Assembly (NCBI RefSeq): GCF_028714775.1
Contig: NZ_JAQTLS010000009.1
Span: 1-64,000, forward strand
Reading direction: 5' to 3'
Length of the DNA: 64,000 nt
Origin: Thiothrix sp.
GTDB lineage: Bacteria; Pseudomonadota; Gammaproteobacteria; Thiotrichales; Thiotrichaceae
The translations under genes were made by a program, and so were the position numbers. The notes below the pieces were generated by a model. The model was given only the letters and a program-made list of their open reading frames with translations, was not told the DNA's origin and made no database searches. Every line of letters starts with the position of its first letter. Positions within the stretch are counted from its first letter, which is position 1. Below, piece after piece: positions 1 to 64,000 of this stretch.

Positions 1-113
1 GGTGTCCATAGAGCTGTGGAACCACCTGATCCCATCCCGAACTCAGAAGTGAAACGCAGCATCGCCGATGGTAGTGTGGGGTCTCCCCATGTGAGAGTAG
101 GTCAACGCCAGGC
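1..113 (+). rRNA. rrf: 5S ribosomal RNA, 5' end cut by window
   Basis: The sequence matches the gammaproteobacterial 5S pattern: the conserved block CCGAACTCAGAAGTGAAACG at about 37-56, then GATGGTAGTGTGGGGTCTCC and a closing GCCAGGC that would pair with a 5' GCCTGG. By comparison with E. coli 5S about five 5' nucleotides lie outside the window. This is the distal gene of an rRNA operon; no tRNA follows it before the terminator. Confidence 0.97.
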
Positions 114-122
114 GCTAATCTG

Positions 123-163
123 AAAGCCCCGCTTACGTGATCCGTAACGCGGGGCTTTTTTTT
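123..163 (+). terminator. rRNA operon intrinsic terminator
   Basis: A strong GC stem (AAAGCCCCGC at 123-132 against GCGGGGCTTT at 149-158, with an inner TTACG/CGTAA pairing) is followed by a run of T. It sits ten bases after the 5S gene. The stem is symmetric and could also stop minus-strand transcripts leaving argA. Confidence 0.93.
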
Positions 164-224
164 GCCTGCATTTTGATGCTCCTGCGGTGCTGGAAAGTCC
201 GAATCAGTGGGCCAGAAATCTACT

Positions 225-2500
<2,276 letters not shown>

Positions 2501-4105
2501 GCAGCAAGCTGCGTTGGATTTGGCGGTTGCCAGTCAGGCTGATGTTGCCGGTTTTGCCATTGACCCTTGCGCTGGGGTTACGGGCGATGCTCGGCAGGTT
2601 TTTGGCAATCAGGAAGGCGTCCATCCCCAGAGCGAACATGCGTGGGTAGGTGGAGTTGTTAAGGCTGCCTGCTTGCATACTTTCGATAACCCATGGGATT
2701 TCGGTATAGATGATGCCATCAAGGTCGGCGTCTTTGCCCGGATCAGTGCGTCCAGAGAAAACGTGTGAAGTGGCATAGACTGGCAGTGAGGCAGCTTGTG
2801 CGTTCAGCAATGGGCGCAATAAACGCGCTTGGCTAGGGGATGCTGCCAAGAATACCATGCTGGCGCGTCCCTGTGCGGCGTTTACCGCATTTTGCACATC
2901 TTGCACATAACTGCCTGACGGGGTGTCAGCGTATTGCTGGGTGGCAACAATTTGCCCGCCTTTGCTTTGGTAAGCGGCGCGGAATGCACCAGCGATCCGG
3001 TCGCCCCAACTGGAGGCGGGCGCTAAAATGATGGCGCTGCGTTGACCGCGTGCGGCAGTAAATTCAGCGACTTGGCGAGCTTCGTCTTCCGGCAGTAGGC
3101 CAAATTGATACAGTGCGCCCGGAATATTGCGGGTGCTGGTGAGGTAGTTAAGGCTCAGGATAGGCCGGGAAAGCATTTGCGGTTGCGCAAGCAATTGCGA
3201 CAAGGAGTCTTTATCCAACGGGCCAACGATAATATCCGCACCTTCGGCAACGGCTTTTTGGTACTGCGCAACTGCGCCACCCGTACTGACATCGTACAGT
3301 TGTACGGTGGTATCGCCACCCAGACCGCTACGGGCTGATTGAATTCCTTGAATAATGTCTTGGCTGACGCCGCCTAGTGCCCCGGATTGCGGTAACAGCA
3401 CGGCAACACGGTTAACAGACGTGGGAATCAGCGCGGCTTGTACATTCGTGCTGCTGCCTTTGCCACCTGCGGCTTGGGCGCGGGTACGCACGTGTTGTAC
3501 TTTTTCCCGTAAAGCCGGGGAAAGCCCATTCAGGTCAGTTGGTAAGGAACGCAATGCCAGATCAGGATTTTGCTGTTGCAAGGCAAGTAGTGCTTTGACG
3601 TAAGCGTAACGTCCACGGTTTTCACCATCCAAAGCGCTATCCGGGATGCGGTCAAGGTAACTGTTGGTTAATCCGGGATCGCCAATGGATGCGGTAATTT
3701 CAGCGGCTTGCAGGATAACCCGTTCACGCTGCGGGGATGGGTAACTGGTCGCAGCGCGGTAGTAGCTTTCAGCAGCTTCGCGTTTCTTGCCCTGTTTGAG
3801 CAATTCGTTGGCTTGCTGGATGGTAACATCACCCGGTTGGGCAGTATTGACGGCGGCATCATCCATGAATGCCGGGGTAGAGCAACCCTGTAGCAGCAGG
3901 AGCGCTGCGGTGAGTAATGCACTGTAAATACACTTCATAGTTCCGTTATGAAATTTTTTTTGCATGGCTAAGCATCCCGATTCTGTATTGTCAGACTTGT
4001 TTGGCGGAAAAACTATAACATGCTTTTTTCACGTGCGCTGCTTGGGTTTGGTGCAAAACGTGGGATTTTGGAGTTAAATGTTGGTTTTTCGCGAGCGAAG
4101 GTCTA

Positions 4106-4960
4106 ATGCCGGAAGGTATCTTATATTGTGTTGCCACGCCCATCGGGAATCTGGAAGACATTACGGCGCGGGCGTTGCGTATCCTATCGGAGGTCGATAA
4201 GGTTTACGCCGAAGATACGCGCGTAACCCGACGGCTTTTTGCGCATTTCGGCATACAAAACCAATTGGAAAGCCTGCACGACCACAATGAGGCCAGCCGG
4301 GTAGAAAATATCCGTCAGGAACTGGAACAGGGTATGCGTGTGGCGCTGGTGAGTGATGCCGGAACGCCATTGATCAGTGATCCGGGCTACAAACTGGTAC
4401 ATGCATTGGGTAATGCCGGTTGTAAAGTTGTGCCGATACCGGGGGCAAGTGCGTTGGTGGCGGCGCTGTCGGCGGCGGGTTTGCCAACTGACCGTTTTGC
4501 CTTTGAAGGGTTTTTGCCCGCCAAGCCTGCTTCCCGCCGAAAAGTGTTGGAAGGGCTGGAAAAGGAAGCACGTACCTTGGTGTTTTACGAATCTAGCCAC
4601 CGGGTTGCTGATTTCCTGCTCGACCTGTCGGTAGTCTTTGGTAACAGCCGCCAAGTAGTGGTGTTGCGCGAGCTGACCAAGCTGTATGAAAGCATTTATC
4701 GCGGTACGGCGGACAGTATCTTGCAGTTTATGCAGGCAGACTCGGATCGCTCACGCGGAGAATTCGTGGTGGTGGTGGAAGGCAAGCCCGTGTCGTCGGA
4801 TGCGAATGGACAAGAAGCGTTGGCGGCGGATAAGGTGCTGGATATTTTATTGGAAGACCTCCCGGTTAAACAGGCAGCAGCGATTGCCGCGCGTCTAACC
4901 GGCCTGCCGAAAAACCAGTTGTATCGGCAGGCGCTGGAAAGGCAAGAGGGCGATGTTTAG
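4106..4960 (+). CDS. rsmI: 16S rRNA (cytidine(1402)-2'-O)-methyltransferase
   Basis: RsmI uses S-adenosylmethionine to 2'-O-methylate C1402 in the decoding centre of 16S rRNA. The 284-residue protein shows the tetrapyrrole-methylase-type fold motifs: YCVATPIGNLEDIT at the N terminus, AEDTRVTRRL, VALVSDAGTPLISDPG, PIPGASALVAALSAAG and FYESSHRV. Length is typical. It faces away from lpoA across a 167-base divergent spacer. Its last codons overlap by 4 bases with the convergent DUF2058 gene. Confidence 0.95.
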   Translation: MPEGILYCVATPIGNLEDITARALRILSEVDKVYAEDTRVTRRLFAHFGIQNQLESLHDHNEASRVENIRQELEQGMRVALVSDAGTPLISDPGYKLVHALGNAGCKVVPIPGASALVAALSAAGLPTDRFAFEGFLPAKPASRRKVLEGLEKEARTLVFYESSHRVADFLLDLSVVFGNSRQVVVLRELTKLYESIYRGTADSILQFMQADSDRSRGEFVVVVEGKPVSSDANGQEALAADKVLDILLEDLPVKQAAAIAARLTGLPKNQLYRQALERQEGDV

Positions 4961-5532
4961 TTGGCGGAATTTTCTTCCGCGTGGTTAATAACCACAAGCT
5001 TAGTTGGGTCAAGCGCCAGTAATTGTTGCGCAATATCGCGCGAAATTAGGCAACGTTTGCCTTCCATGAAGGTGATCGCCAGTTCGCCGCTTGCCAGTTG
5101 TTCCTGTTGCTGTTCGGTGACGTACAGGTATTTGATGTTGTCGCCAACCACGAAGTTGTAGCGGATTTCAGCATCATCAATGTTCAGCAGGTTGGTGCTG
5201 AGCAAGGTGCGGACTTGCTCACGGGTTTGTTTCTTGAGGGCCGCGCGTTCACGGGCGATGCGTTCTGCTTCGGCACGCTCTGTGCGTTCCAGTTGCTCGC
5301 GTTCCTTGTAGAATTGCTCTAGGTCGGATGCCTGTTTGACAGGCTTGCTGACAGCCGGTTTTGCAGGGCGCGGTGCTGCTGCCTCGGGGGCTGGCGGCGG
5401 GCGTTTAGGGGCGGGTTTCCCCTTGGCCTGCGGTTTGCCAGTGTGTTTGGGCTTGGGTTGGTTAGCCTGCTCGACTTGTTCTTGTGTGACTAAGCCAGCT
5501 TTGAGTAATTGGTCGCGAAGTGATAGTGCCAT
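4957..5532 (-). CDS. DUF2058 family protein (YaiL-like)
   Basis: A 191-residue protein of the DUF2058/YaiL family, described as nucleoid- or RNA-associated but without a settled function. It begins MALSLRDQLLKAGLV, the conserved start of the family. A Lys/Pro/Ala-rich linker follows (about 25-65), then a charged coiled-coil stretch (EREQLERTERAEAERIARERA) and a compact C-terminal domain with NFVVGDNIKYLYV and CLISRDIAQQL. It is convergent with rsmI and transcribed away from ppa. Confidence 0.8.
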   Translation of the reverse strand: MALSLRDQLLKAGLVTQEQVEQANQPKPKHTGKPQAKGKPAPKRPPPAPEAAAPRPAKPAVSKPVKQASDLEQFYKEREQLERTERAEAERIARERAALKKQTREQVRTLLSTNLLNIDDAEIRYNFVVGDNIKYLYVTEQQQEQLASGELAITFMEGKRCLISRDIAQQLLALDPTKLVVINHAEENSAN

Positions 5533-5570
5533 GTTTTTTATGGGTGACTGTTAAATGTTGCAATGCAAGA

Positions 5571-5601
5571 TGGTGTACCCGCTAGGGAGTGGCGTTATAA
5601 T
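5571..5601 (+). promoter_or_regulatory. Candidate promoter for ppa
   Basis: A perfect TATAAT -10 hexamer lies at 5596-5601, 33 bases before the ppa start. No good -35 hexamer is visible at 16-18 bases; the nearest weak match is TGGTGT at 5571-5576. Confidence 0.4.
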
Positions 5602-5634
5602 ACTTCGATTTTTAGCCATCAAGTAGAGAAAATC

Positions 5635-6192
5635 ATGAATATTGATAAAATCCCCGCTGGAAATGATGTTCCTGATAACGTAAATGTTATCATTGAAATC
5701 CCGGCGCTCTCCACGCCTGTCAAATATGAGTTGGACAAGTCGAGTGGCGCATTGTATGTAGACCGTTTCATGTCTACCCCGATGTTTTACCCTGCTAACT
5801 ATGGGTTTATTCCGCATACGTTGGCACTGGATGGGGATCCGACTGACGTGTTGGTGGTGACTCCAACCCCATTGATGCACGGTTGCGTAATTCCTGTGCG
5901 TCCAGTCGGTATGTTGAAAATGTCGGATGAGTCCGGCGTTGATGCGAAAATTGTTGCGGTTCCTGCTTACCACTTGTCTGCGGGTTATCGTCACATTGAG
6001 TCTTACACACAGTTGCCTAGCCTGCTGATGCAGCAAATCCAGCACTTCTTTGAACGTTACAAAGAATTGGAACCGGGCAAGTGGGTGACTGTGGATGGTT
6101 GGGCAGATGTAGCCGAGGCGAAAGCCGAGATTCTTGCCAGTATCCAGCGTTATGACGAGAGTGAACATTCTTCAGAAGACTATTTAGTCTAA
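5635..6192 (+). CDS. ppa: Inorganic pyrophosphatase (family I)
   Basis: Cytoplasmic Mg-dependent enzyme that hydrolyses pyrophosphate and so pulls biosynthetic reactions forward. The 185-residue length is typical of family I. Key motifs are visible: the substrate region [25 protein letters not shown], the metal-binding signature [23 protein letters not shown] and [14 protein letters not shown]. The ATG at 5635 is chosen because the upstream 24 codons of open frame contain the TATAAT element and no family residues. Confidence 0.96.
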
Positions 6193-6204
6193 TGCATTCC
6201 TGCG

Positions 6205-6228
6205 CTGTTGCGTCTGAGGGCGCAACAG
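6205..6228. other. Hairpin after ppa
   Basis: An 8-bp inverted repeat (CTGTTGCG / CGCAACAG) with an 8-base loop lies 12 bases past the ppa stop. There is no T tract, so it is at best a weak terminator or a 3' stabilising hairpin between ppa and mrdA. Confidence 0.4.
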
Positions 6229-6280
6229 TGTGGGTAGATAAATTTTATTAATTACAATTGGCACACAGTTATAACAATTC

Positions 6281-8269
6281 ATGGGTGAACGTCTTTCCAT
6301 AAAAACCGAACGCGATGAGCAGAATCTGTTCAATGTCCGCATCATCGTCGCTGCGGTGTTGATCCTGTTCGCCCTAGTGGGGATCACCGTGCGTGCCTAC
6401 CACTTGCAGGTTATTGAGCACGACAAGTACGCAGAGTTGTCACGCGAACATTACCAGAAACGCATTCCCATCCCTCCGAACCGGGGTCAGATTTATGACC
6501 GCAATGGGACGTTGCTGGCGGGCAGCCATATCCAGTACGTGCTGGAAATTGTGCGTGACAGTATTGGCGATGAGAATAATGACGGCAAAACAAACATCAA
6601 GGATGTCGAGGGGGTTGTGGGGCGCTTAGGCAAACTCATTCCCCTGACTGAGAAAGATGTGCGTATATTCACACAGGATGTGAAAAAATTTAAATACCAG
6701 CCGATTCCCATCAGGGAAAACCTGACTGAGGAAGAGGTGGCGAAATTTTCTGTCAACCGCCCGCGTTTCCCCGGTGTCAATCTGGAAATGCGCATGGAGC
6801 GCTATTATCCGTTGCATGAAGTTGCTAGCCATGTGATTGGCTATGTGGGGCGTATTGATGAGGGTGATTTGGAACACCTGAACAAGGACGAATACTTAGG
6901 GACTAGCCATATCGGCAAAACGGGAGTCGAGGCTTCCCATGAAGGCCGTTTGCACGGGCAAGCTGGTTATCATTTGGTCGAAGTGGATGCCTATGGTAAG
7001 CAACAGTCGGTCATTGATGAAAAAGCCCCGGTGGGTGGTCAGGATTTGTTCCTTGGTTTGGACATCAAAACCCAAATTACTGCCGAAACGTTGTTGAAGG
7101 AGGAGGGCAAGGGAGCCATTGTGGCACTTGACCCGCGCACAGGTGAAGTTTTGGCACTGGCGAGTGTGCCGACCTTTGACCCTAACTTGTTCATTGATGG
7201 TATTTCGCGCAAGGATTATACCGATTTAAACACTGACCCAGACCGTCCCTTGTACAACCGTGCTTTGCAGGGGGTCTATCCGCCCGGTTCGACCATCAAG
7301 CCGATGGCGGGGATGTCAGGGTTGATTAGTGGGATTATGAGCCCCGGCTCGCGCGTCAACGACCCCGGCTTTTTCCGGTTGTCGGGGCAAAAGCATGTGT
7401 TCCGTTGCTGGAATAAGCGTGGTCATGGTTCGGTTGACCTGAAGTTGGCAATTACCCAATCTTGCGACACCTATTTTTACACCTTGGCTAACCGTATGGG
7501 CATCGACAAGTTTTCGGGCTATATGAAGAGTTTCGGTTTTGGTAAGCCAACGGGTGTGGATATGCCGTCGGAAGCTTCCGGTTTGATGCCTTCCCCTGAA
7601 TGGAAAGAAAAGCGTTATAAGTCAGCTTGGTATCCGGGCGATACCGTCAGCGTGGGGATCGGGCAGGGTTATTGGCTGGCAACACCCATGCAGTTAGCCC
7701 ACGCGGCAAGCATCATGGCAAACCGGGGGGTACGGGTGAAACCCCATATTCTGCGTAGTACCCGCATTGCCGCTAACCGCGAGCCTGAACTCATCAAGCC
7801 AGAGTATTTGGATGCCGTTAATGCCAATGACAAAGATTGGAGCGTGGTGTTGGCGGGGATGGAGGCAGTCATGATGCCGGGCGGTACGGCGCGGGGTGCG
7901 GGGGCTGGGGCAGCTTACCGGATCGCGGGTAAAACGGGGACGGCGCAAGTCTTTGGTTTGGCGGGTGGCTCTTATAACGCCGGGCGTATCGCCAAGCGCT
8001 TACGTGACCACGCTTTGTTTGTGGGCTTTGCACCAGCGGATGACCCTAAAATTGCCGTGGGGGTTGTGGTGGAGAATGCTTCGGGTAGCGGTGGGCATAC
8101 TGCCGCACCGATGGCCCGTAAAGTAATGGATGCGTATTTGCTGAAAAAATACCTTGATGACGCGCCAGTCGAGCCAGAAGTTGAAAAGCAGGGCGCGGAC
8201 AAACCACCGGCTAACGCCGCAGCGAGTCCTGCTGCCGACGCTGGGGTACAGGATGACCTTCATGATTAA
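6281..8269 (+). CDS. mrdA: Penicillin-binding protein 2 (peptidoglycan transpeptidase)
   Basis: PBP2 cross-links peptidoglycan during cell elongation, with RodA and MreB. The 662-residue protein has a short cytoplasmic N terminus, one membrane helix (about residues 20-40) and a dimerisation domain with the conserved RGQIYDRNG. The transpeptidase motifs are Ser337-x-x-Lys (PPGSTIKP), Ser394-Cys-Asp (TQSCDTYFY) and Lys551-Thr-Gly (AGKTGTAQ). The C-terminal ~35 residues are an Ala/Pro-rich extension. Its stop overlaps the rodA start, so the two are translationally coupled. Confidence 0.97.
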   Translation: MGERLSIKTERDEQNLFNVRIIVAAVLILFALVGITVRAYHLQVIEHDKYAELSREHYQKRIPIPPNRGQIYDRNGTLLAGSHIQYVLEIVRDSIGDENNDGKTNIKDVEGVVGRLGKLIPLTEKDVRIFTQDVKKFKYQPIPIRENLTEEEVAKFSVNRPRFPGVNLEMRMERYYPLHEVASHVIGYVGRIDEGDLEHLNKDEYLGTSHIGKTGVEASHEGRLHGQAGYHLVEVDAYGKQQSVIDEKAPVGGQDLFLGLDIKTQITAETLLKEEGKGAIVALDPRTGEVLALASVPTFDPNLFIDGISRKDYTDLNTDPDRPLYNRALQGVYPPGSTIKPMAGMSGLISGIMSPGSRVNDPGFFRLSGQKHVFRCWNKRGHGSVDLKLAITQSCDTYFYTLANRMGIDKFSGYMKSFGFGKPTGVDMPSEASGLMPSPEWKEKRYKSAWYPGDTVSVGIGQGYWLATPMQLAHAASIMANRGVRVKPHILRSTRIAANREPELIKPEYLDAVNANDKDWSVVLAGMEAVMMPGGTARGAGAGAAYRIAGKTGTAQVFGLAGGSYNAGRIAKRLRDHALFVGFAPADDPKIAVGVVVENASGSGGHTAAPMARKVMDAYLLKKYLDDAPVEPEVEKQGADKPPANAAASPAADAGVQDDLHD

Positions 8270-9380
8270 TCATATTTTGCCTTATTGGTTGCTCAGAATA
8301 TTTCATCGGGTTGATGGTGTGTTATTGGCAGCCCTTTCTTTGCTGGTTTTTATGGGCGGGGTAACGCTATACAGCGCTACGGATGCCTACAATGACCCGA
8401 CGCAACTGTACCGGCAGGGGGTGCATTTCCTGATTGGCCTAAGCTTGATGGTGATTTTTTCCCAGATACGTAGCAAAACGCTACGGCAATGGGCCATCTG
8501 GTTGTACGGTGCTGGCGTTTTCTTGCTGATCTTGGTGTTGCTGGTGGGGGTCTCCAAGAAAGGGGCGCAACGCTGGTTGTATATCGGGGTTGACATCCAG
8601 CCTGCTGAAATCATGAAGTTGGCAGTGCCGATGATGATTGCCTATTATTTTTCCGAGAAGCCCTTGCCGCCACGATTTATTGATGTGGTGATTGCGCTGG
8701 TGTTGGTGTTCGTCCCCATGTTGTTGATTATGAAGCAGCCGGATTTGGGGACTTCCTTGCTGATTGCGACTTCAGGCTTTTTCGTGATCTATTTGGCGGG
8801 GCTTTCATGGTGGTTGATTGGTGGTGCGGTGGTTTTGGTGTCGATTGCCGCGCCGTTGATGTATTTTTTCGGGATGCACGATTACCAGCGTAAGCGCATC
8901 GACGTTTTATTGAATCCTGAATCCGATACCTTGGGAACTGGATACCACATTTACCAGTCAAAGATTGCGATTGGTTCCGGTGGGGTTTACGGGAAAGGCT
9001 GGATGCATGGCGACCAGTCCCATTTGGATTTCTTACCAGAGCGGCATACCGACTTCATTTTTGCGGTCTTTGGTGAAGAATTCGGGCTGATGGGCAATCT
9101 GGTGCTGATGGGGCTTTACCTGTTTATCATTTGGCGTGGCTTGTATATCGCCATCAAAGGGGAAGATACGTTTGCCCGCTTGCTTGCCGGAAGCCTGAGC
9201 ATGACATTTTTCTTTTATCTGTTTGTGAATACCGGCATGGTCAGCGGGCTGCTCCCCGTGGTCGGTGTCCCGCTTCCCCTGATCAGTTATGGGGGAACGT
9301 CGGTGGTGACGTTGATGGTGGCTTTTGGCATCATCATGGGGATGAAACGGCGCAAACGGGTTTATCAACAGGAGAACTGA
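8262..9380 (+). CDS. mrdB: Rod-shape protein RodA, SEDS glycosyltransferase
   Basis: RodA polymerises lipid II into glycan strands in the inner membrane and partners with PBP2. The 372-residue protein is strongly hydrophobic with about ten membrane segments. It carries the SEDS features GAQRWLYIGVDIQPAEIMKL, a KQPDLGTSLL motif (catalytic-region Asp) and LPLISYGGTSVVTLM near the C terminus. The ATG at 8262 lies inside the mrdA stop region; in-frame ATGs further upstream would add non-conserved sequence. Confidence 0.96.
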   Translation: MINHILPYWLLRIFHRVDGVLLAALSLLVFMGGVTLYSATDAYNDPTQLYRQGVHFLIGLSLMVIFSQIRSKTLRQWAIWLYGAGVFLLILVLLVGVSKKGAQRWLYIGVDIQPAEIMKLAVPMMIAYYFSEKPLPPRFIDVVIALVLVFVPMLLIMKQPDLGTSLLIATSGFFVIYLAGLSWWLIGGAVVLVSIAAPLMYFFGMHDYQRKRIDVLLNPESDTLGTGYHIYQSKIAIGSGGVYGKGWMHGDQSHLDFLPERHTDFIFAVFGEEFGLMGNLVLMGLYLFIIWRGLYIAIKGEDTFARLLAGSLSMTFFFYLFVNTGMVSGLLPVVGVPLPLISYGGTSVVTLMVAFGIIMGMKRRKRVYQQEN

Positions 9381-9420
9381 GAAGGGAATTTCGGTTACTT
9401 CTTCCAACTAGGAGATTGAG

Positions 9421-10596
9421 ATGGGGGACGTATACGATTTGCAGCAGTGGGGGAAACGCGCACGTTATCTCGCTGCTGGCGCTTTGATCGGTTTTTCTTT
9501 AGTCGCGTGCACCACAGGCTCAGGGCCGGTGCAATTGCCTTGGGTTTTGCAACCGCCTGCCGTGCCTAGTGGTCAGGCTACTTCCCCGCCCACGTCCCCC
9601 GGCGTTGTTACGCCACCTCGCAGTAACCCTAACGTTCCGCCGAGGCAATTGCCCCAAACGAATTATCCACCCGGTTTGCATGGCGATTATGCGAATTACC
9701 CGGGGATGCGCGAGTTTATTGGTAAGATGAGCAGCCAACACGGTTTTAACCGCGCGTTTCTGGAGCAGACATTTTCGGGGGTGCGGCGTGACCAGCAGGC
9801 GCTGGTGAAGGTGGGCGCACCTGCCGAAGGCCAAGGCTGGCGGGCTTACCGGCCTATTTTCCTGACGGAAGAGCGCATCAACGGCGGGGTGGATTTCTGG
9901 AACCGCAATGGCGCATTACTGGATGGCGCTGCCCGCCAATACGGGGTTGATCCTGAATACTTGGTTGCCATTATTGGCGTAGAAACCCAATACGGGAAAA
10001 ACACGGGTGCGCACAATGTGTTGCAGGCATTGACCACTTTGAGTTTTGATTACCCACGCAGGGCTGATTTCTACCGTAAGGAATTGGAGCAATTCCTGTT
10101 GTTGGTGCGGGAAGAAAAAGTCCGTCCGCAGATTTTCAGTGGTTCTTATGCGGGTGCGATGGGGCTGGGGCAATTCATTTCCAGCAGCTACCGCACTTAC
10201 GCCGTTGATGGCAACCGCGATGGCAAACGGGATATGTGGAACCCACAGGATGCTGTTCCCAGCGTTGCCAATTACTTCTCCCGCAATGGCTGGAAGCGTG
10301 GCGGCGGGGTAGCAGTGCCAGCGTATGTTTCCGGTGGTGGCTATGCTAGACTCGCTGAAACAACCGCCAAAAAACCTTCCCATTCGTTGGGGGAATTGGC
10401 AAGTGCCGGTGTTAGGCCGCAGGGGGCGATCAACTCGGCGCGTGTCAGCCTGCTCAAGCTGGAAGGCAGTACCGATGAGTATTGGGTCGGTGGCGAAAAT
10501 TTTTACGTGATTACCCGCTACAATCCCAATGTTAAATATGCGATGGCTGTCCATCAGTTGGCGCAGGCGATCCGTAAGCGTAAGTTTGGTTTTTGA
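9421..10596 (+). CDS. mltB: Lytic murein transglycosylase B, lipoprotein
   Basis: MltB cleaves the MurNAc-GlcNAc bond of peptidoglycan to 1,6-anhydro products at the outer-membrane inner face. The 391-residue protein starts with a lipoprotein signal (FSLVAC, Cys30) and a Pro-rich linker to about residue 85. The SLT_2-type domain carries the catalytic Glu188 in GVETQYGKNTG. Also visible are LSFDYPRRADFYRKEL, GAMGLGQFISSSYR and a calcium-site-like DGNRDGKRDMW. An AGGAG lies 8 bases before the ATG. It sits between mrdB and rlpA, inside the elongasome operon. Confidence 0.94.
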   Translation: MGDVYDLQQWGKRARYLAAGALIGFSLVACTTGSGPVQLPWVLQPPAVPSGQATSPPTSPGVVTPPRSNPNVPPRQLPQTNYPPGLHGDYANYPGMREFIGKMSSQHGFNRAFLEQTFSGVRRDQQALVKVGAPAEGQGWRAYRPIFLTEERINGGVDFWNRNGALLDGAARQYGVDPEYLVAIIGVETQYGKNTGAHNVLQALTTLSFDYPRRADFYRKELEQFLLLVREEKVRPQIFSGSYAGAMGLGQFISSSYRTYAVDGNRDGKRDMWNPQDAVPSVANYFSRNGWKRGGGVAVPAYVSGGGYARLAETTAKKPSHSLGELASAGVRPQGAINSARVSLLKLEGSTDEYWVGGENFYVITRYNPNVKYAMAVHQLAQAIRKRKFGF

Positions 10597-10611
10597 TGTT
10601 TATAATTAAAG

Positions 10612-10634
10612 CTGCCCTGCAATAGGCGGGGCAG
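10612..10634 (+). terminator. Hairpin between mltB and rlpA
   Basis: A 9-bp GC-rich stem (CTGCCCTGC / GCGGGGCAG, one GU pair) with a 5-base loop is followed by a weakly T-rich TAAGTTTGTT. It may act as a partial terminator within the operon. Confidence 0.45.
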
Positions 10635-10667
10635 TAAGTTTGTTGGGCAACAAGAAGCGGCAAAAAT

Positions 10668-11561
10668 ATGATGACAATAAATTGGCTGCGTCCGGGAGTT
10701 CTGCTGGCTTCCGTCACGCTGGGGTTAGTGGCTTGTAGTGGCAATATGACGACTGATGAAGGTAGTTCTGTTGCGGGTACGGGCAAAGGTGAAGCAGGTT
10801 TTGAGGCGCGTAGTGCTTGTGGGAATGACCCCTCTTATACGATACAGGGGAAATCTTACAAGGTACTGGATACGGCATCCGGCTATGCGGAAACGGGTAC
10901 AGCAGCATGGTACGGTGCTGAATACCAAGGTACACAAACGGCGGGTTGCGAAACTTTCGATATGTATGCGTATTCCGCCGCTCATCGGACGTTACCGCTG
11001 CCTAGTTTTGTGCGTGTTACCAATCAGCAGAACGGGCAGAATATCATTGTACGGGTTAACGACCGGGGGCCGTTTGATAGCAATGATTTGATCCAGCTTT
11101 CGTTCGCGGCAGCTAATGCCTTGGGAATACGTAGCAGTGCCGGTGCGCCGGTTAAAGTGGAAGCCTTATCACCGGATCAATTCAAAGGCCAACTTCCAGC
11201 GGAAGCACTGGCTAGCGGAGGTGGTTCGCAGGATGGGCGCTCTTTGGATGGAGGCCACACCTCCAGTGACGCGATTAGTGCGTTAAAGCGCCAAAAAGCA
11301 TTGGCAGAAAAGTCGGTGGATAAGTCCAAAACCTACTATGTTGTAGCAGGTACATGGCCTGAACAGGGTGAGGCGATTGATATGTTTGTGCGCCTGACTT
11401 CGGTTGGCTTGGCGAAAACAGAGATGGCGACAGCTCAAGAAAAGGGCAAAACGATCCATCAAATTAGAATTGGGCCACTGTATAATCAAGATCAGATTGA
11501 TAACGTGAAAGACACGTTAGTAAGTAACGGGCTGGCAAGTTTCCGGGTGGTTGCCCAGTAA
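10668..11561 (+). CDS. rlpA: Septal ring lytic transglycosylase RlpA, lipoprotein
   Basis: RlpA is an outer-membrane lipoprotein that trims naked glycan strands at division sites. The 297-residue protein has a lipobox ending LVAC (Cys23). The double-psi beta-barrel domain (about 75-165) holds GTAAWYGAEYQGTQTAG, AAHRTLPLPSFVRVTN and the acidic active-site region VRVNDRGPFDSNDLIQLS. A C-terminal SPOR domain (about 220-297; TYYVVAGTWPEQGEAIDMF, IRIGPLY) binds denuded septal glycan. Confidence 0.93.
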   Translation: MMTINWLRPGVLLASVTLGLVACSGNMTTDEGSSVAGTGKGEAGFEARSACGNDPSYTIQGKSYKVLDTASGYAETGTAAWYGAEYQGTQTAGCETFDMYAYSAAHRTLPLPSFVRVTNQQNGQNIIVRVNDRGPFDSNDLIQLSFAAANALGIRSSAGAPVKVEALSPDQFKGQLPAEALASGGGSQDGRSLDGGHTSSDAISALKRQKALAEKSVDKSKTYYVVAGTWPEQGEAIDMFVRLTSVGLAKTEMATAQEKGKTIHQIRIGPLYNQDQIDNVKDTLVSNGLASFRVVAQ

Positions 11562-11623
11562 TTGCCGTGTCCGTTACCATTACGTGTTTATTTGATGAAC
11601 CCATGTCAGTGAAAGGACTGTCC

Positions 11624-12964
11624 ATGCGTACAAGGATGCTGAAACCATTATTACTGGTACTGCTGTTGCTCGGCAATGTGGCGTTTGCCGCACCGGAAAA
11701 GAAGGCGGAAGCTAAAATGCCTGCCCCTGCTGCGGTTACTGCGCCACCGGCAACTGCCGCTGCTGCACCAGCGCCAGCGGCAAGTGCCCCGGCAGAAACG
11801 GCGGCAAGTACACCGGAGGACGGTGCGCCGACGGGTGTATCGACTGCGCCTTACAACGACCCCGCCACCCCGCCGGAATTCATCGCGCTTGCACCGGGTT
11901 TGCCGGAAATTGAGGCTAAAAGTTACCTGCTGGTGGATTTCCAAAGCGGTGACGAGTTGGCAGGTGGCAATCCGGGGATGTTGGTGGAACCCGCCAGTAT
12001 CACCAAACTGATGACCGCTTACATCATTTATCAGGAACTGGGTAAAGGTACGGTCAAGCTGACGGATGAGGTGCTGGTCAGCGAAAAAGCGTGGAAGATG
12101 GAAGGTTCGCGCATGTTTATCGAATTGGGTAAAAAAATCGAATTCGAGAAGCTGTTAAAAGGGATGATCATCCAGTCCGGCAATGATGCGGCAATGGCAT
12201 TGGTGGAACACGTTGCGGGGAGTGAGGACGCTTTCGTCAAACGCATGAATGATACTGCTGCCCAGCTCGGCATGAAAAACACCCATTTCATGAACGCTAC
12301 GGGCTGGCCTGCCCAAAACCATTACACCACCGCGCGTGACATCGTGAAATTGGCGAAGGCGCTGATTAACGATTTCCCAGAATGGTACAAGTTGGACTCT
12401 GAGAAAGAGTTTTCCTACAACAATATCAAGCAGCAGAACCGTAATAAGTTGTTGTGGCGTGACCCGACGGTGGACGGGATGAAAACCGGGCATACTGAAT
12501 CTGCGGGTTTCTGTCTGGTGGCTTCCGCCAAACGTGACAATATGCGCCTGATTTCGGTGGTGCTGGGAACCAAGAGTGAGGATGCGCGGGCGGATGTCAG
12601 CCAGAAATTGCTCGAATACGGCTACCGCACCTTTGAAACCCACAAGCTGTACGGTGCTGGCTCAGTGCTTTCCAGCGTGCGTGTGTGGAAAGGCGATAAA
12701 ACCGAAGTGCCCGCTGGTGTGACTTCCGACCTGTTTGTGAGCATCCCAAAAGGCCGTTACGACCAGCTCAAAGGCGGAATGCAGCTTGATAAAGGTGTCG
12801 ATGCCCCCATTAAACGGGGTGACGCACTCGGCAAGATCATTATCAGTGATCAGGAACAGGGTAAGGTCATCAAGGAAATTCCGTTGCTGGCGCTGGATGA
12901 TGTCGAAGAAGGCGGCTGGTGGCGCAATATTGTGGATAGCATACAAAAGGTGTTTGAAGACTAA
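11624..12964 (+). CDS. dacA: D-alanyl-D-alanine carboxypeptidase (PBP5/6 type)
   Basis: Periplasmic class C PBP that removes the terminal D-Ala of pentapeptide stems. From the start at 11624 (AAGGA seven bases upstream) it has a signal peptide ending NVAFA and about 446 residues. Motifs are Ser125-x-x-Lys (PASITKLM), Ser185-Gly-Asn and Lys287-Thr-Gly (GMKTGHTESAG). A PBP5_C domain and a C-terminal amphipathic helix (WWRNIVDSIQKVF) for membrane attachment follow. Unusual is an Ala/Pro-rich insert of about 50 residues right after the signal peptide, probably a flexible tether. A GTG at 11567 would give a longer, less signal-like start. Confidence 0.94.
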   Translation: MRTRMLKPLLLVLLLLGNVAFAAPEKKAEAKMPAPAAVTAPPATAAAAPAPAASAPAETAASTPEDGAPTGVSTAPYNDPATPPEFIALAPGLPEIEAKSYLLVDFQSGDELAGGNPGMLVEPASITKLMTAYIIYQELGKGTVKLTDEVLVSEKAWKMEGSRMFIELGKKIEFEKLLKGMIIQSGNDAAMALVEHVAGSEDAFVKRMNDTAAQLGMKNTHFMNATGWPAQNHYTTARDIVKLAKALINDFPEWYKLDSEKEFSYNNIKQQNRNKLLWRDPTVDGMKTGHTESAGFCLVASAKRDNMRLISVVLGTKSEDARADVSQKLLEYGYRTFETHKLYGAGSVLSSVRVWKGDKTEVPAGVTSDLFVSIPKGRYDQLKGGMQLDKGVDAPIKRGDALGKIIISDQEQGKVIKEIPLLALDDVEEGGWWRNIVDSIQKVFED

Positions 12965-13254
12965 TGGAAACGGGCGATCATTTCGGTAAACGTGATGACT
13001 TGGTGTTGGAATTTCCCTGTGATTTTCCTATCAAGGTAGTGGGACGCACGGATGTTGAGTTCCATGCACAGGTTTGTACGATTGCCAGCCGTCATGATGA
13101 TTGCTTTAGCGTTGAAACCAGCCTGCAATACCGCCACAGTTCCACCGGCAAATACCAAAGCCTGACGCTGAACCTCCGTGCCACCAGCAAGGAACAGATC
13201 AACGCGGTCTATCAGGATTTGAAGGCTTGCGAGCTGGTATTGTGGGCCTTGTAG
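12964..13254 (+). CDS. ybeD: DUF493 family protein YbeD
   Basis: A 96-residue YbeD/DUF493 protein with a ferredoxin-like (ACT-type) fold and no settled function; it is syntenic with lipB in many gammaproteobacteria. Visible family features are [15 protein letters not shown] near the start and [18 protein letters not shown] in the second half. Its ATG overlaps the dacA stop (TAATG), and lipB starts inside its 3' end, so translation is coupled on both sides. Confidence 0.9.
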
Positions 13255-13895
13255 AAGAACTCGCGCCAGTCACCTTACGCATCCGGGTGTTAGGACAGGT
13301 AGATTATCTGCCTGTCTGGCAAGAGATGCAGGCATTCACCCGCAACCGCACTGCCGATACCCCCGATGAAGTCTGGCTTGTCCAGCACCCTCCCGTTTTT
13401 ACCTTAGGCCGTAATGGCAAGATGGAGCATGTGCTTGCGCCCGGTGATATTCCCGTTGTGCCGATTGACCGGGGGGGGCAAGTGACCTATCACGGGCCGG
13501 GGCAATTGGTGGCCTACCTGCTGCTGGATATTCGCCGTAGCGGTTTGGGCGTGCGCGAACTGGTGATGCGCATTGAACAATCCATTATCACGTTGCTGTC
13601 CCATTACGGCATTACGGCGGAAGGGGATCGGGAGGCGCCGGGTGTCTACGTGCAGGGCAGTAAGATCGCGGCCTTGGGCTTGCGTGTTACCAAGGGCTGC
13701 ACTTACCACGGTTTGAGCTTGAATGTGGATATGGATTTGGAACCGTTTCAGCGGATTAACCCGTGTGGGTATGCAGGGTTGCAGGTGACGCAGTGCAAGG
13801 ATTTGGGGATTGGGCAAACCCCGTTTGAGCTTGCCGGGGAGTTGTGTGAGTGTTTGGCGGCGCAACTGGGGTATGGTGCGTTGGAATGGTGTTGA
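13242..13895 (+). CDS. lipB: Octanoyl-[acyl-carrier-protein] transferase
   Basis: LipB moves octanoyl groups from ACP to lipoyl domains, the first step of lipoate synthesis. Motifs include [12 protein letters not shown], the glycine-rich [17 protein letters not shown], the catalytic Lys141 in [21 protein letters not shown], and the acyl-thioester Cys175 in INPCGYAG. The frame has no upstream ATG; the GTG at 13242 (GAG eight bases before) is preferred over a TTG at 13227. The gene order dacA-ybeD-lipB matches E. coli. No lipA is seen downstream: decayed sequence begins right after the stop. Confidence 0.95.
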
Positions 13896-14146
13896 GTTAT
13901 TGCCACAGGTGTTGAAATTGCCTTGTTGATTGGACGTGCTGACGGCTCGTTGTAGGCTATCAAAATCAAAAGTTCACTCTCGGCAAAGGTGGTACGGGGT
14001 TTTTACAGCGCTTGCGAAGACCTTAAACCCTGCGGGCTTGTGGCGTTTATGCGGGCGATGACCGCTACCCGATTGCGGAGGGCGTGGAGGCGATCGGCAT
14101 CCGAGATATGGTGTTGGAGTTATTGACGGATGATGCTTTGCCGTAA
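13896..14146 (+). pseudogene. Remnant of DUF4143-type AAA ATPase (C-terminal end only)
   Basis: No intact frame exists here, but conceptual translation of two frames gives the recognisable C-terminal part of the DUF4143 ATPase family. From 13902 the frame reads TGVEIALLIGRADGSL, a TAG stop at 13953, then AIKIKSSLSAKVVRGFYSACEDLKP. A frameshift near 14040 is needed to continue as VYAGDDRYPIAEGVEAIGIR up to a TAA at 14144. The nuclease-like core (E-x-D/A...IK-x-K) and the YAGDDRYP end are typical. The whole N-terminal ATPase part is missing. An intact family member lies at 55958-57199. Confidence 0.7.
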
Positions 14147-14174
14147 CGGGGGATGCACGACCCCGCATTAGCAA

Positions 14175-14376
14175 ATCACACTGGAACTGGATGTGCTTGA
14201 TCACTTCGGCATCCATCGTCTGGTGGGTGAGCTTGCCCAGACACCAACGTCATTTGTTTGATACGCTCTACCATGTGGTGGCGATCGAATCCAATTCCCT
14301 ACTGGTCACTGCGGACGAAAAATATTGGCAGAAAGTCAAGGTGGGTGGGCATACCGAATTGCTACGAAATTTCTGA
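14175..14376 (+). pseudogene. Remnant of PIN-domain toxin (VapC-like), C-terminal part
   Basis: The frame ending at 14376 reads HLFDTLYHVVAIESNSLLVTADEKYW, the conserved second half of VapC-type PIN nucleases (the D-x-L-Y-H and V-T-A-D motifs). Immediately upstream a different frame gives ITLELDVLDHFGIHRLVGEL, so a frameshift near 14240 separates the pieces. No start or N-terminal DxN motif is present. Together with the DUF4143 wreck this is a graveyard of accessory genes between lipB and the exporter cluster. The stretch 14377-14521 holds only a degenerate C-rich inverted repeat (CTCCTCACC at about 14396 against GGTGAGGAG at about 14441). Confidence 0.6.
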
Positions 14377-14521
14377 CCATTGGAAAAAGCTCCCCTCCTC
14401 ACCGCTCCCTGCGCTATGCCACGACAAGAAGGGGTTTTGGGTGAGGAGTTTAAAAGTGTGCTTGTCCTCTTAACATTTCCCGGCAAGGGTTGGATGGTGA
14501 TTCACGATCGAACATTACAAG

Positions 14522-15853
14522 TTATGGTTCTTTGATACTCTCATCCAGTGCCTTGAGCAAGGGGTCAAGGAAGTAGCGTATCACCCGCCGCTTACCCACA
14601 TTGATTTCGACAACAACAGTCATTCCCGGAATCAGGCGGTAATGAGCCGGGGTGGGGTGCAGGTTAGTATCAGCCAGACCCACTTTGAGCCTGTAAACAA
14701 CACCGACATTTTTACCATCAGTAGGTTGTGCAGAGGCTTGGGTCACGAAAGAGTCCCCACTGATGGTTTTTACATAGCCTTTCAACGTCCCATATTGCTG
14801 GAAAGGCCACGCATCCAATTTGATACGGGCAGTCTGCTGGTCTTGGATTTTGCCAATATCAGCACTACTCACTTCAATTTCTGCATCCAAATACTTGTCA
14901 ATCGGCACTAGCGTCAACAGTGTTTCGGCTTCTTTTATCACCGCTCCTGTTGAAACCTTCGCCACATCTAAGACAATCCCATCATTGGGGGATTTGAGTG
15001 TATCCAAATCATGGATATGCTCTGCCTTTTCAAGCTGGGACAGCAAATCAGCCAATTCCTTTTGTGATGATGCCAAATCCTGGGTAGCCACTGCCGCATA
15101 GCCGGATTTATAAGCCGAGAAATCTGCTTGTGCAACCTGCAATGCCTCTTTTATTTCTTGGTTAGTATTTATCAAGCGGTCATAGGTATTGGATTTATCA
15201 AGATACTCCTTGTGTGCTGTTAAATAAGCAAGGTGGCTTATTTTTTTTCCATCCTTATAGAGTTTGGCGTGCATGGCATCAATTTTTTGGGCATTGCTTT
15301 TTTGTTCTAATGCCTGCTCTTGATCCCGTTGGTTGGTTACGAGGCTGGCTTTTAGTTGTTCCACCTTACCTTGAAAAGCTGCTAACTTAGCTTCGTATTC
15401 TTGCTTACGCTCCTGATATATCCGGTCTTGCAAGCCATCTTTAATGGCATGGTCGTTGATTCCGGTTTCTCTTTCCAGCCGTGCAAGGCGTGTCCTAACG
15501 GAGTCAATCTTGATGTTAAGCTGTTGTACATCAACTTGTGTGAAAGTAGTATCAAGCTCTGCCAATACTTGGCCTTTGCTTACAATATCACCTACCTTGA
15601 CGTGAATATCCTTAACCATAGAAGTTTTTATGGGCTGGATCAGTAATGGGCGGGCTTGTGTCACTAATTTCCCCCTTGCGAACACAATTTTGTCAACGTC
15701 TGCCAGCGAAGCCCACACCACCGCAAGGACGATAGTCGCCACCATTGCATAGAGTGCAAACCTAGCCATAAAGGGTAGGTGGCGCTCATCGACTTCCACT
15801 GCATCAGGCTGGAACTCAATCGTTTCTTTGGGTAGACCTGTTCTCTTTTTCAT
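14522..15853 (-). CDS. Type I secretion periplasmic adaptor (HlyD family)
   Basis: Membrane-fusion protein that links the inner-membrane ABC exporter to an outer-membrane TolC channel. The 443-residue length fits HlyD. It has a cytoplasmic tail, one membrane helix (about 30-52, FALYAMVATIVLAVVWASL) and a lipoyl half-motif (VKDIHVKVGDIVSKGQVLAELD). A long coiled-coil hairpin (about 110-280) is followed by the second half (DGIVLDVAKVSTGAVIKEAETLLTL) and C-terminal beta domains ending near PGMTVVVEINVGKRRVIRYFLDPL. It is separated by 6 bases from the ABC gene. No TolC gene is in the cluster. Confidence 0.93.
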   Translation of the reverse strand: MKKRTGLPKETIEFQPDAVEVDERHLPFMARFALYAMVATIVLAVVWASLADVDKIVFARGKLVTQARPLLIQPIKTSMVKDIHVKVGDIVSKGQVLAELDTTFTQVDVQQLNIKIDSVRTRLARLERETGINDHAIKDGLQDRIYQERKQEYEAKLAAFQGKVEQLKASLVTNQRDQEQALEQKSNAQKIDAMHAKLYKDGKKISHLAYLTAHKEYLDKSNTYDRLINTNQEIKEALQVAQADFSAYKSGYAAVATQDLASSQKELADLLSQLEKAEHIHDLDTLKSPNDGIVLDVAKVSTGAVIKEAETLLTLVPIDKYLDAEIEVSSADIGKIQDQQTARIKLDAWPFQQYGTLKGYVKTISGDSFVTQASAQPTDGKNVGVVYRLKVGLADTNLHPTPAHYRLIPGMTVVVEINVGKRRVIRYFLDPLLKALDESIKEP

Positions 15854-15859
15854 GGGGTA

Positions 15860-17998
15860 TCAACGGTTGTAGCGTGACTGTAATGACCAAAGTTCACTGT
15901 AAATGGGGCTTTTATCCAACAATTCATCATGGCTTCCGATGGATTCTATACGCCCTTTGTCAAGGACAATAATACGGTCTGAATTCCGTAATGTGGATAA
16001 TCGGTGAGCTACGATAATCATCGTGCGCCCTTGGGCTATTTTTTCGAGGTTTTCTTGGATGATATACTCACTTTCCGGGTCAAGTGCAGAAGTGGCCTCA
16101 TCAAATATCATGATGCGTGGTTTTTTCAACAAGGCTCTGGCGATGGCTAAACGCTGCTTTTGCCCCCCAGATAAGTTAGCCCCATTTTCCTCAAGAACCG
16201 TATCGTACCCTTGGGGGAGGTATTGGATAAACTCATCAGCCCCCGCCATTTGTGCGGCTTCAACAATTTCTGAAAAACCCGCTTTGGGATTAGTCATGCC
16301 AATGTTTTCGCGCACACTACCGTGAAACAGGAAGTTTTCCTGCAATACGACACCAATACTTCTCCTTAAATGCGCTAGGTCAAGTTCCCTGATGTCTACC
16401 CCATCAAAACGGATCAGGCCACTTTGGGGTAAATGTAAACCTTGAATCAGCCGGGTGATGGTGCTTTTGCCCGAGCCAGAACGCCCCACTAACCCAATCA
16501 CCTCGCCCGTCCTAATGTTGATGCTGATGTCATCTAGCACAGCCTTTCCACCAAGGTCATAGCGGAAAATTACACCCTCAAGCCCAATATCCCCTTTCAA
16601 ATCTTGGCTTAATGCAGACGCTCCTCCAGTCTTTTCTGACTTCCTGTTCATGATCTCGCCCAACATACGGATAGAAAGGTGTATCTTCTGGTATTCATGG
16701 GCTAACTCAACCAGCCTAATTAGCGGGGTACTAACCTTACCTGACAGCATTTGAAAGGCAATCAATGCACCAACTGTCATGCTTCCGCCAATCACATCTT
16801 GCGCCCCAAACCACAGGACAGCGACCTGCATCCCATTTTCCAGTGTTTTTGTCATGGATTGGGCAAAGGTTGCCATTTTTTCTACCGAGAAATTGGTGCT
16901 TACCGTATTGGCGGCACTTTGATCCCATGTTTTTTGGCGGGCAGGTTCCAATGCCAATGATTTGACCGTGGACATGCCTTGAATAGATTCCACCAGCATT
17001 GCTTGCCGTTCCCCTTCCGCCCCATACAATGCCATCAAACGGTGGTAGAAAGGCTTAAGCAACACACCGATAACCACAGCAATCAGCACGGAGAAAACCA
17101 ATACAACCACCGCAAGCTGGGCACTGTACAGGAACAGGATAGGGACAAACACTAACAAAGCGGTGGCATCCAGCACACTTTCTAGCATATTTCCGGTTAG
17201 GAACTCCCGGATTTTCTCGGTTTGCTGCATGTGCTTGGTGACAATGCCCGCGAGGCTCTTTTCAAAGAATGACAAGGGCAAGCTGACCAACTTGGCGAAG
17301 GTGCGGGTGGCTAAACGCATGTCAATCTTACTGGTGGCGAACGATAACAGGTAGCCACGCAGGAACTTGAACAACCCTTCAAACAGGACAATAACCACAA
17401 CACCAATCGTCATGACGTTCAGGGTATTCAGGGTGTGGTTAACCAGAACCTTATCCACCACTGTTTGAAAGTAGAGCGGAATCGCCAGAGCCAATAACTG
17501 CATGAACAGCGCAATCAGGACAATTTCTGAAAATAATAACTTTTGGCGGAAAATTTCGGGGGTGAACCAACGTAAACCGAAGTCCATCGCATCAGTGGCG
17601 GTTGTGCGTTTTTTCTTGACCAGTATAAGATCGCCGCCCCACACCTTCTGCAAGTTTTCCTTGCTCCAAAACCGAAAAGGTGACTCGCCTTCTTGCACAT
17701 CAGGGTGATAGCTGACAAGGTGTTGGTCTCCGGTTTGCTCGTCCTCTTCAAATCCTGAAAAAACCAGTGTCTGCCCGTCACGCAAGATTGCTAAGGCGGG
17801 ATAGGCTGCGCCCATCCGGCTTAAATGTTTCCAACTGAAACGCACCGAACGGGTTTTTAGGTTAAAGTCGTTAAATATACGGGTAATACGTGCAAGGCTG
17901 AGATTACCGTCGTCCAGTTGGTATTTATGGGTAAGTTGCCCTTCAGTCACCGGGATTTCGTGGTGAGCGAGGATGGCAAGGAGGTTATTGACTGTCAT
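15860..17998 (-). CDS. Type I secretion ABC transporter/ATPase with C39-like domain
   Basis: HlyB-type exporter of ~712 residues. The N-terminal ~130 residues are a peptidase-C39-like domain with no Cys-Gly-Pro catalytic motif (it starts MTVNNLLAILAHHEIPVTEG), so it should bind substrate without cleaving a leader. A six-helix membrane domain follows (about 150-430). The ATPase domain has Walker A GRSGSGKST (about residue 504), Q-loop VLQENFLF, signature LSGGQKQR, Walker B IMIFDEA and H-loop AHR. The frame is open upstream to a GTG at 18049; the ATG at 17998 is preferred because it avoids overlapping the preceding gene. The absence of cleavage implies a C-terminal secretion signal on the substrates. 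Confidence 0.94.
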   Translation of the reverse strand: MTVNNLLAILAHHEIPVTEGQLTHKYQLDDGNLSLARITRIFNDFNLKTRSVRFSWKHLSRMGAAYPALAILRDGQTLVFSGFEEDEQTGDQHLVSYHPDVQEGESPFRFWSKENLQKVWGGDLILVKKKRTTATDAMDFGLRWFTPEIFRQKLLFSEIVLIALFMQLLALAIPLYFQTVVDKVLVNHTLNTLNVMTIGVVVIVLFEGLFKFLRGYLLSFATSKIDMRLATRTFAKLVSLPLSFFEKSLAGIVTKHMQQTEKIREFLTGNMLESVLDATALLVFVPILFLYSAQLAVVVLVFSVLIAVVIGVLLKPFYHRLMALYGAEGERQAMLVESIQGMSTVKSLALEPARQKTWDQSAANTVSTNFSVEKMATFAQSMTKTLENGMQVAVLWFGAQDVIGGSMTVGALIAFQMLSGKVSTPLIRLVELAHEYQKIHLSIRMLGEIMNRKSEKTGGASALSQDLKGDIGLEGVIFRYDLGGKAVLDDISINIRTGEVIGLVGRSGSGKSTITRLIQGLHLPQSGLIRFDGVDIRELDLAHLRRSIGVVLQENFLFHGSVRENIGMTNPKAGFSEIVEAAQMAGADEFIQYLPQGYDTVLEENGANLSGGQKQRLAIARALLKKPRIMIFDEATSALDPESEYIIQENLEKIAQGRTMIIVAHRLSTLRNSDRIIVLDKGRIESIGSHDELLDKSPIYSELWSLQSRYNR

Positions 17999-18020
17999 AG
18001 AATAAAGGTGGCAATAGACA

Positions 18021-18956
18021 TTAAGTGAGCGACGAGGGTGGTTTTCCACGCAAATGGTAAACCAAGATCATAACTGCTGTAATCATATGACTGCTCGCCA
18101 TAGGCAACCCCCAAATGAAAAATGATTGCACAGTTAAAGGATAGAATATAGCACTTATAATGCTACCATGATGATCCTCCACAGGAATAATCGCCCCAAA
18201 AGGATAGGAAATACAAATAACACCAATCAATATAATGGCAAGTTGGATAAAAATGATCTTAATAATTCCAGCAGTAGATAATCCAGTAAGATGCTCTGCT
18301 TTAATGGCATATGATGCTATCATAACTCGCTCAGTAGCACCCAATATAACGCCGGGAATAAAAGGAATCAACAGTATTATAAGCCCACCTAGCACACCAG
18401 TATAAGCCAAGGCAATATCAGGTATTTCATTTATAAATATATTTTTATAATCAGAAATCATTGGAAAGAAATAACCGACTATATCAGTATACTTTTCTAT
18501 TGACTTAGCAAAGTTCAAAAACAATTCAGGGAAGGCTCCTAATGTTATTATAGCGGTTATAAGGTATATGGCTGAAATAATCATCATGGGAAGTGCTGTT
18601 ACCCCAAACCAACTAAAGTTATTAGGAGCGCTCACCGCTTCACTAAAAGTAGTAGGGCATACTTCAGCAGGTCTCCTGATCCAGGGATAAACATCAACCA
18701 CAATACCGATAATAAAAAGGATAAGCAGAGCAGTCGTATCTCCAAGCAATAATCCTGAATACATTCCAATGAGAGCACCTTTATTTCTGTACAAGCCGCC
18801 ATAGAAACCCCGTCCAACTCTCTGCCAAGCACCAACTTTTTGCTCTACAGTAGGCGTTTCCATGTGCTTTAGGTGCTTACTCAAGAAAAAAAAGACGATG
18901 AGCGGCACTATTATCAGCCTTGATATGCCAGCCCAATCAACATCATTAAAAGTCAT
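18021..18956 (-). CDS. Uncharacterised polytopic membrane protein in exporter cluster
   Basis: I do not recognise a family. The 311-residue protein has about seven to eight hydrophobic segments (for example LIIVPLIVFFFL, LLILFIIGIVVDV, MMIISAIYLITAIITLGAF, GGLIILLIPFIPGVILGA, IIFIQLAIILIGVICISYPFG, SHMITAVMILVYHL). A soluble loop carries WQRVGRGFYGGLYRNKGALIGMYSG. The ATG at 18956 has GGGGGA seven bases upstream; the ATG at 18992 is less likely. The gene is visibly more AT-rich and richer in ATA codons than its neighbours. It lies between the two cationic proteins and the ABC exporter; self-protection, channel or accessory export roles are guesses. Confidence 0.7.
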   Translation of the reverse strand: MTFNDVDWAGISRLIIVPLIVFFFLSKHLKHMETPTVEQKVGAWQRVGRGFYGGLYRNKGALIGMYSGLLLGDTTALLILFIIGIVVDVYPWIRRPAEVCPTTFSEAVSAPNNFSWFGVTALPMMIISAIYLITAIITLGAFPELFLNFAKSIEKYTDIVGYFFPMISDYKNIFINEIPDIALAYTGVLGGLIILLIPFIPGVILGATERVMIASYAIKAEHLTGLSTAGIIKIIFIQLAIILIGVICISYPFGAIIPVEDHHGSIISAIFYPLTVQSFFIWGLPMASSHMITAVMILVYHLRGKPPSSLT

Positions 18957-18981
18957 TACAAATCCCCCATTCCCTATATTG

Positions 18982-19016
18982 CAAAAAGCCATCGCCAGAT
19001 TAATGGTGATGGCTTT
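18982..19016 (-). terminator. Intrinsic terminator after the cationic-protein genes
   Basis: A 13-bp stem (18985-18997 with 19004-19016, one GU pair) with a 6-base loop. On the minus strand the descending arm ends GGCTTTTTGC, giving a T tract. It lies just past the stop at 19033 and before the membrane-protein gene. The two substrate-like genes can thus be expressed strongly while exporter genes depend on readthrough or their own promoter. Confidence 0.8.
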
Positions 19017-19032
19017 AGTCAGTATCGAAGCA

Positions 19033-19983
19033 TTAATGTGCTGCTAACATACCATTGGCGGATTTTGTATTAGATGCCCCAAATGAACGAACAGTTGCAC
19101 TCTGTAACTTGGAATAATCTTTCCATGCAACGGAATTGTTACTTGCGGGAGTGGAGATCGTTTTAGGTGATGCTGGAGGTGATAGAGTTTTTGTTTTGGA
19201 TGGCTGGCTGATGCCAAGCGATGTAGCGGCTTTCTTAACCAAAGGTGTGACCATTTTAACCGCACCATTTTTTACCCCATCACCGAAGAAATAGGATACA
19301 GCACCATAACCAACGGCTCCTACCACCCCTGCTGCAAGAATAACAGGAGCAGAAGCTACGCCAACAACTCCAACAGCCACTGCACCAGCCGCAATTCCAA
19401 GCCCAACATCTATGGATGAAACAATAGCTCTCGCGGTTGCAGCACTTTTACTTCCTGTGTTGAGATATTCTGCTCTAGCATCAGCACCCACCCCAATTGC
19501 GGCAAGAGGCAAAGCAACCTTACTTAGTACCTTACCAGCAGGCGCAAATTTCGTCACTACATTCGCAGAAGCTTTCGCTGTACTGGGAACGGCTTTGGCA
19601 AGTGCCTTAGTACCGCCTATTGCCCCGGCTTTGGCAATGTCTATTTTGCGTGCATTAATTGTTGCAGCAGTGCTAGGTTTATTTTTCGCCGCCTGCAATG
19701 CGTTATCATAGTTGGAAAGTATCTTTTTAGTTGCCACGGTTGCCACTGCCTTGTCTGCAAAGTTGTGCGCAAGACCGACAGCACTCACCGTGTTGGCGAC
19801 TGCGGTAGCTTTCTTCGCTGCTGTTGAGGTTGCAGGCACTGCTGTTTTCACCGTGGTGGTTGCGGTAACTGCTTTCTTCGCTGTTGTGGTTGCTGTGACC
19901 ACTTTTTTGGCCGTATTAGTGATAGCGGTAGCCACGTTTTTCACTGCTGTAATTGCTTTTGATATGCTGCTTAAAATTCCCAT
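19033..19983 (-). CDS. Lys/Ala/Thr-rich repeat protein, probable type I secretion substrate (B)
   Basis: I do not recognise a named family. The 316-residue protein starts MGILSSISKAITAVKNVATA and runs through Lys/Ala/Thr/Val repeats (about 20-70, VTATTTAKKAV). A glycine-rich hydrophobic hairpin-like region (about 188-235) contains IAAGAVAVGVVGVASAP. A Ser/Pro/Thr/Lys linker follows. The end is NNSVAWKDYSKLQSATVRSF up to GMLAAH. I count 33 Lys and about 4 Arg against 8 acidic residues; there is no Cys and no classical signal peptide. The N- and C-terminal patterns match the neighbouring protein at 20060-20746. GGAG lies eight bases before the ATG. Inferred to be exported by the adjacent ABC/HlyD pair. 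Confidence 0.75.
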   Translation of the reverse strand: MGILSSISKAITAVKNVATAITNTAKKVVTATTTAKKAVTATTTVKTAVPATSTAAKKATAVANTVSAVGLAHNFADKAVATVATKKILSNYDNALQAAKNKPSTAATINARKIDIAKAGAIGGTKALAKAVPSTAKASANVVTKFAPAGKVLSKVALPLAAIGVGADARAEYLNTGSKSAATARAIVSSIDVGLGIAAGAVAVGVVGVASAPVILAAGVVGAVGYGAVSYFFGDGVKNGAVKMVTPLVKKAATSLGISQPSKTKTLSPPASPKTISTPASNNSVAWKDYSKLQSATVRSFGASNTKSANGMLAAH

Positions 19984-20027
19984 TTCTCGTCTCCACTGTG
20001 TATTGTATACGGCATAAATTTAGAGCA

Positions 20028-20053
20028 GGTTGAGCATTGGGAAATGCTCAACC
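20028..20053 (-). other. Intercistronic hairpin between the two cationic-protein genes
   Basis: A perfect 11-bp inverted repeat (GGTTGAGCATT / AATGCTCAACC) with a 4-base loop, six bases past the stop of the upstream gene. No T tract follows on the minus strand, so it looks like a stability or processing hairpin that could set the ratio of the two proteins. Confidence 0.65.
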
Positions 20054-20059
20054 GTGAAA

Positions 20060-20746
20060 TCAGCTAGCAAATGCAAGTTGCCCTGCTTGGCTATTGGATA
20101 GATTTCTTAGTGAGCTTGACACAGTGCTTTGAGCAAGCCCCTTGTTATCAACCCAGCTAATGGAGGAAATGTTGCTTCCTTGTGTACTTGCTCCAGCCTT
20201 AATTACAGGTGCAACAGCCTTTACTATGGGTACAGCGATTTTGACTATAGGTGTAACCGCCTTGACCACAGATTTGACTACATTAACTATAGGCGTAACT
20301 GCTTTGACTACGGATGTGACTGCTTTTGTTACAGGTGCAGCCGCTTTCACCACTGGGGCAGGAGCAGATACTTTAGTTGTAGCTTTAACTACTTTGATTA
20401 CAGGTGTAATTGCTTTTACAGCAGGTATAACTGCTTTTACAACAGACACAGCAGCCTTTGCTATCGGTAAAGGGGTTTTTGCTTTGACTGCCGAGACAAG
20501 CGTTTTGGTTGCATTGACAACGGGGGCGATTGTTTTAGCTATACTAACTGCTTTTATAACTGGGGCAGCGAACTTGGCTACAGACGCAACTACTGCGGCT
20601 ACTGGTGCAAAGGTCATGAGTACAGGTGCAACTGCCGCTATCACAGGTGCAGCCGCCTTAACTACCTTTACTACAGGTGCAACCACCTTTCCCACGGCGG
20701 TAACGGCTTTTTTTATGGCATTACCAATTTTGCTAAAAAGTCCCAT
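20060..20746 (-). CDS. Lys/Val/Pro-rich heptad-repeat protein, probable type I secretion substrate (A)
   Basis: I do not recognise a named family. The 228-residue protein starts MGLFSKIGNAIKKAVTAVGK and consists largely of repeats of the form K-A-V-x-P-I/V-V with Lys every 3-4 or 7 residues. I count 27 Lys and 1 Arg against one Asp and no Glu, a net charge near +27, with no Cys. The last ~40 residues change composition: SSISWVDNKGLAQSTVSSSL, then a Ser/Asn stretch ending GQLAFAS. This end resembles that of the neighbouring protein (W-x-D, L-x-Q/S-S-x-V-x-S, G-x-L-A). AGGAG lies nine bases before the ATG. No signal peptide is present. A membrane-active, nucleic-acid-binding or surface-coating role would all fit the composition. 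Confidence 0.75.
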   Translation of the reverse strand: MGLFSKIGNAIKKAVTAVGKVVAPVVKVVKAAAPVIAAVAPVLMTFAPVAAVVASVAKFAAPVIKAVSIAKTIAPVVNATKTLVSAVKAKTPLPIAKAAVSVVKAVIPAVKAITPVIKVVKATTKVSAPAPVVKAAAPVTKAVTSVVKAVTPIVNVVKSVVKAVTPIVKIAVPIVKAVAPVIKAGASTQGSNISSISWVDNKGLAQSTVSSSLRNLSNSQAGQLAFAS

Positions 20747-20962
20747 ATCTGTTTTCTCCTCACAATTTATCGATCATTTACAAAATACGTGCAGTGTGCA
20801 CATTCATCTTCATGTCGTGAAATGCAATTTGCACTAACCTATCAGTGCTATTTTCAAAAATTAAGCATCAAGCTGAGAAGTGCGGTCTGTTTTATTGCCC
20901 CATTAGAAACTGAATGCGGGCTTAAGTATCGCTGTGCAAATCACATTTGACAAGTATTGATC

Positions 20963-21011
20963 AGTTATACAGTTATAACTAAATATCGTTTTTTATAACT
21001 TTAGTTATAAT
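20963..21011. promoter_or_regulatory. Cluster of GTTATAA heptamers, candidate operator
   Basis: Four copies of GTTATAA or a close variant occur in 49 bp: AGTTATAC 20963, AGTTATAA 20971, the inverted TTATAAC 20993 and TTAGTTATAA 21001. The outer copies form an 11-bp inverted repeat (20973-20983 with 21000-21010). The site overlaps the stop of the histidine-kinase gene and lies about 220 bases upstream of the first cationic-protein gene, suitable for binding by the NarL-type regulator. The same palindrome could instead serve as an AT-rich terminator. Confidence 0.45.
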
Positions 21012-22773
21012 CCGCTATCATTTTTTTTAACACAGTCGGATTAATCGGTTTATAGCTGACCAGAATGCTCAATTTCTCCAGCTTTTCCACCAAAATTGGT
21101 GAAGTATTGCCAGTAATCAATAGTGCAGGTATATCCCGCCCCGCCAATTCCCGCAGTTGTTGGATAACCTCAACCCCATCCTGCTCTGCATTCAGTTGAT
21201 AATCGCTGATGATGAAGTCCATATCTGGGTGTTCGGCAATCAGTGCTTCCGGTTCTGGTGTTTGGCTGATAATGACGTTATATCCCCATAAAGTCAGCAG
21301 AGTTTGCAGAGATTCCAATACATGTTCATCATCTTCCACCACCAATACTTTGTCTTGACGGGGATTGGAAAGGGAAAGCAGCAATTCGGTATCAGCACAT
21401 TGCAGGGTAGGTGGATTGGCGAGTGGGACGGTGATGGAAAACGTGCAGCCTTTGCCCGGTTGTGACCACAGTTTGATTTCATGCTCCAGCGATGCTGATA
21501 AGCGTTTGACAATGGCAAGCCCTAAGCCCAAACCTCGGCTGCGTTTTCGTTCGGGGTTATGCAGTTGGTAAAATTCGCGGAAAATGCTTTCTTGTTCCTG
21601 AAACGGGATACCCACGCCATTATCACGGATTTCAATGCGTAAATACTTACCCTGCCGCCGTCCGCCGATCAGGATGCCCCCACGTCCCCCCATGTGTTTG
21701 ATGGCATTGTGTACAAGGTTTTGGGTGATGCGCCCCAACAACGTGGGGTCGGAGTGGATATATGCACAGGTGCTGACGTAGCGCAAAACCAGCCCCGCTT
21801 CCTCTGCCTGTGGTTTACATTGTTGGTAGATGTGCCGGAAGAGGTCGTTCAGTGGGAACACCTGCTTGTGCACCGTTTGTTTGCCCGCATCCAATTGGGC
21901 AACATCTAACATGGCGTTGAGCAAGCCATTCAGTGCACTGATGGATGCCCCCATGCCCTCAATAATGTGCTGCTCTTGCGAGTTGGATGCCCGTACTTTT
22001 TCCAAGGAATGTTGGAAAAATTGGAGGGCCTGCAAGGGTTGGCGTAAATCATGGCTGGCAGCAGCAAGAAAACGGGTTTTTTCAAGGCTTGCCCGTTCTG
22101 CCCGCTGTTTTTCTTCCGCCAATTGTTGGGCGAGTAGGGCTTTTTCTTCACGTTGTTCCAGCGTATCCATCAGGAAGCCGTGCAGGTTCAAAGCGAATGC
22201 TGTGCAAGCCAACATGTACACGATGAGGGTAATGCCAAACCAAACATGAAAAATACCTTCATTCACAAAAGTGCCAATCAGCGCAGGTAGCAAGGTGCAG
22301 AACATGAAGGAGATGAGCGAAGGTAAGTGGAAAAGGGTCGCCAGTACACCGCCTGTGAATACGCCACCCAGAATAATGGTGAATATAACGGCAGCTTGCG
22401 CCTGTGCAATGCCCACGTCCCCAACGAAGAATACCCAACCTGCGCCCCATACAAAGCCGTTGAAAGAGCAAACGATGGTTGAAAGGTAAGGCCAGAATTG
22501 CGTGGTGCGGTAGCTGTTATAGTTGGCATGATAAATAATGAAGGCAAGCCAGAAGCTGTTGATGACCAATTGTGGGGCTAACCACAGCCTCATGTAACGG
22601 GACTGGGGTATGTCCGTTGGAAAGATGAGGTAGGTAACGTAGGCAATTAACATGACACCCACAGCCCCAATGAAGGTACTGATGCTTTCCAAGCGGATGC
22701 GTTCTTCCAAGACATCTTCTGCCCGTAAGTTACGCTGGGGCAAAAAGGGCTTGGGTAGCCAATGCGTTAGCAA
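21001..22773 (-). CDS. Hybrid sensor histidine kinase with C-terminal receiver
   Basis: The 590-residue protein has six or seven membrane helices in its first ~200 residues, forming a membrane-embedded sensor without a large periplasmic domain. A coiled-coil linker follows, then HisKA with the phospho-acceptor His241 (AASHDLRQPLQAL). The ATPase domain has Asn352 (QNLVHNAIKH), DNGVGIP 384-390 and GLGLGLA. A receiver domain has DD at 481-482 and phospho-acceptor Asp524 (FIISDYQ). It overlaps the response-regulator gene by 7 bases, the last gene of the XRE-regulator-kinase operon. The stimulus is unknown. Confidence 0.93.
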   Translation of the reverse strand: MLTHWLPKPFLPQRNLRAEDVLEERIRLESISTFIGAVGVMLIAYVTYLIFPTDIPQSRYMRLWLAPQLVINSFWLAFIIYHANYNSYRTTQFWPYLSTIVCSFNGFVWGAGWVFFVGDVGIAQAQAAVIFTIILGGVFTGGVLATLFHLPSLISFMFCTLLPALIGTFVNEGIFHVWFGITLIVYMLACTAFALNLHGFLMDTLEQREEKALLAQQLAEEKQRAERASLEKTRFLAAASHDLRQPLQALQFFQHSLEKVRASNSQEQHIIEGMGASISALNGLLNAMLDVAQLDAGKQTVHKQVFPLNDLFRHIYQQCKPQAEEAGLVLRYVSTCAYIHSDPTLLGRITQNLVHNAIKHMGGRGGILIGGRRQGKYLRIEIRDNGVGIPFQEQESIFREFYQLHNPERKRSRGLGLGLAIVKRLSASLEHEIKLWSQPGKGCTFSITVPLANPPTLQCADTELLLSLSNPRQDKVLVVEDDEHVLESLQTLLTLWGYNVIISQTPEPEALIAEHPDMDFIISDYQLNAEQDGVEVIQQLRELAGRDIPALLITGNTSPILVEKLEKLSILVSYKPINPTVLKKMIADYN

Positions 22774-23393
22774 ATGAACCCCCGGTTCCTTGCAATTTGA
22801 ACGGCATGGCGACGGTTATCCGCATCTAATATTTTTAATATGGCATAGAAATGTTGTTTGATTGTCCCTTCGGTTAAGTTGAGTTCTTTGGCAATTTCCT
22901 TGTTGCTTTGCCCAGTGCTGGCCAATGATAGGATGCCGATGTGACGGGCAGACAGTGGGGTATTTATCGTATGGGATTGTGCATAAGGGTTTTCCAACAG
23001 TTTACGGGGAAGGTAGATATAACCTCCGAGTAAGCGCTTGATGGCAGCGACCAGCATATCAGTTGATAGATTTTTGGGAATGAAGCCGATAGCTCCTGCA
23101 TCTATTGCTTCCCAAATCCTATGCACTGAGTGATCACCTGACATAATGGTTATATGTAGTTGGGGGTGTGTTTCCCGAAGTTCGGTCAAATGTTGGAGGC
23201 TATCAACGCCTGAGTCCGAAAAAATACGGTCTAATAGCATCAAGCTGATCGAGGGATGGCGTTTGAGAAGGGTTTTTGCAGCGTCAATGTCAAGAGCCTG
23301 ATGAATGCACAAGTCGGGAATGTGCAACGGTAGTGTTGCCATCAAGCCCGCTAGGAACTGTGGATGATCATCGGTAATCAAAATGTGTGGCAT
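22767..23393 (-). CDS. NarL/LuxR-family response regulator
   Basis: The 208-residue protein has a receiver domain (acidic pair D8/D9, phospho-acceptor Asp55 in LMLLDRIF, Lys near 111 in GFIPKNLS) and a C-terminal LuxR-type helix-turn-helix (about 141-205; LSARHIGILSLASTGQSNKEIAKELNLTEGTIKQH, given here in two motifs: LSARHIGIL and SNKEIAKELNLTEGTIKQH). It is the probable output of the adjacent hybrid kinase and a candidate activator of the cationic-protein/exporter genes downstream. Its ATG overlaps the stop of the XRE gene by one base (TAATG). Confidence 0.92.
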   Translation of the reverse strand: MPHILITDDHPQFLAGLMATLPLHIPDLCIHQALDIDAAKTLLKRHPSISLMLLDRIFSDSGVDSLQHLTELRETHPQLHITIMSGDHSVHRIWEAIDAGAIGFIPKNLSTDMLVAAIKRLLGGYIYLPRKLLENPYAQSHTINTPLSARHIGILSLASTGQSNKEIAKELNLTEGTIKQHFYAILKILDADNRRHAVQIARNRGFIC

Positions 23394-24430
23394 TACTTGC
23401 CCTCCAACAACGCTGCGGTCAGGTCAGCATTGAGTTCGATAAATTTGCGGTTATTCCAGAAAAAGATCGGGTCGTCGCCCATGTCATGCCTGCCCGCCCG
23501 ATGAAAGATGTGGTTGCGGGGGAACAGTGCTGTGCCGAGTTCGTGGAATAGCTCCCTAACTTCCCGTTTGGTTTTTGCGCCCAGTGGGTAGCTGTCAGGG
23601 GCGTTGGGATTGTTGGTGTGCAGTTCAAAATCATCATCACACATCAGGATGAAGTCGTGGTTGGCTTCATCCAGCCAGAGCGTCACGATGATTTCGTCTG
23701 CTGTTTTGATCTTATAAGAGCCGGGGGTATCGTGGAATTGTGTCACCACGATGCAATCATCCATGCACTCAATCTTGCCGAAGACAATTTTGATTTTGCG
23801 CGGAATCAGCGAGCCAATGTCGATGGGGCTTTCCAGCGTATAGGCGATCTTGAAGCTACTGTTTTTACTTTTAGGGGTGAGTTTGAAACTGAAATAGCAG
23901 TTCTTATGCAGGCTGGCATCATGCCTGAACTTGCGCCAGTAGCCCGTCTTGGGAATGACACTGAAAAAGTCGTTTTCGTCAAAGAAATGCCGCATCACTT
24001 TGTATTTATCGGCAATGGTTTTAACGATCAGGGTGTACCAAAACCCCATGGTTTTATTGACGGCTTTATCTTCTTGCAGGTAGTGCGCCAGTTGTTGGTT
24101 GTGGGTTTCTTCGGGCGTGTCTTTGCTGAGTAGTTTATACATGCCGCCCTTCAGCTTTTTGACATAACTTTCCAGTTGAGGGTTGCCATCCGTTTGGATC
24201 ATACCTTTTGCACCAAAGATATGGTCGGAACCAATACCAAGCAAAGCTAACAGCTCTTCCATTTTTTCTTTGTCGACGCCGATGCTTTTGGTTTTATTAG
24301 TTGACAAGATTTCACGGATATAACGTTCGGAAACACTTAACTTATCGGCAAGCTGCTTTTGGGTCAGGCCAATACCCGCAATGCGGCTCCTAAGTTGAGT
24401 CGCTTCGTGATTACCGATTTTCAGTTTCAT
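23393..24430 (-). CDS. XRE-type HTH protein with unknown 250-residue C-terminal domain
   Basis: The 345-residue protein begins with a Cro/C1-type helix-turn-helix (about 12-45; GLTQKQLADKLSVSERYIRE). The rest has no family I recognise; it is rich in aromatic and charged residues (FWYTLIVKTIADKYKVMRHF, YWRKFRHDASLHKNCYFSFK, VTLWLDEANHDFILMCDDDF). It is the first gene of an operon with a response regulator and a hybrid kinase. An XRE protein heading a two-component operon is uncommon. It may set basal expression or sense a ligand through the C-terminal domain. The 170 bases upstream (24431-24600) show no clear terminator. Confidence 0.75.
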   Translation of the reverse strand: MKLKIGNHEATQLRSRIAGIGLTQKQLADKLSVSERYIREILSTNKTKSIGVDKEKMEELLALLGIGSDHIFGAKGMIQTDGNPQLESYVKKLKGGMYKLLSKDTPEETHNQQLAHYLQEDKAVNKTMGFWYTLIVKTIADKYKVMRHFFDENDFFSVIPKTGYWRKFRHDASLHKNCYFSFKLTPKSKNSSFKIAYTLESPIDIGSLIPRKIKIVFGKIECMDDCIVVTQFHDTPGSYKIKTADEIIVTLWLDEANHDFILMCDDDFELHTNNPNAPDSYPLGAKTKREVRELFHELGTALFPRNHIFHRAGRHDMGDDPIFFWNNRKFIELNADLTAALLEGK

Positions 24431-24600
24431 GCCGACACTTCAGGCTGAGATTTTTGGGCGTGATAAAAACTTGGAATATGTACGGATATTAGTCGATGTG
24501 ATTATTTTATGGAAGCTATCGGGGCGACCAATAGGAACAGACATGCAAAAAAAGCACATCCAGTTCCTAGTGGATTAAAAAAGGCGGGGGAGAAGAGGGG

Positions 24601-25245
24601 TCAGACGTAATAAGTACTCTTAGTCATCACTTTCGACATCAGCGGCATTAAGAACTTACGCACCGGGAACGGCAGTTTCGCCCCGCCGGATTGCATCGCC
24701 ACATCGCCGTGATGCGCTTCGTCTTCTTTCATTTTTTGTAAGATTGCCATGTCTGCCAAAGCGTGCGCAGGAAGGCGGTTGATGTGTTCTTCCAGATGCT
24801 TGATCACTTGGTCTTCGGTTTCTTTGACGAAGCCTAAGCTCCATTTGTCACCGATTTTGCCCGCAAGTGCACCGATGGTGAAGGAACCCCAGTAGAAAAA
24901 CGGGTTCAGCAGGCTTTTGCGGCTGCCCACTTCCTGTAAGCGTTTGTCTGTCCAGTTGAGGTGGTCGTTTTCTTCCATCGCGGCGCGATCCATCTGTTCA
25001 CGGATGTCGTCGCGGTTGGCGGTCATCGCCTGCCCACGGTAAAGCCCTTGGGCAGACACTTCGCCGGTATGGTTGATGCGCATCAGCCGACCGATCAGGG
25101 TGCGTTCCTCATCGGTCAGGGGGGCGGTTTCCTGCACGCCTTCTGCTGGGTTGGGGCGTTCGGTCGTCGGTGCAGTGGCGTGGACGACACGCAATGACTG
25201 GTCGACTTCGATCAGGATTTTGTCCAGCAGATTGAGCTTACGCAT
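24601..25245 (-). CDS. coq7: 2-polyprenyl-3-methyl-6-methoxy-1,4-benzoquinone monooxygenase
   Basis: Coq7/CatA is a di-iron carboxylate hydroxylase that performs a late ring hydroxylation in ubiquinone synthesis at the inner membrane. The 214-residue protein has an N-terminal extension typical of the bacterial long form. The iron ligands are visible as four helices: INHTGEVSAQGLYRGQ, MEENDHLNW, ETEDQVIKHLEEH and KEDEAHHGD. It ends the minus-strand cytochrome/ubiquinone block and lies 21 bases after the DsbA-like gene, implying a respiratory-chain operon. Confidence 0.95.
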   Translation of the reverse strand: MRKLNLLDKILIEVDQSLRVVHATAPTTERPNPAEGVQETAPLTDEERTLIGRLMRINHTGEVSAQGLYRGQAMTANRDDIREQMDRAAMEENDHLNWTDKRLQEVGSRKSLLNPFFYWGSFTIGALAGKIGDKWSLGFVKETEDQVIKHLEEHINRLPAHALADMAILQKMKEDEAHHGDVAMQSGGAKLPFPVRKFLMPLMSKVMTKSTYYV

Positions 25246-25266
25246 AAAACCTCCCGCTTTGTATCA

Positions 25267-26025
25267 TTACGGTTTGCTGCTCAGGTACTTGATGGCTTGC
25301 AACAAGTTTTCTTCGCTGCCGACCCTGCTAGGGCTGGTCATGTATTTGCCATTGATGATGATGACAGGTACAGAGTCAGCTTTGGAACGTTGACCAATTT
25401 CGTCTGAGCGGGCGAGGTCAGCTTGCATTTCCATGGATTGCATTGCGCCTTTGACCTGATCAGGGGTGAAGCCCATGTTAGCGAAGAAACGCTGCATGGC
25501 GTCCTCATCGTTAATTTCGCGGCGTTGGGTGTGCAGTGCTTCAAATATCTGGATATGGACGTGCTTTGCGCCTGTTGGGTCAAGCATTTGTCCGACGTAG
25601 AACAGTTTCGCATGGAATGCCCAGCGCGGGCTGAGGGTGGCAGGAACCCGGCGGAAGACAACATTGTCCGGCTTGGTTTGCAGGAATTTATTAAGGGTTG
25701 GTTCCAATGCGCGGCAATGTGGGCAACCGTACCAGAACATTTCAACCACTTCGGTTTTGCCCGGTGGGACTTGGGTTGGAATGGGGGGTGAAATTACAGT
25801 GTAATGCACGCCTTCCCTGAACTCCATCGGCGCAGGTGCGGGAGCTACGGGCGCTTGTTGGACTTGCGGTGTTGGGGCTGGCGTCACAGCGGCTACTGTT
25901 GTCAGTGCAGGCTTGGCTGGCTGGTTGTTGACAGCCTGTGCTTGCGTGGATTCGGATAAACAACCCGCTAATGTCAATGCGGCTGTCAATATCACGCCGC
26001 AGGTGCGGCTAAACACTCGTTTCAT
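25267..26025 (-). CDS. DsbA-like thiol:disulfide oxidoreductase, predicted lipoprotein
   Basis: The 252-residue protein has a signal with a lipobox (LTLAGC, Cys22), a Pro/Ala/Val/Gln-rich tether (about 30-65), then a DsbA-type thioredoxin fold. The active site CPHC is at residues 101-104 (MFWYGCPHCRALEP) and the cis-proline loop is SVPVIIINGKYMTSP. DsbA oxidises cysteines of exported proteins. Here its placement downstream of ResB/CcsB suggests it handles apocytochrome c or other periplasmic thiols. Membrane anchoring by lipidation is unusual for DsbA, which is normally soluble. Confidence 0.9.
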   Translation of the reverse strand: MKRVFSRTCGVILTAALTLAGCLSESTQAQAVNNQPAKPALTTVAAVTPAPTPQVQQAPVAPAPAPMEFREGVHYTVISPPIPTQVPPGKTEVVEMFWYGCPHCRALEPTLNKFLQTKPDNVVFRRVPATLSPRWAFHAKLFYVGQMLDPTGAKHVHIQIFEALHTQRREINDEDAMQRFFANMGFTPDQVKGAMQSMEMQADLARSDEIGQRSKADSVPVIIINGKYMTSPSRVGSEENLLQAIKYLSSKP

Positions 26026-26108
26026 TTATGGTATCTCCCTGTGTATTCTCTATTCAGCGCTCACTTATCATTCGGTGTGGCTTCTTCGCTAGGACAACAT
26101 TTACCTGC

Positions 26109-27287
26109 TTAAAGTTCGCCGTAGGAATGCAATCCTGACAGGAACATGTTGACGCCAAGGAACGCAAACACGGTGACAAACAATCCAATAATGGCCCACC
26201 ATGCCATCGGTACGCCACGCCAGCCTTTGGAAAGGCGTAGGTGTAACCAAGCAGCATAGTTCAGCCAAACAATCAGCGCCCAAGTTTCCTTGGGGTCCCA
26301 CGACCAATAACCGCCCCATGCTTCGGCTGCCCACATTGCCCCAAGGATGGTGGCAACAGTGAAAAAGGCAAACCCTAGCGCAATCGCTTTGTAGGTGATG
26401 TCGTCTAACATTTCCAAAGGCGGCAGGCGGGTAGCTGCAAAACCTTGTGGGTTGTTTTTCTCACCATTGGCACGTAGCAGGTAGGCTACGCTCACCATCG
26501 AAGCGAGGGCAAATGCACCATAGCCAACAAAATTGGCGGGCACATGGATTTTCATCCAATAGCTTTTCAGCGCAGGAACCAGCGGTAAAATTTTGGCTGC
26601 GTTACGCTCAAAACTGTACCACAAGAGGAAGCCGACTGCGGCACTAATAACCAATAAAACGAAACCACCGAGCGAGCGGTTTTTGTATTGCTGTTCATAA
26701 TACAGGTACAGCAAGCCAGTCATCAGGCAGAACAGGATAAACACTTCATATAAGTTGCTGACTGGGATATGTCCGAACTCTGGGTCAATCAGGTAAGACT
26801 CGTACCAGCGCACCATCAGCCCGGTAAAGCCCATGATCAGCGCAGCCCAAGTAATGGCGGTGGCGGTTTTTTGGGTAAAGTCACTGTTGGCAAGCAAGCC
26901 GCCGAAATAAGCGACGGTCGCCATCACAAACAAAGCACTCATCCACATGATGGCGGATTGGCTAGAGAGCAGGAATTTCAGCCCAAACACGCTTTCCGCA
27001 TTGGCGTAGCTGCCGCTGTAAAGCCATGCACTGAAGAGGCTGAATACTGCCACGGTCAGCGCGTAAGGTTGGAATGATTTCCAGAACCATCCCAAGGCGA
27101 CCAAGCCGGGTGCTGTCATTGCCAGAATGCCGATTTCATACGCATCCATCACTTGGCCGTATTGCACGAACACGAATGCGGTGGCAGCGAGTATCAAGCC
27201 TGCCCACAGCCAATCAGTCAGCCCTAAGCGCTGGAATAGTCCGGGTTGTTCAATCAGGGAATCAATCATTTCCTGTTGCGTTGCCAT
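26109..27287 (-). CDS. ccsB: Cytochrome c biogenesis protein CcsB (ResC/CcsA-type haem handler)
   Basis: Polytopic inner-membrane subunit of System II cytochrome c maturation that presents haem to apocytochromes. The 392-residue protein has about eight hydrophobic helices and the tryptophan-rich haem motif WGGYWSWDPKETWALIVW near the C terminus. Conserved His residues occur in MKIHVPANFVGYG and AWLHLRLSKGW. It overlaps resB by 26 bases, which implies translational coupling. System II is less usual than System I (CcmA-H) in gammaproteobacteria. Confidence 0.94.
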   Translation of the reverse strand: MATQQEMIDSLIEQPGLFQRLGLTDWLWAGLILAATAFVFVQYGQVMDAYEIGILAMTAPGLVALGWFWKSFQPYALTVAVFSLFSAWLYSGSYANAESVFGLKFLLSSQSAIMWMSALFVMATVAYFGGLLANSDFTQKTATAITWAALIMGFTGLMVRWYESYLIDPEFGHIPVSNLYEVFILFCLMTGLLYLYYEQQYKNRSLGGFVLLVISAAVGFLLWYSFERNAAKILPLVPALKSYWMKIHVPANFVGYGAFALASMVSVAYLLRANGEKNNPQGFAATRLPPLEMLDDITYKAIALGFAFFTVATILGAMWAAEAWGGYWSWDPKETWALIVWLNYAAWLHLRLSKGWRGVPMAWWAIIGLFVTVFAFLGVNMFLSGLHSYGEL

Positions 27288-29277
27288 GTGTTACCTCTCG
27301 TCCGATGGTCTGTGTGAACGTATCTTGTAGGTGCTTGAAATAAAGCTCGAATTCTGGCTGGTTACGGTTACTGCTGCCCGCCAGCACAATTTCTGACTGC
27401 TTATCTCCTGCCGGTTTGATCCATACCCATATTCTACGGTGTGAGACATAAAATAACAGAAAGACCCCTATTGCCAGCATGATACTGCCGAGGTAGACCA
27501 CGCTTTTGCCCGGTGAACGGGTAATTTGCAATCCTGACGCTTCAATCTGTTTGAAGCTGGTCATTTGGATAAGCCACGGCGAGCCGTAGGATGAAATCTT
27601 ATCAATGGCAAGCAAGCTGTCGTCAAAGAACATCCAGTCAGCTTCGTTGGGTTCGCCAGTTACACCTTCTTGCTTGAGGGTTTCCTGATACACCGCCCGC
27701 ATTGACGCATTTAGGACTTTCATAAAGGCTTCCGACGCCGCTTCGCGCTTGTCTTCGGGGAAGCGGGTGGTGATTTCCTGCATGATCCCATCCGAACCCT
27801 TGGTGGCAAAAATGCTGGTCAAGTGCACCATAGATTCGATCACCTGATTTTCCACATCGGCATTCTGCATCTGGGCTTGCTGCATGGATGTACGGGTTGT
27901 CTCAAGCGCTGATTTTTTCACAAGTTCGGTGTTTTGCAAATCCGACAAAAACCGCATAAAGCGCCCTGTGCCACCTTTGGTATCCACCGGAATGTGCAAA
28001 TAACGGAACGGGTCAGCCGGGGAACTGCGCACACCACTGATGAGGTAGTTCTGCCCCTTGATATTGACCGGGTTCATGTAGTTTTGGTATTCCATCGCCT
28101 GCCCAGTGGCATCACGCAGCTTGAAAGTGATGCTCGGGCCGATGTTGCGCTTTTTAACTTTGCCGTCCGGTTCTTCCATATCATTGATGTTGAACAGGCG
28201 GAAATCTTTTAGTTCCAGCGTGTAGTTTTGTGTGGAACTGCTCAGCTTGTAATCGCGGAAGATATTGCCTTCCACATCTTGCACAGCGAACTGGCTGTTG
28301 AAAGGGTGCAAGCGCAGGTTGATCTTGGAGCCACCATCACCGAAGTTAGCTTGATAGATTGCCACGCCGTTGTAGACCAGTGGATGGTTGACCGAAATTG
28401 TGGCTTCCAGCGGTTTGGGCAAAGCCTTGTCGTGGATGACCAGATCGCTTTCAAAGGATTTGGGCATCCCGGTGGAATAGTGTTCAACGCGGAAATCTTT
28501 CACTTCCACATCAAAGGGCAAGTGTTGCACCAGATAGCCGTCGCGTACCGGCAGGAAAATGATGTTGGCGTGGTTGCCTTCCGGGATGTCTACCGAGCCA
28601 CGGTAGGTGGCGTTATCCGGTGGCAGTTGGCTGATGGCTGGTACATCGGCGGCGGGGAGGTTGCGGGTTTCCGGTTTAAGGGTTCCCTGCCACTCGCCAA
28701 TTCTGATGGCGAGGCTGCTATTGTCCAGTATGCCGCCACCAAACAGGATGACGATCATGCCAAGATGGGTCAGCCAATAACCCCAGTGGTTGGCGCGGCC
28801 TTTCATGCCCGCGATGACCACGTGGTCGTCCGCCACTTTTTGGCGGGTTTTGAAACCTTGTGCGTGCAGGATGCGCTGCGTCATGGCTTGCGCGGCGGTG
28901 TTGTCCATTGGGCTGCTGAGGCTGAGCTGATGCTTCATTGCCCGCAGGGATTTTTCCTGCACGTTTTCGCGGAAATGGCGTAACTCGCGCAAGATGCCGG
29001 GAGTGTTGCGTCCTACACAGGTAGCGATGGAAATGACCAACACCACCAAAATCGCAAGGAACCAAGCGGCAGCGTAAACATCGTACAGTCCCATCGACTT
29101 GAACAGGTCAAACCAGAAGGGGCCAAACTTGATTTGGTAATCCGTGTAAGGCTGGTTTTGTTTGAGGATAGTGCCAATGATGGACGCAATTGCCAACACT
29201 ACCAACAAACTGATAGCCAGATTCATGGAACCCAGAAAGTTGATCAGGCGTGTACTGGCAGTGGGTGTGTTTCTCAT
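27262..29277 (-). CDS. resB: Cytochrome c biogenesis protein ResB
   Basis: ResB (Ccs1) forms the cytochrome c synthetase complex with CcsB. The ~671-residue protein has N-terminal membrane helices (NLAISLLVVLAIASIIGTIL; AAWFLAILVVLVISIATCVG; WGYWLTHLGMIVILFGGGIL), a large periplasmic domain (about 190-590) and a last helix (VVYLGSIMLAIGVFLLFYVSHRR). The ATG at 29277 is chosen over 29337 because the longer version would run into the terminator hairpin of the upstream cytochrome gene. Confidence 0.93.
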   Translation of the reverse strand: MRNTPTASTRLINFLGSMNLAISLLVVLAIASIIGTILKQNQPYTDYQIKFGPFWFDLFKSMGLYDVYAAAWFLAILVVLVISIATCVGRNTPGILRELRHFRENVQEKSLRAMKHQLSLSSPMDNTAAQAMTQRILHAQGFKTRQKVADDHVVIAGMKGRANHWGYWLTHLGMIVILFGGGILDNSSLAIRIGEWQGTLKPETRNLPAADVPAISQLPPDNATYRGSVDIPEGNHANIIFLPVRDGYLVQHLPFDVEVKDFRVEHYSTGMPKSFESDLVIHDKALPKPLEATISVNHPLVYNGVAIYQANFGDGGSKINLRLHPFNSQFAVQDVEGNIFRDYKLSSSTQNYTLELKDFRLFNINDMEEPDGKVKKRNIGPSITFKLRDATGQAMEYQNYMNPVNIKGQNYLISGVRSSPADPFRYLHIPVDTKGGTGRFMRFLSDLQNTELVKKSALETTRTSMQQAQMQNADVENQVIESMVHLTSIFATKGSDGIMQEITTRFPEDKREAASEAFMKVLNASMRAVYQETLKQEGVTGEPNEADWMFFDDSLLAIDKISSYGSPWLIQMTSFKQIEASGLQITRSPGKSVVYLGSIMLAIGVFLLFYVSHRRIWVWIKPAGDKQSEIVLAGSSNRNQPEFELYFKHLQDTFTQTIGREVTHGNATGND

Positions 29278-29315
29278 ACCGCGAAGACCATGGTTGCAGG
29301 AAGGGGCATTAAAAC

Positions 29316-29345
29316 AACAAAGGGTGACAGATGCCACCCTTTGTT
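29316..29345 (-). terminator. Intrinsic terminator after cytochrome c4
   Basis: An 11-bp stem (29316-29326 with 29335-29345; core CAAAGGGTG/CACCCTTTG) and an 8-base loop. On the minus strand it is followed by a T-rich GTTTTAATG. It separates the cytochrome c4 gene from resB, so resB may need its own promoter or readthrough. Confidence 0.75.
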
Positions 29346-29373
29346 TGGTTTCAGTCCATTACGGAATGGTAAC

Positions 29374-29985
29374 TTACTTCAAACCAGCAATGTACTCTGC
29401 TACAGCGTCAATTTCTGCATCAGTCATTTTAGCAGCAACGTTTTGCATCATTTTGCCTGCATCGTTAGCGCGTTCGCCCTTACGGAATGCATTCAACTGA
29501 TTTTTAACGTAAGTGTTTTGCTGACCGTTCAGTGAAGGGAAGTTAGCAGCCGGGTTGCCAGCGCCTGTTGGGCCGTGGCAGGCAGCGCAAGCGGCAACGC
29601 CAGTAGCATTGTTGCCACCTTTGTAAACTTGTTCGCCCAGTGCTACTTTGCTTTGGTCAGCTTCGCCCAGTTTTTTGGGTTGGCTGGCGAAGTAGGCTGC
29701 CAAGTCAGCCACATCCTGTTCGCTCAATGGCTTAGCCATAGGGGACATGGTGGCGTTGACACGTTTGTCTTCCTTGAAGTTGGTCAACTGCTTCACGATG
29801 TAGCTAGCATGTTGGCCTGCCAGTTTTGGCCATTCAGGGTTAGTGCTGTTACCGTCTGCGCCATGGCAGGCTGCACAAGTCGCGGATTTGGTTTTGCCTG
29901 CTTCTGCATTGCCACCTTCTGCCCAAGCAGATGCAGTGATGCTAATTGCCAGGCCAGTCAGTACAAACGCGAGTACTTTTTTCAT
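29374..29985 (-). CDS. Dihaem cytochrome c4
   Basis: The 203-residue periplasmic protein has a cleavable signal peptide (ending SAWA) and two class I cytochrome c domains. Haem-binding CAACH motifs lie at residues 37-41 and 133-137. Distal methionine candidates are in NATMSPMAKPLS and GKMMQNVAAKMT. Cytochrome c4 passes electrons to terminal oxidases such as cbb3. It sits next to the System II maturation genes that would mature it. A GGAG lies about nine bases before the ATG. Confidence 0.95.
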   Translation of the reverse strand: MKKVLAFVLTGLAISITASAWAEGGNAEAGKTKSATCAACHGADGNSTNPEWPKLAGQHASYIVKQLTNFKEDKRVNATMSPMAKPLSEQDVADLAAYFASQPKKLGEADQSKVALGEQVYKGGNNATGVAACAACHGPTGAGNPAANFPSLNGQQNTYVKNQLNAFRKGERANDAGKMMQNVAAKMTDAEIDAVAEYIAGLK

Positions 29986-30294
29986 CTCGAAGTGCTCCTA
30001 AGATATCTACAAAATCTGTAATCGTTTAACCGCATCATTTGGTTACTCCCCAGACTAACCAGTACTTGATGCGACGCCCTACCGTCTTTTTGCGGTTGAA
30101 GCAATCAACTTGCAATCATGTCCGGCGCTCTTTAAGCTGCACCAGCTTGACCGCAGGCGTACCATAATCCACACGCTCCACAGCCTTTCTTTCGCTACAA
30201 TCAGCCTCTTGGCTTATACATCGCGAAAAAACGACTGGATTGTATAACATATTCTGCTTCTGTTCCGCAAAAAATATTAGAGAATTCTAACATT
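29986..30294. other. Divergent intergenic region between cytochrome c4 and yihA
   Basis: The 309 bases hold no open frame I would call. A TATAAC hexamer at 30243-30248 may be the -10 of yihA, with no clear -35. A short inverted repeat TTAGA/TCTAA (30277-30290) lies just before the yihA ATG. Promoters for both flanking genes must lie here. Confidence 0.4.
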
Positions 30295-30888
30295 ATGAAC
30301 CATTACTTTCAGCAGGCAAGTTTCCTGCAAAGTGCGACAACCCGTAAGACTCTGCCTCCAGAAGGTGGTCTTGAGATTGCTTTTGCAGGCCGCTCTAATG
30401 CCGGAAAATCAAGCGTAATCAACGTGGTATGCTCGCAAAAGTCGCTTGCCCGCACCAGTAAAACACCGGGGCGGACGCAGCTAATTAATTTTTTTCGCCT
30501 AACAGATGGTCACTTTTTGGTCGACTTGCCGGGCTATGGCTACGCAAAAGTACCGGAAGCGGTGAAGTTGGAGTGGCATAAATTTATTGAATCGTACTTG
30601 ATGGAAAGGAACACCTTGCGGGGTTTGGTTTTGGTGATGGACATTCGTCACCCGCTGACCGAGTACGACCAAGCGATGTTGGGGTGGGCGCATGGTCGGC
30701 GTTTGCCCGTGCATGTCTTGCTGAACAAGGCGGATAAGTTGTCACGCGGTGCGGCAGGTAATGTGTTGCTGACGGTACGCAAGGAGCTTGAGGGGCTTGG
30801 TGGTATTTCAGTCCAAACGTTTTCGGCGTTGAATAAGCAAGGTTTGGATGAATGTTGGGCTGTTGCCGAGGCGTGGTTAGGTCGTTGA
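30295..30888 (+). CDS. yihA: Ribosome biogenesis GTP-binding protein YihA/EngB
   Basis: Essential GTPase (YsxC/EngB) needed for late assembly of the 50S subunit. The 197-residue protein shows G1 [10 protein letters not shown], the switch region [15 protein letters not shown]3 [11 protein letters not shown]4 LNKADKLS and G5-like FSALNKQG. Length is typical. It stands alone on the plus strand and is convergent with the Deg protease gene across a 425-base spacer. Confidence 0.95.
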
Positions 30889-30980
30889 TTGCAAACAGAA
30901 AAGAAAGATAAATGAATTTTATCTTTAGGTTATTCAGGATTAGTTAATTTACTGACTAATATGATGTTCCTTATAGAAAA

Positions 30981-31107
30981 GGAACCCCGGCCAAACAGGG
31001 GGTCTAAAAAGCCGGGGCTAATTAAACAGGTTTGGATTGGGGACACCAAACCTGTGTCCGCAAACAGAAAACACAAGCGCCGGGCTTAAGCGCTTAATTA
31101 TTAAGTG
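30981..31107. other. Structured intergenic segment between yihA and the Deg protease gene
   Basis: The 425-base convergent spacer 30889-31313 holds no credible gene but several stems. CCCCGGC 30985-30991 pairs with GCCGGGG 31011-31017. ACAGGTTTGG 31026-31035 pairs with CCAAACCTGT 31046-31055 around the loop ATTGGGGACA, whose GGACAC can also pair with GTGTCC 31053-31058. AAGCGC 31075 pairs with GCGCTT 31090, and CTTAA with TTAAG just after. Part may be a bidirectional terminator; the alternative pairings also fit a small structured RNA. A spf (Spot 42) resemblance was looked for and not seen. Confidence 0.4.
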
Positions 31108-31313
31108 TTCTCTGATAACTTTGCGGAAACTGCAAAATTGCTCGTCGTTCTGACCAGCAAGCCTAAAAGTTATCTGCTATTTCTTCAGTATTGTGGGCTT
31201 ATTCACAAGCTCGGAATTCTATGCCTTAATTGCCACAACATCTACTAGTACCTAGAGTAAACATATAGCAAATGCTTCGTAAATGTCAATATATGTGGTG
31301 TAAAACTCTTCGC

Positions 31314-32474
31314 TCAACGCAGTTCACGTTCCCAGAACGGCTTCTCGCCCACATTCTGCGCTGGGCTTGATGCTGCTGGCGTAGCCCGGGCAGTATTTTT
31401 CTCAGGTGCACCGATGACAACGGTAATGTTGAGCGGTTTACCTGCCCGCAGCAAGGTGATGTTGACTCGCTCACCAATCCGCAAGTTCCCCACCATATTT
31501 TTGACATCAACGGCGTTGCTTACGTTTTTGCCATTCAGGCGGATAATGACATCAGCGGTTTTGACCCCCGCTTTTTCGGCGGCGGATTTCGGGATGACCA
31601 AGCGTACAAGTGCCCCTGCATTAGGTCTTGCGCCAGCGTTATTGGTCATGTTGATGTCACTGTCCTGAACCTCTATGCCCAACTGCCCGCGTTCGACCCG
31701 TCCATTCTGGACAATTTGGGTAATCACGCCTGCTGCCGTATTGATGGGGACGGAAAAGCCAATGCCTAAGTTACCACCACTTTGGTCGCCCAGAATGGCG
31801 GTGTTGATGCCAATCAATTGCCCTTGCAGGTTGACCAGTGGCCCGCCGGAGTTGCCCAAATTGATGGGGGCGTCGGTTTGGATGAAGTTTTCATATTCAC
31901 TGATGCCGGGGTTGCGGTGCAGGGCGCTGATAATGCCGGAAGTCACGGTTTGCCCGATACCATAAGGATTGCCGATGGCGACCACGAAATCACCTACCCG
32001 CAGATGCTCAGAATCCCCAAAGGGCATGGCGACTAGCCGTTCAGGGGGGATTTGCAGCACTGCCAGATCGGCACGAGGGTCAACCCCAACGATTTGGGCT
32101 TGGTATTTACGCCCATCATTCAAGGTGACAAGGATATTGTCCGCTGACTCGATAACGTGGGAGTTGGTGAGGATGTGTCCCCGTTGTGCGTGAATGATGA
32201 CGCCAGAGCCAGTACCACTGACTGGGCTTTCGGAATGGCTGTCACCAAAAAAGCGTTTGAAAAACGGGTCGCCGAGTAACGGCTCGCTCATTTGCTGGCG
32301 ACCTTCTGTGCTGATGTTCACGACAGCAGGCGTTACCCTGTCCAGCATGGAGGCCAAAGAAGGCAAAGGCTGACCATTGACTTCGGTAGGAAGTGCGGCG
32401 TGCGCTGTGGTGGGTACGGCGGCAGGCAGGATCATCGCTGCTAGCAGTATCACGTTGCGCATTATTTTGGGCAT
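31314..32474 (-). CDS. DegQ/DegP-like periplasmic serine protease, single PDZ
   Basis: Periplasmic trypsin-like protease for misfolded envelope proteins. From the start at 32474 (GAGAG six bases before) it has a signal peptide ending TTAHA. The catalytic triad is His106 (TNSHVIE), Asp136 (RADLAVL) and Ser209 (LGNSGGPL). One PDZ domain follows (about 265-355; GVKTADVIIRLNGKNVSNA), then a Thr/Ala/Pro tail. DegP and DegQ have two PDZ domains; DegS has one but is membrane-anchored. This is therefore a single-PDZ, apparently cleaved form of ~386 residues. It is monocistronic, downstream of yicC in orientation. Confidence 0.92.
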   Translation of the reverse strand: MPKIMRNVILLAAMILPAAVPTTAHAALPTEVNGQPLPSLASMLDRVTPAVVNISTEGRQQMSEPLLGDPFFKRFFGDSHSESPVSGTGSGVIIHAQRGHILTNSHVIESADNILVTLNDGRKYQAQIVGVDPRADLAVLQIPPERLVAMPFGDSEHLRVGDFVVAIGNPYGIGQTVTSGIISALHRNPGISEYENFIQTDAPINLGNSGGPLVNLQGQLIGINTAILGDQSGGNLGIGFSVPINTAAGVITQIVQNGRVERGQLGIEVQDSDINMTNNAGARPNAGALVRLVIPKSAAEKAGVKTADVIIRLNGKNVSNAVDVKNMVGNLRIGERVNITLLRAGKPLNITVVIGAPEKNTARATPAASSPAQNVGEKPFWERELR

Positions 32475-32682
32475 GGTCATCTCTCGTTTTTTCCAGTTGT
32501 TGTTTGTCGTGCTTTTGGTCACTTACCCTGTAGTATGGTTCCCTTTTAGGTAAGATGCTGCCTCGGATTTCGACCAAACAGCTTTTTAGCCCTTCCTTAT
32601 TCTCAGCATCAGGCGCTGGCGTTGTAAGTTTACAACAATGTAATGCGAAAACACTTAAAAATCTACAGGGGGTGAATTTACC

Positions 32683-33549
32683 CTATTCAATATTTTGCAC
32701 CTGCTCGCGCATCTGCTCGATCATGACTTTGAGGTCAACGGCAGCTTGCGTGGTGTCGGCGTCGTTGGACTTGGATGATAGGGTGTTGGCTTCGCGGTTG
32801 AGTTCCTGCATGAGGAAATCGAGGCGGCGTCCGACTGGCTCGTTGCGTTCCAACACCTCATTGATTTCGTCTAGGTGTGCCATCAGGCGATCCAGTTCTT
32901 CTTCCACGTCCAAGCGTTGGGCGAGGATCACGAGTTCTTGTTCGATGCGGTTGTAGTCCGGTGAAATCTTCAGTTCGTCAATGCGGTTGAGGATTTTTTC
33001 GCGCTGGGCAGCAATGATGCCGGGACGGTGTTTACGGATGCGCACAATGATTTCCGCAATCTGGTCGCAACGCTGGTAAATGAAATCTGCCAAGCGTTTG
33101 CCTTCGCGTTCGCGGGTTTCCAAGAGGTCATCCAGCGTGTCTTGCAGTAAGGCTTTGGCGTGGGCGCAAAGGATGTCCATGTCGGGTTGGGAATCTTGTG
33201 CCACCCCCGGCCAGCGCAGGATGTCGACGGCTTTGAGCGGTTCCGGGTTGTCGGTAATGGATTCCAGTTGGCGGCAAGCAATGATCAGGGCGCGAGCCAA
33301 CGGTTCGTTGATGCGGATTTCGCTGGTGTTGCTTTTGCTGGGGTTGAAACGCAGCGTGGTTTCAACTTTGCCGCGTTTGAGGGTGCTTTGGATGGTTTCG
33401 CGGAAAGCATTTTCTTGGCTGCGGAAGTCTTCCGGCAAGCGCAGGCTGATGTCGAGGTAACGGTGATTGACCGTGCGGGCTTCCCAGCTCATTGTGCCGT
33501 GTTCGGTGGTCAGTTCGCGGTGGGAAAAGGCCGTCATGCTGCGGATCAT
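32683..33549 (-). CDS. yicC: YicC family endoribonuclease-like protein
   Basis: The 288-residue protein starts MIRSMTAFSHRE, the family hallmark, and ends in the conserved DUF1732 region (PVGRRLDFLMQELNREANTLSSKSNDAD). YicC proteins are reported to act as Mn-dependent endoribonucleases, for example on the sRNA RyhB in E. coli. The ATG at 33549 excludes 63 upstream codons that are a shadow of the comF region. It is separated by 31 bases from comF and likely co-transcribed with it. Confidence 0.92.
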   Translation of the reverse strand: MIRSMTAFSHRELTTEHGTMSWEARTVNHRYLDISLRLPEDFRSQENAFRETIQSTLKRGKVETTLRFNPSKSNTSEIRINEPLARALIIACRQLESITDNPEPLKAVDILRWPGVAQDSQPDMDILCAHAKALLQDTLDDLLETREREGKRLADFIYQRCDQIAEIIVRIRKHRPGIIAAQREKILNRIDELKISPDYNRIEQELVILAQRLDVEEELDRLMAHLDEINEVLERNEPVGRRLDFLMQELNREANTLSSKSNDADTTQAAVDLKVMIEQMREQVQNIE

Positions 33550-33580
33550 GTGTGTTTGCTTCCGGTTGTTTACTTGGTGC

Positions 33581-34273
33581 TTAATGGTAGTCGATTCGCG
33601 GCTCAAGTTCATGTTTTTGCCGCAAGGTAGGGCGGGCGCAAGACCACGCTTCAATGTGTTGCACGCCGTGTGAACGTAATAACCGCGCCAGTTCGCGGGT
33701 GGTTGCCCCGGTGGTGATGACATCATCAAAAATGGCAATGCGGGCGTAAGACAATGGTGCAGTAAGCTGGAATGCTTGGTTCAAGTTGTGTTGGCGCTGG
33801 CTGGAATCGAGTTCGGTTTGCGGCAATGTGGATTTGTGGCGTGTGACCGCGTGGGTCAGCAGCGGAACGCCGAGTTGCTTGGCTAACGGTCGGGCCAATT
33901 CCAAGGCTTGGTTAAAACCGCGTTTGTGTAAGCGGGCAGTATGCAAAGGAACCGGCAAGATGGCATCCGGTAGCTGCGCGATCTGCGGCAGGATGCCGCT
34001 GGCGGTCAATTCCCCGAGCGTGGCAAGTTCGCGGATGTGTTTGCCGAATTTGATCCCCAGCAGCAAATTACTGATTGGTGGCTGGTAGGTAAATGCGCTG
34101 ATGCAAGTTTCGCAAGGTGCAATGGGGATGTTGTTGGTTTCCGGTAGCCACGGTAAATCATCGTGGCACTGCTGGCAAAGCGGGTGTCCTTCTAGGTGTG
34201 GTTGCCCACAGAAAGCGCAATCAGTTGGTAGGAACGCATCCATCAGCCGCAGGAAGTGGCGGTGAAACATCAC
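33581..34273 (-). CDS. comF: ComF family amidophosphoribosyltransferase-like protein
   Basis: The 230-residue protein carries an N-terminal zinc-finger-like pair of Cys motifs (CAFCGQP..CQQC, then CETC) and a C-terminal phosphoribosyltransferase fold. The PRPP loop is IAIFDDVITTGATTRELA, and HKRGFNQALELARPLAKQLG matches ComF. In naturally competent bacteria ComF helps take up single-stranded DNA. The start is a GTG that overlaps the rhombosortase stop by 4 bases; an ATG follows directly at 34270. Confidence 0.9.
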   Translation of the reverse strand: MMFHRHFLRLMDAFLPTDCAFCGQPHLEGHPLCQQCHDDLPWLPETNNIPIAPCETCISAFTYQPPISNLLLGIKFGKHIRELATLGELTASGILPQIAQLPDAILPVPLHTARLHKRGFNQALELARPLAKQLGVPLLTHAVTRHKSTLPQTELDSSQRQHNLNQAFQLTAPLSYARIAIFDDVITTGATTRELARLLRSHGVQHIEAWSCARPTLRQKHELEPRIDYH

Positions 34274-34842
34274 GGTTTGTTAATGGGTTTGGCAAGGTGG
34301 AAGAGTGCCAGTATGACGCCACCTTCCATGCCATAAATATGGGCGGAATAAATGACGGGGGCGTCAATCAGGTTGGCTGACAAAGCGTTTCCCCCATGCA
34401 GCCAGTCCCATGCGGTTTTGCCGCAGATGCCGAGCAGGATCAGTAGGGCGGTTGCCCATTCCTTTTGCTGCGCAAATTGCAGGCCAGCGAGCATGAATAG
34501 GCCGTATAGCACACCCGAAAAGCCCGCGTACCAAGCCACTTCCGGGCTTAAGAACCACAGCCCCAAGCCAGTACAAGTGCTGATAAAAAGGATATGTGCT
34601 GCCAGTATGCGTGGTGGGGTTGGTGGGCGGTTGATGGAAGTCAGTAACCAGAATCCGCACAGGTTAAGCGCCAGATGCCAAAGGTTGGTGTGGATTAGGT
34701 TGCCTGTCCACAAACGCCATACCTGCCCGTCATCAATCAAGTGACGTTGGAAGATCAGGTCGCCCTGAAAGAGTTGCAGTAACAGCAAGCTAATGCTGAA
34801 AATAGCTGCAACGCCATAATGGTTGATGCATCGGTTGATCAT
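34270..34842 (-). CDS. rrtA: Rhombosortase (rhomboid-family protease)
   Basis: Intramembrane serine protease that processes GlyGly-CTERM proteins. The 190-residue polytopic protein has the rhomboid features HTNLWHLALNLCGFW, the catalytic Ser in AWYAGFSGVLYGLF, and the His in YSAHIYGMEGG. Length and the compact six-helix layout fit rhombosortase better than classical GlpG. It is divergent from the type II secretion pseudopilin genes, which is meaningful because GlyGly-CTERM proteins are generally type II secretion cargo. Confidence 0.85.
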   Translation of the reverse strand: MINRCINHYGVAAIFSISLLLLQLFQGDLIFQRHLIDDGQVWRLWTGNLIHTNLWHLALNLCGFWLLTSINRPPTPPRILAAHILFISTCTGLGLWFLSPEVAWYAGFSGVLYGLFMLAGLQFAQQKEWATALLILLGICGKTAWDWLHGGNALSANLIDAPVIYSAHIYGMEGGVILALFHLAKPINKP

Positions 34843-34932
34843 GAGGATGGTTTTATTCTTTTCTGGGTGTGCAACATGGAAGGCAGTATGCCAGAATCCC
34901 CCTCATGAATCTTGCATGAGAGGACGAACTGC

Positions 34933-35361
34933 ATGAATGTGAAAAGTATGCGTGGGCGCAAGCCGTTGGAAGCCGGTTTCTCGTTAACAGAATTGATGAT
35001 TGTTATCGTGATTATCGGGATTTTGCTGGGGATTGTATTCAGTAATATGGATGTGTTGGATAAGGCTAACTCCCAAAAAGCCGAACAAGAAATCAGTAAA
35101 TTTAAGATCAATCTGGAATCGTACCGCGCAGATAATGGCGCTTTCCCGCCATCGGGGGCGTTAAATGCCTTGGTTTCCAATCCGGGGAATGCACCCCGCT
35201 GGCGGCAGTACATGAAAAGCCTGCCGAAAGACCCGTGGGGTAGCGATTACCGTTACCTGAATCCGGGTTCGCACAATAATGAAATGGATGTTTACAGCAT
35301 CGGGCCGGACAAGCGTGCAGGTACTGACGATGATATTGGCAGTTGGCGGCTGGAACGGTAA
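34933..35361 (+). CDS. gspG: Type II secretion major pseudopilin GspG
   Basis: The 142-residue pseudopilin has a short basic leader and the prepilin peptidase site before FSLTELMIVIVIIGILLG (mature Phe, Glu5 conserved). The C-terminal GspG core has PPSGALNALVSNPG, LPKDPWGSDYRYLNPG and the calcium-binding-type end MDVYSIGPDKRAGTDDDIGSW. AGAGGA lies eight bases before the ATG. It leads an overlapping gspGHIJ set. Confidence 0.94.
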   Translation: MNVKSMRGRKPLEAGFSLTELMIVIVIIGILLGIVFSNMDVLDKANSQKAEQEISKFKINLESYRADNGAFPPSGALNALVSNPGNAPRWRQYMKSLPKDPWGSDYRYLNPGSHNNEMDVYSIGPDKRAGTDDDIGSWRLER

Positions 35362-35863
35362 ACCAGCCCGGCAAGCGGGTTATTCCTTGCTGGAAATGCT
35401 GATCGTCATTACGGCGGTTGGCATCTTGTACACGCTCGTGGGTTCCCTGTTGGGGTTGTCGGTGTCTGATCCCTTGAATGAAGAGGTGGCGCGGCTACGC
35501 GAGCGAGTCAGTCTGGCGCAGGACGAAAGCGTGGTGCGTTCGCAAGCGTTAGCGTTGGGTTTTGGTGATAAGGGCTACGCTTTTTTTACCCAAGGTGCTG
35601 ATAAGGATGGTAAGCCGCAATGGGAACCGATTAAAGATGATGACCTGTTACGCCAATACAAATTACCGGATGGATATAAGCAGGTGCTTGATTTGCAGGG
35701 GCAGGCTGTGGTTTTAGATGCATTGCATCCGCAGGTATTCATTTTGCCAACGGGGGAAATGACGCCGTTTGAATGGCATTTGCGCTCCACGCCCGAACGC
35801 GAAGGTGTGCTGAAATTTGATGCGCAAGGGCGGCTTCAGGATGCGGTTCATGAAACGGGTTAA
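35330..35863 (+). CDS. gspH: Type II secretion minor pseudopilin GspH
   Basis: The ~177-residue minor pseudopilin has a leader ending QAG before YSLLEMLIVITAVGILYTLV. The remainder fits GspH (RVSLAQDESVVRSQALALGF, then a beta-rich C-terminal part ending GVLKFDAQGRL). The start is uncertain: the ATG at 35330 lies inside gspG, and a TTG at 35336 or a distant upstream ATG are alternatives. Overlap on both sides indicates tight coupling. Confidence 0.82.
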   Translation: MILAVGGWNGKPARQAGYSLLEMLIVITAVGILYTLVGSLLGLSVSDPLNEEVARLRERVSLAQDESVVRSQALALGFGDKGYAFFTQGADKDGKPQWEPIKDDDLLRQYKLPDGYKQVLDLQGQAVVLDALHPQVFILPTGEMTPFEWHLRSTPEREGVLKFDAQGRLQDAVHETG

Positions 35864-36263
35864 GGCGCGTCAGGCGGGTTTCAACTTGATCGAAGTCATG
35901 TTTGCCTTGTTATTGCTGGGGCTGGTGATCAGTATCAGTGTGGAAACCAGTGCGGGTGACATTGCGGGTTACAAACGTATGCGGGATGGTTCATTCGCCC
36001 GTTGGGTGGCACTGAACCAGGTCGCAGAAGTGCAATTGTCCAAGGAGTTTCCTGCCGAGGGTAAAGAATCGGGGGAGGCTGAGATGGGTGGTATCGACTG
36101 GAAGTGGCAGCAGGAAATCGTATCAGCCCCGAATGAGGATGACTTGCGCAAGATTCAGGTTTCCGTTTATCAGGCGGGGCAGCCGGATGAATTGGTCTCT
36201 ATGCAAGTGGGTTATGTGGCTAATCCGCAGCCCAAGCCCCGGGCAAAGGTTCAAGCCCCATGA
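35850..36263 (+). CDS. gspI: Type II secretion minor pseudopilin GspI
   Basis: The 137-residue protein has the leader MKRVKARQAG before FNLIEVMFALLLLGLVIS, the prepilin cleavage context. The downstream part has the GspI core (WVALNQVAEVQL, DWKWQQEI) and a Pro/Lys-rich end. The ATG at 35850 has AGGA eight bases before it and overlaps the gspH stop region; an ATG at 35841 is an alternative. Confidence 0.88.
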   Translation: MKRVKARQAGFNLIEVMFALLLLGLVISISVETSAGDIAGYKRMRDGSFARWVALNQVAEVQLSKEFPAEGKESGEAEMGGIDWKWQQEIVSAPNEDDLRKIQVSVYQAGQPDELVSMQVGYVANPQPKPRAKVQAP

Positions 36264-36856
36264 GAAAGGTGCGTGGTTTCACTTTGCTGGAATTGATGAT
36301 TGCGATGGCGGTTTTTGCCGTGTTGGTGATGCTGTCGTACAGCTCCATCTCGTTGTTGCTGGATTCTAACCGTAACAATAGTGGGCGGCAGGCCGAGTTG
36401 CAGCAGTTGCAAAAGGCTTTGCTGTTTGTGGAACGTGATATTCATCAACTTGCCGACCGTGCGGTGAGTACGGAGTATGGGGAGGCGACGCCCGCTTTTC
36501 ATACGCCAACAGATGCGGGTGTGTTGCTAGAGTTAACCCGAGGGGGTAACCCCGACATGGCTTGGGAATTGCGCACCTCTGGGCAAATGCGCAGCACCCT
36601 CCAGCGGGTGCGTTACGTGCTTGAAGATGACAAGTTGTTGCGGCAGAGCTGGAATCTGCTGGATCATCTGGAGACTGACCCGCCTGTCAGTGTTATTCTG
36701 CTGGAACAGGTCAAGTCGCTGAAGTTGCGTTTTAAAGGGGAAAAAGCTGATTGGGCCGAGGTATGGGAGGATGTGGGCTTGCCGAAAGCGGTGGAGTTGA
36801 CGCTTGATCATGAAAACCTCGGGGAAATCAAGCGGATTTTCATCGGTTATTTATAA
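36260..36856 (+). CDS. gspJ: Type II secretion minor pseudopilin GspJ
   Basis: The 198-residue protein begins MRKVRG before FTLLELMIAMAVFAVLVML, the prepilin cleavage site. It continues with the GspJ pattern QKALLFVERDIHQLADR, then RYVLEDDKLLRQSW and PKAVELTLDHENLG. It overlaps gspI by 4 bases (ATGA). No gspK follows: 164 non-coding bases lead to the RND genes, so the rest of the secretion machine must be encoded elsewhere. Confidence 0.9.
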   Translation: MRKVRGFTLLELMIAMAVFAVLVMLSYSSISLLLDSNRNNSGRQAELQQLQKALLFVERDIHQLADRAVSTEYGEATPAFHTPTDAGVLLELTRGGNPDMAWELRTSGQMRSTLQRVRYVLEDDKLLRQSWNLLDHLETDPPVSVILLEQVKSLKLRFKGEKADWAEVWEDVGLPKAVELTLDHENLGEIKRIFIGYL

Positions 36857-37020
36857 GAATTTGCTAATATTCCTCTGGGTTCACTGGAATTTGTAAGGGT
36901 TAAACGATATAGTTCCGCTAGGAAAGAGAGGGGAAGGAGTTCTGTTGCAAGCATGTTTCCGCGAACGTGTTTATCTCTCGTTGCCTTCAAATACTGCCGC
37001 TTTGAGGAATTAGTAAACGC

Positions 37021-38163
37021 ATGAGCATAAGAAAAAATGCGCTTTGGTTGCTGGTCTTGGTATCGGGCGCATACCTTTTTCCTGTCGCACAGGCTGCCGA
37101 AATAGTCAGGGTTGAGGCGGCTGTGTCGCAGTCCCAGTCCGTGATGGGGAGCACTGTCATTCCCTATAAAGAAGTCACTTTATCTGCCCAGATACCAGGG
37201 GTGGTTAAGCTCGTTGCTGGGGAGGTGGGCTCCAGCTTTAAGCAGGGTGATGTTATCGTCCAAGTGGATGAGTCCCAAGTTCAGGCCAAGCGCAATGCTG
37301 TGCTGGCGCAGATCGCTACCGCGCAGGCGGTGTTGCAGAATTCCCAAGCCCAATACACCCGCGAACTGGTTTCCCCGCGCAGCAAGGATATTGGTGCAAT
37401 GCCGGGCATGGGTTTGCCTGCGATGTTCGATATGTTCGCGGTACGCCCGTTTGCCGACTCTATGATGAACAATTATGACTCGGACATGGGGCGCTACACC
37501 GATCTGATGGGCAGTGCCTCGGGTGTGTCCCAGTCCCAATCCAATTTACAGCAGGCCATGTCGCAATTGCAGGAAATTGATGCGGCGGTGCGTGATGCCA
37601 AGTCGATTGCCCCGTTTGAAGGGATTGTGTTGGCGAAAATGGTTGAGGTGGGGGATACCGTCCAGCCCGGTCAGCCAATGATCAAATTTGGTTTTGTTAA
37701 GTACAAGCGTTTGCAGGCGGATGTGCCATCCGGGTTGGTGGGGAATCTGGATAAGGATATGGTTGTCCCTGTACGGATCGACGGTAATGTCAGTACAATG
37801 GCGAAAGTTTCACAAATTTATCCCATTGCCGATCCTAGCCGCCACACGGTTACGGTGAAATTTGATTTGCCGGTTGATGTGGTGGCTGCTCCCGGCATGT
37901 ACGCTGAAATTTATTTGCCTGAGCGGAGTAAGGGTGATGCCAAGGTGGCAATCATTCCGCGCAGTGCCTTGCTGAGCGGGCGGAGTTTGCCGAGCGTGTT
38001 AGTCGTCAAGGATGACAATACTTCAGAGCTGCGTTTGGTACGGTTAGGTTCTGACCAAGGTGAAGGTATGGTTGAAGTGGTTTCGGGTGTCAGTGCTGAT
38101 GAACGGATTGTGGATCACCCTCCCGCCGCCGTTTCATCCGGTTGGATGCCGCCCACAAAATAA
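37021..38163 (+). CDS. RND efflux periplasmic adaptor subunit
   Basis: Membrane-fusion protein of 380 residues linking an RND pump to an outer-membrane channel. It has a signal peptide ending PVAQA, a lipoyl half (IPGVVKLVAGEVGSSFKQGDVIVQVD), a helical hairpin region with a Met/Gly/Pro-rich insert (about 120-165; AMPGMGLPAMFDMF), then KSIAPFEGIVLAKMVEVGDTVQPGQP and beta-barrel domains. The Met-rich insert in the hairpin is unusual and could bear on metal or partner specificity. It is 30 bases upstream of the pump gene. Confidence 0.93.
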   Translation: MSIRKNALWLLVLVSGAYLFPVAQAAEIVRVEAAVSQSQSVMGSTVIPYKEVTLSAQIPGVVKLVAGEVGSSFKQGDVIVQVDESQVQAKRNAVLAQIATAQAVLQNSQAQYTRELVSPRSKDIGAMPGMGLPAMFDMFAVRPFADSMMNNYDSDMGRYTDLMGSASGVSQSQSNLQQAMSQLQEIDAAVRDAKSIAPFEGIVLAKMVEVGDTVQPGQPMIKFGFVKYKRLQADVPSGLVGNLDKDMVVPVRIDGNVSTMAKVSQIYPIADPSRHTVTVKFDLPVDVVAAPGMYAEIYLPERSKGDAKVAIIPRSALLSGRSLPSVLVVKDDNTSELRLVRLGSDQGEGMVEVVSGVSADERIVDHPPAAVSSGWMPPTK

Positions 38164-38193
38164 AATAGTCCGCCCGCTAGGAATGTAATAAGC

Positions 38194-41100
38194 ATGAACG
38201 AATCTCCACACAATACATCTCCCCATCCGCAGCACAATTTGGGCATGGCTGGTGCTATGGCCAAGGCGTTTATTACTTCGCCGCTCTCGCTCTTGTTGCT
38301 GTTGGCTTTTTTTGCCGTGGGTACGTTGGGGATGTGGATCACGCCCCGTCAGGAAGACCCGCAGATTTCCGTGCCAATGGTGGATATTTTTGTCCGCTAC
38401 CCCGGTGCTTCCGCGCAAGAAGTGGAAAACCTGATTTCCCGCCCGCTGGAAAGCATCATGTCAGAAATGACGGGTGTGGATCACGTTTATTCCTATTCTG
38501 CCCGTGAAGAGTCGATGGTCACGGTGCAGTTCATCGTCGGGCAACAACTTGAGCCGTCACTGGTCAAGTTGCACGACAAGCTTGAATCCAATAAAGACCG
38601 TATTCCCATTGGGGCAGCGCCGCCACTCGTCAAGCCTAAGGGGGCGGATGATGTGCCCTTGGTAACACTGACCCTGTGGTCGAATGCGGTGGATGATGCC
38701 AACCTGCGCTTGGTGGGGCTGGATGTGCTACAAAGCCTGCGGGAAGTGGCAAATACCAGTCAGAGCTTCATCGTTGATGGGCGGCACGAAGAATTACGGG
38801 TAGAAATCCTGCCGGAACGTTTGGCGACCTTCGGGGTATCGCTGGAACAGGTGGCGGGCGCGATCCGCATGGCGAATTCCGAGCGCAATACCGGGGCAGT
38901 CGAACCCGATCAGCGCACTTTCAAGGTTTACAGCGGTGCTTTCCTGAATTCTGCTGAAGACGTGAAACGCCTGATGGTGGCGGTCATTGAGAACCGTCCG
39001 GTTTATGTGCGGGATGTGGCGACGGTAACGGAAGGCCCCAGCGACGCGAGCCGTTCAGTGGGCTACTACACCGGGCCGGGAGTGCGTGAGTACGGTTTAC
39101 TGCATAAGATTAAAGCCTTCTTCTTCGGCGAAAAAGTCGAAGAGCAAGCCAAAGAAGTCGCAGACAATGCCCCAGCGGTAACGCTGGCGATTGCTAAGAA
39201 ACACGGCACTAACGGTGTGGATGTCGCCAAAGCAGTGTTGGATAAGCTGGAGACCCTGAAAGGCCGGGTTATCCCTGACAATGTGCATGTGAATGTTACC
39301 CGTAACTACGGCGAAACGGCAGATGCCAAGGTTAGCGAACTGATTTTCAAACTGTTCGTGGCAACGGGCATCGTGACGGTGCTGGTATGGTTCTTCCTCG
39401 GCTGGCGTGCGGCTGGCGTGGTGCTGATTGTTATCCCAGCGGTTATTACCACCACGGTATTCTCTGCGTGGATACTGGGAATGACCATTGACCGGGTATC
39501 GTTGTTTGCGCTGATTTTCTCTATTGGGATTTTGGTCGATGACGCGATTGTGGTGGTGGAAAACATCTACCGGCGCTGGTTGCTGATTGAAGATACCGAT
39601 GTGGAAACCGCTGTCGATGCGGTGCGCGAAGTGGGCAACCCTACTATTCTGGCAACCGGGACGGTCATTGCAGCTTTGCTGCCGATGGGGTTCGTCAGTG
39701 GCATGATGGGGCCGTACATGCTGCCTATCCCGTTGTTGGGGTCGGTGGCGATGGTGATTTCTTTGTTCGCCGCGTTTGCTTTCACCCCGTGGCTGACTAA
39801 CCGTCTCAAGCCTTCCTTGCACAGTTTGCGGGAAGCGGCGGAGAAAGAGCATAAACAAGCTGCGCGGATGGAAAAACTGTTCCGTGGCCTGATTATCCCG
39901 TTGGTGTCAGACCGTAAAAAAGGCCGGTTATTCTTGCTGAGTATCGTGGTGGTGTTTTTTGCCTTCATGATGCTGTTTTACCCGATGAAGGCGGTGCGCG
40001 TAAAAATGCTGCCGCTGGATAACAAGCCTGAATTCAACGTGGTGCTGAACATGCCGGAAGGCACGGCGATGCCCGTGACGGCTAACCTGTTGCATAGCAT
40101 GGCGCTCAAATTAAAGGCTATCCCAGAAGTGACCGCGCTCCAGACCTACACGGGTACGGCGTCACCGTTCAACTTCAACGGTTTGGTGCGCCACTATTAC
40201 CTGCGCCAACAGCCGTGGCAGGCCGATATTCAGGTGCAATTGACTGACAAGCACGACCGTCACCGCAGCAGCCACCAAATTGCGGTGGAAGCCCGCGCCT
40301 TGCTGCAACCGTTACTGAAAGGTTCTGGCGGCAAGTTGCAAGTGGTTGAAATGCCACCTGGCCCGCCTGTGCTGCAATCGGTGGTGGCGGAAATCTATGG
40401 GCCGGATGCCAACACCCGCCGCCAGATTGCTACCGACATGACCAAGATGTTCGAGCAAGCCGAGAACTTGGATGATGTTGATAATATGATGGAAGAGGAT
40501 CACGACATCCTGCGTTTCATCGTCGATTCTGACAAGGCGCAACGCAACGGTATTACCGCCGAAGATGTCAACCGCACGCTGGAAATGGCGATGGGTGGCT
40601 TCATTCTGGGCGACATCAAGAAAAATGCGTTGATCGACCCGACCCGCATTGTCATGCAGGTTCCGCTGAGTGCGCGTTCACAGATTTACCGCTTGTCGCA
40701 ACTGCCCGTTACCAACCGCACCGGGCAATTTGTGCCTTTGCATGAGTTGGGGACGTTCGTTTTCGACAAGCAGGATAAACCGCTTTACCGCAAAGATTTG
40801 CGTTCGGTTGAATTTGTGACGGCAGAAACGGTTGGGCGTCTGGCAGCTCCTGTGTATGGTCAGGGGCAAATCGAAACCATGCTGGCGGAAGCCAATGATG
40901 GCAAAGGCTACCGTACCCCGGATGGCACACGTTTGGTGGATGAAGCCTACTGGCTGAAATCACCCCAAGGCGTGGAAGGCAAATCGGCCTTTGAATGGGG
41001 CGGGGAATGGACAGTGACATGGCAAACTTTCCGCGACATGGGGATTGCGTTTGCTGCGGCACTGGTGCTGATTTACATGCTGATCGTGGCGCAGTTCGGT

Positions 41101-42072
41101 AATTTCACCTTGCCTGCGATCATTATGGCACCGATTCCGCTGACCTTGATCGGGATTGTGCCGGGGCATTGGCTGATGGATGCGGAATTTACCGCCACTT
41201 CCATGATCGGTTTCATTGCGCTAGCGGGGATCATTGTGCGTAACTCCATCTTGCTGGTGGATTTTGCGCGGGAAGCGGTGGCGAGCGGTGAAACGGTGCT
41301 GGAAGCGGTGATCCATTCCTGCGAAGCACGTACCCGCCCGATTGTGATTACCGCATTGGCGTTGTTCGGCGGTTCGATGGTGATCTTGTCTGACCCCATT
41401 TTCCAAGGGATGGCTGTATCGCTGATCTTTGGGGGTGCGGTTGCTACGCTGCTGACCTTGCTGGTCATCCCGTTGGGTTGCATCAGTGCAGGTCGTTCAA
41501 TGGGGTCTTGCCCGATTGGGGGTGAACCGCCCGATGGTTCCGGTGGCGGGCAAGGGAGCGCAGGTCAAGCTACTAAACCCGGTAAAAGCATCGGTCAAAT
41601 TGGCAAAGAAGTTGTTACTTACACAGGTATGTACGGCGTTTCGCTGGGTAAAAGCTTTGTGCAAGGCGTCGTAGGTTGGTTTGCCGCAGGCGGTAAGTTA
41701 CTGCAACAACGCAAAAAGCGTAAGCACGAAAAAGCTGAGCGTGAACGTCAAGCCGCAAGGGCGCGGGTAGAGGCGGCGGCTAAGCCCAAGCCAGCTAAGC
41801 CAGTCGTTGCTGAAGTAAAAAGTGCTCCGCCGGTCGTATCTGCACCTGTGGCAGAGGTGGACGTGCCCGCCGTAGCCGCTGTGCCGGAAACCCCAGAGGT
41901 GGAAGTTCCAGTAGCCGATGTGCCAGCAATCCCTGAGGTGGAAGCACCTGTAGCCGATGCGCCGGAAGCCGTTGAGGCGGAAGTTTCCGCCGATGTACCG
42001 GAAACGCCAGAGGTGAAGGAACGCAAAAAATCCCCAGCTAGACGCGGAATAAAACTTAAGACGGATATTTAA
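38194..42072 (+). CDS. RND efflux pump permease with ~200-residue C-terminal extension
   Basis: Proton-driven inner-membrane efflux pump of the AcrB/hydrophobe-amphiphile type. The proton-relay pair Asp449-Asp450 lies in ILVDDAIVVVENIYRR. The two halves each have six helices and large periplasmic loops. At 1292 residues it exceeds the usual ~1030-1070. From about residue 1095 it continues with a Gly-rich linker, a hydrophobic stretch (MYGVSLGKSFVQGVVGWFAA), a Lys/Arg/Glu helix (about 1170-1195) and Pro/Val/Glu/Ala repeats (PETPEVEVPVADVPAIPEVE). It ends in a basic tail (KSPARRGIKLK). The tail should lie in the cytoplasm after TM12. The next gene starts 12 bases on. Confidence 0.92.
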   Translation: MNESPHNTSPHPQHNLGMAGAMAKAFITSPLSLLLLLAFFAVGTLGMWITPRQEDPQISVPMVDIFVRYPGASAQEVENLISRPLESIMSEMTGVDHVYSYSAREESMVTVQFIVGQQLEPSLVKLHDKLESNKDRIPIGAAPPLVKPKGADDVPLVTLTLWSNAVDDANLRLVGLDVLQSLREVANTSQSFIVDGRHEELRVEILPERLATFGVSLEQVAGAIRMANSERNTGAVEPDQRTFKVYSGAFLNSAEDVKRLMVAVIENRPVYVRDVATVTEGPSDASRSVGYYTGPGVREYGLLHKIKAFFFGEKVEEQAKEVADNAPAVTLAIAKKHGTNGVDVAKAVLDKLETLKGRVIPDNVHVNVTRNYGETADAKVSELIFKLFVATGIVTVLVWFFLGWRAAGVVLIVIPAVITTTVFSAWILGMTIDRVSLFALIFSIGILVDDAIVVVENIYRRWLLIEDTDVETAVDAVREVGNPTILATGTVIAALLPMGFVSGMMGPYMLPIPLLGSVAMVISLFAAFAFTPWLTNRLKPSLHSLREAAEKEHKQAARMEKLFRGLIIPLVSDRKKGRLFLLSIVVVFFAFMMLFYPMKAVRVKMLPLDNKPEFNVVLNMPEGTAMPVTANLLHSMALKLKAIPEVTALQTYTGTASPFNFNGLVRHYYLRQQPWQADIQVQLTDKHDRHRSSHQIAVEARALLQPLLKGSGGKLQVVEMPPGPPVLQSVVAEIYGPDANTRRQIATDMTKMFEQAENLDDVDNMMEEDHDILRFIVDSDKAQRNGITAEDVNRTLEMAMGGFILGDIKKNALIDPTRIVMQVPLSARSQIYRLSQLPVTNRTGQFVPLHELGTFVFDKQDKPLYRKDLRSVEFVTAETVGRLAAPVYGQGQIETMLAEANDGKGYRTPDGTRLVDEAYWLKSPQGVEGKSAFEWGGEWTVTWQTFRDMGIAFAAALVLIYMLIVAQFGNFTLPAIIMAPIPLTLIGIVPGHWLMDAEFTATSMIGFIALAGIIVRNSILLVDFAREAVASGETVLEAVIHSCEARTRPIVITALALFGGSMVILSDPIFQGMAVSLIFGGAVATLLTLLVIPLGCISAGRSMGSCPIGGEPPDGSGGGQGSAGQATKPGKSIGQIGKEVVTYTGMYGVSLGKSFVQGVVGWFAAGGKLLQQRKKRKHEKAERERQAARARVEAAAKPKPAKPVVAEVKSAPPVVSAPVAEVDVPAVAAVPETPEVEVPVADVPAIPEVEAPVADAPEAVEAEVSADVPETPEVKERKKSPARRGIKLKTDI

Positions 42073-42084
42073 TCTGGAAGGAAA

Positions 42085-43011
42085 ATGATGATGAAAATGT
42101 TTAATAAGAAACAACTGGCTGTTGCCGTTGCCACGGTTGCCACTTCGGCAAGCTTGGCATTGCTCAGCGCCAATGTTAGGGCTGAAGACAATTTGCCACC
42201 GCCGCCGCCCGGCCCCTTTATTGCTGAAGGTGCGCAAGCAGCGCCAGTCGGTGATGCTTCCGCAGTGGCTCCAGCAGCAGTTGCGCCTGCGGCAACGGCT
42301 GCTCCTGCCATGGCTGCCCCGGAAGTTGCCGCAGCTCCTGCTGCGCCAGCCGCCCCAGCAGTGACACTGGCTACACCAGAAATGCCTGCTGCGCCAGCCG
42401 CACCAGTGGCAGAAGTAAAAGCGCCTGAGGCTCCTGTAGCTCCAGCGGCAGCAGAAGTGAAAGCGCCTGAAGCCCCGACCGCGCCAGTAGCAACAGAAGC
42501 GAAGGCCCCTGAAGCACCAGCCGCGCCGGAAATGCCTGCCATGCCGGACAGTATTAAAGCACCAGAGGCTTCCGCAGCGGCAGCAGTACCAGCTATCCCT
42601 GAAGCCCCCGCAGTTCCTGTTGCACCTGAAATGCCTGCCGTTCCAACTGCACCTGAAGCGCCAGTTCAACCGCAAGCCAGCAAAGCACCTGAAATGCCAG
42701 CAGCTCCACAAATGCCGTTACCGCCACCGGGGGCTTATTATTACTTGTATGCTATCCCGATGCCTGCGATGCCAAACAACGTGGGGCAGGGTGGTCAAGG
42801 TGGCATGATGCCGCAGCAAGGGCAATACATGGGGCAACCGATGCAAGGCCAGCCTGATCCGCGCATGATGATGCAACATCAGCAGCACCAAGGCCAAGGC
42901 TACGGCAGGGTTCCGCCACCGGGCTACGGTCAAATGCCGCCAATGCCAAACGGTCAGCAAGGGCAACCAATGCCGCCTGCGCCGGAAATGCAAGCGCCCG
43001 TTCAACAGTAA
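42085..43011 (+). CDS. Exported Pro/Ala/Glu-rich low-complexity protein
   Basis: No family recognised. The 308-residue protein has a cleavable signal peptide (ending ANVRA). A PPPPPGP stretch precedes about 170 residues of Ala/Pro/Glu/Val repeats with recurring EVKAPEAP and PEMPA units. Residues ~215-308 change to a Met/Gln/Gly/Pro-rich tail (MPAMPNNVGQGGQGGMMPQQ). It is predicted to be disordered and extended in the periplasm or beyond. It shares its compositional style with the tails of the pump upstream and of the proteins at 43674 and 44540. AAGGAAA precedes a cluster of ATGs; the exact start is uncertain by up to four codons. Confidence 0.8.
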   Translation: MMMKMFNKKQLAVAVATVATSASLALLSANVRAEDNLPPPPPGPFIAEGAQAAPVGDASAVAPAAVAPAATAAPAMAAPEVAAAPAAPAAPAVTLATPEMPAAPAAPVAEVKAPEAPVAPAAAEVKAPEAPTAPVATEAKAPEAPAAPEMPAMPDSIKAPEASAAAAVPAIPEAPAVPVAPEMPAVPTAPEAPVQPQASKAPEMPAAPQMPLPPPGAYYYLYAIPMPAMPNNVGQGGQGGMMPQQGQYMGQPMQGQPDPRMMMQHQQHQGQGYGRVPPPGYGQMPPMPNGQQGQPMPPAPEMQAPVQQ

Positions 43012-43030
43012 TGATGAAGTGAGTGTTGGG

Positions 43031-43654
43031 ATGATTACGCTGATTGGGAACCTTAAAGGTGGAACCGGGAAAAGTACCGTAACGTTCAATTTGGCGTTGT
43101 GGGTAGCAACCCGCCACAACAAGCACGTTGTCGTGTATGATTTGGATCCACAGGCAACCACCTCTGATGCGTTTGAAATCCGCGCAGATGAAGGTTATTT
43201 GCCTGCCATTGCACCGCTTACCACGGCGGCAACGCTGGGGACAGAAGGGAAAAATACCGAAGTCCTCGTTGATATGGGCTTAGCCGATATGGCATCACTG
43301 GAAACCGCAGTACGCAAAGCTGACCGGATTCTTGTGCCAGTCGCACCCAGTCAGGCCGATGTCTGGTCTACACAGCGTTTCCTGAAAATGGTTAGCGACA
43401 TCCGGGGCGGGCAACCCGTGGAAATACTCGGGGTCATCAATCGCGCAGACACCCATCACGCAGTACGTGAAACTGCCGAAGCGGCGGAAGCCATGCAAAT
43501 GCTGGGCAACATACGCCTGCTCGAACCACGCTTATACATGCGCACCACTTATCGGCGCTCTTTCAGCGAAGGTTTGGCAGTATTTGAAATGGAACCCCGT
43601 TCTAAGGCAGCAGCAGAAGTCGAAGAATTGGGACGGATACTTTATCCGGTATAA
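43031..43654 (+). CDS. ParA/MinD-family ATPase (orphan)
   Basis: The 207-residue deviant-Walker-A ATPase begins ITLIGNLKGGTGKSTVTFNL with the signature Lys near the N terminus, and has VVVYDLDPQATTSDAF (Walker A') and VLVDMGLADMASLE (Walker B region). ParA proteins position DNA, protein complexes or organelles on the nucleoid or membrane by ATP-driven dimer cycles. No ParB or centromere repeats are adjacent. The closest partners are low-complexity membrane proteins, more like cargo-positioning orphans. A GTG at 43019 would add four residues. Confidence 0.9.
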   Translation: MITLIGNLKGGTGKSTVTFNLALWVATRHNKHVVVYDLDPQATTSDAFEIRADEGYLPAIAPLTTAATLGTEGKNTEVLVDMGLADMASLETAVRKADRILVPVAPSQADVWSTQRFLKMVSDIRGGQPVEILGVINRADTHHAVRETAEAAEAMQMLGNIRLLEPRLYMRTTYRRSFSEGLAVFEMEPRSKAAAEVEELGRILYPV

Positions 43655-43673
43655 AACATAAAAGGAGATTCAG

Positions 43674-44318
43674 ATGCATATTTTACGTTGGTTAATGAAA
43701 CATCCACTCATTTTGGCTTGGGTGTTGGCGTTGACCGCCATCCTGCTGAACTTTGGTCTGGGCGGCACGGCTAATAATGGTTATAAAATTGCCGCTGGGC
43801 ATAAGCCAGCCGCTGCTGAACAACAGGCCGCCGCTGCGACAGCAGCACCAGCACAAGCCACCGCGCCTGCTGTTACCGCAGAAGTAGCGCCCGCTGCTGT
43901 TCCTGCACAAGTTGCAGCACCTGCCGTGACCGCAGAAGCAGCACCACAAGCCGCTGCACCTGCTGTTACCGCACCAGCCCAGCCGCAAGCGGTTGCCGGT
44001 GAAGTTGCGGGCGCAAGCAGTGAAGCTGATTTACTGCGTGCCGCACGTGAAGCCTTCTGGAGTAACGAACTGGATAACGCTGTTGGTTTTTACACATCCT
44101 TGTTGAAGCAAGCCCCTGATTCCGTGGAATACAAAGGCGAACTCGCCAATGTTTACTGGAAGCAAGGCAATGCCCAGCAAGCAGCAACGCTGTTCGCGGA
44201 CATCGCGCCACAGGTTGCAGCCCAAGGCCGGACGACGGAAGCACTCAACATGAAATTGTATGTTGATATGGTTGACCCGGAATTGGCGAAAAAAATTGAC
44301 GCAGGAATGAACAAGTAA
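43674..44318 (+). CDS. Single-pass membrane protein with Ala/Pro-rich linker and TPR-like domain
   Basis: No named family. The 214-residue protein has an N-terminal membrane anchor (about 10-30; HPLILAWVLALTAILLNFGLG), then about 80 residues of Ala/Pro/Val/Gln repeats (TAPAVTAEVAPAAVPAQVAA). The C-terminal ~100-residue helical domain is TPR-like: AAREAFWSNELDNAVGFYTS, YKGELANVYWKQGNAQQAATLF. With the N terminus inside, the TPR part would be periplasmic. A strong AAGGAG precedes the ATG; the gene is 19 bases after the ParA gene. Confidence 0.8.
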   Translation: MHILRWLMKHPLILAWVLALTAILLNFGLGGTANNGYKIAAGHKPAAAEQQAAAATAAPAQATAPAVTAEVAPAAVPAQVAAPAVTAEAAPQAAAPAVTAPAQPQAVAGEVAGASSEADLLRAAREAFWSNELDNAVGFYTSLLKQAPDSVEYKGELANVYWKQGNAQQAATLFADIAPQVAAQGRTTEALNMKLYVDMVDPELAKKIDAGMNK

Positions 44319-44382
44319 TTTTTGTTAGTATTACTTGTGACAGGCAGGGTTAGGGGTTTGACATGACCCTTCCCTGCCTTTA
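44311..44382 (+). terminator. Two tandem hairpins after the TPR-like gene
   Basis: First, ACAAGTAAT 44311-44319 pairs with ATTACTTGT 44330-44338 across the stop codon. Second, GGCAGGG 44343-44349 pairs with CCCTGCC 44372-44378, with an inner AGGG/CCCT, and is followed by TTTATT. The second looks like an intrinsic terminator and would split the cluster into two transcripts. The rest of the 221-base spacer to 44539 holds one 8-codon ORF (44440-44466) with a plausible ribosome site, too short to call. Confidence 0.65.
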
Positions 44383-44539
44383 TTGTCGGATAAAAGCATA
44401 AAGAACATTTTTACCATCCAAAGAAAAACAGGAAGATTTATGACGAGCGCCTTGCATAAAGCGTGAGTATTGCATTCACAGTTAGGGTTAAAGCTGGTGG
44501 AACGGATGTTTCAGGCAGCACCCGCGACAGGAGCCATGT

Positions 44540-45349
44540 ATGGAAAAAATCGAAAAGCCCTCAGACATCAATGAGGTGGAGCAGAACTTGCATTACGTTG
44601 AAGATGAGTTACAGAACTTTGAGGAAAGGCAAGTCAACGTAACGCGCACTTTGCAGATGATTGTCTATCCAGCCATGGTTGCCTTCATCATCCTCTGTGC
44701 TTACGGTTTCTTTTTGATCCAATCCTTGACCACAGACGTACATCGGCTGACGGAAACGATTGCGGGCATGAGCCAAACTGTCCACACCAATATGGGTAGC
44801 ATCTCCGGTACGATGAATACCATGAACCAGCAGATGTCTAGTCTGGTGGATTCCACCGATCAGATGACTAACAATATTGTGGGAATGAACACCAGTACGC
44901 AGGACATGGCGGGCAACATCCAGCAGATGAATGCCTCCACCCAGAACATGGCGGTTTCAACCTACAATATGCAGCATGACATGTGGTCGATGAACAAGAA
45001 CATTTCCGGGCCGATGAAAATGTTCAATAAGTTCAGCCCGTTTGGTAACGACAAAACCACGCCCTATGTGGTTCCGCCACCTGCGGCTACCGCCACACCG
45101 TATTACAACAATTATTATGGATGGCAGCAGCCAGCCGTTGGGGTACAAGTGCCAGCACCTGTTGCGCAACAACAACCCCAGCAGCCGCAACCTGCCGCCG
45201 CCGTAGCTGTGGAGCCAGTCGCTGTGCCTCCCGCAGACAATGCGGCAACCGTTCCGGCAACACCCACCGATGCAGCAACCGCCAAAGACGGGCGCAGTGC
45301 TGCGGACACATTACAAGAACCTGTACTTGCGAGTGCAACAAGAGGATAG
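44540..45349 (+). CDS. Coiled-coil membrane protein with methionine/asparagine heptads and Pro/Gln-rich tail
   Basis: No named family. The 269-residue protein has a cytoplasmic N-terminal acidic helix (about 1-35) and one membrane helix (about 42-65; MIVYPAMVAFIILCAYGFF). A long helical region with 7- or 11-residue spaced Met/Asn/Thr (about 70-165; MNTMNQQMSSLVDSTDQMTN) resembles chemoreceptor or DUF-type coiled coils. A Tyr/Pro/Gln/Ala-rich tail follows. AGGAG lies six bases before the ATG. It ends two bases before the dynamin-like GTPase ATG, so the two are made together. Confidence 0.8.
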   Translation: MEKIEKPSDINEVEQNLHYVEDELQNFEERQVNVTRTLQMIVYPAMVAFIILCAYGFFLIQSLTTDVHRLTETIAGMSQTVHTNMGSISGTMNTMNQQMSSLVDSTDQMTNNIVGMNTSTQDMAGNIQQMNASTQNMAVSTYNMQHDMWSMNKNISGPMKMFNKFSPFGNDKTTPYVVPPPAATATPYYNNYYGWQQPAVGVQVPAPVAQQQPQQPQPAAAVAVEPVAVPPADNAATVPATPTDAATAKDGRSAADTLQEPVLASATRG

Positions 45350-45351
45350 CT

Positions 45352-46806
45352 ATGACGCCAGCCAAGCGAATGGAGCAACGCCTGAAGCGTTTGCAGGAGC
45401 ATCTCAAGCGAGAAAACCCGGTACTGGTTGAAGCCGTTAACCAATACCGCGAATTGGATGCCGTTGCCCAAAGACTTGGCTTGTTGACTGCCGGGGAATC
45501 TTACGCCACCCAGATTTCATGGTGGCCTTTGGTTTCCATTTTGGGGACATTCTCTGCCGGTAAGTCCAGCTTCATTAACACCTACTTGGGCGTTGACCTG
45601 CAACGTACTGGCAATCAGGCGGTGGATGACCGCTTTACCGTGATTACCTTTAGCCCCGATGGGCAAGTGCGCACCTTGCCGGGTGTGGCACTGGATGGCG
45701 ACCCGCGTTTCCCGTTTTATCAGATCAGCGAGGAAATCGAACACGTTTCCGCTGGTGAAGGGGCGCGGATTGATAACTACCTGCAAATGAAAGTAGCCCC
45801 CAGTGAAAAGCTGCGCGGGCGCATCCTGATTGACTCGCCGGGGTTTGACGCTGACGAACAACGCAAGGCCACCCTGCGCATTACCGACCACATTATCGAA
45901 CTGTCGGACTTGGTGTTGGTATTCTTCGATGCCCGCCACCCGGAACCGGGCGCGATGCAGGACACGCTGGAGCACCTAGTCAAAGGTTCGATACGCCGTA
46001 CCGATGGCAGCAAATTCATGTTCATCCTCAACCAGATTGATACCTCCGCGCGGGAAGACAATCTGGAAGACATCGTGTCTTCGTGGCAGAAAGCCTTGGT
46101 GCAGCAAGGGTTGTCGGCGGGGAGTTTCCACATCCTGTTCAACGATAAACTAGCAGTGCCTGTGCCGGATGAAAACGTGTGGGCGCGTTATGTCGCCAAG
46201 CGTGATACCGATTACAAGCGCATCATGGCACGCATAGATAGCGTCAATATTGAGCGCGTTTACCGCATCGTCGGCTCAATGGAATCGCAAGCCAACCAGA
46301 TTGAACAACAGGCTGTCCCGCGCTTGCGCGAGGCATTGCAGCGTTGGAAAGTGCAAGTACTGGTCGGCGATGTCGTCGGGCTAGGTTCTTTGGCGGTTGC
46401 CTTGCTGGCGATGAGCATTGAATTCGGTTACTGGGAAGGCTTGCTGTTTAACCCACCGTGGTTGGCTTCTTTGCGGGGGAATACCTTCTTTACGGGCGTG
46501 AGTATTGCCATCCCGGTATTGATTGCGGTGGGGCTGCATTTCCTGATCCGTCAGAAATTGGCAAAGCGCATGGCAGAACGCCTGAGCCAGAAAGAGCCTT
46601 ACGGTAATTTGGCGGCGGCTTTCAAGAAAAGCACGCGCTTTTGGCGCAGCATCTTCCAAACCTCACCAGCGGGTTGGAACCGGCGCACCCGTCGACGGCT
46701 GGATGGTATCCGCGATGCTACCGACCGTTTTGTCCAATATTTGAATGACAAGTTTACCAGCCCGTCCGGTGGCAAAGATTCTGCCGCGCCTGGTACGTCG
46801 GCCTAA
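45352..46806 (+). CDS. Dynamin-like/septin-type membrane GTPase
   Basis: The 484-residue protein has an N-terminal helical segment and a large GTPase domain: G1 GTFSAGKSSFIN (about 65-76), switch-I region NQAVDDRFTVITF, G3 DSPGFDADEQ, and G4 FILNQIDTSARED. A helical region with a hydrophobic hairpin follows: VVGLGSLAVALLAMSIEFGYW and TGVSIAIPVLIAVGLHFLI (two membrane segments). The C-terminal part is basic (KKSTRFWRSIF, NRRTRRRLDGI). This layout fits bacterial dynamin-like proteins, which remodel or fuse membranes. The ATG at 45352 (AGAGGA just upstream) is chosen; the open frame extends far upstream only as an out-of-frame shadow of the previous gene. Confidence 0.88.
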   Translation: MTPAKRMEQRLKRLQEHLKRENPVLVEAVNQYRELDAVAQRLGLLTAGESYATQISWWPLVSILGTFSAGKSSFINTYLGVDLQRTGNQAVDDRFTVITFSPDGQVRTLPGVALDGDPRFPFYQISEEIEHVSAGEGARIDNYLQMKVAPSEKLRGRILIDSPGFDADEQRKATLRITDHIIELSDLVLVFFDARHPEPGAMQDTLEHLVKGSIRRTDGSKFMFILNQIDTSAREDNLEDIVSSWQKALVQQGLSAGSFHILFNDKLAVPVPDENVWARYVAKRDTDYKRIMARIDSVNIERVYRIVGSMESQANQIEQQAVPRLREALQRWKVQVLVGDVVGLGSLAVALLAMSIEFGYWEGLLFNPPWLASLRGNTFFTGVSIAIPVLIAVGLHFLIRQKLAKRMAERLSQKEPYGNLAAAFKKSTRFWRSIFQTSPAGWNRRTRRRLDGIRDATDRFVQYLNDKFTSPSGGKDSAAPGTSA

Positions 46807-46821
46807 CACGGTACACCCTGT

Positions 46822-47862
46822 ATGCGTTTGAATTGGAAACAATGGATGCCAGCCCTCGTGCTGGCCTTGTTAGTGGGGGCGTGGCTGCTGTTGGGTGGCG
46901 CTCAGCGCCAGTCCGGGATGCAGCTTGAAGGCATGGCGGGGATGGCATCGTGGCACGCGACCATCAGCGACCCACCGGCGGGTCTGGATGAAACGGCACT
47001 CAGCGCGGGCATTGCCCAAGCCTTTTTCCACAGCAGCAAACTGATTGCGACGTGGGATAAGGGGTCAGAAATTTCCAACTTCAATGCGCATCAGGGTGAG
47101 GATTGGTTCCCGGTTTCCGCTGAATTGGCGAAGCTGGTGACAAGCACCTTGCAGTTCAGCCAGCAAAGCAATGGGGTTTACGATGTCACTATCCGCCCAT
47201 TGATTACTTTGTGGGGTTTCGGTTCGGCAGTCGATAAAAAGGGTGTCGTGCCGGATCAGGCCGCGATTGATGCCGCCCGTGCAAAAGTGGGCTACCAGAA
47301 ATTACAGGTACGCCTTGATCCTCCCGCCTTGCGTAAAACCCAGCCAGACCTTCTGGTGGAATTGGCTTCCGTCGCTGATGGCTTTGCCGCCGATCAGGCC
47401 GGGCAGTATCTGGAATCGCTGGGTGTCCACAATTACATGGTTGAAATTGCCGGTGAAATCCGTACCCGTGGGCTTAGTCCGCGTGGTGATGCCTGGCAGA
47501 TTGCAATTGAAAAGCCGCAGGATAACGGGCTTGCCATCCAAAAGGGCGTGCGTTTAGAAAATGCAGGCTTGGCAACATCGGGCGATTACCACAACTTTTT
47601 CACCAAAGACGGCAAACGCTATTCGCACACGATTGACCCGGCAACCGGGTATCCCGTTGAGCACAAACTGGCATCGGTGTCGGTGTTGGCAGCGGAAACA
47701 ACCATGGCAGACGGTTACGCCACCTTGCTGATGGCACTGGGCGAAGACAAGGGCAAGGTGTTCGCCGAGCAACACGGGCTTGCCGCGTTCTTTATCTGGC
47801 GTAGCGGCGGCAGCTTTGCGACTTATGCAACTCCGGCGTTCCAGAAGGTGTTGATGGATTAG
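46822..47862 (+). CDS. apbE: FAD:protein FMN transferase (ApbE family)
   Basis: ApbE attaches FMN covalently to Thr/Ser of target flavoproteins such as NqrB/NqrC and RnfG. The 346-residue protein has an N-terminal membrane anchor (about 10-26) without a lipobox Cys. ApbE motifs are DVTIRPLITLWGFG, VADGFAADQAGQYLESLG, the flavin site MVEIAGEIRTRG, LATSGDYHNFF, YSHTIDPATGYPV and ETTMADGYATLLMALG. It is 15 bases after the dynamin-like gene and may be co-transcribed. No flavinylation target (NQR, RNF, FMN-bind) is visible in the window. Confidence 0.93.
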   Translation: MRLNWKQWMPALVLALLVGAWLLLGGAQRQSGMQLEGMAGMASWHATISDPPAGLDETALSAGIAQAFFHSSKLIATWDKGSEISNFNAHQGEDWFPVSAELAKLVTSTLQFSQQSNGVYDVTIRPLITLWGFGSAVDKKGVVPDQAAIDAARAKVGYQKLQVRLDPPALRKTQPDLLVELASVADGFAADQAGQYLESLGVHNYMVEIAGEIRTRGLSPRGDAWQIAIEKPQDNGLAIQKGVRLENAGLATSGDYHNFFTKDGKRYSHTIDPATGYPVEHKLASVSVLAAETTMADGYATLLMALGEDKGKVFAEQHGLAAFFIWRSGGSFATYATPAFQKVLMD

Positions 47863-47933
47863 CGCCATTGGTTCACATCCCGCCCTCAGTCTGCTATTAA
47901 TGCAGCATCAGTTTCACCCGGCAACCGCACCCC

Positions 47934-48836
47934 ATGCCCAAAGCCTTTATCAGTTATGCCCGCGATGGCAGCCACGGCGAAAACCTTGCCGCCGAAATCC
48001 AGCAGCAGTTGCAAGCGGCTGGCTTTGCTGTTTTCCGTGATGTCATCGGGCTGAAACCCGGTGATCCGTGGTTCCACAAGTTAGACCTCGAATTGGAAAG
48101 CAGCCATGTGATGGTATTGGTCTTGTCGGAAAAAGTCCGAACATCCACATGGGTTCCTAGCGAAGTGGATATGGCGAAAGAACTCGGTATTCCAATTGTT
48201 CCGGTGCTGGCAGAAAAGATGATACGCCCGACATGGATTCGGCATTTGCAGGCACTGGATTTTTGTGGGGCACGGGATTGGCGGGTATTACTGGAGGCGA
48301 TTGGGCATCATGTGGGAGAACCCTCACCCCCCAACCCCCTCTCCCGTGAAACGGGCGAGGGGGAGCGAGAGGTTGCTGTTTTAGCCCCTCGCCCGCTTGG
48401 CGGGAGAGGGGTTGGGGTGAGGGAAAACAGCGTGCCAGGTCGCTACATTATCCACAACAACGGCACGGTGACGGATACCCAAACCAAGCTAATGTGGAAA
48501 CGGTGCAGTGAAGGGCAAAGTGGAGCAGATTGTAGTGGTGAACCTGCCAGTTTTACATGGGATGACGCCATGTCGATGTTCGGTAAGGGGGGCAGCTTCG
48601 CTAGCTACAATGATTGGCGGATGCCAACCATTGAGGAGTTGAAAACGCTTGTGGATAACAGCCAAACGCCGACGATTGACCAAACAGCGTTTCCAGATAC
48701 TCTAGCTAGCTGGTATTGGTCGTCCACAGAAAATGGTGCGTCCTTCGCTTGGTATGTTGACTTTTACGACGGTGACGGCGATTGGGACAACCGCTACGTT
48801 GTTCTCCCTGTGCGGTTAGTCCGTTCTGGTCAGTGA
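47934..48836 (+). CDS. TIR-domain protein fused to Lcl/DUF1566 domain
   Basis: The 300-residue protein has an N-terminal TIR domain (about 1-125; KAFISYARDGSHGENLA, then STWVPSEVDMAKELG with candidate NAD-cleaving Glu77). The C-terminal DUF1566/Lcl domain (about 165-300) has NGTVTDTQTKLMWKRC, NDWRMPTIEELKTLVD and YWSSTENG. Bacterial TIR domains often hydrolyse NAD in antiphage systems or act as scaffolds; DUF1566 is a lectin/FGE-like fold often on cell surfaces. The linker (about 128-163) is encoded by a palindromic repeat element. No ribosome site is evident before the ATG. Confidence 0.85.
   Translation: MPKAFISYARDGSHGENLAAEIQQQLQAAGFAVFRDVIGLKPGDPWFHKLDLELESSHVMVLVLSEKVRTSTWVPSEVDMAKELGIPIVPVLAEKMIRPTWIRHLQALDFCGARDWRVLLEAIGHHVGEPSPPNPLSRETGEGEREVAVLAPRPLGGRGVGVRENSVPGRYIIHNNGTVTDTQTKLMWKRCSEGQSGADCSGEPASFTWDDAMSMFGKGGSFASYNDWRMPTIEELKTLVDNSQTPTIDQTAFPDTLASWYWSSTENGASFAWYVDFYDGDGDWDNRYVVLPVRLVRSGQ
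48321..48423. repeat. REP/BIME-like palindromic element inside the TIR gene
   Basis: Two inverted units: the left arm begins CCCTCACCCCCCAACCCCCT (48321-48340) and the right arm ends in the near-complement GAGGGGTTGGGGTGAGGG (to 48423). Each unit folds into its own small hairpin (CCCGT/ACGGG; CCCGC/GCGGG). It is read through in frame as a Pro/Arg/Gly/Glu-rich linker. The same motif recurs at 54374 and 62932. Confidence 0.85.
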
Positions 48837-48874
48837 TTTTGTTTTTGCAATCTGCCCCAAACAGGACAGTGTTG

Positions 48875-48909
48875 CGTGCAAATCACAGGTTGAACTTGAG
48901 ATTTGCACG
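48875..48909. other. Perfect 10-bp inverted repeat between convergent genes
   Basis: CGTGCAAATC (48875-48884) and GATTTGCACG (48900-48909) flank a 15-base loop between the ends of the TIR gene and the HD-GYP gene. There is no T tract on either side, so it is a possible bidirectional stop or an mRNA 3' end hairpin. Confidence 0.5.
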
Positions 48910-48914
48910 GTCGC

Positions 48915-49970
48915 TTAATACGACACTATCAAATCCTTGATTTCATGCACTTCGGTGCGGATGCGCCGCATCACCGGCAGCAGTTCGAGGAACACCGCGA
49001 ACAGTTCCGGGTCGAGGTGCGAACCCGCCATGCTGCTCATCAGGGCAATAGCATCTTTTTCACACATGGCTTTTTTGTAGACACGCTCATGCACGAGGGC
49101 GTCGTAAATGTCCACGATGCTGGTGATGCGGGCGGTAATGGGGATGTTTTCGCCCTTGAGTTCACGCGGATAGCCGGAGCCGTCCCATTTTTCGTGGTGG
49201 CACAAGGCGATTTCTGCCGCCATGTCGAGCGCGGGGATGTTGGCATCTTGCAGCATTTTTGCGCCGATTTCGGTGTGGCGTTTCATGATGGAAAATTCAA
49301 CGTTGGTGAGCTTGCCTTTTTTCAGCAGGATTTTGTCGGGGATGCCGATCTTGCCGAGGTCGTGCATGGGTGCGGCAATGCGGATGTCGTCAATTTGCTG
49401 GGTAGGCCAGTTGAGCGCTTTTGCCATCGCGGCGGCGTAAAGCCCGATGCGGCGTACATGAGCGCCGGTTTCTTCGTCGCGGTAGCTGGTAACGCTGACC
49501 AATTTGATGGCGATTTCTTCTTCGCGCTGTTTGATCTTGATGGTGCGTTTTTGCACTTCGTTTTCGAGCTTTTCTTGGGTCAGCAGGCCATTGCGCACTT
49601 GTTGCAGGCGGCTGACTTCTTGGCGGTATTTTTCCCCTAAGTTTTGCAGGAGCAGAACGGCGTGGTCGTCTACCCACACGGCGGTGGCTTCGAGTGCCAG
49701 TTCGTTGCCGAGTTCGTCGGTTTCGATCCACGAGCCGGAAGCCAGCGGAGTAGCGAGGTGTTCGTGCCAGTGCTGTTCCGCATCATCCATGAAACAGGTC
49801 AGGTAGGGGAATAGCTCGGGCAGGTCGCAGGTTTGCGGGTAGGAGGATTTGCCCAAGAAAAACACCAGCCATTCGGGGGCGGGGTTGTGCAGGGTGAAAC
49901 ACCCGTTGGGTTCGCGCACGAAGACCACGATATTGAGCGAGTCGTAGATGGCGGATAACAGCTTAGTCAT
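48915..49970 (-). CDS. HD-GYP domain cyclic-di-GMP phosphodiesterase
   Basis: The 351-residue protein has an N-terminal PAS-like domain (about 1-110), a coiled-coil linker (about 112-155) and an HD-GYP domain. That domain has His203-Asp204 in PMHDLGKIGIPDK, the downstream metal ligands CHHEKWDG and the GYP triplet at 266-268. HD-GYP enzymes hydrolyse c-di-GMP to GMP. The linker and PAS suggest control by a partner or ligand. It overlaps the small-GTPase gene by 8 bases and is last in a four-gene operon, so the GTPase may govern its activity. Confidence 0.92.
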   Translation of the reverse strand: MTKLLSAIYDSLNIVVFVREPNGCFTLHNPAPEWLVFFLGKSSYPQTCDLPELFPYLTCFMDDAEQHWHEHLATPLASGSWIETDELGNELALEATAVWVDDHAVLLLQNLGEKYRQEVSRLQQVRNGLLTQEKLENEVQKRTIKIKQREEEIAIKLVSVTSYRDEETGAHVRRIGLYAAAMAKALNWPTQQIDDIRIAAPMHDLGKIGIPDKILLKKGKLTNVEFSIMKRHTEIGAKMLQDANIPALDMAAEIALCHHEKWDGSGYPRELKGENIPITARITSIVDIYDALVHERVYKKAMCEKDAIALMSSMAGSHLDPELFAVFLELLPVMRRIRTEVHEIKDLIVSY

Positions 49971-50466
49971 GGTTTGACCCCCATTGTTTGATCAGCGCCA
50001 GAAAGATGTCTGCCACGCCGTTGTCGAGTTTGGCGCTGGTTTCCAGCACAGGGTAGCCGAATTGTTCCAGCGGGCGGATGTGTTGCCCATCGACCTGCCA
50101 ATGGGGTTTGAGGTCAGCTTTGTTGAGGGCGAAAACCATCGGCAGTTCGCCGACGTGTTGTTTCACCATCTCGTGTATCGACAGGGCAACGTCGTAGGAG
50201 TTTTGGCGCGTGCCGTCAATGACGATGATGTAACCCGCCATGCCGCGCAGGTAAGCGGTGCGGATGTTGGTGAAATCGTCTTCCCCTGCAATGTCCCAGA
50301 TGATCAGCGATAGCTCGTTGCCGTCGTGGGTGAGCTGTTTTTTGTCGATTTTGACGCCGACGGTGGTGAGATATTTTTCACTGAACAGGCTGTTGACGTA
50401 GCGGCTGATCAGGCTGGTTTTACCCACCGAGAACGAGCCGAGCAGACATATTTTTTTCTGTATCAT
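49963..50466 (-). CDS. Ras/Rab-like small GTPase
   Basis: The 167-residue protein is essentially one Ras-type G domain: G1 LLGSFSVGKTSLISRY (about 8-23), switch/G2 with Thr near 35 (YLTTVGVKID), G3 WDIAGEDDF (the catalytic Gln of Ras is Glu-Asp here), G4 NKAD and G5 ETSAKLD. Bacterial Rab-like GTPases are less common and usually pair with roadblock/LC7 or membrane effectors. The neighbour upstream has a region resembling such a fold. No lipidation motif is visible. Confidence 0.9.
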   Translation of the reverse strand: MIQKKICLLGSFSVGKTSLISRYVNSLFSEKYLTTVGVKIDKKQLTHDGNELSLIIWDIAGEDDFTNIRTAYLRGMAGYIIVIDGTRQNSYDVALSIHEMVKQHVGELPMVFALNKADLKPHWQVDGQHIRPLEQFGYPVLETSAKLDNGVADIFLALIKQWGSNHD

Positions 50467-50477
50467 CAGTGTTGCCC

Positions 50478-51956
50478 TTAAAAAAGTGTCACCCGGTAAC
50501 TGGTGCTGCGTTCGTTTTTCTGTAGGGTGGCGGGTTGTCCCGCTTGCTTGGCGCTGTAAGCCACGACGGCGAAAGCCGGTACGCCGCCGCGCACCAGTGC
50601 GTCCCGCAGGTTTTCAGCACGCAGTTCGGCGAGTTTCTGGTTAATGTCGTTAGTGCCGCTGTCGTCAGCATTGCCCGCGATCAGGATTTGCGGGGTTTTG
50701 CCGGTTTGGTGGGCAGCTTGGATTAATTCACGGATGGTCTTGCCGAGTTGCAGCAGCATCGGGTCGTCTAATCCAACATCGGCTTTGCCTGCTTCAAACG
50801 GGTAAGTACTGGCTTCAATCTGCTGGGTAAGCTTGCTGATGGTTTGCGCTGCGGTGGTGAGTTGCTGCGCTTGTTGGGTTTGTTGCCGTAGCTGTTGGCG
50901 TTGCTGGTCTGACAGGGTAGTAACCGAATTTTGCAGTTCGCTGGTGTGGGTCTGCAATTCACGCAGGCGCTCATTCAGGGTTTGCAGCACCTGTTGTTGC
51001 GCTTGTTTGGCTTCAGCTTCCTGTTGCGCTAGCTGTTGGTAATGCTGGTAAAGCAAGTAGCTAGCCGCACCCACCAAGCTTAGCAATACCAATAGTGCCA
51101 GCCAGGGGGGGCGCTTTTGCACATGCTGTTGCTGTGATTTCAGGCAATCTGCCAACAGGTTTTCGGTCGCGGTAAAGGCTTCCGTATTGCCGTTGAAGGC
51201 TTTGAATGCCGGGGCGTATTGGCGGTGGATATTCGCCGCCGTTTCCATCAGCAAATTGGGTAAATCTGCCGGAACTGTGCCGCGTACCACCATTGCCAAT
51301 ACCGCGTGGGGGCCGTGTTCCAGCAGTACGGTCAATTCCCCCAAACTCAAGGTGCGTAAGGTGTCGGTTTGGTTGACCGCGAACGAGTCAGCAATGAAAT
51401 CTTGGATTGCGGTCAACATCCCGGAAACCATTGCCGGGTCTTTGCTGATGGCGTGCGGGGAGGCGACGTGTTGCAACAGCAAACCGCTTTCCCGATGGAT
51501 CAGGAATACCTGTTCCACTTGGTAAACCAGCGTGTTGAGCAGCGCGACCTTGGCGTAAGTTTGCCCGCTACGCCATGCATCGAAACGCCATTTCCACGAG
51601 CGCAACGACAGGCTGTTTTCCAACACTTGGTTGAGGGTTTCCAGCGCTTCGCTCAAGGCTTGGTTGATGGACTTGCGGATGGCAGGCCCCATGACCGGGT
51701 ACAGTACGTCGGCAAAACGTTTGGGGTTATTGCAGATCGACTGGGTTAAGGCGTTTTCAATGGTCGGCGCGAGGGCGTCGGACAGGGAATTGTCCTGCGA
51801 CCCGCGCAGGGTGAGCGCTTCGGAAATGATGTTGGCGACGCTGGCACTGTATTTGTCAGATTGTTCAAACTGCTCCTTCAGTGCCAGCAATTCGTCGTAA
51901 TCTTTCCCGAAAAGCAGGCGGCGCAACTGCACAACGTCAGGTGTCCCCACTGTCAT
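50478..51956 (-). CDS. Membrane protein with roadblock-like cytoplasmic region and OmpA-type peptidoglycan-binding domain
   Basis: The 492-residue protein has an N-terminal helical region (about 1-140). A segment at about 147-250 reads like a roadblock/longin fold (VEQVFLIHRESGLLLQHV ... MLTAIQDFIADSFA ... ELTVLLEHGPHAVLAMVVRG). One membrane helix lies at about 284-304, then a Gln/Ala-rich coiled coil (about 305-385). The C-terminal OmpA-like domain has ILIAGNADDSGTNDINQKLA and RAENLRDALVRGGV. It should therefore connect a cytoplasmic GTPase-binding face to peptidoglycan. The roadblock reading is inference; the OmpA domain is clear. It is 11 bases upstream of the GTPase gene. Confidence 0.82.
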   Translation of the reverse strand: MTVGTPDVVQLRRLLFGKDYDELLALKEQFEQSDKYSASVANIISEALTLRGSQDNSLSDALAPTIENALTQSICNNPKRFADVLYPVMGPAIRKSINQALSEALETLNQVLENSLSLRSWKWRFDAWRSGQTYAKVALLNTLVYQVEQVFLIHRESGLLLQHVASPHAISKDPAMVSGMLTAIQDFIADSFAVNQTDTLRTLSLGELTVLLEHGPHAVLAMVVRGTVPADLPNLLMETAANIHRQYAPAFKAFNGNTEAFTATENLLADCLKSQQQHVQKRPPWLALLVLLSLVGAASYLLYQHYQQLAQQEAEAKQAQQQVLQTLNERLRELQTHTSELQNSVTTLSDQQRQQLRQQTQQAQQLTTAAQTISKLTQQIEASTYPFEAGKADVGLDDPMLLQLGKTIRELIQAAHQTGKTPQILIAGNADDSGTNDINQKLAELRAENLRDALVRGGVPAFAVVAYSAKQAGQPATLQKNERSTSYRVTLF

Positions 51957-51959
51957 GGC

Positions 51960-52451
51960 TTACACGGCGTCTAAGGTCAATTGGCGGGTCACATTGTCAA
52001 GCAGGGCAGCCAAGGCTTTGCGGTCAATCTTGTCATTGCGCAGTTGTTCTGCTGCTTGCTTGATTTCCCCGAGGATGTCTTCGCGCTGCTGTTCCAAGCG
52101 TTGGGCAAAGGCATCTTGGGTGTGCTGCAATTGGCGGAACAGGCTGTCGATGTTTTTTCCCGCCTGTTCGTAATGCTTGCGGGCATTACCGGCATCGCCA
52201 ATGCGGGCGCGGGATTCTTCTGCCAACAGGTCATGGATCAGGTGGATTTCATGGTTCATGGCGTCGTGGTTTTTACGCATTTCATCGCGCACAGAATTAG
52301 TCCATACCTTGACGAAACGTTCCAGTGAGGCCAGACGGCGGTCATTCTCGCGGGCATGTTCGCCCAGCAAGATGTTGCGTACCATGTCTAGGTTTTTATC
52401 TTGCGCAGGTGGTGGGGCAAGATCAACTTCGGTGTCAGCTATCGTTATCAT
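51960..52451 (-). CDS. Uncharacterised cytoplasmic coiled-coil protein
   Basis: No family recognised. The 163-residue, charged, almost wholly helical protein (LLGEHARENDRRLASLERFV; ARKHYEQAGKNIDSLFRQLQ; EQLRNDKIDRKALAALL) has no signal or membrane segment. It is first in the operon with the OmpA-domain, GTPase and HD-GYP genes and is separated by 3 bases from the next gene. The conserved-looking end KIDRKALAALLDNVTRQL may be an interaction tail. A scaffold or regulator of the GTPase module is a guess. Confidence 0.75.
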   Translation of the reverse strand: MITIADTEVDLAPPPAQDKNLDMVRNILLGEHARENDRRLASLERFVKVWTNSVRDEMRKNHDAMNHEIHLIHDLLAEESRARIGDAGNARKHYEQAGKNIDSLFRQLQHTQDAFAQRLEQQREDILGEIKQAAEQLRNDKIDRKALAALLDNVTRQLTLDAV

Positions 52452-52607
52452 TGTTTTTTTCTTATTGGGTTTGCTAATGGGGTATACGCTACCACTGGTG
52501 GCATGAGGGTTCTAGTTTTCCTGACATAAGGCATTGGGGAAATACCCTGCCATTCCTGCACCTGTTATGATCTTGGCTTCCAATTGCACACACCACAGGA
52601 GCCAGCA

Positions 52608-53426
52608 GTGGAGAATACCGCCCGTATCCACGACCCATCGACTTACACCATTGAAAAACAGCCGTATTACGTCCCGGTTGGCAATGAAGTCACCCTGTTT
52701 GAAGCGGCTTACAGCAGCCATTTGCCAGTGTTGCTCAAGGGCCCGACCGGCTGCGGCAAAACCCGTTTCATGGAATACATGGCGTGGAAAATCCAGCGCC
52801 CGATGATCACCGTTTCCTGCCACGATGACTTGACCACTTCCGACCTCGTGGGGCGTTATTTGGTGAAAGGCGGCGAAACCGTGTGGGTGGATGGCCCGTT
52901 GACCCGTGCGGTGCGTTCTGGTGGCATTTGTTACCTCGATGAAATTGTCGAAGCGCGGAAAGACACAATGGTGGTGATCCACCCGCTTGCCGACGACCGC
53001 CGCATCATGCCGATTGAAAAGCTGGGGCAATTGCTGGAAGCGCCGGAAAGTTTCTGCCTCGCCATCTCCTACAACCCCGGCTACCAAAGCGTGCTGAAGG
53101 AACTCAAACAGTCGACCCGTCAGCGTTTTGTCGCCATCGAATTCAATTACCCCACGCACGACTTGGAACGCCAAATCATCATCCACGAAACCGGGTTGGA
53201 TGTGGTTTCCACCGACAAGTTGCTGAAACTCGCCGACATGACCCGCAACCTCAAAGGCAATGGCTTGGAAGAGGGTGCGTCGACCCGTTTGCTGGTACAC
53301 GCGGGTAAACTGATTGCCAAAGGCGTGGAACCGCGTGCCGCGTGCCAAGGTGCAGTGGCATTGGCGTTGACCGATGACAGCGACATGATCGCGGCGATTA
53401 ATGAACTGATTGGCGCGTTGTTTTAA
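52608..53426 (+). CDS. cbbQ: CbbQ/NirQ/NorQ-family AAA+ ATPase
   Basis: MoxR-type AAA+ ATPase that with CbbO remodels a target enzyme, in autotrophs Rubisco, in denitrifiers nitric oxide reductase. The ~272-residue protein has Walker [33 protein letters not shown], Walker [14 protein letters not shown], sensor-[10 protein letters not shown] and the arginine finger region [11 protein letters not shown]. The GTG at 52608 with AGGAG six bases before it is preferred to a TTG at 52584. cbbO starts directly at its stop (TAAATG). No Rubisco or nor genes are in the window, so the client cannot be assigned here. Confidence 0.9.
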
Positions 53427-55541
53427 ATGAAATCTGCATGGCTTCCCCGCTCCTACGATGCGCTGCTGCTGCATTTGGAAGCGCTTTACGAAATTGAGTT
53501 CACTTTCCTCAAAGTTGAAAAGCTGGCGGAAGGGCTGCGGCCGCTTGACCGTGACACGCAGGATTTTATCCTCGGTTGGGCAGCACGGCTCAACAGCACC
53601 AACGTTTACATCAGCCACGAATTCACCATCCGCGTGGTGGACGCGCTCGACAAGATGGAACGCCGCGTGATTGAAGCGTGGGCAGTGCGGGCGGCAGATA
53701 CCTTCGACCGTTTGGGCTTGCGTCCTGCGTTGGAAGTGATCCAGAAAGTGGACAGTTTCCTTGCCAATACCCACACACTGGCGGAAGGCGTCACGTTTGA
53801 GGAGGTGGAACCGATCCTGTCCACCTTCGTGTGCGGTTTGTCGGGGCGGCGGCTCAAGCTGGCGCAGGGCGAAAGCGTTTACACCGACAGCGAAACGCTG
53901 TACTTGCCGAACATTTCCGCCCGCTTGGAAAAGGCCAAAGACAATTTCCTGCTGTGTAAGGCGCAGGTGGCGTTCATGTGGGCGCAAATCCGCTTCGGCA
54001 GTTTTCGGGTGGATTTTGCCACGGCGTTTGACGCTTACCCCGATAAGGAACAGGCGTTAGCGGCGTTTCATGCGCTCGATACGCTGCGCTTGGAAGGCTG
54101 TTTGGCGCGGGAATTGCCGGGGTTGTGGCGGGATATGCAGCGCTTGGATGGTGTAAAAGGGGTGGAATTTCCGCGTTTGCAATCCCCTGATGCTACCGTG
54201 CAAGATGTGCTGGAACTGGTTCCGCAAGTGTTGCATAGGGACTTCCCGCAGCGTATTTATCAGCCTGCGCTTAATCCCGAAGCCATTAGCGCTTGTATGT
54301 TGGCGCGGATGGAACGCGAAAAGATTCTATTGCGGGTGAAGTTGGCGGAGATGTTGAAAGAGTTGGGGGAAACCCCTCACCCCCCAACCCCCTCTCCCTC
54401 AGAGGGGGAGGAAGAGAAAGAAGTGGCTACTCCGCCGGAATTTGAAGTGAAAGAGACGTTGGAGGGGGCGGGTTTTGAATTGACGCTGGATGACAAGCCG
54501 ATTGCGCCGCCGGATGAGGTGAAAGACCTGATCACGTCGATCATGCTCGACTGGGGCGATGTGCCGCCGGAGTTTCTGGTTCCCGCAGGCCCCGGCGAAT
54601 ACGACCCGTCGCTGTATGAAAAGAAAGAAAACGACAGCGACCCGTGGAAAGGCATTTACCACGAAGATGGCGCGTTCCTCTACGACGAATGGGACAACGC
54701 CCGCCAGCATTACCGCAAGCACTGGTGCGTGTTGCGCGAGATCGACATTCCCCCCGCAGACCCCGCCTATGTCGGATTGGCGCTGCAAAAACATCAGGGC
54801 ATGGTGAAACATTTACGCCGTACTTTCGAGGCGATGCGTGATGAAAACCGCTTGCTCAAGCGCCAAGTGCAGGGAGATGACGTGGACATTGATGCGCTGG
54901 TGGAAGCGCTTGCCGATTGCCGCGATGGGCGCGAAATGAGCGATAAGCTGTTCATGCACCAGCATCGCGCCGACCGCAATATCGCGGTGATGTTGATGGT
55001 TGATATGAGCGGCAGCACCAAGGGATGGATCAATGATGCGATCCGCGAATCACTGGTGATGCTGTGCGAAGTGCTGGAAACCCTCGGCGACCGCTACGCC
55101 ATTTACGGCTTTTCCGGGATTGGGCGCAAGCGCTGCGAAATCTACCGCATCAAAACTTTTGAAGACCCGTACAACGCGGACACCAAAGCGCGGATTGCCG
55201 GGATTGTGCCGAAAGATTACACCCGCATGGGCGTGGCGATCCGCCATTTGAGCCAGAAACTCAACACTATCGACGCCAAAACCCGCTTGCTGATTACGCT
55301 GTCCGACGGCAAACCGGAAGACTATTTCGACATCTACAACACCCAATACGGCATTGAAGACACGCGCCAAGCCTTGTTTGAGGCACGGCGCACCGGGATT
55401 CATCCGTTTTGCATCACCATCGACAAGCATGGGAAAGATTATTTGCCGCACATGTACGGGCACGCCAATTGGGTGGAAATCGACGATGTGAAGAAGTTGC
55501 CGCTGAAGGTGGCGGATATTTACCGCAGGCTGACGACATAA
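53427..55541 (+). CDS. cbbO: CbbO/NorD-family protein with C-terminal VWA domain
   Basis: The 704-residue partner of CbbQ. The N-terminal ~320 residues are helical. A variable acidic linker (about 310-350) is partly encoded by a palindromic repeat element (ETPHPPTPSPSEGEEEKE). The C-terminal von Willebrand A domain (about 520-700) has a MIDAS site at Asp526 (VDMSGSTKG), the conserved Thr region DYTRMGVAIRHL and LITLSDGKPEDY. CbbO delivers the ATPase to its client through the MIDAS. The last 55 bases are duplicated at 57235-57289. Confidence 0.9.
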   Translation: MKSAWLPRSYDALLLHLEALYEIEFTFLKVEKLAEGLRPLDRDTQDFILGWAARLNSTNVYISHEFTIRVVDALDKMERRVIEAWAVRAADTFDRLGLRPALEVIQKVDSFLANTHTLAEGVTFEEVEPILSTFVCGLSGRRLKLAQGESVYTDSETLYLPNISARLEKAKDNFLLCKAQVAFMWAQIRFGSFRVDFATAFDAYPDKEQALAAFHALDTLRLEGCLARELPGLWRDMQRLDGVKGVEFPRLQSPDATVQDVLELVPQVLHRDFPQRIYQPALNPEAISACMLARMEREKILLRVKLAEMLKELGETPHPPTPSPSEGEEEKEVATPPEFEVKETLEGAGFELTLDDKPIAPPDEVKDLITSIMLDWGDVPPEFLVPAGPGEYDPSLYEKKENDSDPWKGIYHEDGAFLYDEWDNARQHYRKHWCVLREIDIPPADPAYVGLALQKHQGMVKHLRRTFEAMRDENRLLKRQVQGDDVDIDALVEALADCRDGREMSDKLFMHQHRADRNIAVMLMVDMSGSTKGWINDAIRESLVMLCEVLETLGDRYAIYGFSGIGRKRCEIYRIKTFEDPYNADTKARIAGIVPKDYTRMGVAIRHLSQKLNTIDAKTRLLITLSDGKPEDYFDIYNTQYGIEDTRQALFEARRTGIHPFCITIDKHGKDYLPHMYGHANWVEIDDVKKLPLKVADIYRRLTT
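54374..54411. repeat. REP-like palindromic unit inside cbbO
   Basis: A single unit starting CCCTCACCCCCCAACCCCCT, the same 20 bases as the left arm in the TIR gene. It then forms a short hairpin (CCCCCTCT / AGAGGGGG). It is translated in frame as part of the linker before the acidic stretch. Confidence 0.85.
55487..55541 (+). repeat. 55-bp direct repeat, left copy (3' end of cbbO)
   Basis: Identical to 57235-57289 over the first 51 bases, with one mismatch at position 52 (a synonymous Thr codon, ACA against ACC) up to the TAA. It encodes the final residues of CbbO. The left copy is the one in the functional gene. Confidence 0.95.
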
Positions 55542-55552
55542 GGTTTGGAAAA

Positions 55553-55933
55553 ATGATGTCTAAGGGTTGGAAAACACTTCGGGGTGATGAATGGCAATAC
55601 GAGGATAGGCTATGCAAAATAGAGGCGTATTATTGCATGTCTCCACCGAATAGCTGTTTGGTGACAATTCAGTTGAAAAATTTGCAACTATCAGAAGTTC
55701 AAATTCACGAGTTGCTGTGGTCTATCCAGCAAAAATTCGTTGATCTGAAGATTGAGGTGTTTGACGACAGGTTCTTAACGCCAATACTGAAAAGTCTGCA
55801 ACGCAAAGGATTGTTGGCAATGAACCTAGACAATTCGATAAATCATCGCTACATCAAAGATATTCATGTTTCTCAGCCCAGTAAGTTTACTGATGCGCTG
55901 GGTAAAAAACGATGGTGGCGTTTTTGGTCGTGA
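55553..55933 (+). CDS. Hypothetical protein within the repeat-bounded segment
   Basis: No family recognised. The ~126-residue protein starts MMSKGWKTLRGDEWQYEDRL. It has several Cys (LCKIEAYYC, NSCLV), a helical middle (QIHELLWSIQQKFVDLKIEV) and a basic aromatic end (KKRWWRFWS). It lies 11 bases after cbbO and inside the segment bracketed by the 55-bp repeats. Its base composition (more A and T) differs from cbbO, which fits acquisition. It is convergent with the ATPase gene. Confidence 0.65.
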   Translation: MMSKGWKTLRGDEWQYEDRLCKIEAYYCMSPPNSCLVTIQLKNLQLSEVQIHELLWSIQQKFVDLKIEVFDDRFLTPILKSLQRKGLLAMNLDNSINHRYIKDIHVSQPSKFTDALGKKRWWRFWS

Positions 55934-55957
55934 TGTATGTCGGTGCATCGAGCCGGG

Positions 55958-57199
55958 TTATAAACACCCTGCCGGAATTTGGATGATCTTATCCGCCAGC
56001 ATTTTGACTTCAGCGTTATTGTTTACCACAACCCCGAACGGTAACTCGTGCAATTCCACAAACTGCCGCAGTGCGGTTAGCTGTTTTACTGCCGTTTGAT
56101 GTCCGAACTTGATTTCAATCGGTAAGGTTCCAAAGCTACCATCCAGTACCAGATCAACTTCAGCGCCATTCTTGGTGCGGAAGTAGTAATAATCCCAGCG
56201 GTTAGCGCGGGTTGATTGGATGCCTTTAATGATTTCTTCGGTGATGAAGGCTTCAAAGTTTTGCCCCAACTGTGGGGAACGCAGCAGGGCTTCGCGGGTT
56301 TCAATACCTGCCAGATAGTGCGTCAGGCCACTGTCACGCAGGATGCCTTTGGGCATTTTCAGCGCCGATTTGCTTTTGCTGGTTTCAAACGAGGGAATGG
56401 TGCGCCAGATGTAGGTTTTGTCGGCAATTTCGATGTAGTCTCGGATCGTCACTTCCGACACATCCACCGAACGCCCCAATTGTGCCTTGTTGATGATCAT
56501 GCCGGACAGGGAGGCCAGCATACTGATAAAGCGCCGGTAACGGATGCTATCCAAACGCGGGAACAGCCGCCGGATGTCGCGGTTGATGTAGGTCTGGTAA
56601 TAGTTTTCCATCCACACCCCAAACGCATAACTGTCTTGCGCCAGCACGGGTTCGGGATAGCCGCCCCGCAGGAACAAGGGAATGACATCAGGAATCGGGT
56701 TTTCCAGCGTTTTCAGATAATCCAGCGTGTCTGCCGTGAGTGGCTGCTCAAAAATGCGGTAAAACGGTGGCAGCGGCTGCTGGAGAATTTCGTTCATCTT
56801 CAGCGTGCCGATTTCTACGATGGCGATGCGTCCGGCGAGCGAATCACTGGCGTGCTGCAATAATTCGGGGGAGCTGGAGCCAGTCAGGATAAACCGCCCC
56901 TTTTCATCCCGGTTCGCATCAATGACACCGCGCAAGTGGCGGAACAGTTCCGGGTTTTCTTGAGCTTCGTCGATGATGACGTGGCGCGGGTGTTCGCGGA
57001 AAAAGAAATCATAATCGCGGCTGATGAAGTCGTAATCTGCGCCATTCTCCAGATCGAAGTAACGCCAAGTGGGGCGTAGCTGTTGGCTGAGGGTGGTTTT
57101 GCCGGTTTGCCGCGCACCAATCAGCAACACCACGGGGAAGAGGGTGAGCAGCAGATTGATTTTAGCTTCGAGATTGCGTTTTAGATCAGTCATATCCAA
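55958..57199 (-). CDS. AAA ATPase with DUF4143 domain
   Basis: The 413-residue protein of the ATP-binding/DUF4143 family has Walker A LLIGARQTGKTTL (about 25-37), Walker B HVIIDEAQENPEL, a sensor region ILTGSSSPELL and the middle GGYPEPVLAQ. The DUF4143 part has RRFISMLASLSGMIINKAQL, DVSEVTIRDYIEIAD, then FEAFITEEI, and a nuclease-like end (NGAEVDLVLDG, LPIEIKFG). These proteins are widespread, patchily distributed and of unclear function. The gene lies inside a segment bracketed by 55-bp direct repeats. A decayed relative is at 13896-14146. Confidence 0.9.
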   Translation of the reverse strand: MDMTDLKRNLEAKINLLLTLFPVVLLIGARQTGKTTLSQQLRPTWRYFDLENGADYDFISRDYDFFFREHPRHVIIDEAQENPELFRHLRGVIDANRDEKGRFILTGSSSPELLQHASDSLAGRIAIVEIGTLKMNEILQQPLPPFYRIFEQPLTADTLDYLKTLENPIPDVIPLFLRGGYPEPVLAQDSYAFGVWMENYYQTYINRDIRRLFPRLDSIRYRRFISMLASLSGMIINKAQLGRSVDVSEVTIRDYIEIADKTYIWRTIPSFETSKSKSALKMPKGILRDSGLTHYLAGIETREALLRSPQLGQNFEAFITEEIIKGIQSTRANRWDYYYFRTKNGAEVDLVLDGSFGTLPIEIKFGHQTAVKQLTALRQFVELHELPFGVVVNNNAEVKMLADKIIQIPAGCL

Positions 57200-57234
57200 A
57201 GTATATGCTTGGATTTTACTGGTGTAAATGAAGG

Positions 57235-57289
57235 TGTGAAGAAGTTGCCGCTGAAGGTGGCGGATATTTACCGCAGGCTGACGACCTAA
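57235..57289 (+). repeat. 55-bp direct repeat, right copy
   Basis: Copy of the cbbO 3' end, 54 of 55 bases identical to 55487-55541, here without its gene. It marks the right boundary of the inserted segment, or the original cbbO end. The remaining 77 bases to the next gene show nothing else clear. Confidence 0.95.
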
Positions 57290-57366
57290 CGCAGTCTCTC
57301 GCCGACTTTGAACAAAGCCGTGGTTATAATGTCACACAAGATATTCTCAACTTCTGGAAAACATGC

Positions 57367-57777
57367 ATGAAACAGCTCTTTGCTTACGCCTTACTAATCA
57401 CCTTGCTGAGTGCCTGCGCAACACCTGTGGCTAACGTTAGGGTTGATGACCAACAACTCAGCATGATCAGGGAAGGTCAAACAACAGAGCAGGAGGTTGT
57501 CCAGATGTTAGGCAGGCCGACTACCGTCACGGTAACGCCGCAGCGCCGGACATTGGTTTACTCCTATACCCTGAACAACAATGTCGAAAAGCAAGTGGTG
57601 TCTACCACGGGCACGGTGGTTGGGGGCTTTGTGGCTGGGCCGATTGGTTCCCTCGCGGGGGGGATGCTAGGCGGTGTTGTGCCAAATAACCAGATGCAGG
57701 ATCAGGTCAGCATTGATATTGACCCTATCACCTACACCGTGATTAATTACCAGCGTCAGCGCACCACGAATTACTGA
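57367..57777 (+). CDS. SmpA/BamE-like small lipoprotein
   Basis: The 136-residue protein has a lipoprotein signal (LLSAC, Cys17). The segment DDQQLSMIREGQTTEQEVVQMLGRPTTV, quoted in parts as QLSMIREGQTT and EVVQMLGRPTTV, is the signature of the SmpA/OmlA (BamE-type) fold. A Gly-rich hydrophobic stretch (VVGGFVAGPIGSLAGGMLGG) resembling glycine-zipper lipoproteins follows. It is likely an outer-membrane lipoprotein of unknown role rather than BamE itself. It is convergent with the next gene. Confidence 0.75.
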   Translation: MKQLFAYALLITLLSACATPVANVRVDDQQLSMIREGQTTEQEVVQMLGRPTTVTVTPQRRTLVYSYTLNNNVEKQVVSTTGTVVGGFVAGPIGSLAGGMLGGVVPNNQMQDQVSIDIDPITYTVINYQRQRTTNY

Positions 57778-57785
57778 AGCCTCAC

Positions 57786-58148
57786 CTACAACTGCACCCC
57801 AATCGTAATTCCCGTGTTAGGGGGGAGGTAGGGGTAATTGAAATTATCACGGTTGGTGCTATTGCGTTGCACCTGCCGTGATTGGCACACGCGGAAACCA
57901 TCTTCCCAACCTATTTTGTATTCGTTCTTGTTTATCTGGCTCAAATCCTTGGAATAGACGAAAGCATTGTTGCCGCCTGCGGATAAACCACTTTGGCAAC
58001 CGTCGTGATAGCCATTGATAAAGGTTGGCGATTGACCGCTGACCCCCGCCATTTCGCGGGCAAGTTGCGCCTCTGGTGGTGGGCTGGCGCAAGCGGACAG
58101 CAAGCAGGCGGTAATGCAAACGTATGGCAAGGTGTGTTTGATGCCCAT
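57786..58148 (-). CDS. Hypothetical lipoprotein
   Basis: The 120-residue protein has a lipobox (CLLSACAS, Cys20) and no recognised family. It has two further Cys (GCQSG, RVCQS) that could form a disulfide, and the short motif FINGYHDGCQSG that recurs in small proteobacterial lipoproteins. It is probably periplasmic and outer-membrane anchored. Confidence 0.7.
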   Translation of the reverse strand: MGIKHTLPYVCITACLLSACASPPPEAQLAREMAGVSGQSPTFINGYHDGCQSGLSAGGNNAFVYSKDLSQINKNEYKIGWEDGFRVCQSRQVQRNSTNRDNFNYPYLPPNTGITIGVQL

Positions 58149-58231
58149 GATAAATTCCTTGTGCGCTAGCTGAGTTGATTTTTCATTCTGTTATAGTAGA
58201 GAGCGCGGCAGCGTAACTCAAGGGAGCAAGG

Positions 58232-58714
58232 ATGACAGTTTGTTTTGAAGAGCGGCATTACCCGTGCGGAACGTTGTATCTCGCGGCAGATGCCGTGGCG
58301 CTGCGGGCGGTGGCGTTCAGCACCAACTGGCCTCGCATCAAAGCGGCGTTGGGCGCGGTGCAAGCAGGCAGTAACCCCTTGATCGAACAAGCTGCGCAGC
58401 AATTGCACGAATACTTCACCCGCCAGCGGCAAGCATTTGACCTGCCGCTGCATCTGGATGGCACGGCATTCCAGCGCCGTACATGGCAGGCGTTACAAGC
58501 AATCCCTTACGGCGAAACCCGCAGTTATGCCGAACAGGCTGCGCTGCTGGGGCAACCGCAAGCTGTCCGCGCGGTCGGGCGCACCAACGGCTTGAACCCG
58601 CTTTGCATCATCATTCCCTGCCATCGGGTCATTGCCAAATCCGGTAAGTTGGCAGGCTACGCAGGCGGGTTGGAAGCCAAGCAGTATTTGCTGCAACTGG
58701 AAGCGGGCGGCTAG
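58232..58714 (+). CDS. ogt: Methylated-DNA--[protein]-cysteine S-methyltransferase
   Basis: Suicide repair protein that moves O6-alkyl groups from guanine to its own Cys. The 160-residue protein has the helix-turn-helix FQRRTWQALQAIPYGETRSY, the Asn-hinge region AVRAVGRTNGLNP, the active-site IIPCHRVI and the C-terminal YAGGLEAKQYLL. The length fits Ogt/MGMT without the Ada N-terminal domain. Purine-rich AAGGGAGCAAGG lies directly upstream. Confidence 0.95.
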   Translation: MTVCFEERHYPCGTLYLAADAVALRAVAFSTNWPRIKAALGAVQAGSNPLIEQAAQQLHEYFTRQRQAFDLPLHLDGTAFQRRTWQALQAIPYGETRSYAEQAALLGQPQAVRAVGRTNGLNPLCIIIPCHRVIAKSGKLAGYAGGLEAKQYLLQLEAGG

Positions 58715-58802
58715 CTGCACCGGGTTTGTGATTTTGCATTGTTTGGGCTAGCGCGGCTGCTTACACTTGCGCCCCATATTTTCACTACAGAAAGGAAATC
58801 TC

Positions 58803-59195
58803 ATGTCATACGAATTCAACACCACCATTCAGGGCAGCTTTGACGAAGCGGTGGAAAAAGTCCGCGCAGTATTGCTGGAAGAGCACTTGGGTGTGGTCAG
58901 CGAAGTCAACGTACAAGCCATTTTCAAAGCTAAAATGGATAAAGACATTGCGCCTTACCGCATTTTCGGCGCGTGCAACCCTAAATTGGCGTCTGAAATT
59001 CTGGCAGTGGAACCGAACGCGGGCACATTGCTGCCGTGCAATTTCGTCATGTACGAAAGCGCACCGGGCAGCGTGGTGGTGAGCTTTATGGATCCCGTAA
59101 CCGTGCTGGGTTTGGCGCAAAGCGACGCGGCGCACCAAGTCGGTAAAGTGGCAAAAGAAAAACTGCTGCGCGTGATCGACAAGTTGTCAGCGTAA
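58803..59195 (+). CDS. DUF302 domain protein
   Basis: The 130-residue DUF302 protein has the family pattern FDEAVEKVRAVLLEEHLGVV, YRIFGACNPKLASEIL, LLPCNFVMYE and VSFMDPVTVLG. The ATG at 58803 follows AAAGGAAA. The function is unknown; the fold is small and alpha/beta, possibly cofactor- or metal-binding through the invariant Cys residues. It is a stand-alone gene ending at a shared terminator. Confidence 0.88.
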   Translation: MSYEFNTTIQGSFDEAVEKVRAVLLEEHLGVVSEVNVQAIFKAKMDKDIAPYRIFGACNPKLASEILAVEPNAGTLLPCNFVMYESAPGSVVVSFMDPVTVLGLAQSDAAHQVGKVAKEKLLRVIDKLSA

Positions 59196-59234
59196 AAAAA
59201 CTCCCGGCCTCCCCATCAGCGGGGGGCGTGGGAT
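59194..59234 (-). terminator. Terminator between DUF302 and LysE genes
   Basis: A GC-rich stem with a small internal loop (CTCCC..CCTCCCC against GGGGGG..GTGGGA) lies between convergent genes. On the minus strand it runs into GAGTTTTTTTAC, a good T tract for the LysE transcript. It may also slow plus-strand transcription. Confidence 0.75.
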
Positions 59235-59240
59235 TGCCCT

Positions 59241-59855
59241 TTATTGCAGCAATATCCGTAGCGCCAGCAAGATCAAAATGACGCCAAGGCTGCGCTCAAT
59301 CCACACCTGATGTTGCCGTAACCACACCAGCATTTGCCCCTGCGACAGTAACGCTGCTACCAGCACATACCACGCCCCATCCACCAACGTAATCGTGCCG
59401 ACGAACACACTTTTCGCCGCAAAACTCATGCCCACATGCACAAACTGGCTGAACAGCGCGAGGAAATACAGCCCCACTTTGGGGTTAAACAGCGCCATCA
59501 AAAAGCCATCGCGGGCAGCATCACGCAAGGAAGCAGGCGCGGCGAGCGGGTTGCTGGTTTGCCCGCCGTTCGGTTGCGCCCGCAAGCCCTGATAGCCCAG
59601 CCACAGTAAATAAGCCGCCCCGGCGTAACTGATGCCTTTGAACAGCAACGGCGATTGCTGCAACAGCAACACTAAACCCAGCACCGACAGCAGCGCATAC
59701 AGCCCGATGCCGAGTGCGTGGGCAATGCCAGTGACTACGCCGTGCAAGCGCGAGTTATTCAGCGTTTGGCGCAGCACCACCGCAAGGCTTGCGCCGGGGA
59801 ACATCGCGCCCATCAGGCAAAGGGTGAGGAGGGAAAGCCAAGTGCTGAGGGTCAT
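59241..59855 (-). CDS. LysE/RhtB-family amino-acid exporter
   Basis: The 204-residue inner-membrane protein has about six helices. It carries the family start region LMGAMFPGASLAVVLRQTLNNSR, the conserved AGAAYLLWLGYQGLR and the FNPKVGLYFLALFSQFV motif. Members export amino acids or homoserine lactones; the substrate cannot be read from sequence. It is monocistronic and divergent from the toxin-antitoxin operon. Confidence 0.92.
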   Translation of the reverse strand: MTLSTWLSLLTLCLMGAMFPGASLAVVLRQTLNNSRLHGVVTGIAHALGIGLYALLSVLGLVLLLQQSPLLFKGISYAGAAYLLWLGYQGLRAQPNGGQTSNPLAAPASLRDAARDGFLMALFNPKVGLYFLALFSQFVHVGMSFAAKSVFVGTITLVDGAWYVLVAALLSQGQMLVWLRQHQVWIERSLGVILILLALRILLQ

Positions 59856-59889
59856 GGTTATGTGCCTGTTGATCGGATCGGAATTGTTT

Positions 59890-59922
59890 TACACGTAAAC
59901 ACGTGCTACACAGTAAAGTGTG
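59890..59922 (+). promoter_or_regulatory. Candidate operator upstream of the CopG/PIN operon
   Basis: ACACGTAAACACGTG, then ACAC..GTGT separated by six bases, lie within 45 bases of the antitoxin start. Such short palindromic clusters are usual binding sites for ribbon-helix-helix antitoxins. Confidence 0.35.
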
Positions 59923-59933
59923 GAGGTGATCAC

Positions 59934-60179
59934 ATGAAACAGAATATTACGCTTTCGTTGGAAAAAGAATTGCTCCAGCAAGTCAAAATCCTCGCAGCCC
60001 AGAAATCGACATCCATCAGTGCCTTGCTGACGGCAGAATTGGAACGTCTGCTCAAGAAAGACGATGCTTACCAGCAGGCGATGGAAAAAGCCTTTGCTTC
60101 GATGGAAAAAGGCTATGACTTCGGTGGTGGCAATTATTTGACGCGCGAGGAAATGTATGACCGAAAAAACTTTCGTTGA
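59934..60179 (+). CDS. CopG-like ribbon-helix-helix antitoxin
   Basis: The 81-residue protein starts KQNITLSLEKELLQQVKILA, a ribbon-helix-helix N terminus (strand ITLSL then helices). A C-terminal toxin-binding tail follows (FGGGNYLTREEMYDRKNF). GGAG precedes the ATG at 59934. It overlaps the PIN gene by 23 bases, the usual layout of a type II toxin-antitoxin operon in which the antitoxin dimer represses its own promoter and blocks the toxin. Confidence 0.85.
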   Translation: MKQNITLSLEKELLQQVKILAAQKSTSISALLTAELERLLKKDDAYQQAMEKAFASMEKGYDFGGGNYLTREEMYDRKNFR

Positions 60180-60612
60180 TAGCAACATCCTGCTGTATGT
60201 CTACGATCATGCAGCAGGCTGGAGGCAGGAAATCTGCAAGCAAGCCGTGCAGGATTTGTGGCGGCAACGTTGCGGGGTGATCAGCACACAGGTCATGCAA
60301 GAGTTTTACCACAATGCTACCCGTAAACTGCGTAACCCGATGAATTACGCTGCGGCTAGAGCCGAACTGAAATTGTATCAATTATGGGAGGTTGTGCAGG
60401 TTGACCCGTTATTGATCCAGAGCGCGTCTGAAATTCAGGAAACGGCTCGGCTATCGTTCTGGGATGCGTTGATCGTCGCAGCGGCACAGCGGGCAAACGC
60501 CAGCGTTTTGTTGAGCGAAGATTTGAATCACGGGCAGGTGATTGGCGGGGTGCGTATCCATAATCCGCTGGTGAATCAGGTGCAGGAAGATGGTGCGGCG
60601 TATCAGGTTTAG
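60157..60612 (+). CDS. PIN-domain toxin (VapC-like)
   Basis: The 151-residue PIN nuclease has acidic metal ligands visible: Asp in KTFVDSNILLY, Glu in STQVMQEFYHN, Asp in LSFWDALIVAAA and Asp/Glu in LLSEDLNHGQ. VapC toxins cleave tRNA or rRNA when the antitoxin is lost. It appears intact and is encoded directly after its antitoxin. Confidence 0.9.
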   Translation: MTEKTFVDSNILLYVYDHAAGWRQEICKQAVQDLWRQRCGVISTQVMQEFYHNATRKLRNPMNYAAARAELKLYQLWEVVQVDPLLIQSASEIQETARLSFWDALIVAAAQRANASVLLSEDLNHGQVIGGVRIHNPLVNQVQEDGAAYQV

Positions 60613-60681
60613 GTGTGCTGAAAATCGGACAATAGGGCGGATAAACGGTATGATTCTGCCATCATCGCAGAGAGGCTTGTC

Positions 60682-63396
60682 ATGCCAGAGAGTTTACCGC
60701 CGCCAACGACGCAAACTTTACCCACCGATTTAGCACCCGTGGAAACGTGGCTGGATGGCCTCAGTAATGCAGAAGCGGGCATTCTGGTATTGCTGTTGAC
60801 GGTATTGGGCAGCTTGATAATGTGGTTATTCAAGCGCAAAAAGACAGACATACCGCCTCCTCCTCCCGGCAATACTAATACTCTCAATCCGACGATTACA
60901 GTCAGTCCGATCATTACGGTTAATCCTGCACCACCTGCATTGCCTGCGGTTGTGAAATCTGAAGATCGGGTTATCCACTCCGACCGCCTCCCCACCGTCA
61001 AAGGCGGCTTCTTCGGACGCTCCACCGAACTGCAACTCCTCAACGACGCATGGGCAAACACCACCACCCGCATCATCCAATTCATCGCCCCCGGCGGCAC
61101 AGGCAAAACCAAACTGCTGCGCCACTGGCTCGACCACACCACCGACATCCCGGTGCTGATTGCGTGGTCGTTCTATTCGCAAGGGGCGAGTGAAGACAAG
61201 CAGACTTCCGCCACGCCGTTTTTCAGCCATGCGTTTGAAAAGCTCGGCTCAACCCGTGAGAAATTTTCCACGGAGGAAGACAAAGGTGAACACCTCGCTG
61301 ACTTGTTGCGCCGTCAGCGTTGCGTGCTGGTGCTGGATGGTTTGGAGCCGCTGCAACATGCGGGGAGCGGAATGCGTGGCGAACTCAAAGACCGCGCCAT
61401 CCGCCAACTGCTGAAAAGTCTGGCGGGGCGCAACAACGGCCTGTGCATTATCACCACGCGGATTGCAGTGCATGAACTCAGTGACCGTGAAGCCCCCACC
61501 GTTATCAGCCATGATCTGCAAAACTTGTGTGAGGTGGATGGCATCCAGTTGCTGCAATCTCTGGGGGCAAACGGCAGCACGGCGGAGTTGGGCAAAGCGG
61601 TGGGTGAATACGGCGGTCATGCGCTGGCCTTGAGTTTGCTGGGGAATGCGGTACGGCGGTATTTGGACGGTGACATCCTCAGACGTGACACCATCCGCGA
61701 ACTGAATGACGGCAGCGGGCAAATCGAACACCATGCCTTCAAGGTGATGCGGGCGTATGAAACGTGGCTGGCGGGTACGGCGGAATTGAAAGTGTTGTAC
61801 TTGTTGGGTTTGTTCGACCACCCGATTGACCAGCCTGTCCTTGATGTATTGCTGCAAGCACGCATCCCCGGATTGACCGCAGCACCCCAGCCCAAGCGTG
61901 GTTGGCTCAGCAAATGGTTGGGCAAGTCCAAGCCTACGTCACTCAGCCAACAAGAACAGCGGGAATGGGGTCAGGCAGTGCTGGCTTTGCGCGAAGAACA
62001 CCACCTGTTGTCGCAGCATGACAACGGCGGCGACCTCGACTGCCACCCGCTGATCCGCGAATACTTTGGCGGGCAACTACAAACCCAGCAGCCGCAAGCG
62101 TGGCAACAGGCGCATGAACGGCTGTACGGCTACTACAAAGCCCTGCCGGAGAAGGAGTTGCCCGATACGCTGGAAGAAATGCAGCCGCTGTTTAGTGCGG
62201 TGGCGCATGGGTGTGCGGCGGGGTTGCATCAGCTTGTGGAAGACGAAGTACATTGGCCTCGAATTATTCGTTCAAATGCAAATGAAGGTTATATCGTCCA
62301 TAAGTTGGGGGCATTCAGTGATGAACTTGCAACTATCTCGCACTACTTCGACGAACCTTGGCGAAAAGTATCGAGCAATCTGATTGTGTCTGATCAAGCG
62401 GCTGTTCTGAACTGGGCAGGCTTCGGCTTACGCGCCTTGGGGCGGCTGCGTGAGGCACTGGAGCCGATGCAGGCAAACATCGAAATGAACGTAAAGCGGG
62501 AAAACTGGAAAAGTGCCGCTGTCAACGCCAGCAACCTCAGCGAACTGCAACTCACCCTCGGCGATATGGCGCAAGCGGTGGAAAGCGGCGCACGCAGCAG
62601 CCGCTACGCCGACCAGTCCGGGGATATGTTCCAGCGTATGGCAAGACGCACCACCCACGCCGATGCCCTGCATCAGGCAGGGGACACCGCCGCCGCCCTT
62701 GCCCTGTTCCGGGAAGCGGAGCAACTCCAGCAGGAACACCAGCCTGCGTACCCGCGCCTGTATTCGCTGTGGGGTTTCCGCTACTGCGACCTGCTGTTGG
62801 CGCAGGGCAGCACGGCGGAGGTGCTGGAGCGGGCGGAATATGCTTTGAAAATCGCAAAAGATAGTGGGCAATTGCTGAGTATTGCACTGGATCAACTCAT
62901 CCTTGGACGCGCCCATCTGCAACAACGATTGCTCCCCTCTACCTCTGGGAGAGGGGCTGGGGGTGAGGGTCTTCACTGGCTGGAGCAGGCTGTCGCTGGT
63001 TTACGTGCAGCAGGACAACAGGATGATTTACCTCGCGGTCTGCTCGCCCGCGCTGCACTGCACCGCCACACGCACGACTTCGCCCGCGCCCGGCAGGACT
63101 TGCAGGAAGTGTTCGACATTGCCGACGGCAGCGGGATGCGGCTGCATTTGACGGATTACCATTTGGAGATGGCGCGGTTGTTGGTGGCGGAGGAAGAAAC
63201 CCCTCCTAACCTCCCCTTATCAGGGGAGGAACAAGATGCTTCTGCCACTACCGTGCAAGAATGCCCCTCCCCTGATAAGGGGAGGCCGGGAGGGGTTTCT
63301 TTCCACATCCGCGAAGCCGAACGCCTGATCCAGGAAACCGGCTACCACCGCCGCGATGCGGAACTCGCAGACCTAAAGACCAAACTTTACACCTGA
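60682..63396 (+). CDS. Membrane-anchored STAND-type NTPase with C-terminal helical (TPR-like) repeats
   Basis: The 904-residue protein has a membrane helix (about 32-50; AGILVLLLTVLGSLIMWLF) and a Pro/Thr-rich linker. The NB-ARC/NACHT-like NTPase (about 105-400) has the P-loop IAPGGTGKTKLL (about 135-146), Walker B CVLVLDGLEPLQ and the sensor CIITTRIAV, with a GHALALSLLG motif. A winged-helix region is followed by TPR-like repeats (about 580-900; ALEPMQANIEMN, ALALFREAEQL). STAND NTPases act as regulated switches, many in antiphage defence or programmed death; no effector domain is evident. Two palindromic elements are translated within the repeats (about 750-763 and 839-873). It is flanked by two PIN toxin-antitoxin pairs. 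Confidence 0.85.
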   Translation: MPESLPPPTTQTLPTDLAPVETWLDGLSNAEAGILVLLLTVLGSLIMWLFKRKKTDIPPPPPGNTNTLNPTITVSPIITVNPAPPALPAVVKSEDRVIHSDRLPTVKGGFFGRSTELQLLNDAWANTTTRIIQFIAPGGTGKTKLLRHWLDHTTDIPVLIAWSFYSQGASEDKQTSATPFFSHAFEKLGSTREKFSTEEDKGEHLADLLRRQRCVLVLDGLEPLQHAGSGMRGELKDRAIRQLLKSLAGRNNGLCIITTRIAVHELSDREAPTVISHDLQNLCEVDGIQLLQSLGANGSTAELGKAVGEYGGHALALSLLGNAVRRYLDGDILRRDTIRELNDGSGQIEHHAFKVMRAYETWLAGTAELKVLYLLGLFDHPIDQPVLDVLLQARIPGLTAAPQPKRGWLSKWLGKSKPTSLSQQEQREWGQAVLALREEHHLLSQHDNGGDLDCHPLIREYFGGQLQTQQPQAWQQAHERLYGYYKALPEKELPDTLEEMQPLFSAVAHGCAAGLHQLVEDEVHWPRIIRSNANEGYIVHKLGAFSDELATISHYFDEPWRKVSSNLIVSDQAAVLNWAGFGLRALGRLREALEPMQANIEMNVKRENWKSAAVNASNLSELQLTLGDMAQAVESGARSSRYADQSGDMFQRMARRTTHADALHQAGDTAAALALFREAEQLQQEHQPAYPRLYSLWGFRYCDLLLAQGSTAEVLERAEYALKIAKDSGQLLSIALDQLILGRAHLQQRLLPSTSGRGAGGEGLHWLEQAVAGLRAAGQQDDLPRGLLARAALHRHTHDFARARQDLQEVFDIADGSGMRLHLTDYHLEMARLLVAEEETPPNLPLSGEEQDASATTVQECPSPDKGRPGGVSFHIREAERLIQETGYHRRDAELADLKTKLYT
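62932..62969. repeat. REP-like palindromic unit inside the STAND gene
   Basis: Reverse orientation of the family seen in the TIR and cbbO genes: it ends GAGAGGGGCTGGGGGTGAGGG, given as GAGAGGGG followed by CTGGGGGTGAGGG. The hairpin CTCCCCTCT / GGGAGAGGGG is preserved. It is read in frame as a Ser/Gly/Arg/Glu loop between helices. Confidence 0.8.
63197..63298. repeat. 102-bp inverted-repeat element inside the STAND gene
   Basis: Terminal arms AAACCCCTCC and GGGAGGGGTTT enclose two mirror-image hairpins (CTCCCCTTATCAGGGGAG and CTCCCCTGATAAGGGGAG) with about 30 bases between. Its length is a multiple of three, so it adds 34 codons without shifting the frame. It is a second, distinct REP-like family from the one at 62932. 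Confidence 0.85.
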
Positions 63397-63398
63397 CA

Positions 63399-63422
63399 AA
63401 CGCTAGCATATACGCTAGCATG
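63399..63422 (+). promoter_or_regulatory. Tandem 12-bp repeat, candidate toxin-antitoxin operator
   Basis: ACGCTAGCAT occurs twice with a 12-base period (63400-63409 and 63412-63421), each with the palindromic core GCTAGC. It lies between the end of the STAND gene and the PIN gene, about one turn of helix apart, as expected for cooperative antitoxin dimers. Confidence 0.5.
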
Positions 63423-63452
63423 AAAGCATTGAAACCGTAGCGAGTCACCCGC

Positions 63453-63884
63453 TTGAAAGTTGTTGTTGATACTAATGTCATGGTCGCTGCCCTGTTGGGA
63501 AAAGAAGCGGCTACTGCCCGACAAGTCATAGAACTTGGCTTGCAGGACAAAATTACACCCTTGATGGCGGATGCCCTTTTCAACGAATATCTGGACGTTA
63601 TCAGCCGCGACGATGTAATGCAGAAATGCCCTTTCGATGGCGATGAACGCATGGAATTTCTGTCGGCTTTTCTCGCCTGCTGTCAGTGGTGCAAAATTTA
63701 TTTCGGTTGGCGACCCAACCTGCAAGATGAGGGCGACAATCACCTAATTGAACTCGCTATCGCAGGTGGAGCCAAATACATCATTACCACGAATGTGCGT
63801 GATTTCAAAAACGGGGAGTTGCTGTTCGATGGGCTTAACATCGTCACTCCCCAACAATTTATCAAGGAGGCGTTATGGGCGTAA
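63453..63884 (+). CDS. PIN-domain toxin of a putative toxin-antitoxin pair (COG1569 type)
   Basis: The 143-residue PIN-family protein starts MKVVVDTNVMVAALLG (first codon TTG) with the metal-binding Asp. It has Glu in LFNEYLDVIS, Asp in DEGDNHLIELAI, and ends TTNVRDFKNGELLFDG, where the VRDF motif is characteristic of this PIN subfamily. Here the toxin gene precedes the antitoxin gene, the reverse of the pair at 59934-60612. It overlaps the next gene by 10 bases. Confidence 0.88.
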   Translation: MKVVVDTNVMVAALLGKEAATARQVIELGLQDKITPLMADALFNEYLDVISRDDVMQKCPFDGDERMEFLSAFLACCQWCKIYFGWRPNLQDEGDNHLIELAIAGGAKYIITTNVRDFKNGELLFDGLNIVTPQQFIKEALWA

Positions 63885-64000
63885 TCACCGTCAGATTGCC
63901 AGAAGACACCCACCAACGGGTCAAAACGCTGGCAACATCCCGCAATATCAGCATCAACAAGCTGTACGAAGAATTCACCATCATGGCACTCACCCAGTTT
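63875..64000 (+). CDS. Antitoxin of the PIN pair, cut by window end
   Basis: The first 42 codons read MGVITVRLPEDTHQRVKTLA then a second helix SINKLYEEFTIMAL, a ribbon-helix-helix (CopG/HicB-like) antitoxin start. AAGGAGG five bases before the ATG, inside the toxin gene, is a strong ribosome site. It would favour higher antitoxin output even though the gene is second. The 3' end lies beyond 64000. Confidence 0.8.
   Translation, partial: MGVITVRLPEDTHQRVKTLATSRNISINKLYEEFTIMALTQF

Follow-up and report, generated by a model that had tools for sequence, protein, structure and literature searches.

The described systems closest to the locus reported here are the McdA-McdB pair of carboxysomes, in which the McdB-type partner of McdA is soluble; the RND pumps of the HAE type, of which AcrB carries a lysine in TM10; the dynamin relatives, whose canonical G4 motif is T/N-K-x-D; and the sulfur globule proteins SgpA-D of Allochromatium vinosum. 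SgpD is Pro-rich and exported, and its gene adjoins an exporter of the hydrophobic/amphiphilic type (excerpts of PMC10386293). The literature consulted, taken in excerpts, treats the coat proteins and leaves the placement, counting, inheritance and anchoring of globules in the periplasm unexplained. No description of the present system was found in a literature search whose wording partly missed plural forms; such a locus is not mentioned in the excerpted sections of a study of ParA/MinD proteins in Halothiobacillus (PMC10241942), and the neighbourhood of sgpC in A. vinosum, considered as the same locus, found no support, Alvin_1322-1324 having other functions (PMC4213376, in excerpt). Further sources, also excerpted, are cited by identifier only (PMC3368242, PMC11267869, PMC10892978, PMC6509183, PMC5088516).

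The window analysed here, 64,000 nucleotides of Thiothrix sp. (GCF_028714775.1, contig NZ_JAQTLS010000009.1, positions 1-64,000, forward strand), contains genes that we read, with a probability of roughly 0.55, as this genome's form of a locus with which thiotrophic proteobacteria organise their sulfur globules; the observations behind this reading are a conserved gene set, co-occurrence and linkage with sulfur globule protein (SGP) genes in relatives, folds and membrane segments. A sequence-only reading had claimed five consecutive genes at 42085-46806, and all five ORFs are present in the order and on the strand claimed (+, as for every gene named here): protein A, exported and Pro/Ala-rich (42085..43011); a ParA-type ATPase (43031..43654, the start being the one common to relatives, while the mechanical ORF begins at a GTG at 43019); a TPR protein (43674..44318); CC, a single-span coiled-coil rod (44540..45349); and a GTPase of the dynamin superfamily (45352..46806, the mechanical ORF beginning earlier, at 45121, within CC). 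The unit is, however, larger than these five, and the upstream genes for an HlyD-type periplasmic adaptor (37021..38163) and an RND permease (38194..42072) travel along with them. Promoter and terminator scans of the locus gave signals no higher than in shuffles.

Because greedy selection of ORFs overlooked genes in loci of high GC content (the CC ORF at four of 20 loci in one set and at three of 16 in another), presence was counted from six-frame searches of fetched loci. In the window's family, 40 such loci carry the GTPase (40), TPR (39), ParA (31), CC (31), HlyD (28) and RND (28) genes, and a survey of their order, the check suggested by the sequence-only reading, found it conserved; neither loss of order nor partners that always differ was encountered. 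This conservation, together with the enrichment of a motif of A downstream of RND described below, makes the locus more than a chance assembly. HlyD was found at 45 and RND at 43 of 80 named loci, and in Thiocapsa roseopersicina HlyD, RND, ParA and CC stand beside the GTPase. At 16 loci of a second class, one of whose genomes is a Magnetococcales bacterium, ParA and CC are adjacent, RND lies near in 10, and neither GTPase nor TPR is found. What crosses class borders is ParA-CC, frequently accompanied by RND and SGP-like genes.

Two flanking features were set aside. ApbE, an FAD:protein FMN transferase (46822..47862; 264 bits), is present next to the GTPase at only 18/40 family loci, for which reason it was dropped as a member, and it probably lies outside the system. 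The putative pseudopilin-like genes upstream (34912..36856, gspGHIJ as read from the letters alone) were found at 28-33 of the 40 family loci and at 0/116 loci outside the family (tblastn, 1e-6), where the gene set recurs without such neighbours and sometimes with a Pfam-recognised SGP gene inside. Since these flanks are confined to the window's family, they are not counted as members, and the link to secretion, including a role in type II secretion, was rejected.

The association of the gene set with sulfur globules is well supported. Six relatives tested with Pfam carry PF17228 SGP genes within the cluster itself. Among the 46 genomes that possess CC as well as SGP, the two lie no more than 5 kb apart in at least 13, a number obtained by visual inspection of the matches, with the SGP match over the cut-off in nine of these. 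In the window's class, 46 of the 48 SGP-positive genomes have CC (E 1e-3) vs 71/321 overall (p 8e-35), or 34/34 vs 52/243 when counted by genus (p 1e-28), p-values that, like all those given here for co-occurrence, ignore ancestry; without the five CC matches weaker than 1e-10 the figures become 45/48 and 66/321. Less favourably, PF17228 was matched in only 4/40 CC-positive genomes of the second class (0/40 CC-negative ones). Five of eight SGP-like candidates tested against Pfam gave no match. For the Magnetococcales, sulfur globules have been reported in the group (PMC6783814, in excerpt). The connection extends to Dsr: DsrA is found in 60 of the 71 CC-positive genomes of the class, and family loci with ParA and CC belong to 28 Dsr-positive genomes and 1 Dsr-negative genome, against 3 and 4 for those lacking both (p 0.003, again irrespective of ancestry). 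The exceptions are G020, G024 and G050, which are Dsr-positive and have no ParA or CC at this locus, the only place searched, and G036, which is Dsr-negative and has both. CC was found in 25 of 30 named genomes searched, including Thiocapsa roseopersicina DSM 217, Sedimenticola, Thiodiazotropha and the Escarpia endosymbiont. The window genome itself has a DsrA match (E 6.9e-183) and no PF17228 match at E 1e-3; as protein A also belongs to no Pfam family, the link to globules is indirect for this genome. The sequence-only reading had proposed that the genes serve to place or shape a site on the membrane, for example at septa or around inclusions: the latter fits our findings, and the inclusions in question are most likely sulfur globules, whereas nothing supports the septum.

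The upstream pump is a recognisable one. The adaptor matches HlyD_D23 and HlyD_3 over the Pfam cut-off and RND_mfp of NCBIfam with 127.5 bits, and the permease matches ACR_tran with 455.8 bits (Pfam). An Ala/Pro/Val-rich tail had been claimed for this pump, and we do see a C-terminal low-complexity tail of about 190 residues, rich in Ala, Pro, Val and Glu, containing Lys and Arg, and presumably cytoplasmic by analogy with AcrB; tails of at least 60 residues are present in 80 of 86 related RND ORFs. Next to it, protein A (308 residues, 46% Ala+Pro) has a signal-like segment at 11-29, a PPPPPGPF motif and a C-terminal part rich in Tyr, Pro, Met and Gln. It matched no Pfam family and, lacking a PF17228 match, was rejected as an SGP. 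Of 72 ORFs that immediately follow an RND gene of this type, 24 carry the motif PPP(P)xGP(F/Y), vs 6/2337 other ORFs. The conserved tail, the recurrence of the pump genes at family, named and second-class loci and the RND identity of 61-65% in the four second-class matches listed would also suit an envelope transport complex of thiotrophs. The cargo of RND-HlyD would then be polysulfide, hydrophobic sulfur compounds, coat proteins or lipids; it would be the pump, not the globules, that ParA-CC positions, and the globule link would be metabolic and not structural. We regard this as somewhat unlikely: no outer-membrane channel was recognised with Pfam among the eight locus proteins scanned, an Arg stands at the position of the TM10 lysine of AcrB, RND was not found at 6 of the 16 second-class loci having CC (some contigs being short), and the cluster itself encodes exported proteins of the coat type.

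The ATPase (207 residues) matches CbiA and AAA_31 over the Pfam cut-off, and its deviant Walker A (KGGTGKST), with the signature lysine of KGGxGKST, is invariant in 15/15 aligned family members (alignment A1). In a PDB search the nearest solved relative is ParF of TP228 (4dzz, E 1.8e-9), McdA (6non, E 2.5e-5) ranking 9th among 18 matches, and the best NCBIfam family is ParA_partition (NF041546). These affinities would fit an ordinary DNA-partition ParA whose neighbours are unrelated to it and owe their place to fortuitous synteny, but the score of 121.2 bits stays under the cut-off of 180 for ParA_partition, and other families and the second class show these partners again between different flanks; given this conservation across classes, we consider such an origin highly improbable. 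The likely partner is CC, a protein with one membrane segment (42-60, by hydropathy), an AlphaFold helix of 147 residues (9-155), a Pro/Tyr-rich tail and only sub-threshold Pfam matches, whose relatives could be aligned (alignments A2, A6). ParA and CC lie on the same strand at every locus having both (15/15 in the second class, 29/29 in the family and 26/26 named), with median gaps of 4, 958 and 783 bases, respectively. The TPR protein has one N-terminal membrane segment, an Ala/Pro linker and a C-terminal TPR domain (TPR_19, 26.6 bits vs a cut-off of 25) that is probably periplasmic.

The GTPase (484 residues; Dynamin_N, 51.6 bits vs a cut-off of 27) has hydropathy-predicted membrane segments at 336-354 and 381-399, a putative hairpin, and was modelled with pLDDT 83.1 and pTM 0.75; Foldseek places EHD4 first (1.1e-11), followed by IniA, the Campylobacter DLP pair and mitofusins. 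At the G4 position, N-Q-x-D is read in at least 90% of 30 aligned sequences. Its distribution is wider than the system. It occurs in 28 Dsr-negative genomes of the class, and at 18 of the 20 loci fetched from these 28 (some flanks being short) it stands without ParA or CC; five of 30 named GTPase genomes have no CC (L206, L194, L216, L199, L163). Nor is the protein exclusive to gammaproteobacteria, since L201 (Magnetococcales), where it lies elsewhere in the genome, and L206 (labelled Deltaproteobacteria) have one; its linkage to the cluster is, among the loci examined, gammaproteobacterial only. Being wider than the system and absent near ParA-CC at the second-class loci, it was rejected as the defining gene, and the earlier proposal is supported in part only, the GTPase being no obligatory partner of ParA-CC. 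The GTPase can stand alone in Dsr-negative gammaproteobacteria, and at seven family loci from which ParA, CC, HlyD and RND are missing, TPR and GTPase are retained, in most cases together with an A-like protein. Both observations could speak for a module with a general role in the envelope or in cell shape (septum, filament sheath or membrane stress) whose association with sulfur oxidisers is incidental. However, CC tracks SGP very closely, SGP genes lie within the cluster in relatives and pseudopilin-like genes were found near it at none of the 116 loci outside the family, so that we judge this explanation improbable.

Returning to a globule-organising locus, the parts could work together as follows. 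ParA would form an ATP-dependent cytoplasmic (nucleoid-borne) gradient and bind the short cytoplasmic N-terminus of CC, whose long helix would lie in the periplasm and contact, through its conserved C-terminal part, the globule coat or the pump complex; through CC, ParA might position, space or segregate globules together with the membrane pockets around them. The tailed RND and its HlyD adaptor, the TPR protein and A may constitute an envelope complex as the place where globules are built, coated or emptied, and the GTPase may constrict or stabilise the inner-membrane invagination holding each of them. That a rigid CC spanning the membrane lets the cytoplasmic ParA control an organelle in the periplasm, with the GTPase shaping the pocket and a ParA-CC core common to gammaproteobacterial thiotrophs and Magnetococcales, is a proposal that we advance only tentatively. 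If true, sulfur globules would have a dedicated partition and biogenesis machine spanning the envelope, ParA-type positioning would extend to cargo across the inner membrane, and a bacterial dynamin-like family would gain a likely physiological setting in thiotrophs. The conserved ParA-CC-RND set near coat genes provides specific candidate genes that can be addressed in cultivable organisms, Thiocapsa among them.

The locus shares features with four kinds of described systems and differs from each of them: (i) PF17228 genes like those of A. vinosum occur in the cluster in relatives, but the Sgps are coat proteins, A is no member of their family, and an ATPase, a GTPase or a membrane adaptor is not mentioned in the excerpts of PMC10386293. 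(ii) HAE-type RND pumps (AcrB/MexB kind) share the ACR_tran family, the HlyD adaptor and the Asp pair of TM4, whereas the locus RND has the long C-terminal tail and the TM10 Arg, with no recognised outer-membrane channel among the proteins scanned. (iii) EHD ATPases, mitofusins, BDLP, IniA and the Campylobacter DLP pair share the G domain, the long helical stalk and, as modelled, membrane segments at its tip; yet identities are 11-16% and query TM-scores 0.26-0.49 among the 50 matches listed, and the locus GTPase is a sequence family of its own, linked to ParA-CC-SGP in thiotrophs. (iv) McdA-McdB likewise combines an orphan-type ParA, a partner gene nearby and a cellular inclusion as likely cargo, but the locus ParA is closer to ParF than to McdA, it probably works with a coiled-coil rod that spans the membrane, and the cargo we propose for it lies in the periplasm, beyond the inner membrane.

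The five consecutive genes named by the sequence-only reading were borne out: those for an exported Pro/Ala-rich protein (A, 42085-43011), ParA (43031-43654), a TPR protein (43674-44318), a single-span membrane coiled-coil protein (CC, 44540-45349) and a dynamin-like GTPase (45352-46806) lie in this order on the + strand, between the pump genes HlyD (37021-38163) and RND (38194-42072) and an ApbE gene (46822-47862). The gaps are 12 bases for RND-A, 19 for A-ParA (measured to the conserved ParA start), 19 for ParA-TPR, 221 for TPR-CC, 2 for CC-GTPase and 15 for GTPase-ApbE. The identities claimed for ParA, TPR and the dynamin GTPase all exceeded the Pfam cut-off, as did the RND and HlyD domains; the same scan placed A in no family and gave CC only sub-threshold matches. 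By hydropathy, GTPase has two membrane segments and ParA none; A, TPR, CC and HlyD have a single one, which is signal-like in A. Further along, on the - strand, we read a small Rab/Roc-like GTPase (49963-50466) and an adjoining 492-aa protein with a coiled coil and an OmpA-like-looking C-terminal region (50478-51956); an HD-GYP-like protein lies next to this pair (48915-49970). To judge from its sequence, the product of 47934-48836 (+) would join a TIR-like N-terminus, through a stretch resembling repeats, to a DUF1566-like C-terminus.

ParA has a mean column identity of 73% across 15 family members, with N-x-KGGTGKST invariant, and its nearest solved structures are, in order, ParF, Soj, P1-type ParA and then McdA. 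The GTPase model (pLDDT 83.1, pTM 0.75) comprises a G domain and helices 274-357 and 378-410, on which the two membrane segments sit; the top Foldseek match was EHD4 (query TM-score 0.49), with IniA, Campylobacter DLP, mitofusins, BDLP and SynDLP at lower TM-scores. CC was modelled as a single helix, 9-155, with a disordered tail (block-mean pLDDT 82-97 over residues 11-150; pTM 0.32), and is best conserved in its membrane segment (consensus LIVYPxLxAFIILAAYGFYLI) and in a PMxxMNxFMPW motif near the C-terminus. Because basic residues directly precede the span, an N-in, C-out topology is suggested, and the modelled helix past the span, about 95 residues or roughly 14 nm, could traverse much of the periplasm. 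The C-terminal tail of RND is 60 aa or longer in 80 of 86 relatives, with a median length of 212.

Within the family, GTPase was matched in 57/60 genomes in a first search and in 60/63 in a later full draw, and in 46/46 of those of good quality. Forty loci with longer flanks, chosen by eye for long contigs and spread among the GTPase-matched genomes, contained GTPase in 40 cases, TPR in 39, ParA and CC in 31 each, and HlyD and RND in 28 each, some contigs stopping early. HlyD, RND, ParA and CC were all absent at seven of these loci (L057, L058, L060, L065, L066, L075 and L076), where TPR and GTPase were retained, apparently in the same position as judged by ORF pattern, and an A-like protein was present at six (at L065 the ORF picker took the opposite strand). 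This joint absence indicates that the four genes tend to go missing as a group, with exceptions at L071 (HlyD-ParA-GTPase) and L056 (ParA not found); at L064, ParA is reduced to a 65-residue BLAST match. ParA and CC were both present at 28 loci from Dsr-positive genomes and at one Dsr-negative locus (genome G036), and both absent at three Dsr-positive (G020, G024 and G050, the last with a partial DsrA) and four Dsr-negative loci. Excluding loci with just one of the two genes (3 Dsr-positive, 1 Dsr-negative), Fisher's test gives p 0.003, a figure with few independent losses behind it. The trend fits a ParA-CC/Dsr link, but these exceptional genomes count against a strict one.

We favour the view that the locus is a sulfur-globule organising system, and its association with sulfur-globule genes is supported by co-occurrence. 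Across 321 class genomes, the CC profile matched 71 at E 1e-3 (66 at 1e-10), GTPase was found in 82, DsrA was over cut-off in 97 (104 at E < 1e-30, a table count that includes partial hits), and the sulphur globule protein (SGP) family PF17228 occurred in 48 at E 1e-3 (47 over cut-off). The overlaps were 46 for CC+SGP, 44 for GTPase+SGP, 60 for CC+Dsr and 54 for GTPase+Dsr; the largest odds ratio, 228, was that of CC-SGP, in statistics that take no account of ancestry. With CC matches weaker than 1e-10 removed, 45/48 SGP-positive genomes were still CC-positive, and at genus level all 34 SGP-positive genera carried CC, which occurs in 52/243 genera. Among the 46 genomes with both, SGP and CC are no more than 5 kb apart in at least 13 (rows chosen by eye; 9/13 SGP matches over cut-off). 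The GTPase link is looser: 28 Dsr-negative genomes carry GTPase, 10 of them with CC; at the 20 of these loci fetched, some with short flanks, ParA and CC stood beside GTPase at two (L225 and L236), and six of the eight remaining genomes are CC-positive. Many Dsr-negative gammaproteobacteria (L217-L235) have a GTPase of this same dynamin-like family without ParA or CC, in unrelated neighbourhoods.

Twenty CC neighbourhoods were fetched in the class, with CC recovered by the ORF picker at 16. Among those listed, RND, exported Pro-rich proteins, ParA, TPR, CC and GTPase recur in varying arrangement and completeness, frequent extras being exported Gly/Asn/Trp/Tyr-rich proteins and DUF302, DUF4412 or MlaC-like genes. 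PF17228 was matched by three Gly/Asn/Trp-rich cluster proteins (6.5e-15, 7.4e-10 and 1e-5, the last at cut-off) and, in a second Pfam test, by three of eight further SGP-like candidates (1.3e-17, 1.9e-8 and 2e-7), the other five giving no match. Among the best 80 of 548 confirmed GTPase matches, 32 loci bear a genus name (Sedimenticola, Thiodiazotropha, Thiohalobacter, Thiocapsa, Thiogranum, Thiohalomonas, Thiolapillus and Lamprocystis), all of which we take to be sulfur oxidisers; gammaproteobacteria predominate among the remainder, which also includes a single Magnetococcales and a single locus labelled Deltaproteobacteria. Near GTPase in these best 80 were HlyD (45), RND (43), CC (39) and ParA (35), and where the upstream flank measured 9 kb or more (36 loci) the counts were 30, 30, 23 and 28, respectively. 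GTPase often runs divergently from a nearby HlyD-RND at the loci of Sedimenticola, Thiodiazotropha and Thiocapsa. Searched whole, 25 of 30 named genomes contained CC, which was not found in those of L206, L194, L216, L199 and L163.

Outside the family, the cluster has other companions. A frequent one is a DUF302 protein whose N-terminus bears a membrane segment (L120, L121, L122, L124, L157 and L161; assigned by Pfam for L121, elsewhere with a home-made profile or by inspection). Between RND and ParA, the loci of Sedimenticola, Thiodiazotropha and Thiocapsa encode exported proteins with YRFRP/YRFRG repeats (L139, L148, L157, L161, L208 and L215), which may be an additional family of coat proteins. 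In one group an MlaC-like protein directly follows GTPase (L128:6858-7460, by Pfam; L132:11048-11632, by eye), hinting at lipid transport.

ParA-CC also recurs in a second class. When 299 genomes from across the phylum were searched, 41 had CC at E 1e-10 or better: the window genome itself, and 40 that lie outside its class; one of the latter, G420, is the Magnetococcales bacterium of locus L201 (identical CC coordinates and E-values), and our guess is that the other 39 are Magnetococcia. The 16 second-class loci fetched contained CC (16), ParA (15), RND (10), SGP-like proteins (8, by a home-made profile) and HlyD (4), with ParA-CC always on the same strand at a median gap of 4 bases. Neither GTPase nor TPR was found at any of the 16. 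The gene set proposed from the sequence is largely conserved in the family; its GTPase is not part of the ParA-CC neighbourhood at the second-class loci fetched. At L261, a Magnetococcales locus, ParA-CC stands with a divergent HlyD-RND, and the GTPase homologue of that genome is on a separate contig (L201). Second-class and window RND share 61-65% identity in the four rows compared. PF17228 occurred in 4 of the 40 CC-positive genomes outside the class and in 0/40 CC-negative genomes, and sulfur globules are reported in magnetotactic cocci in passages of PMC6783814 and PMC5088516. N-terminal to their span, second-class CC proteins (L248, L249, L252 and L258) show a C-x-x-C(S) motif, and CC of L131 has C-x-x-C at the corresponding place; the motif is possibly metal- or redox-related.

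In a sulfur-globule organising system, ParA would position or partition the globules, CC would relay its action across the inner membrane, RND, HlyD, TPR and A would make up the periplasmic assembly site, and GTPase, in gammaproteobacteria, would work on the membrane pocket. The chief alternative is that the locus encodes a pump complex handling sulfur compounds or coat material, with ParA setting the position of the pump itself. Passages of PMC10386293 place internal globules generally in the periplasm and describe a protein envelope around those of purple sulfur bacteria, Beggiatoa and Thiothrix; Sgps are said, in part of PMC10892978, to be absent in Ectothiorhodospiraceae, which form external globules.

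The locus is, provisionally, undescribed. Literature searches in the singular wording, which misses texts with 'globules', returned nothing joining sulfur globule with ParA or with RND/ParA/gene cluster; a word-start search for dynamin gave only a statement that SUP05 has none, and passages of PMC5088516 make no mention of such a locus. For Thiothrix caldifontis a passage of PMC10386293 gives six predicted sgp genes, and the profile search found no PF17228 in the window genome, so coat proteins of Thiothrix-type organisms may fall outside this model, A being a candidate. A possible parallel is SgpD of A. vinosum, which is described in the same source as Pro-rich, its gene adjoining a hydrophobic/amphiphilic exporter, as the gene for Pro-rich A adjoins RND, a likeness at the level of description.
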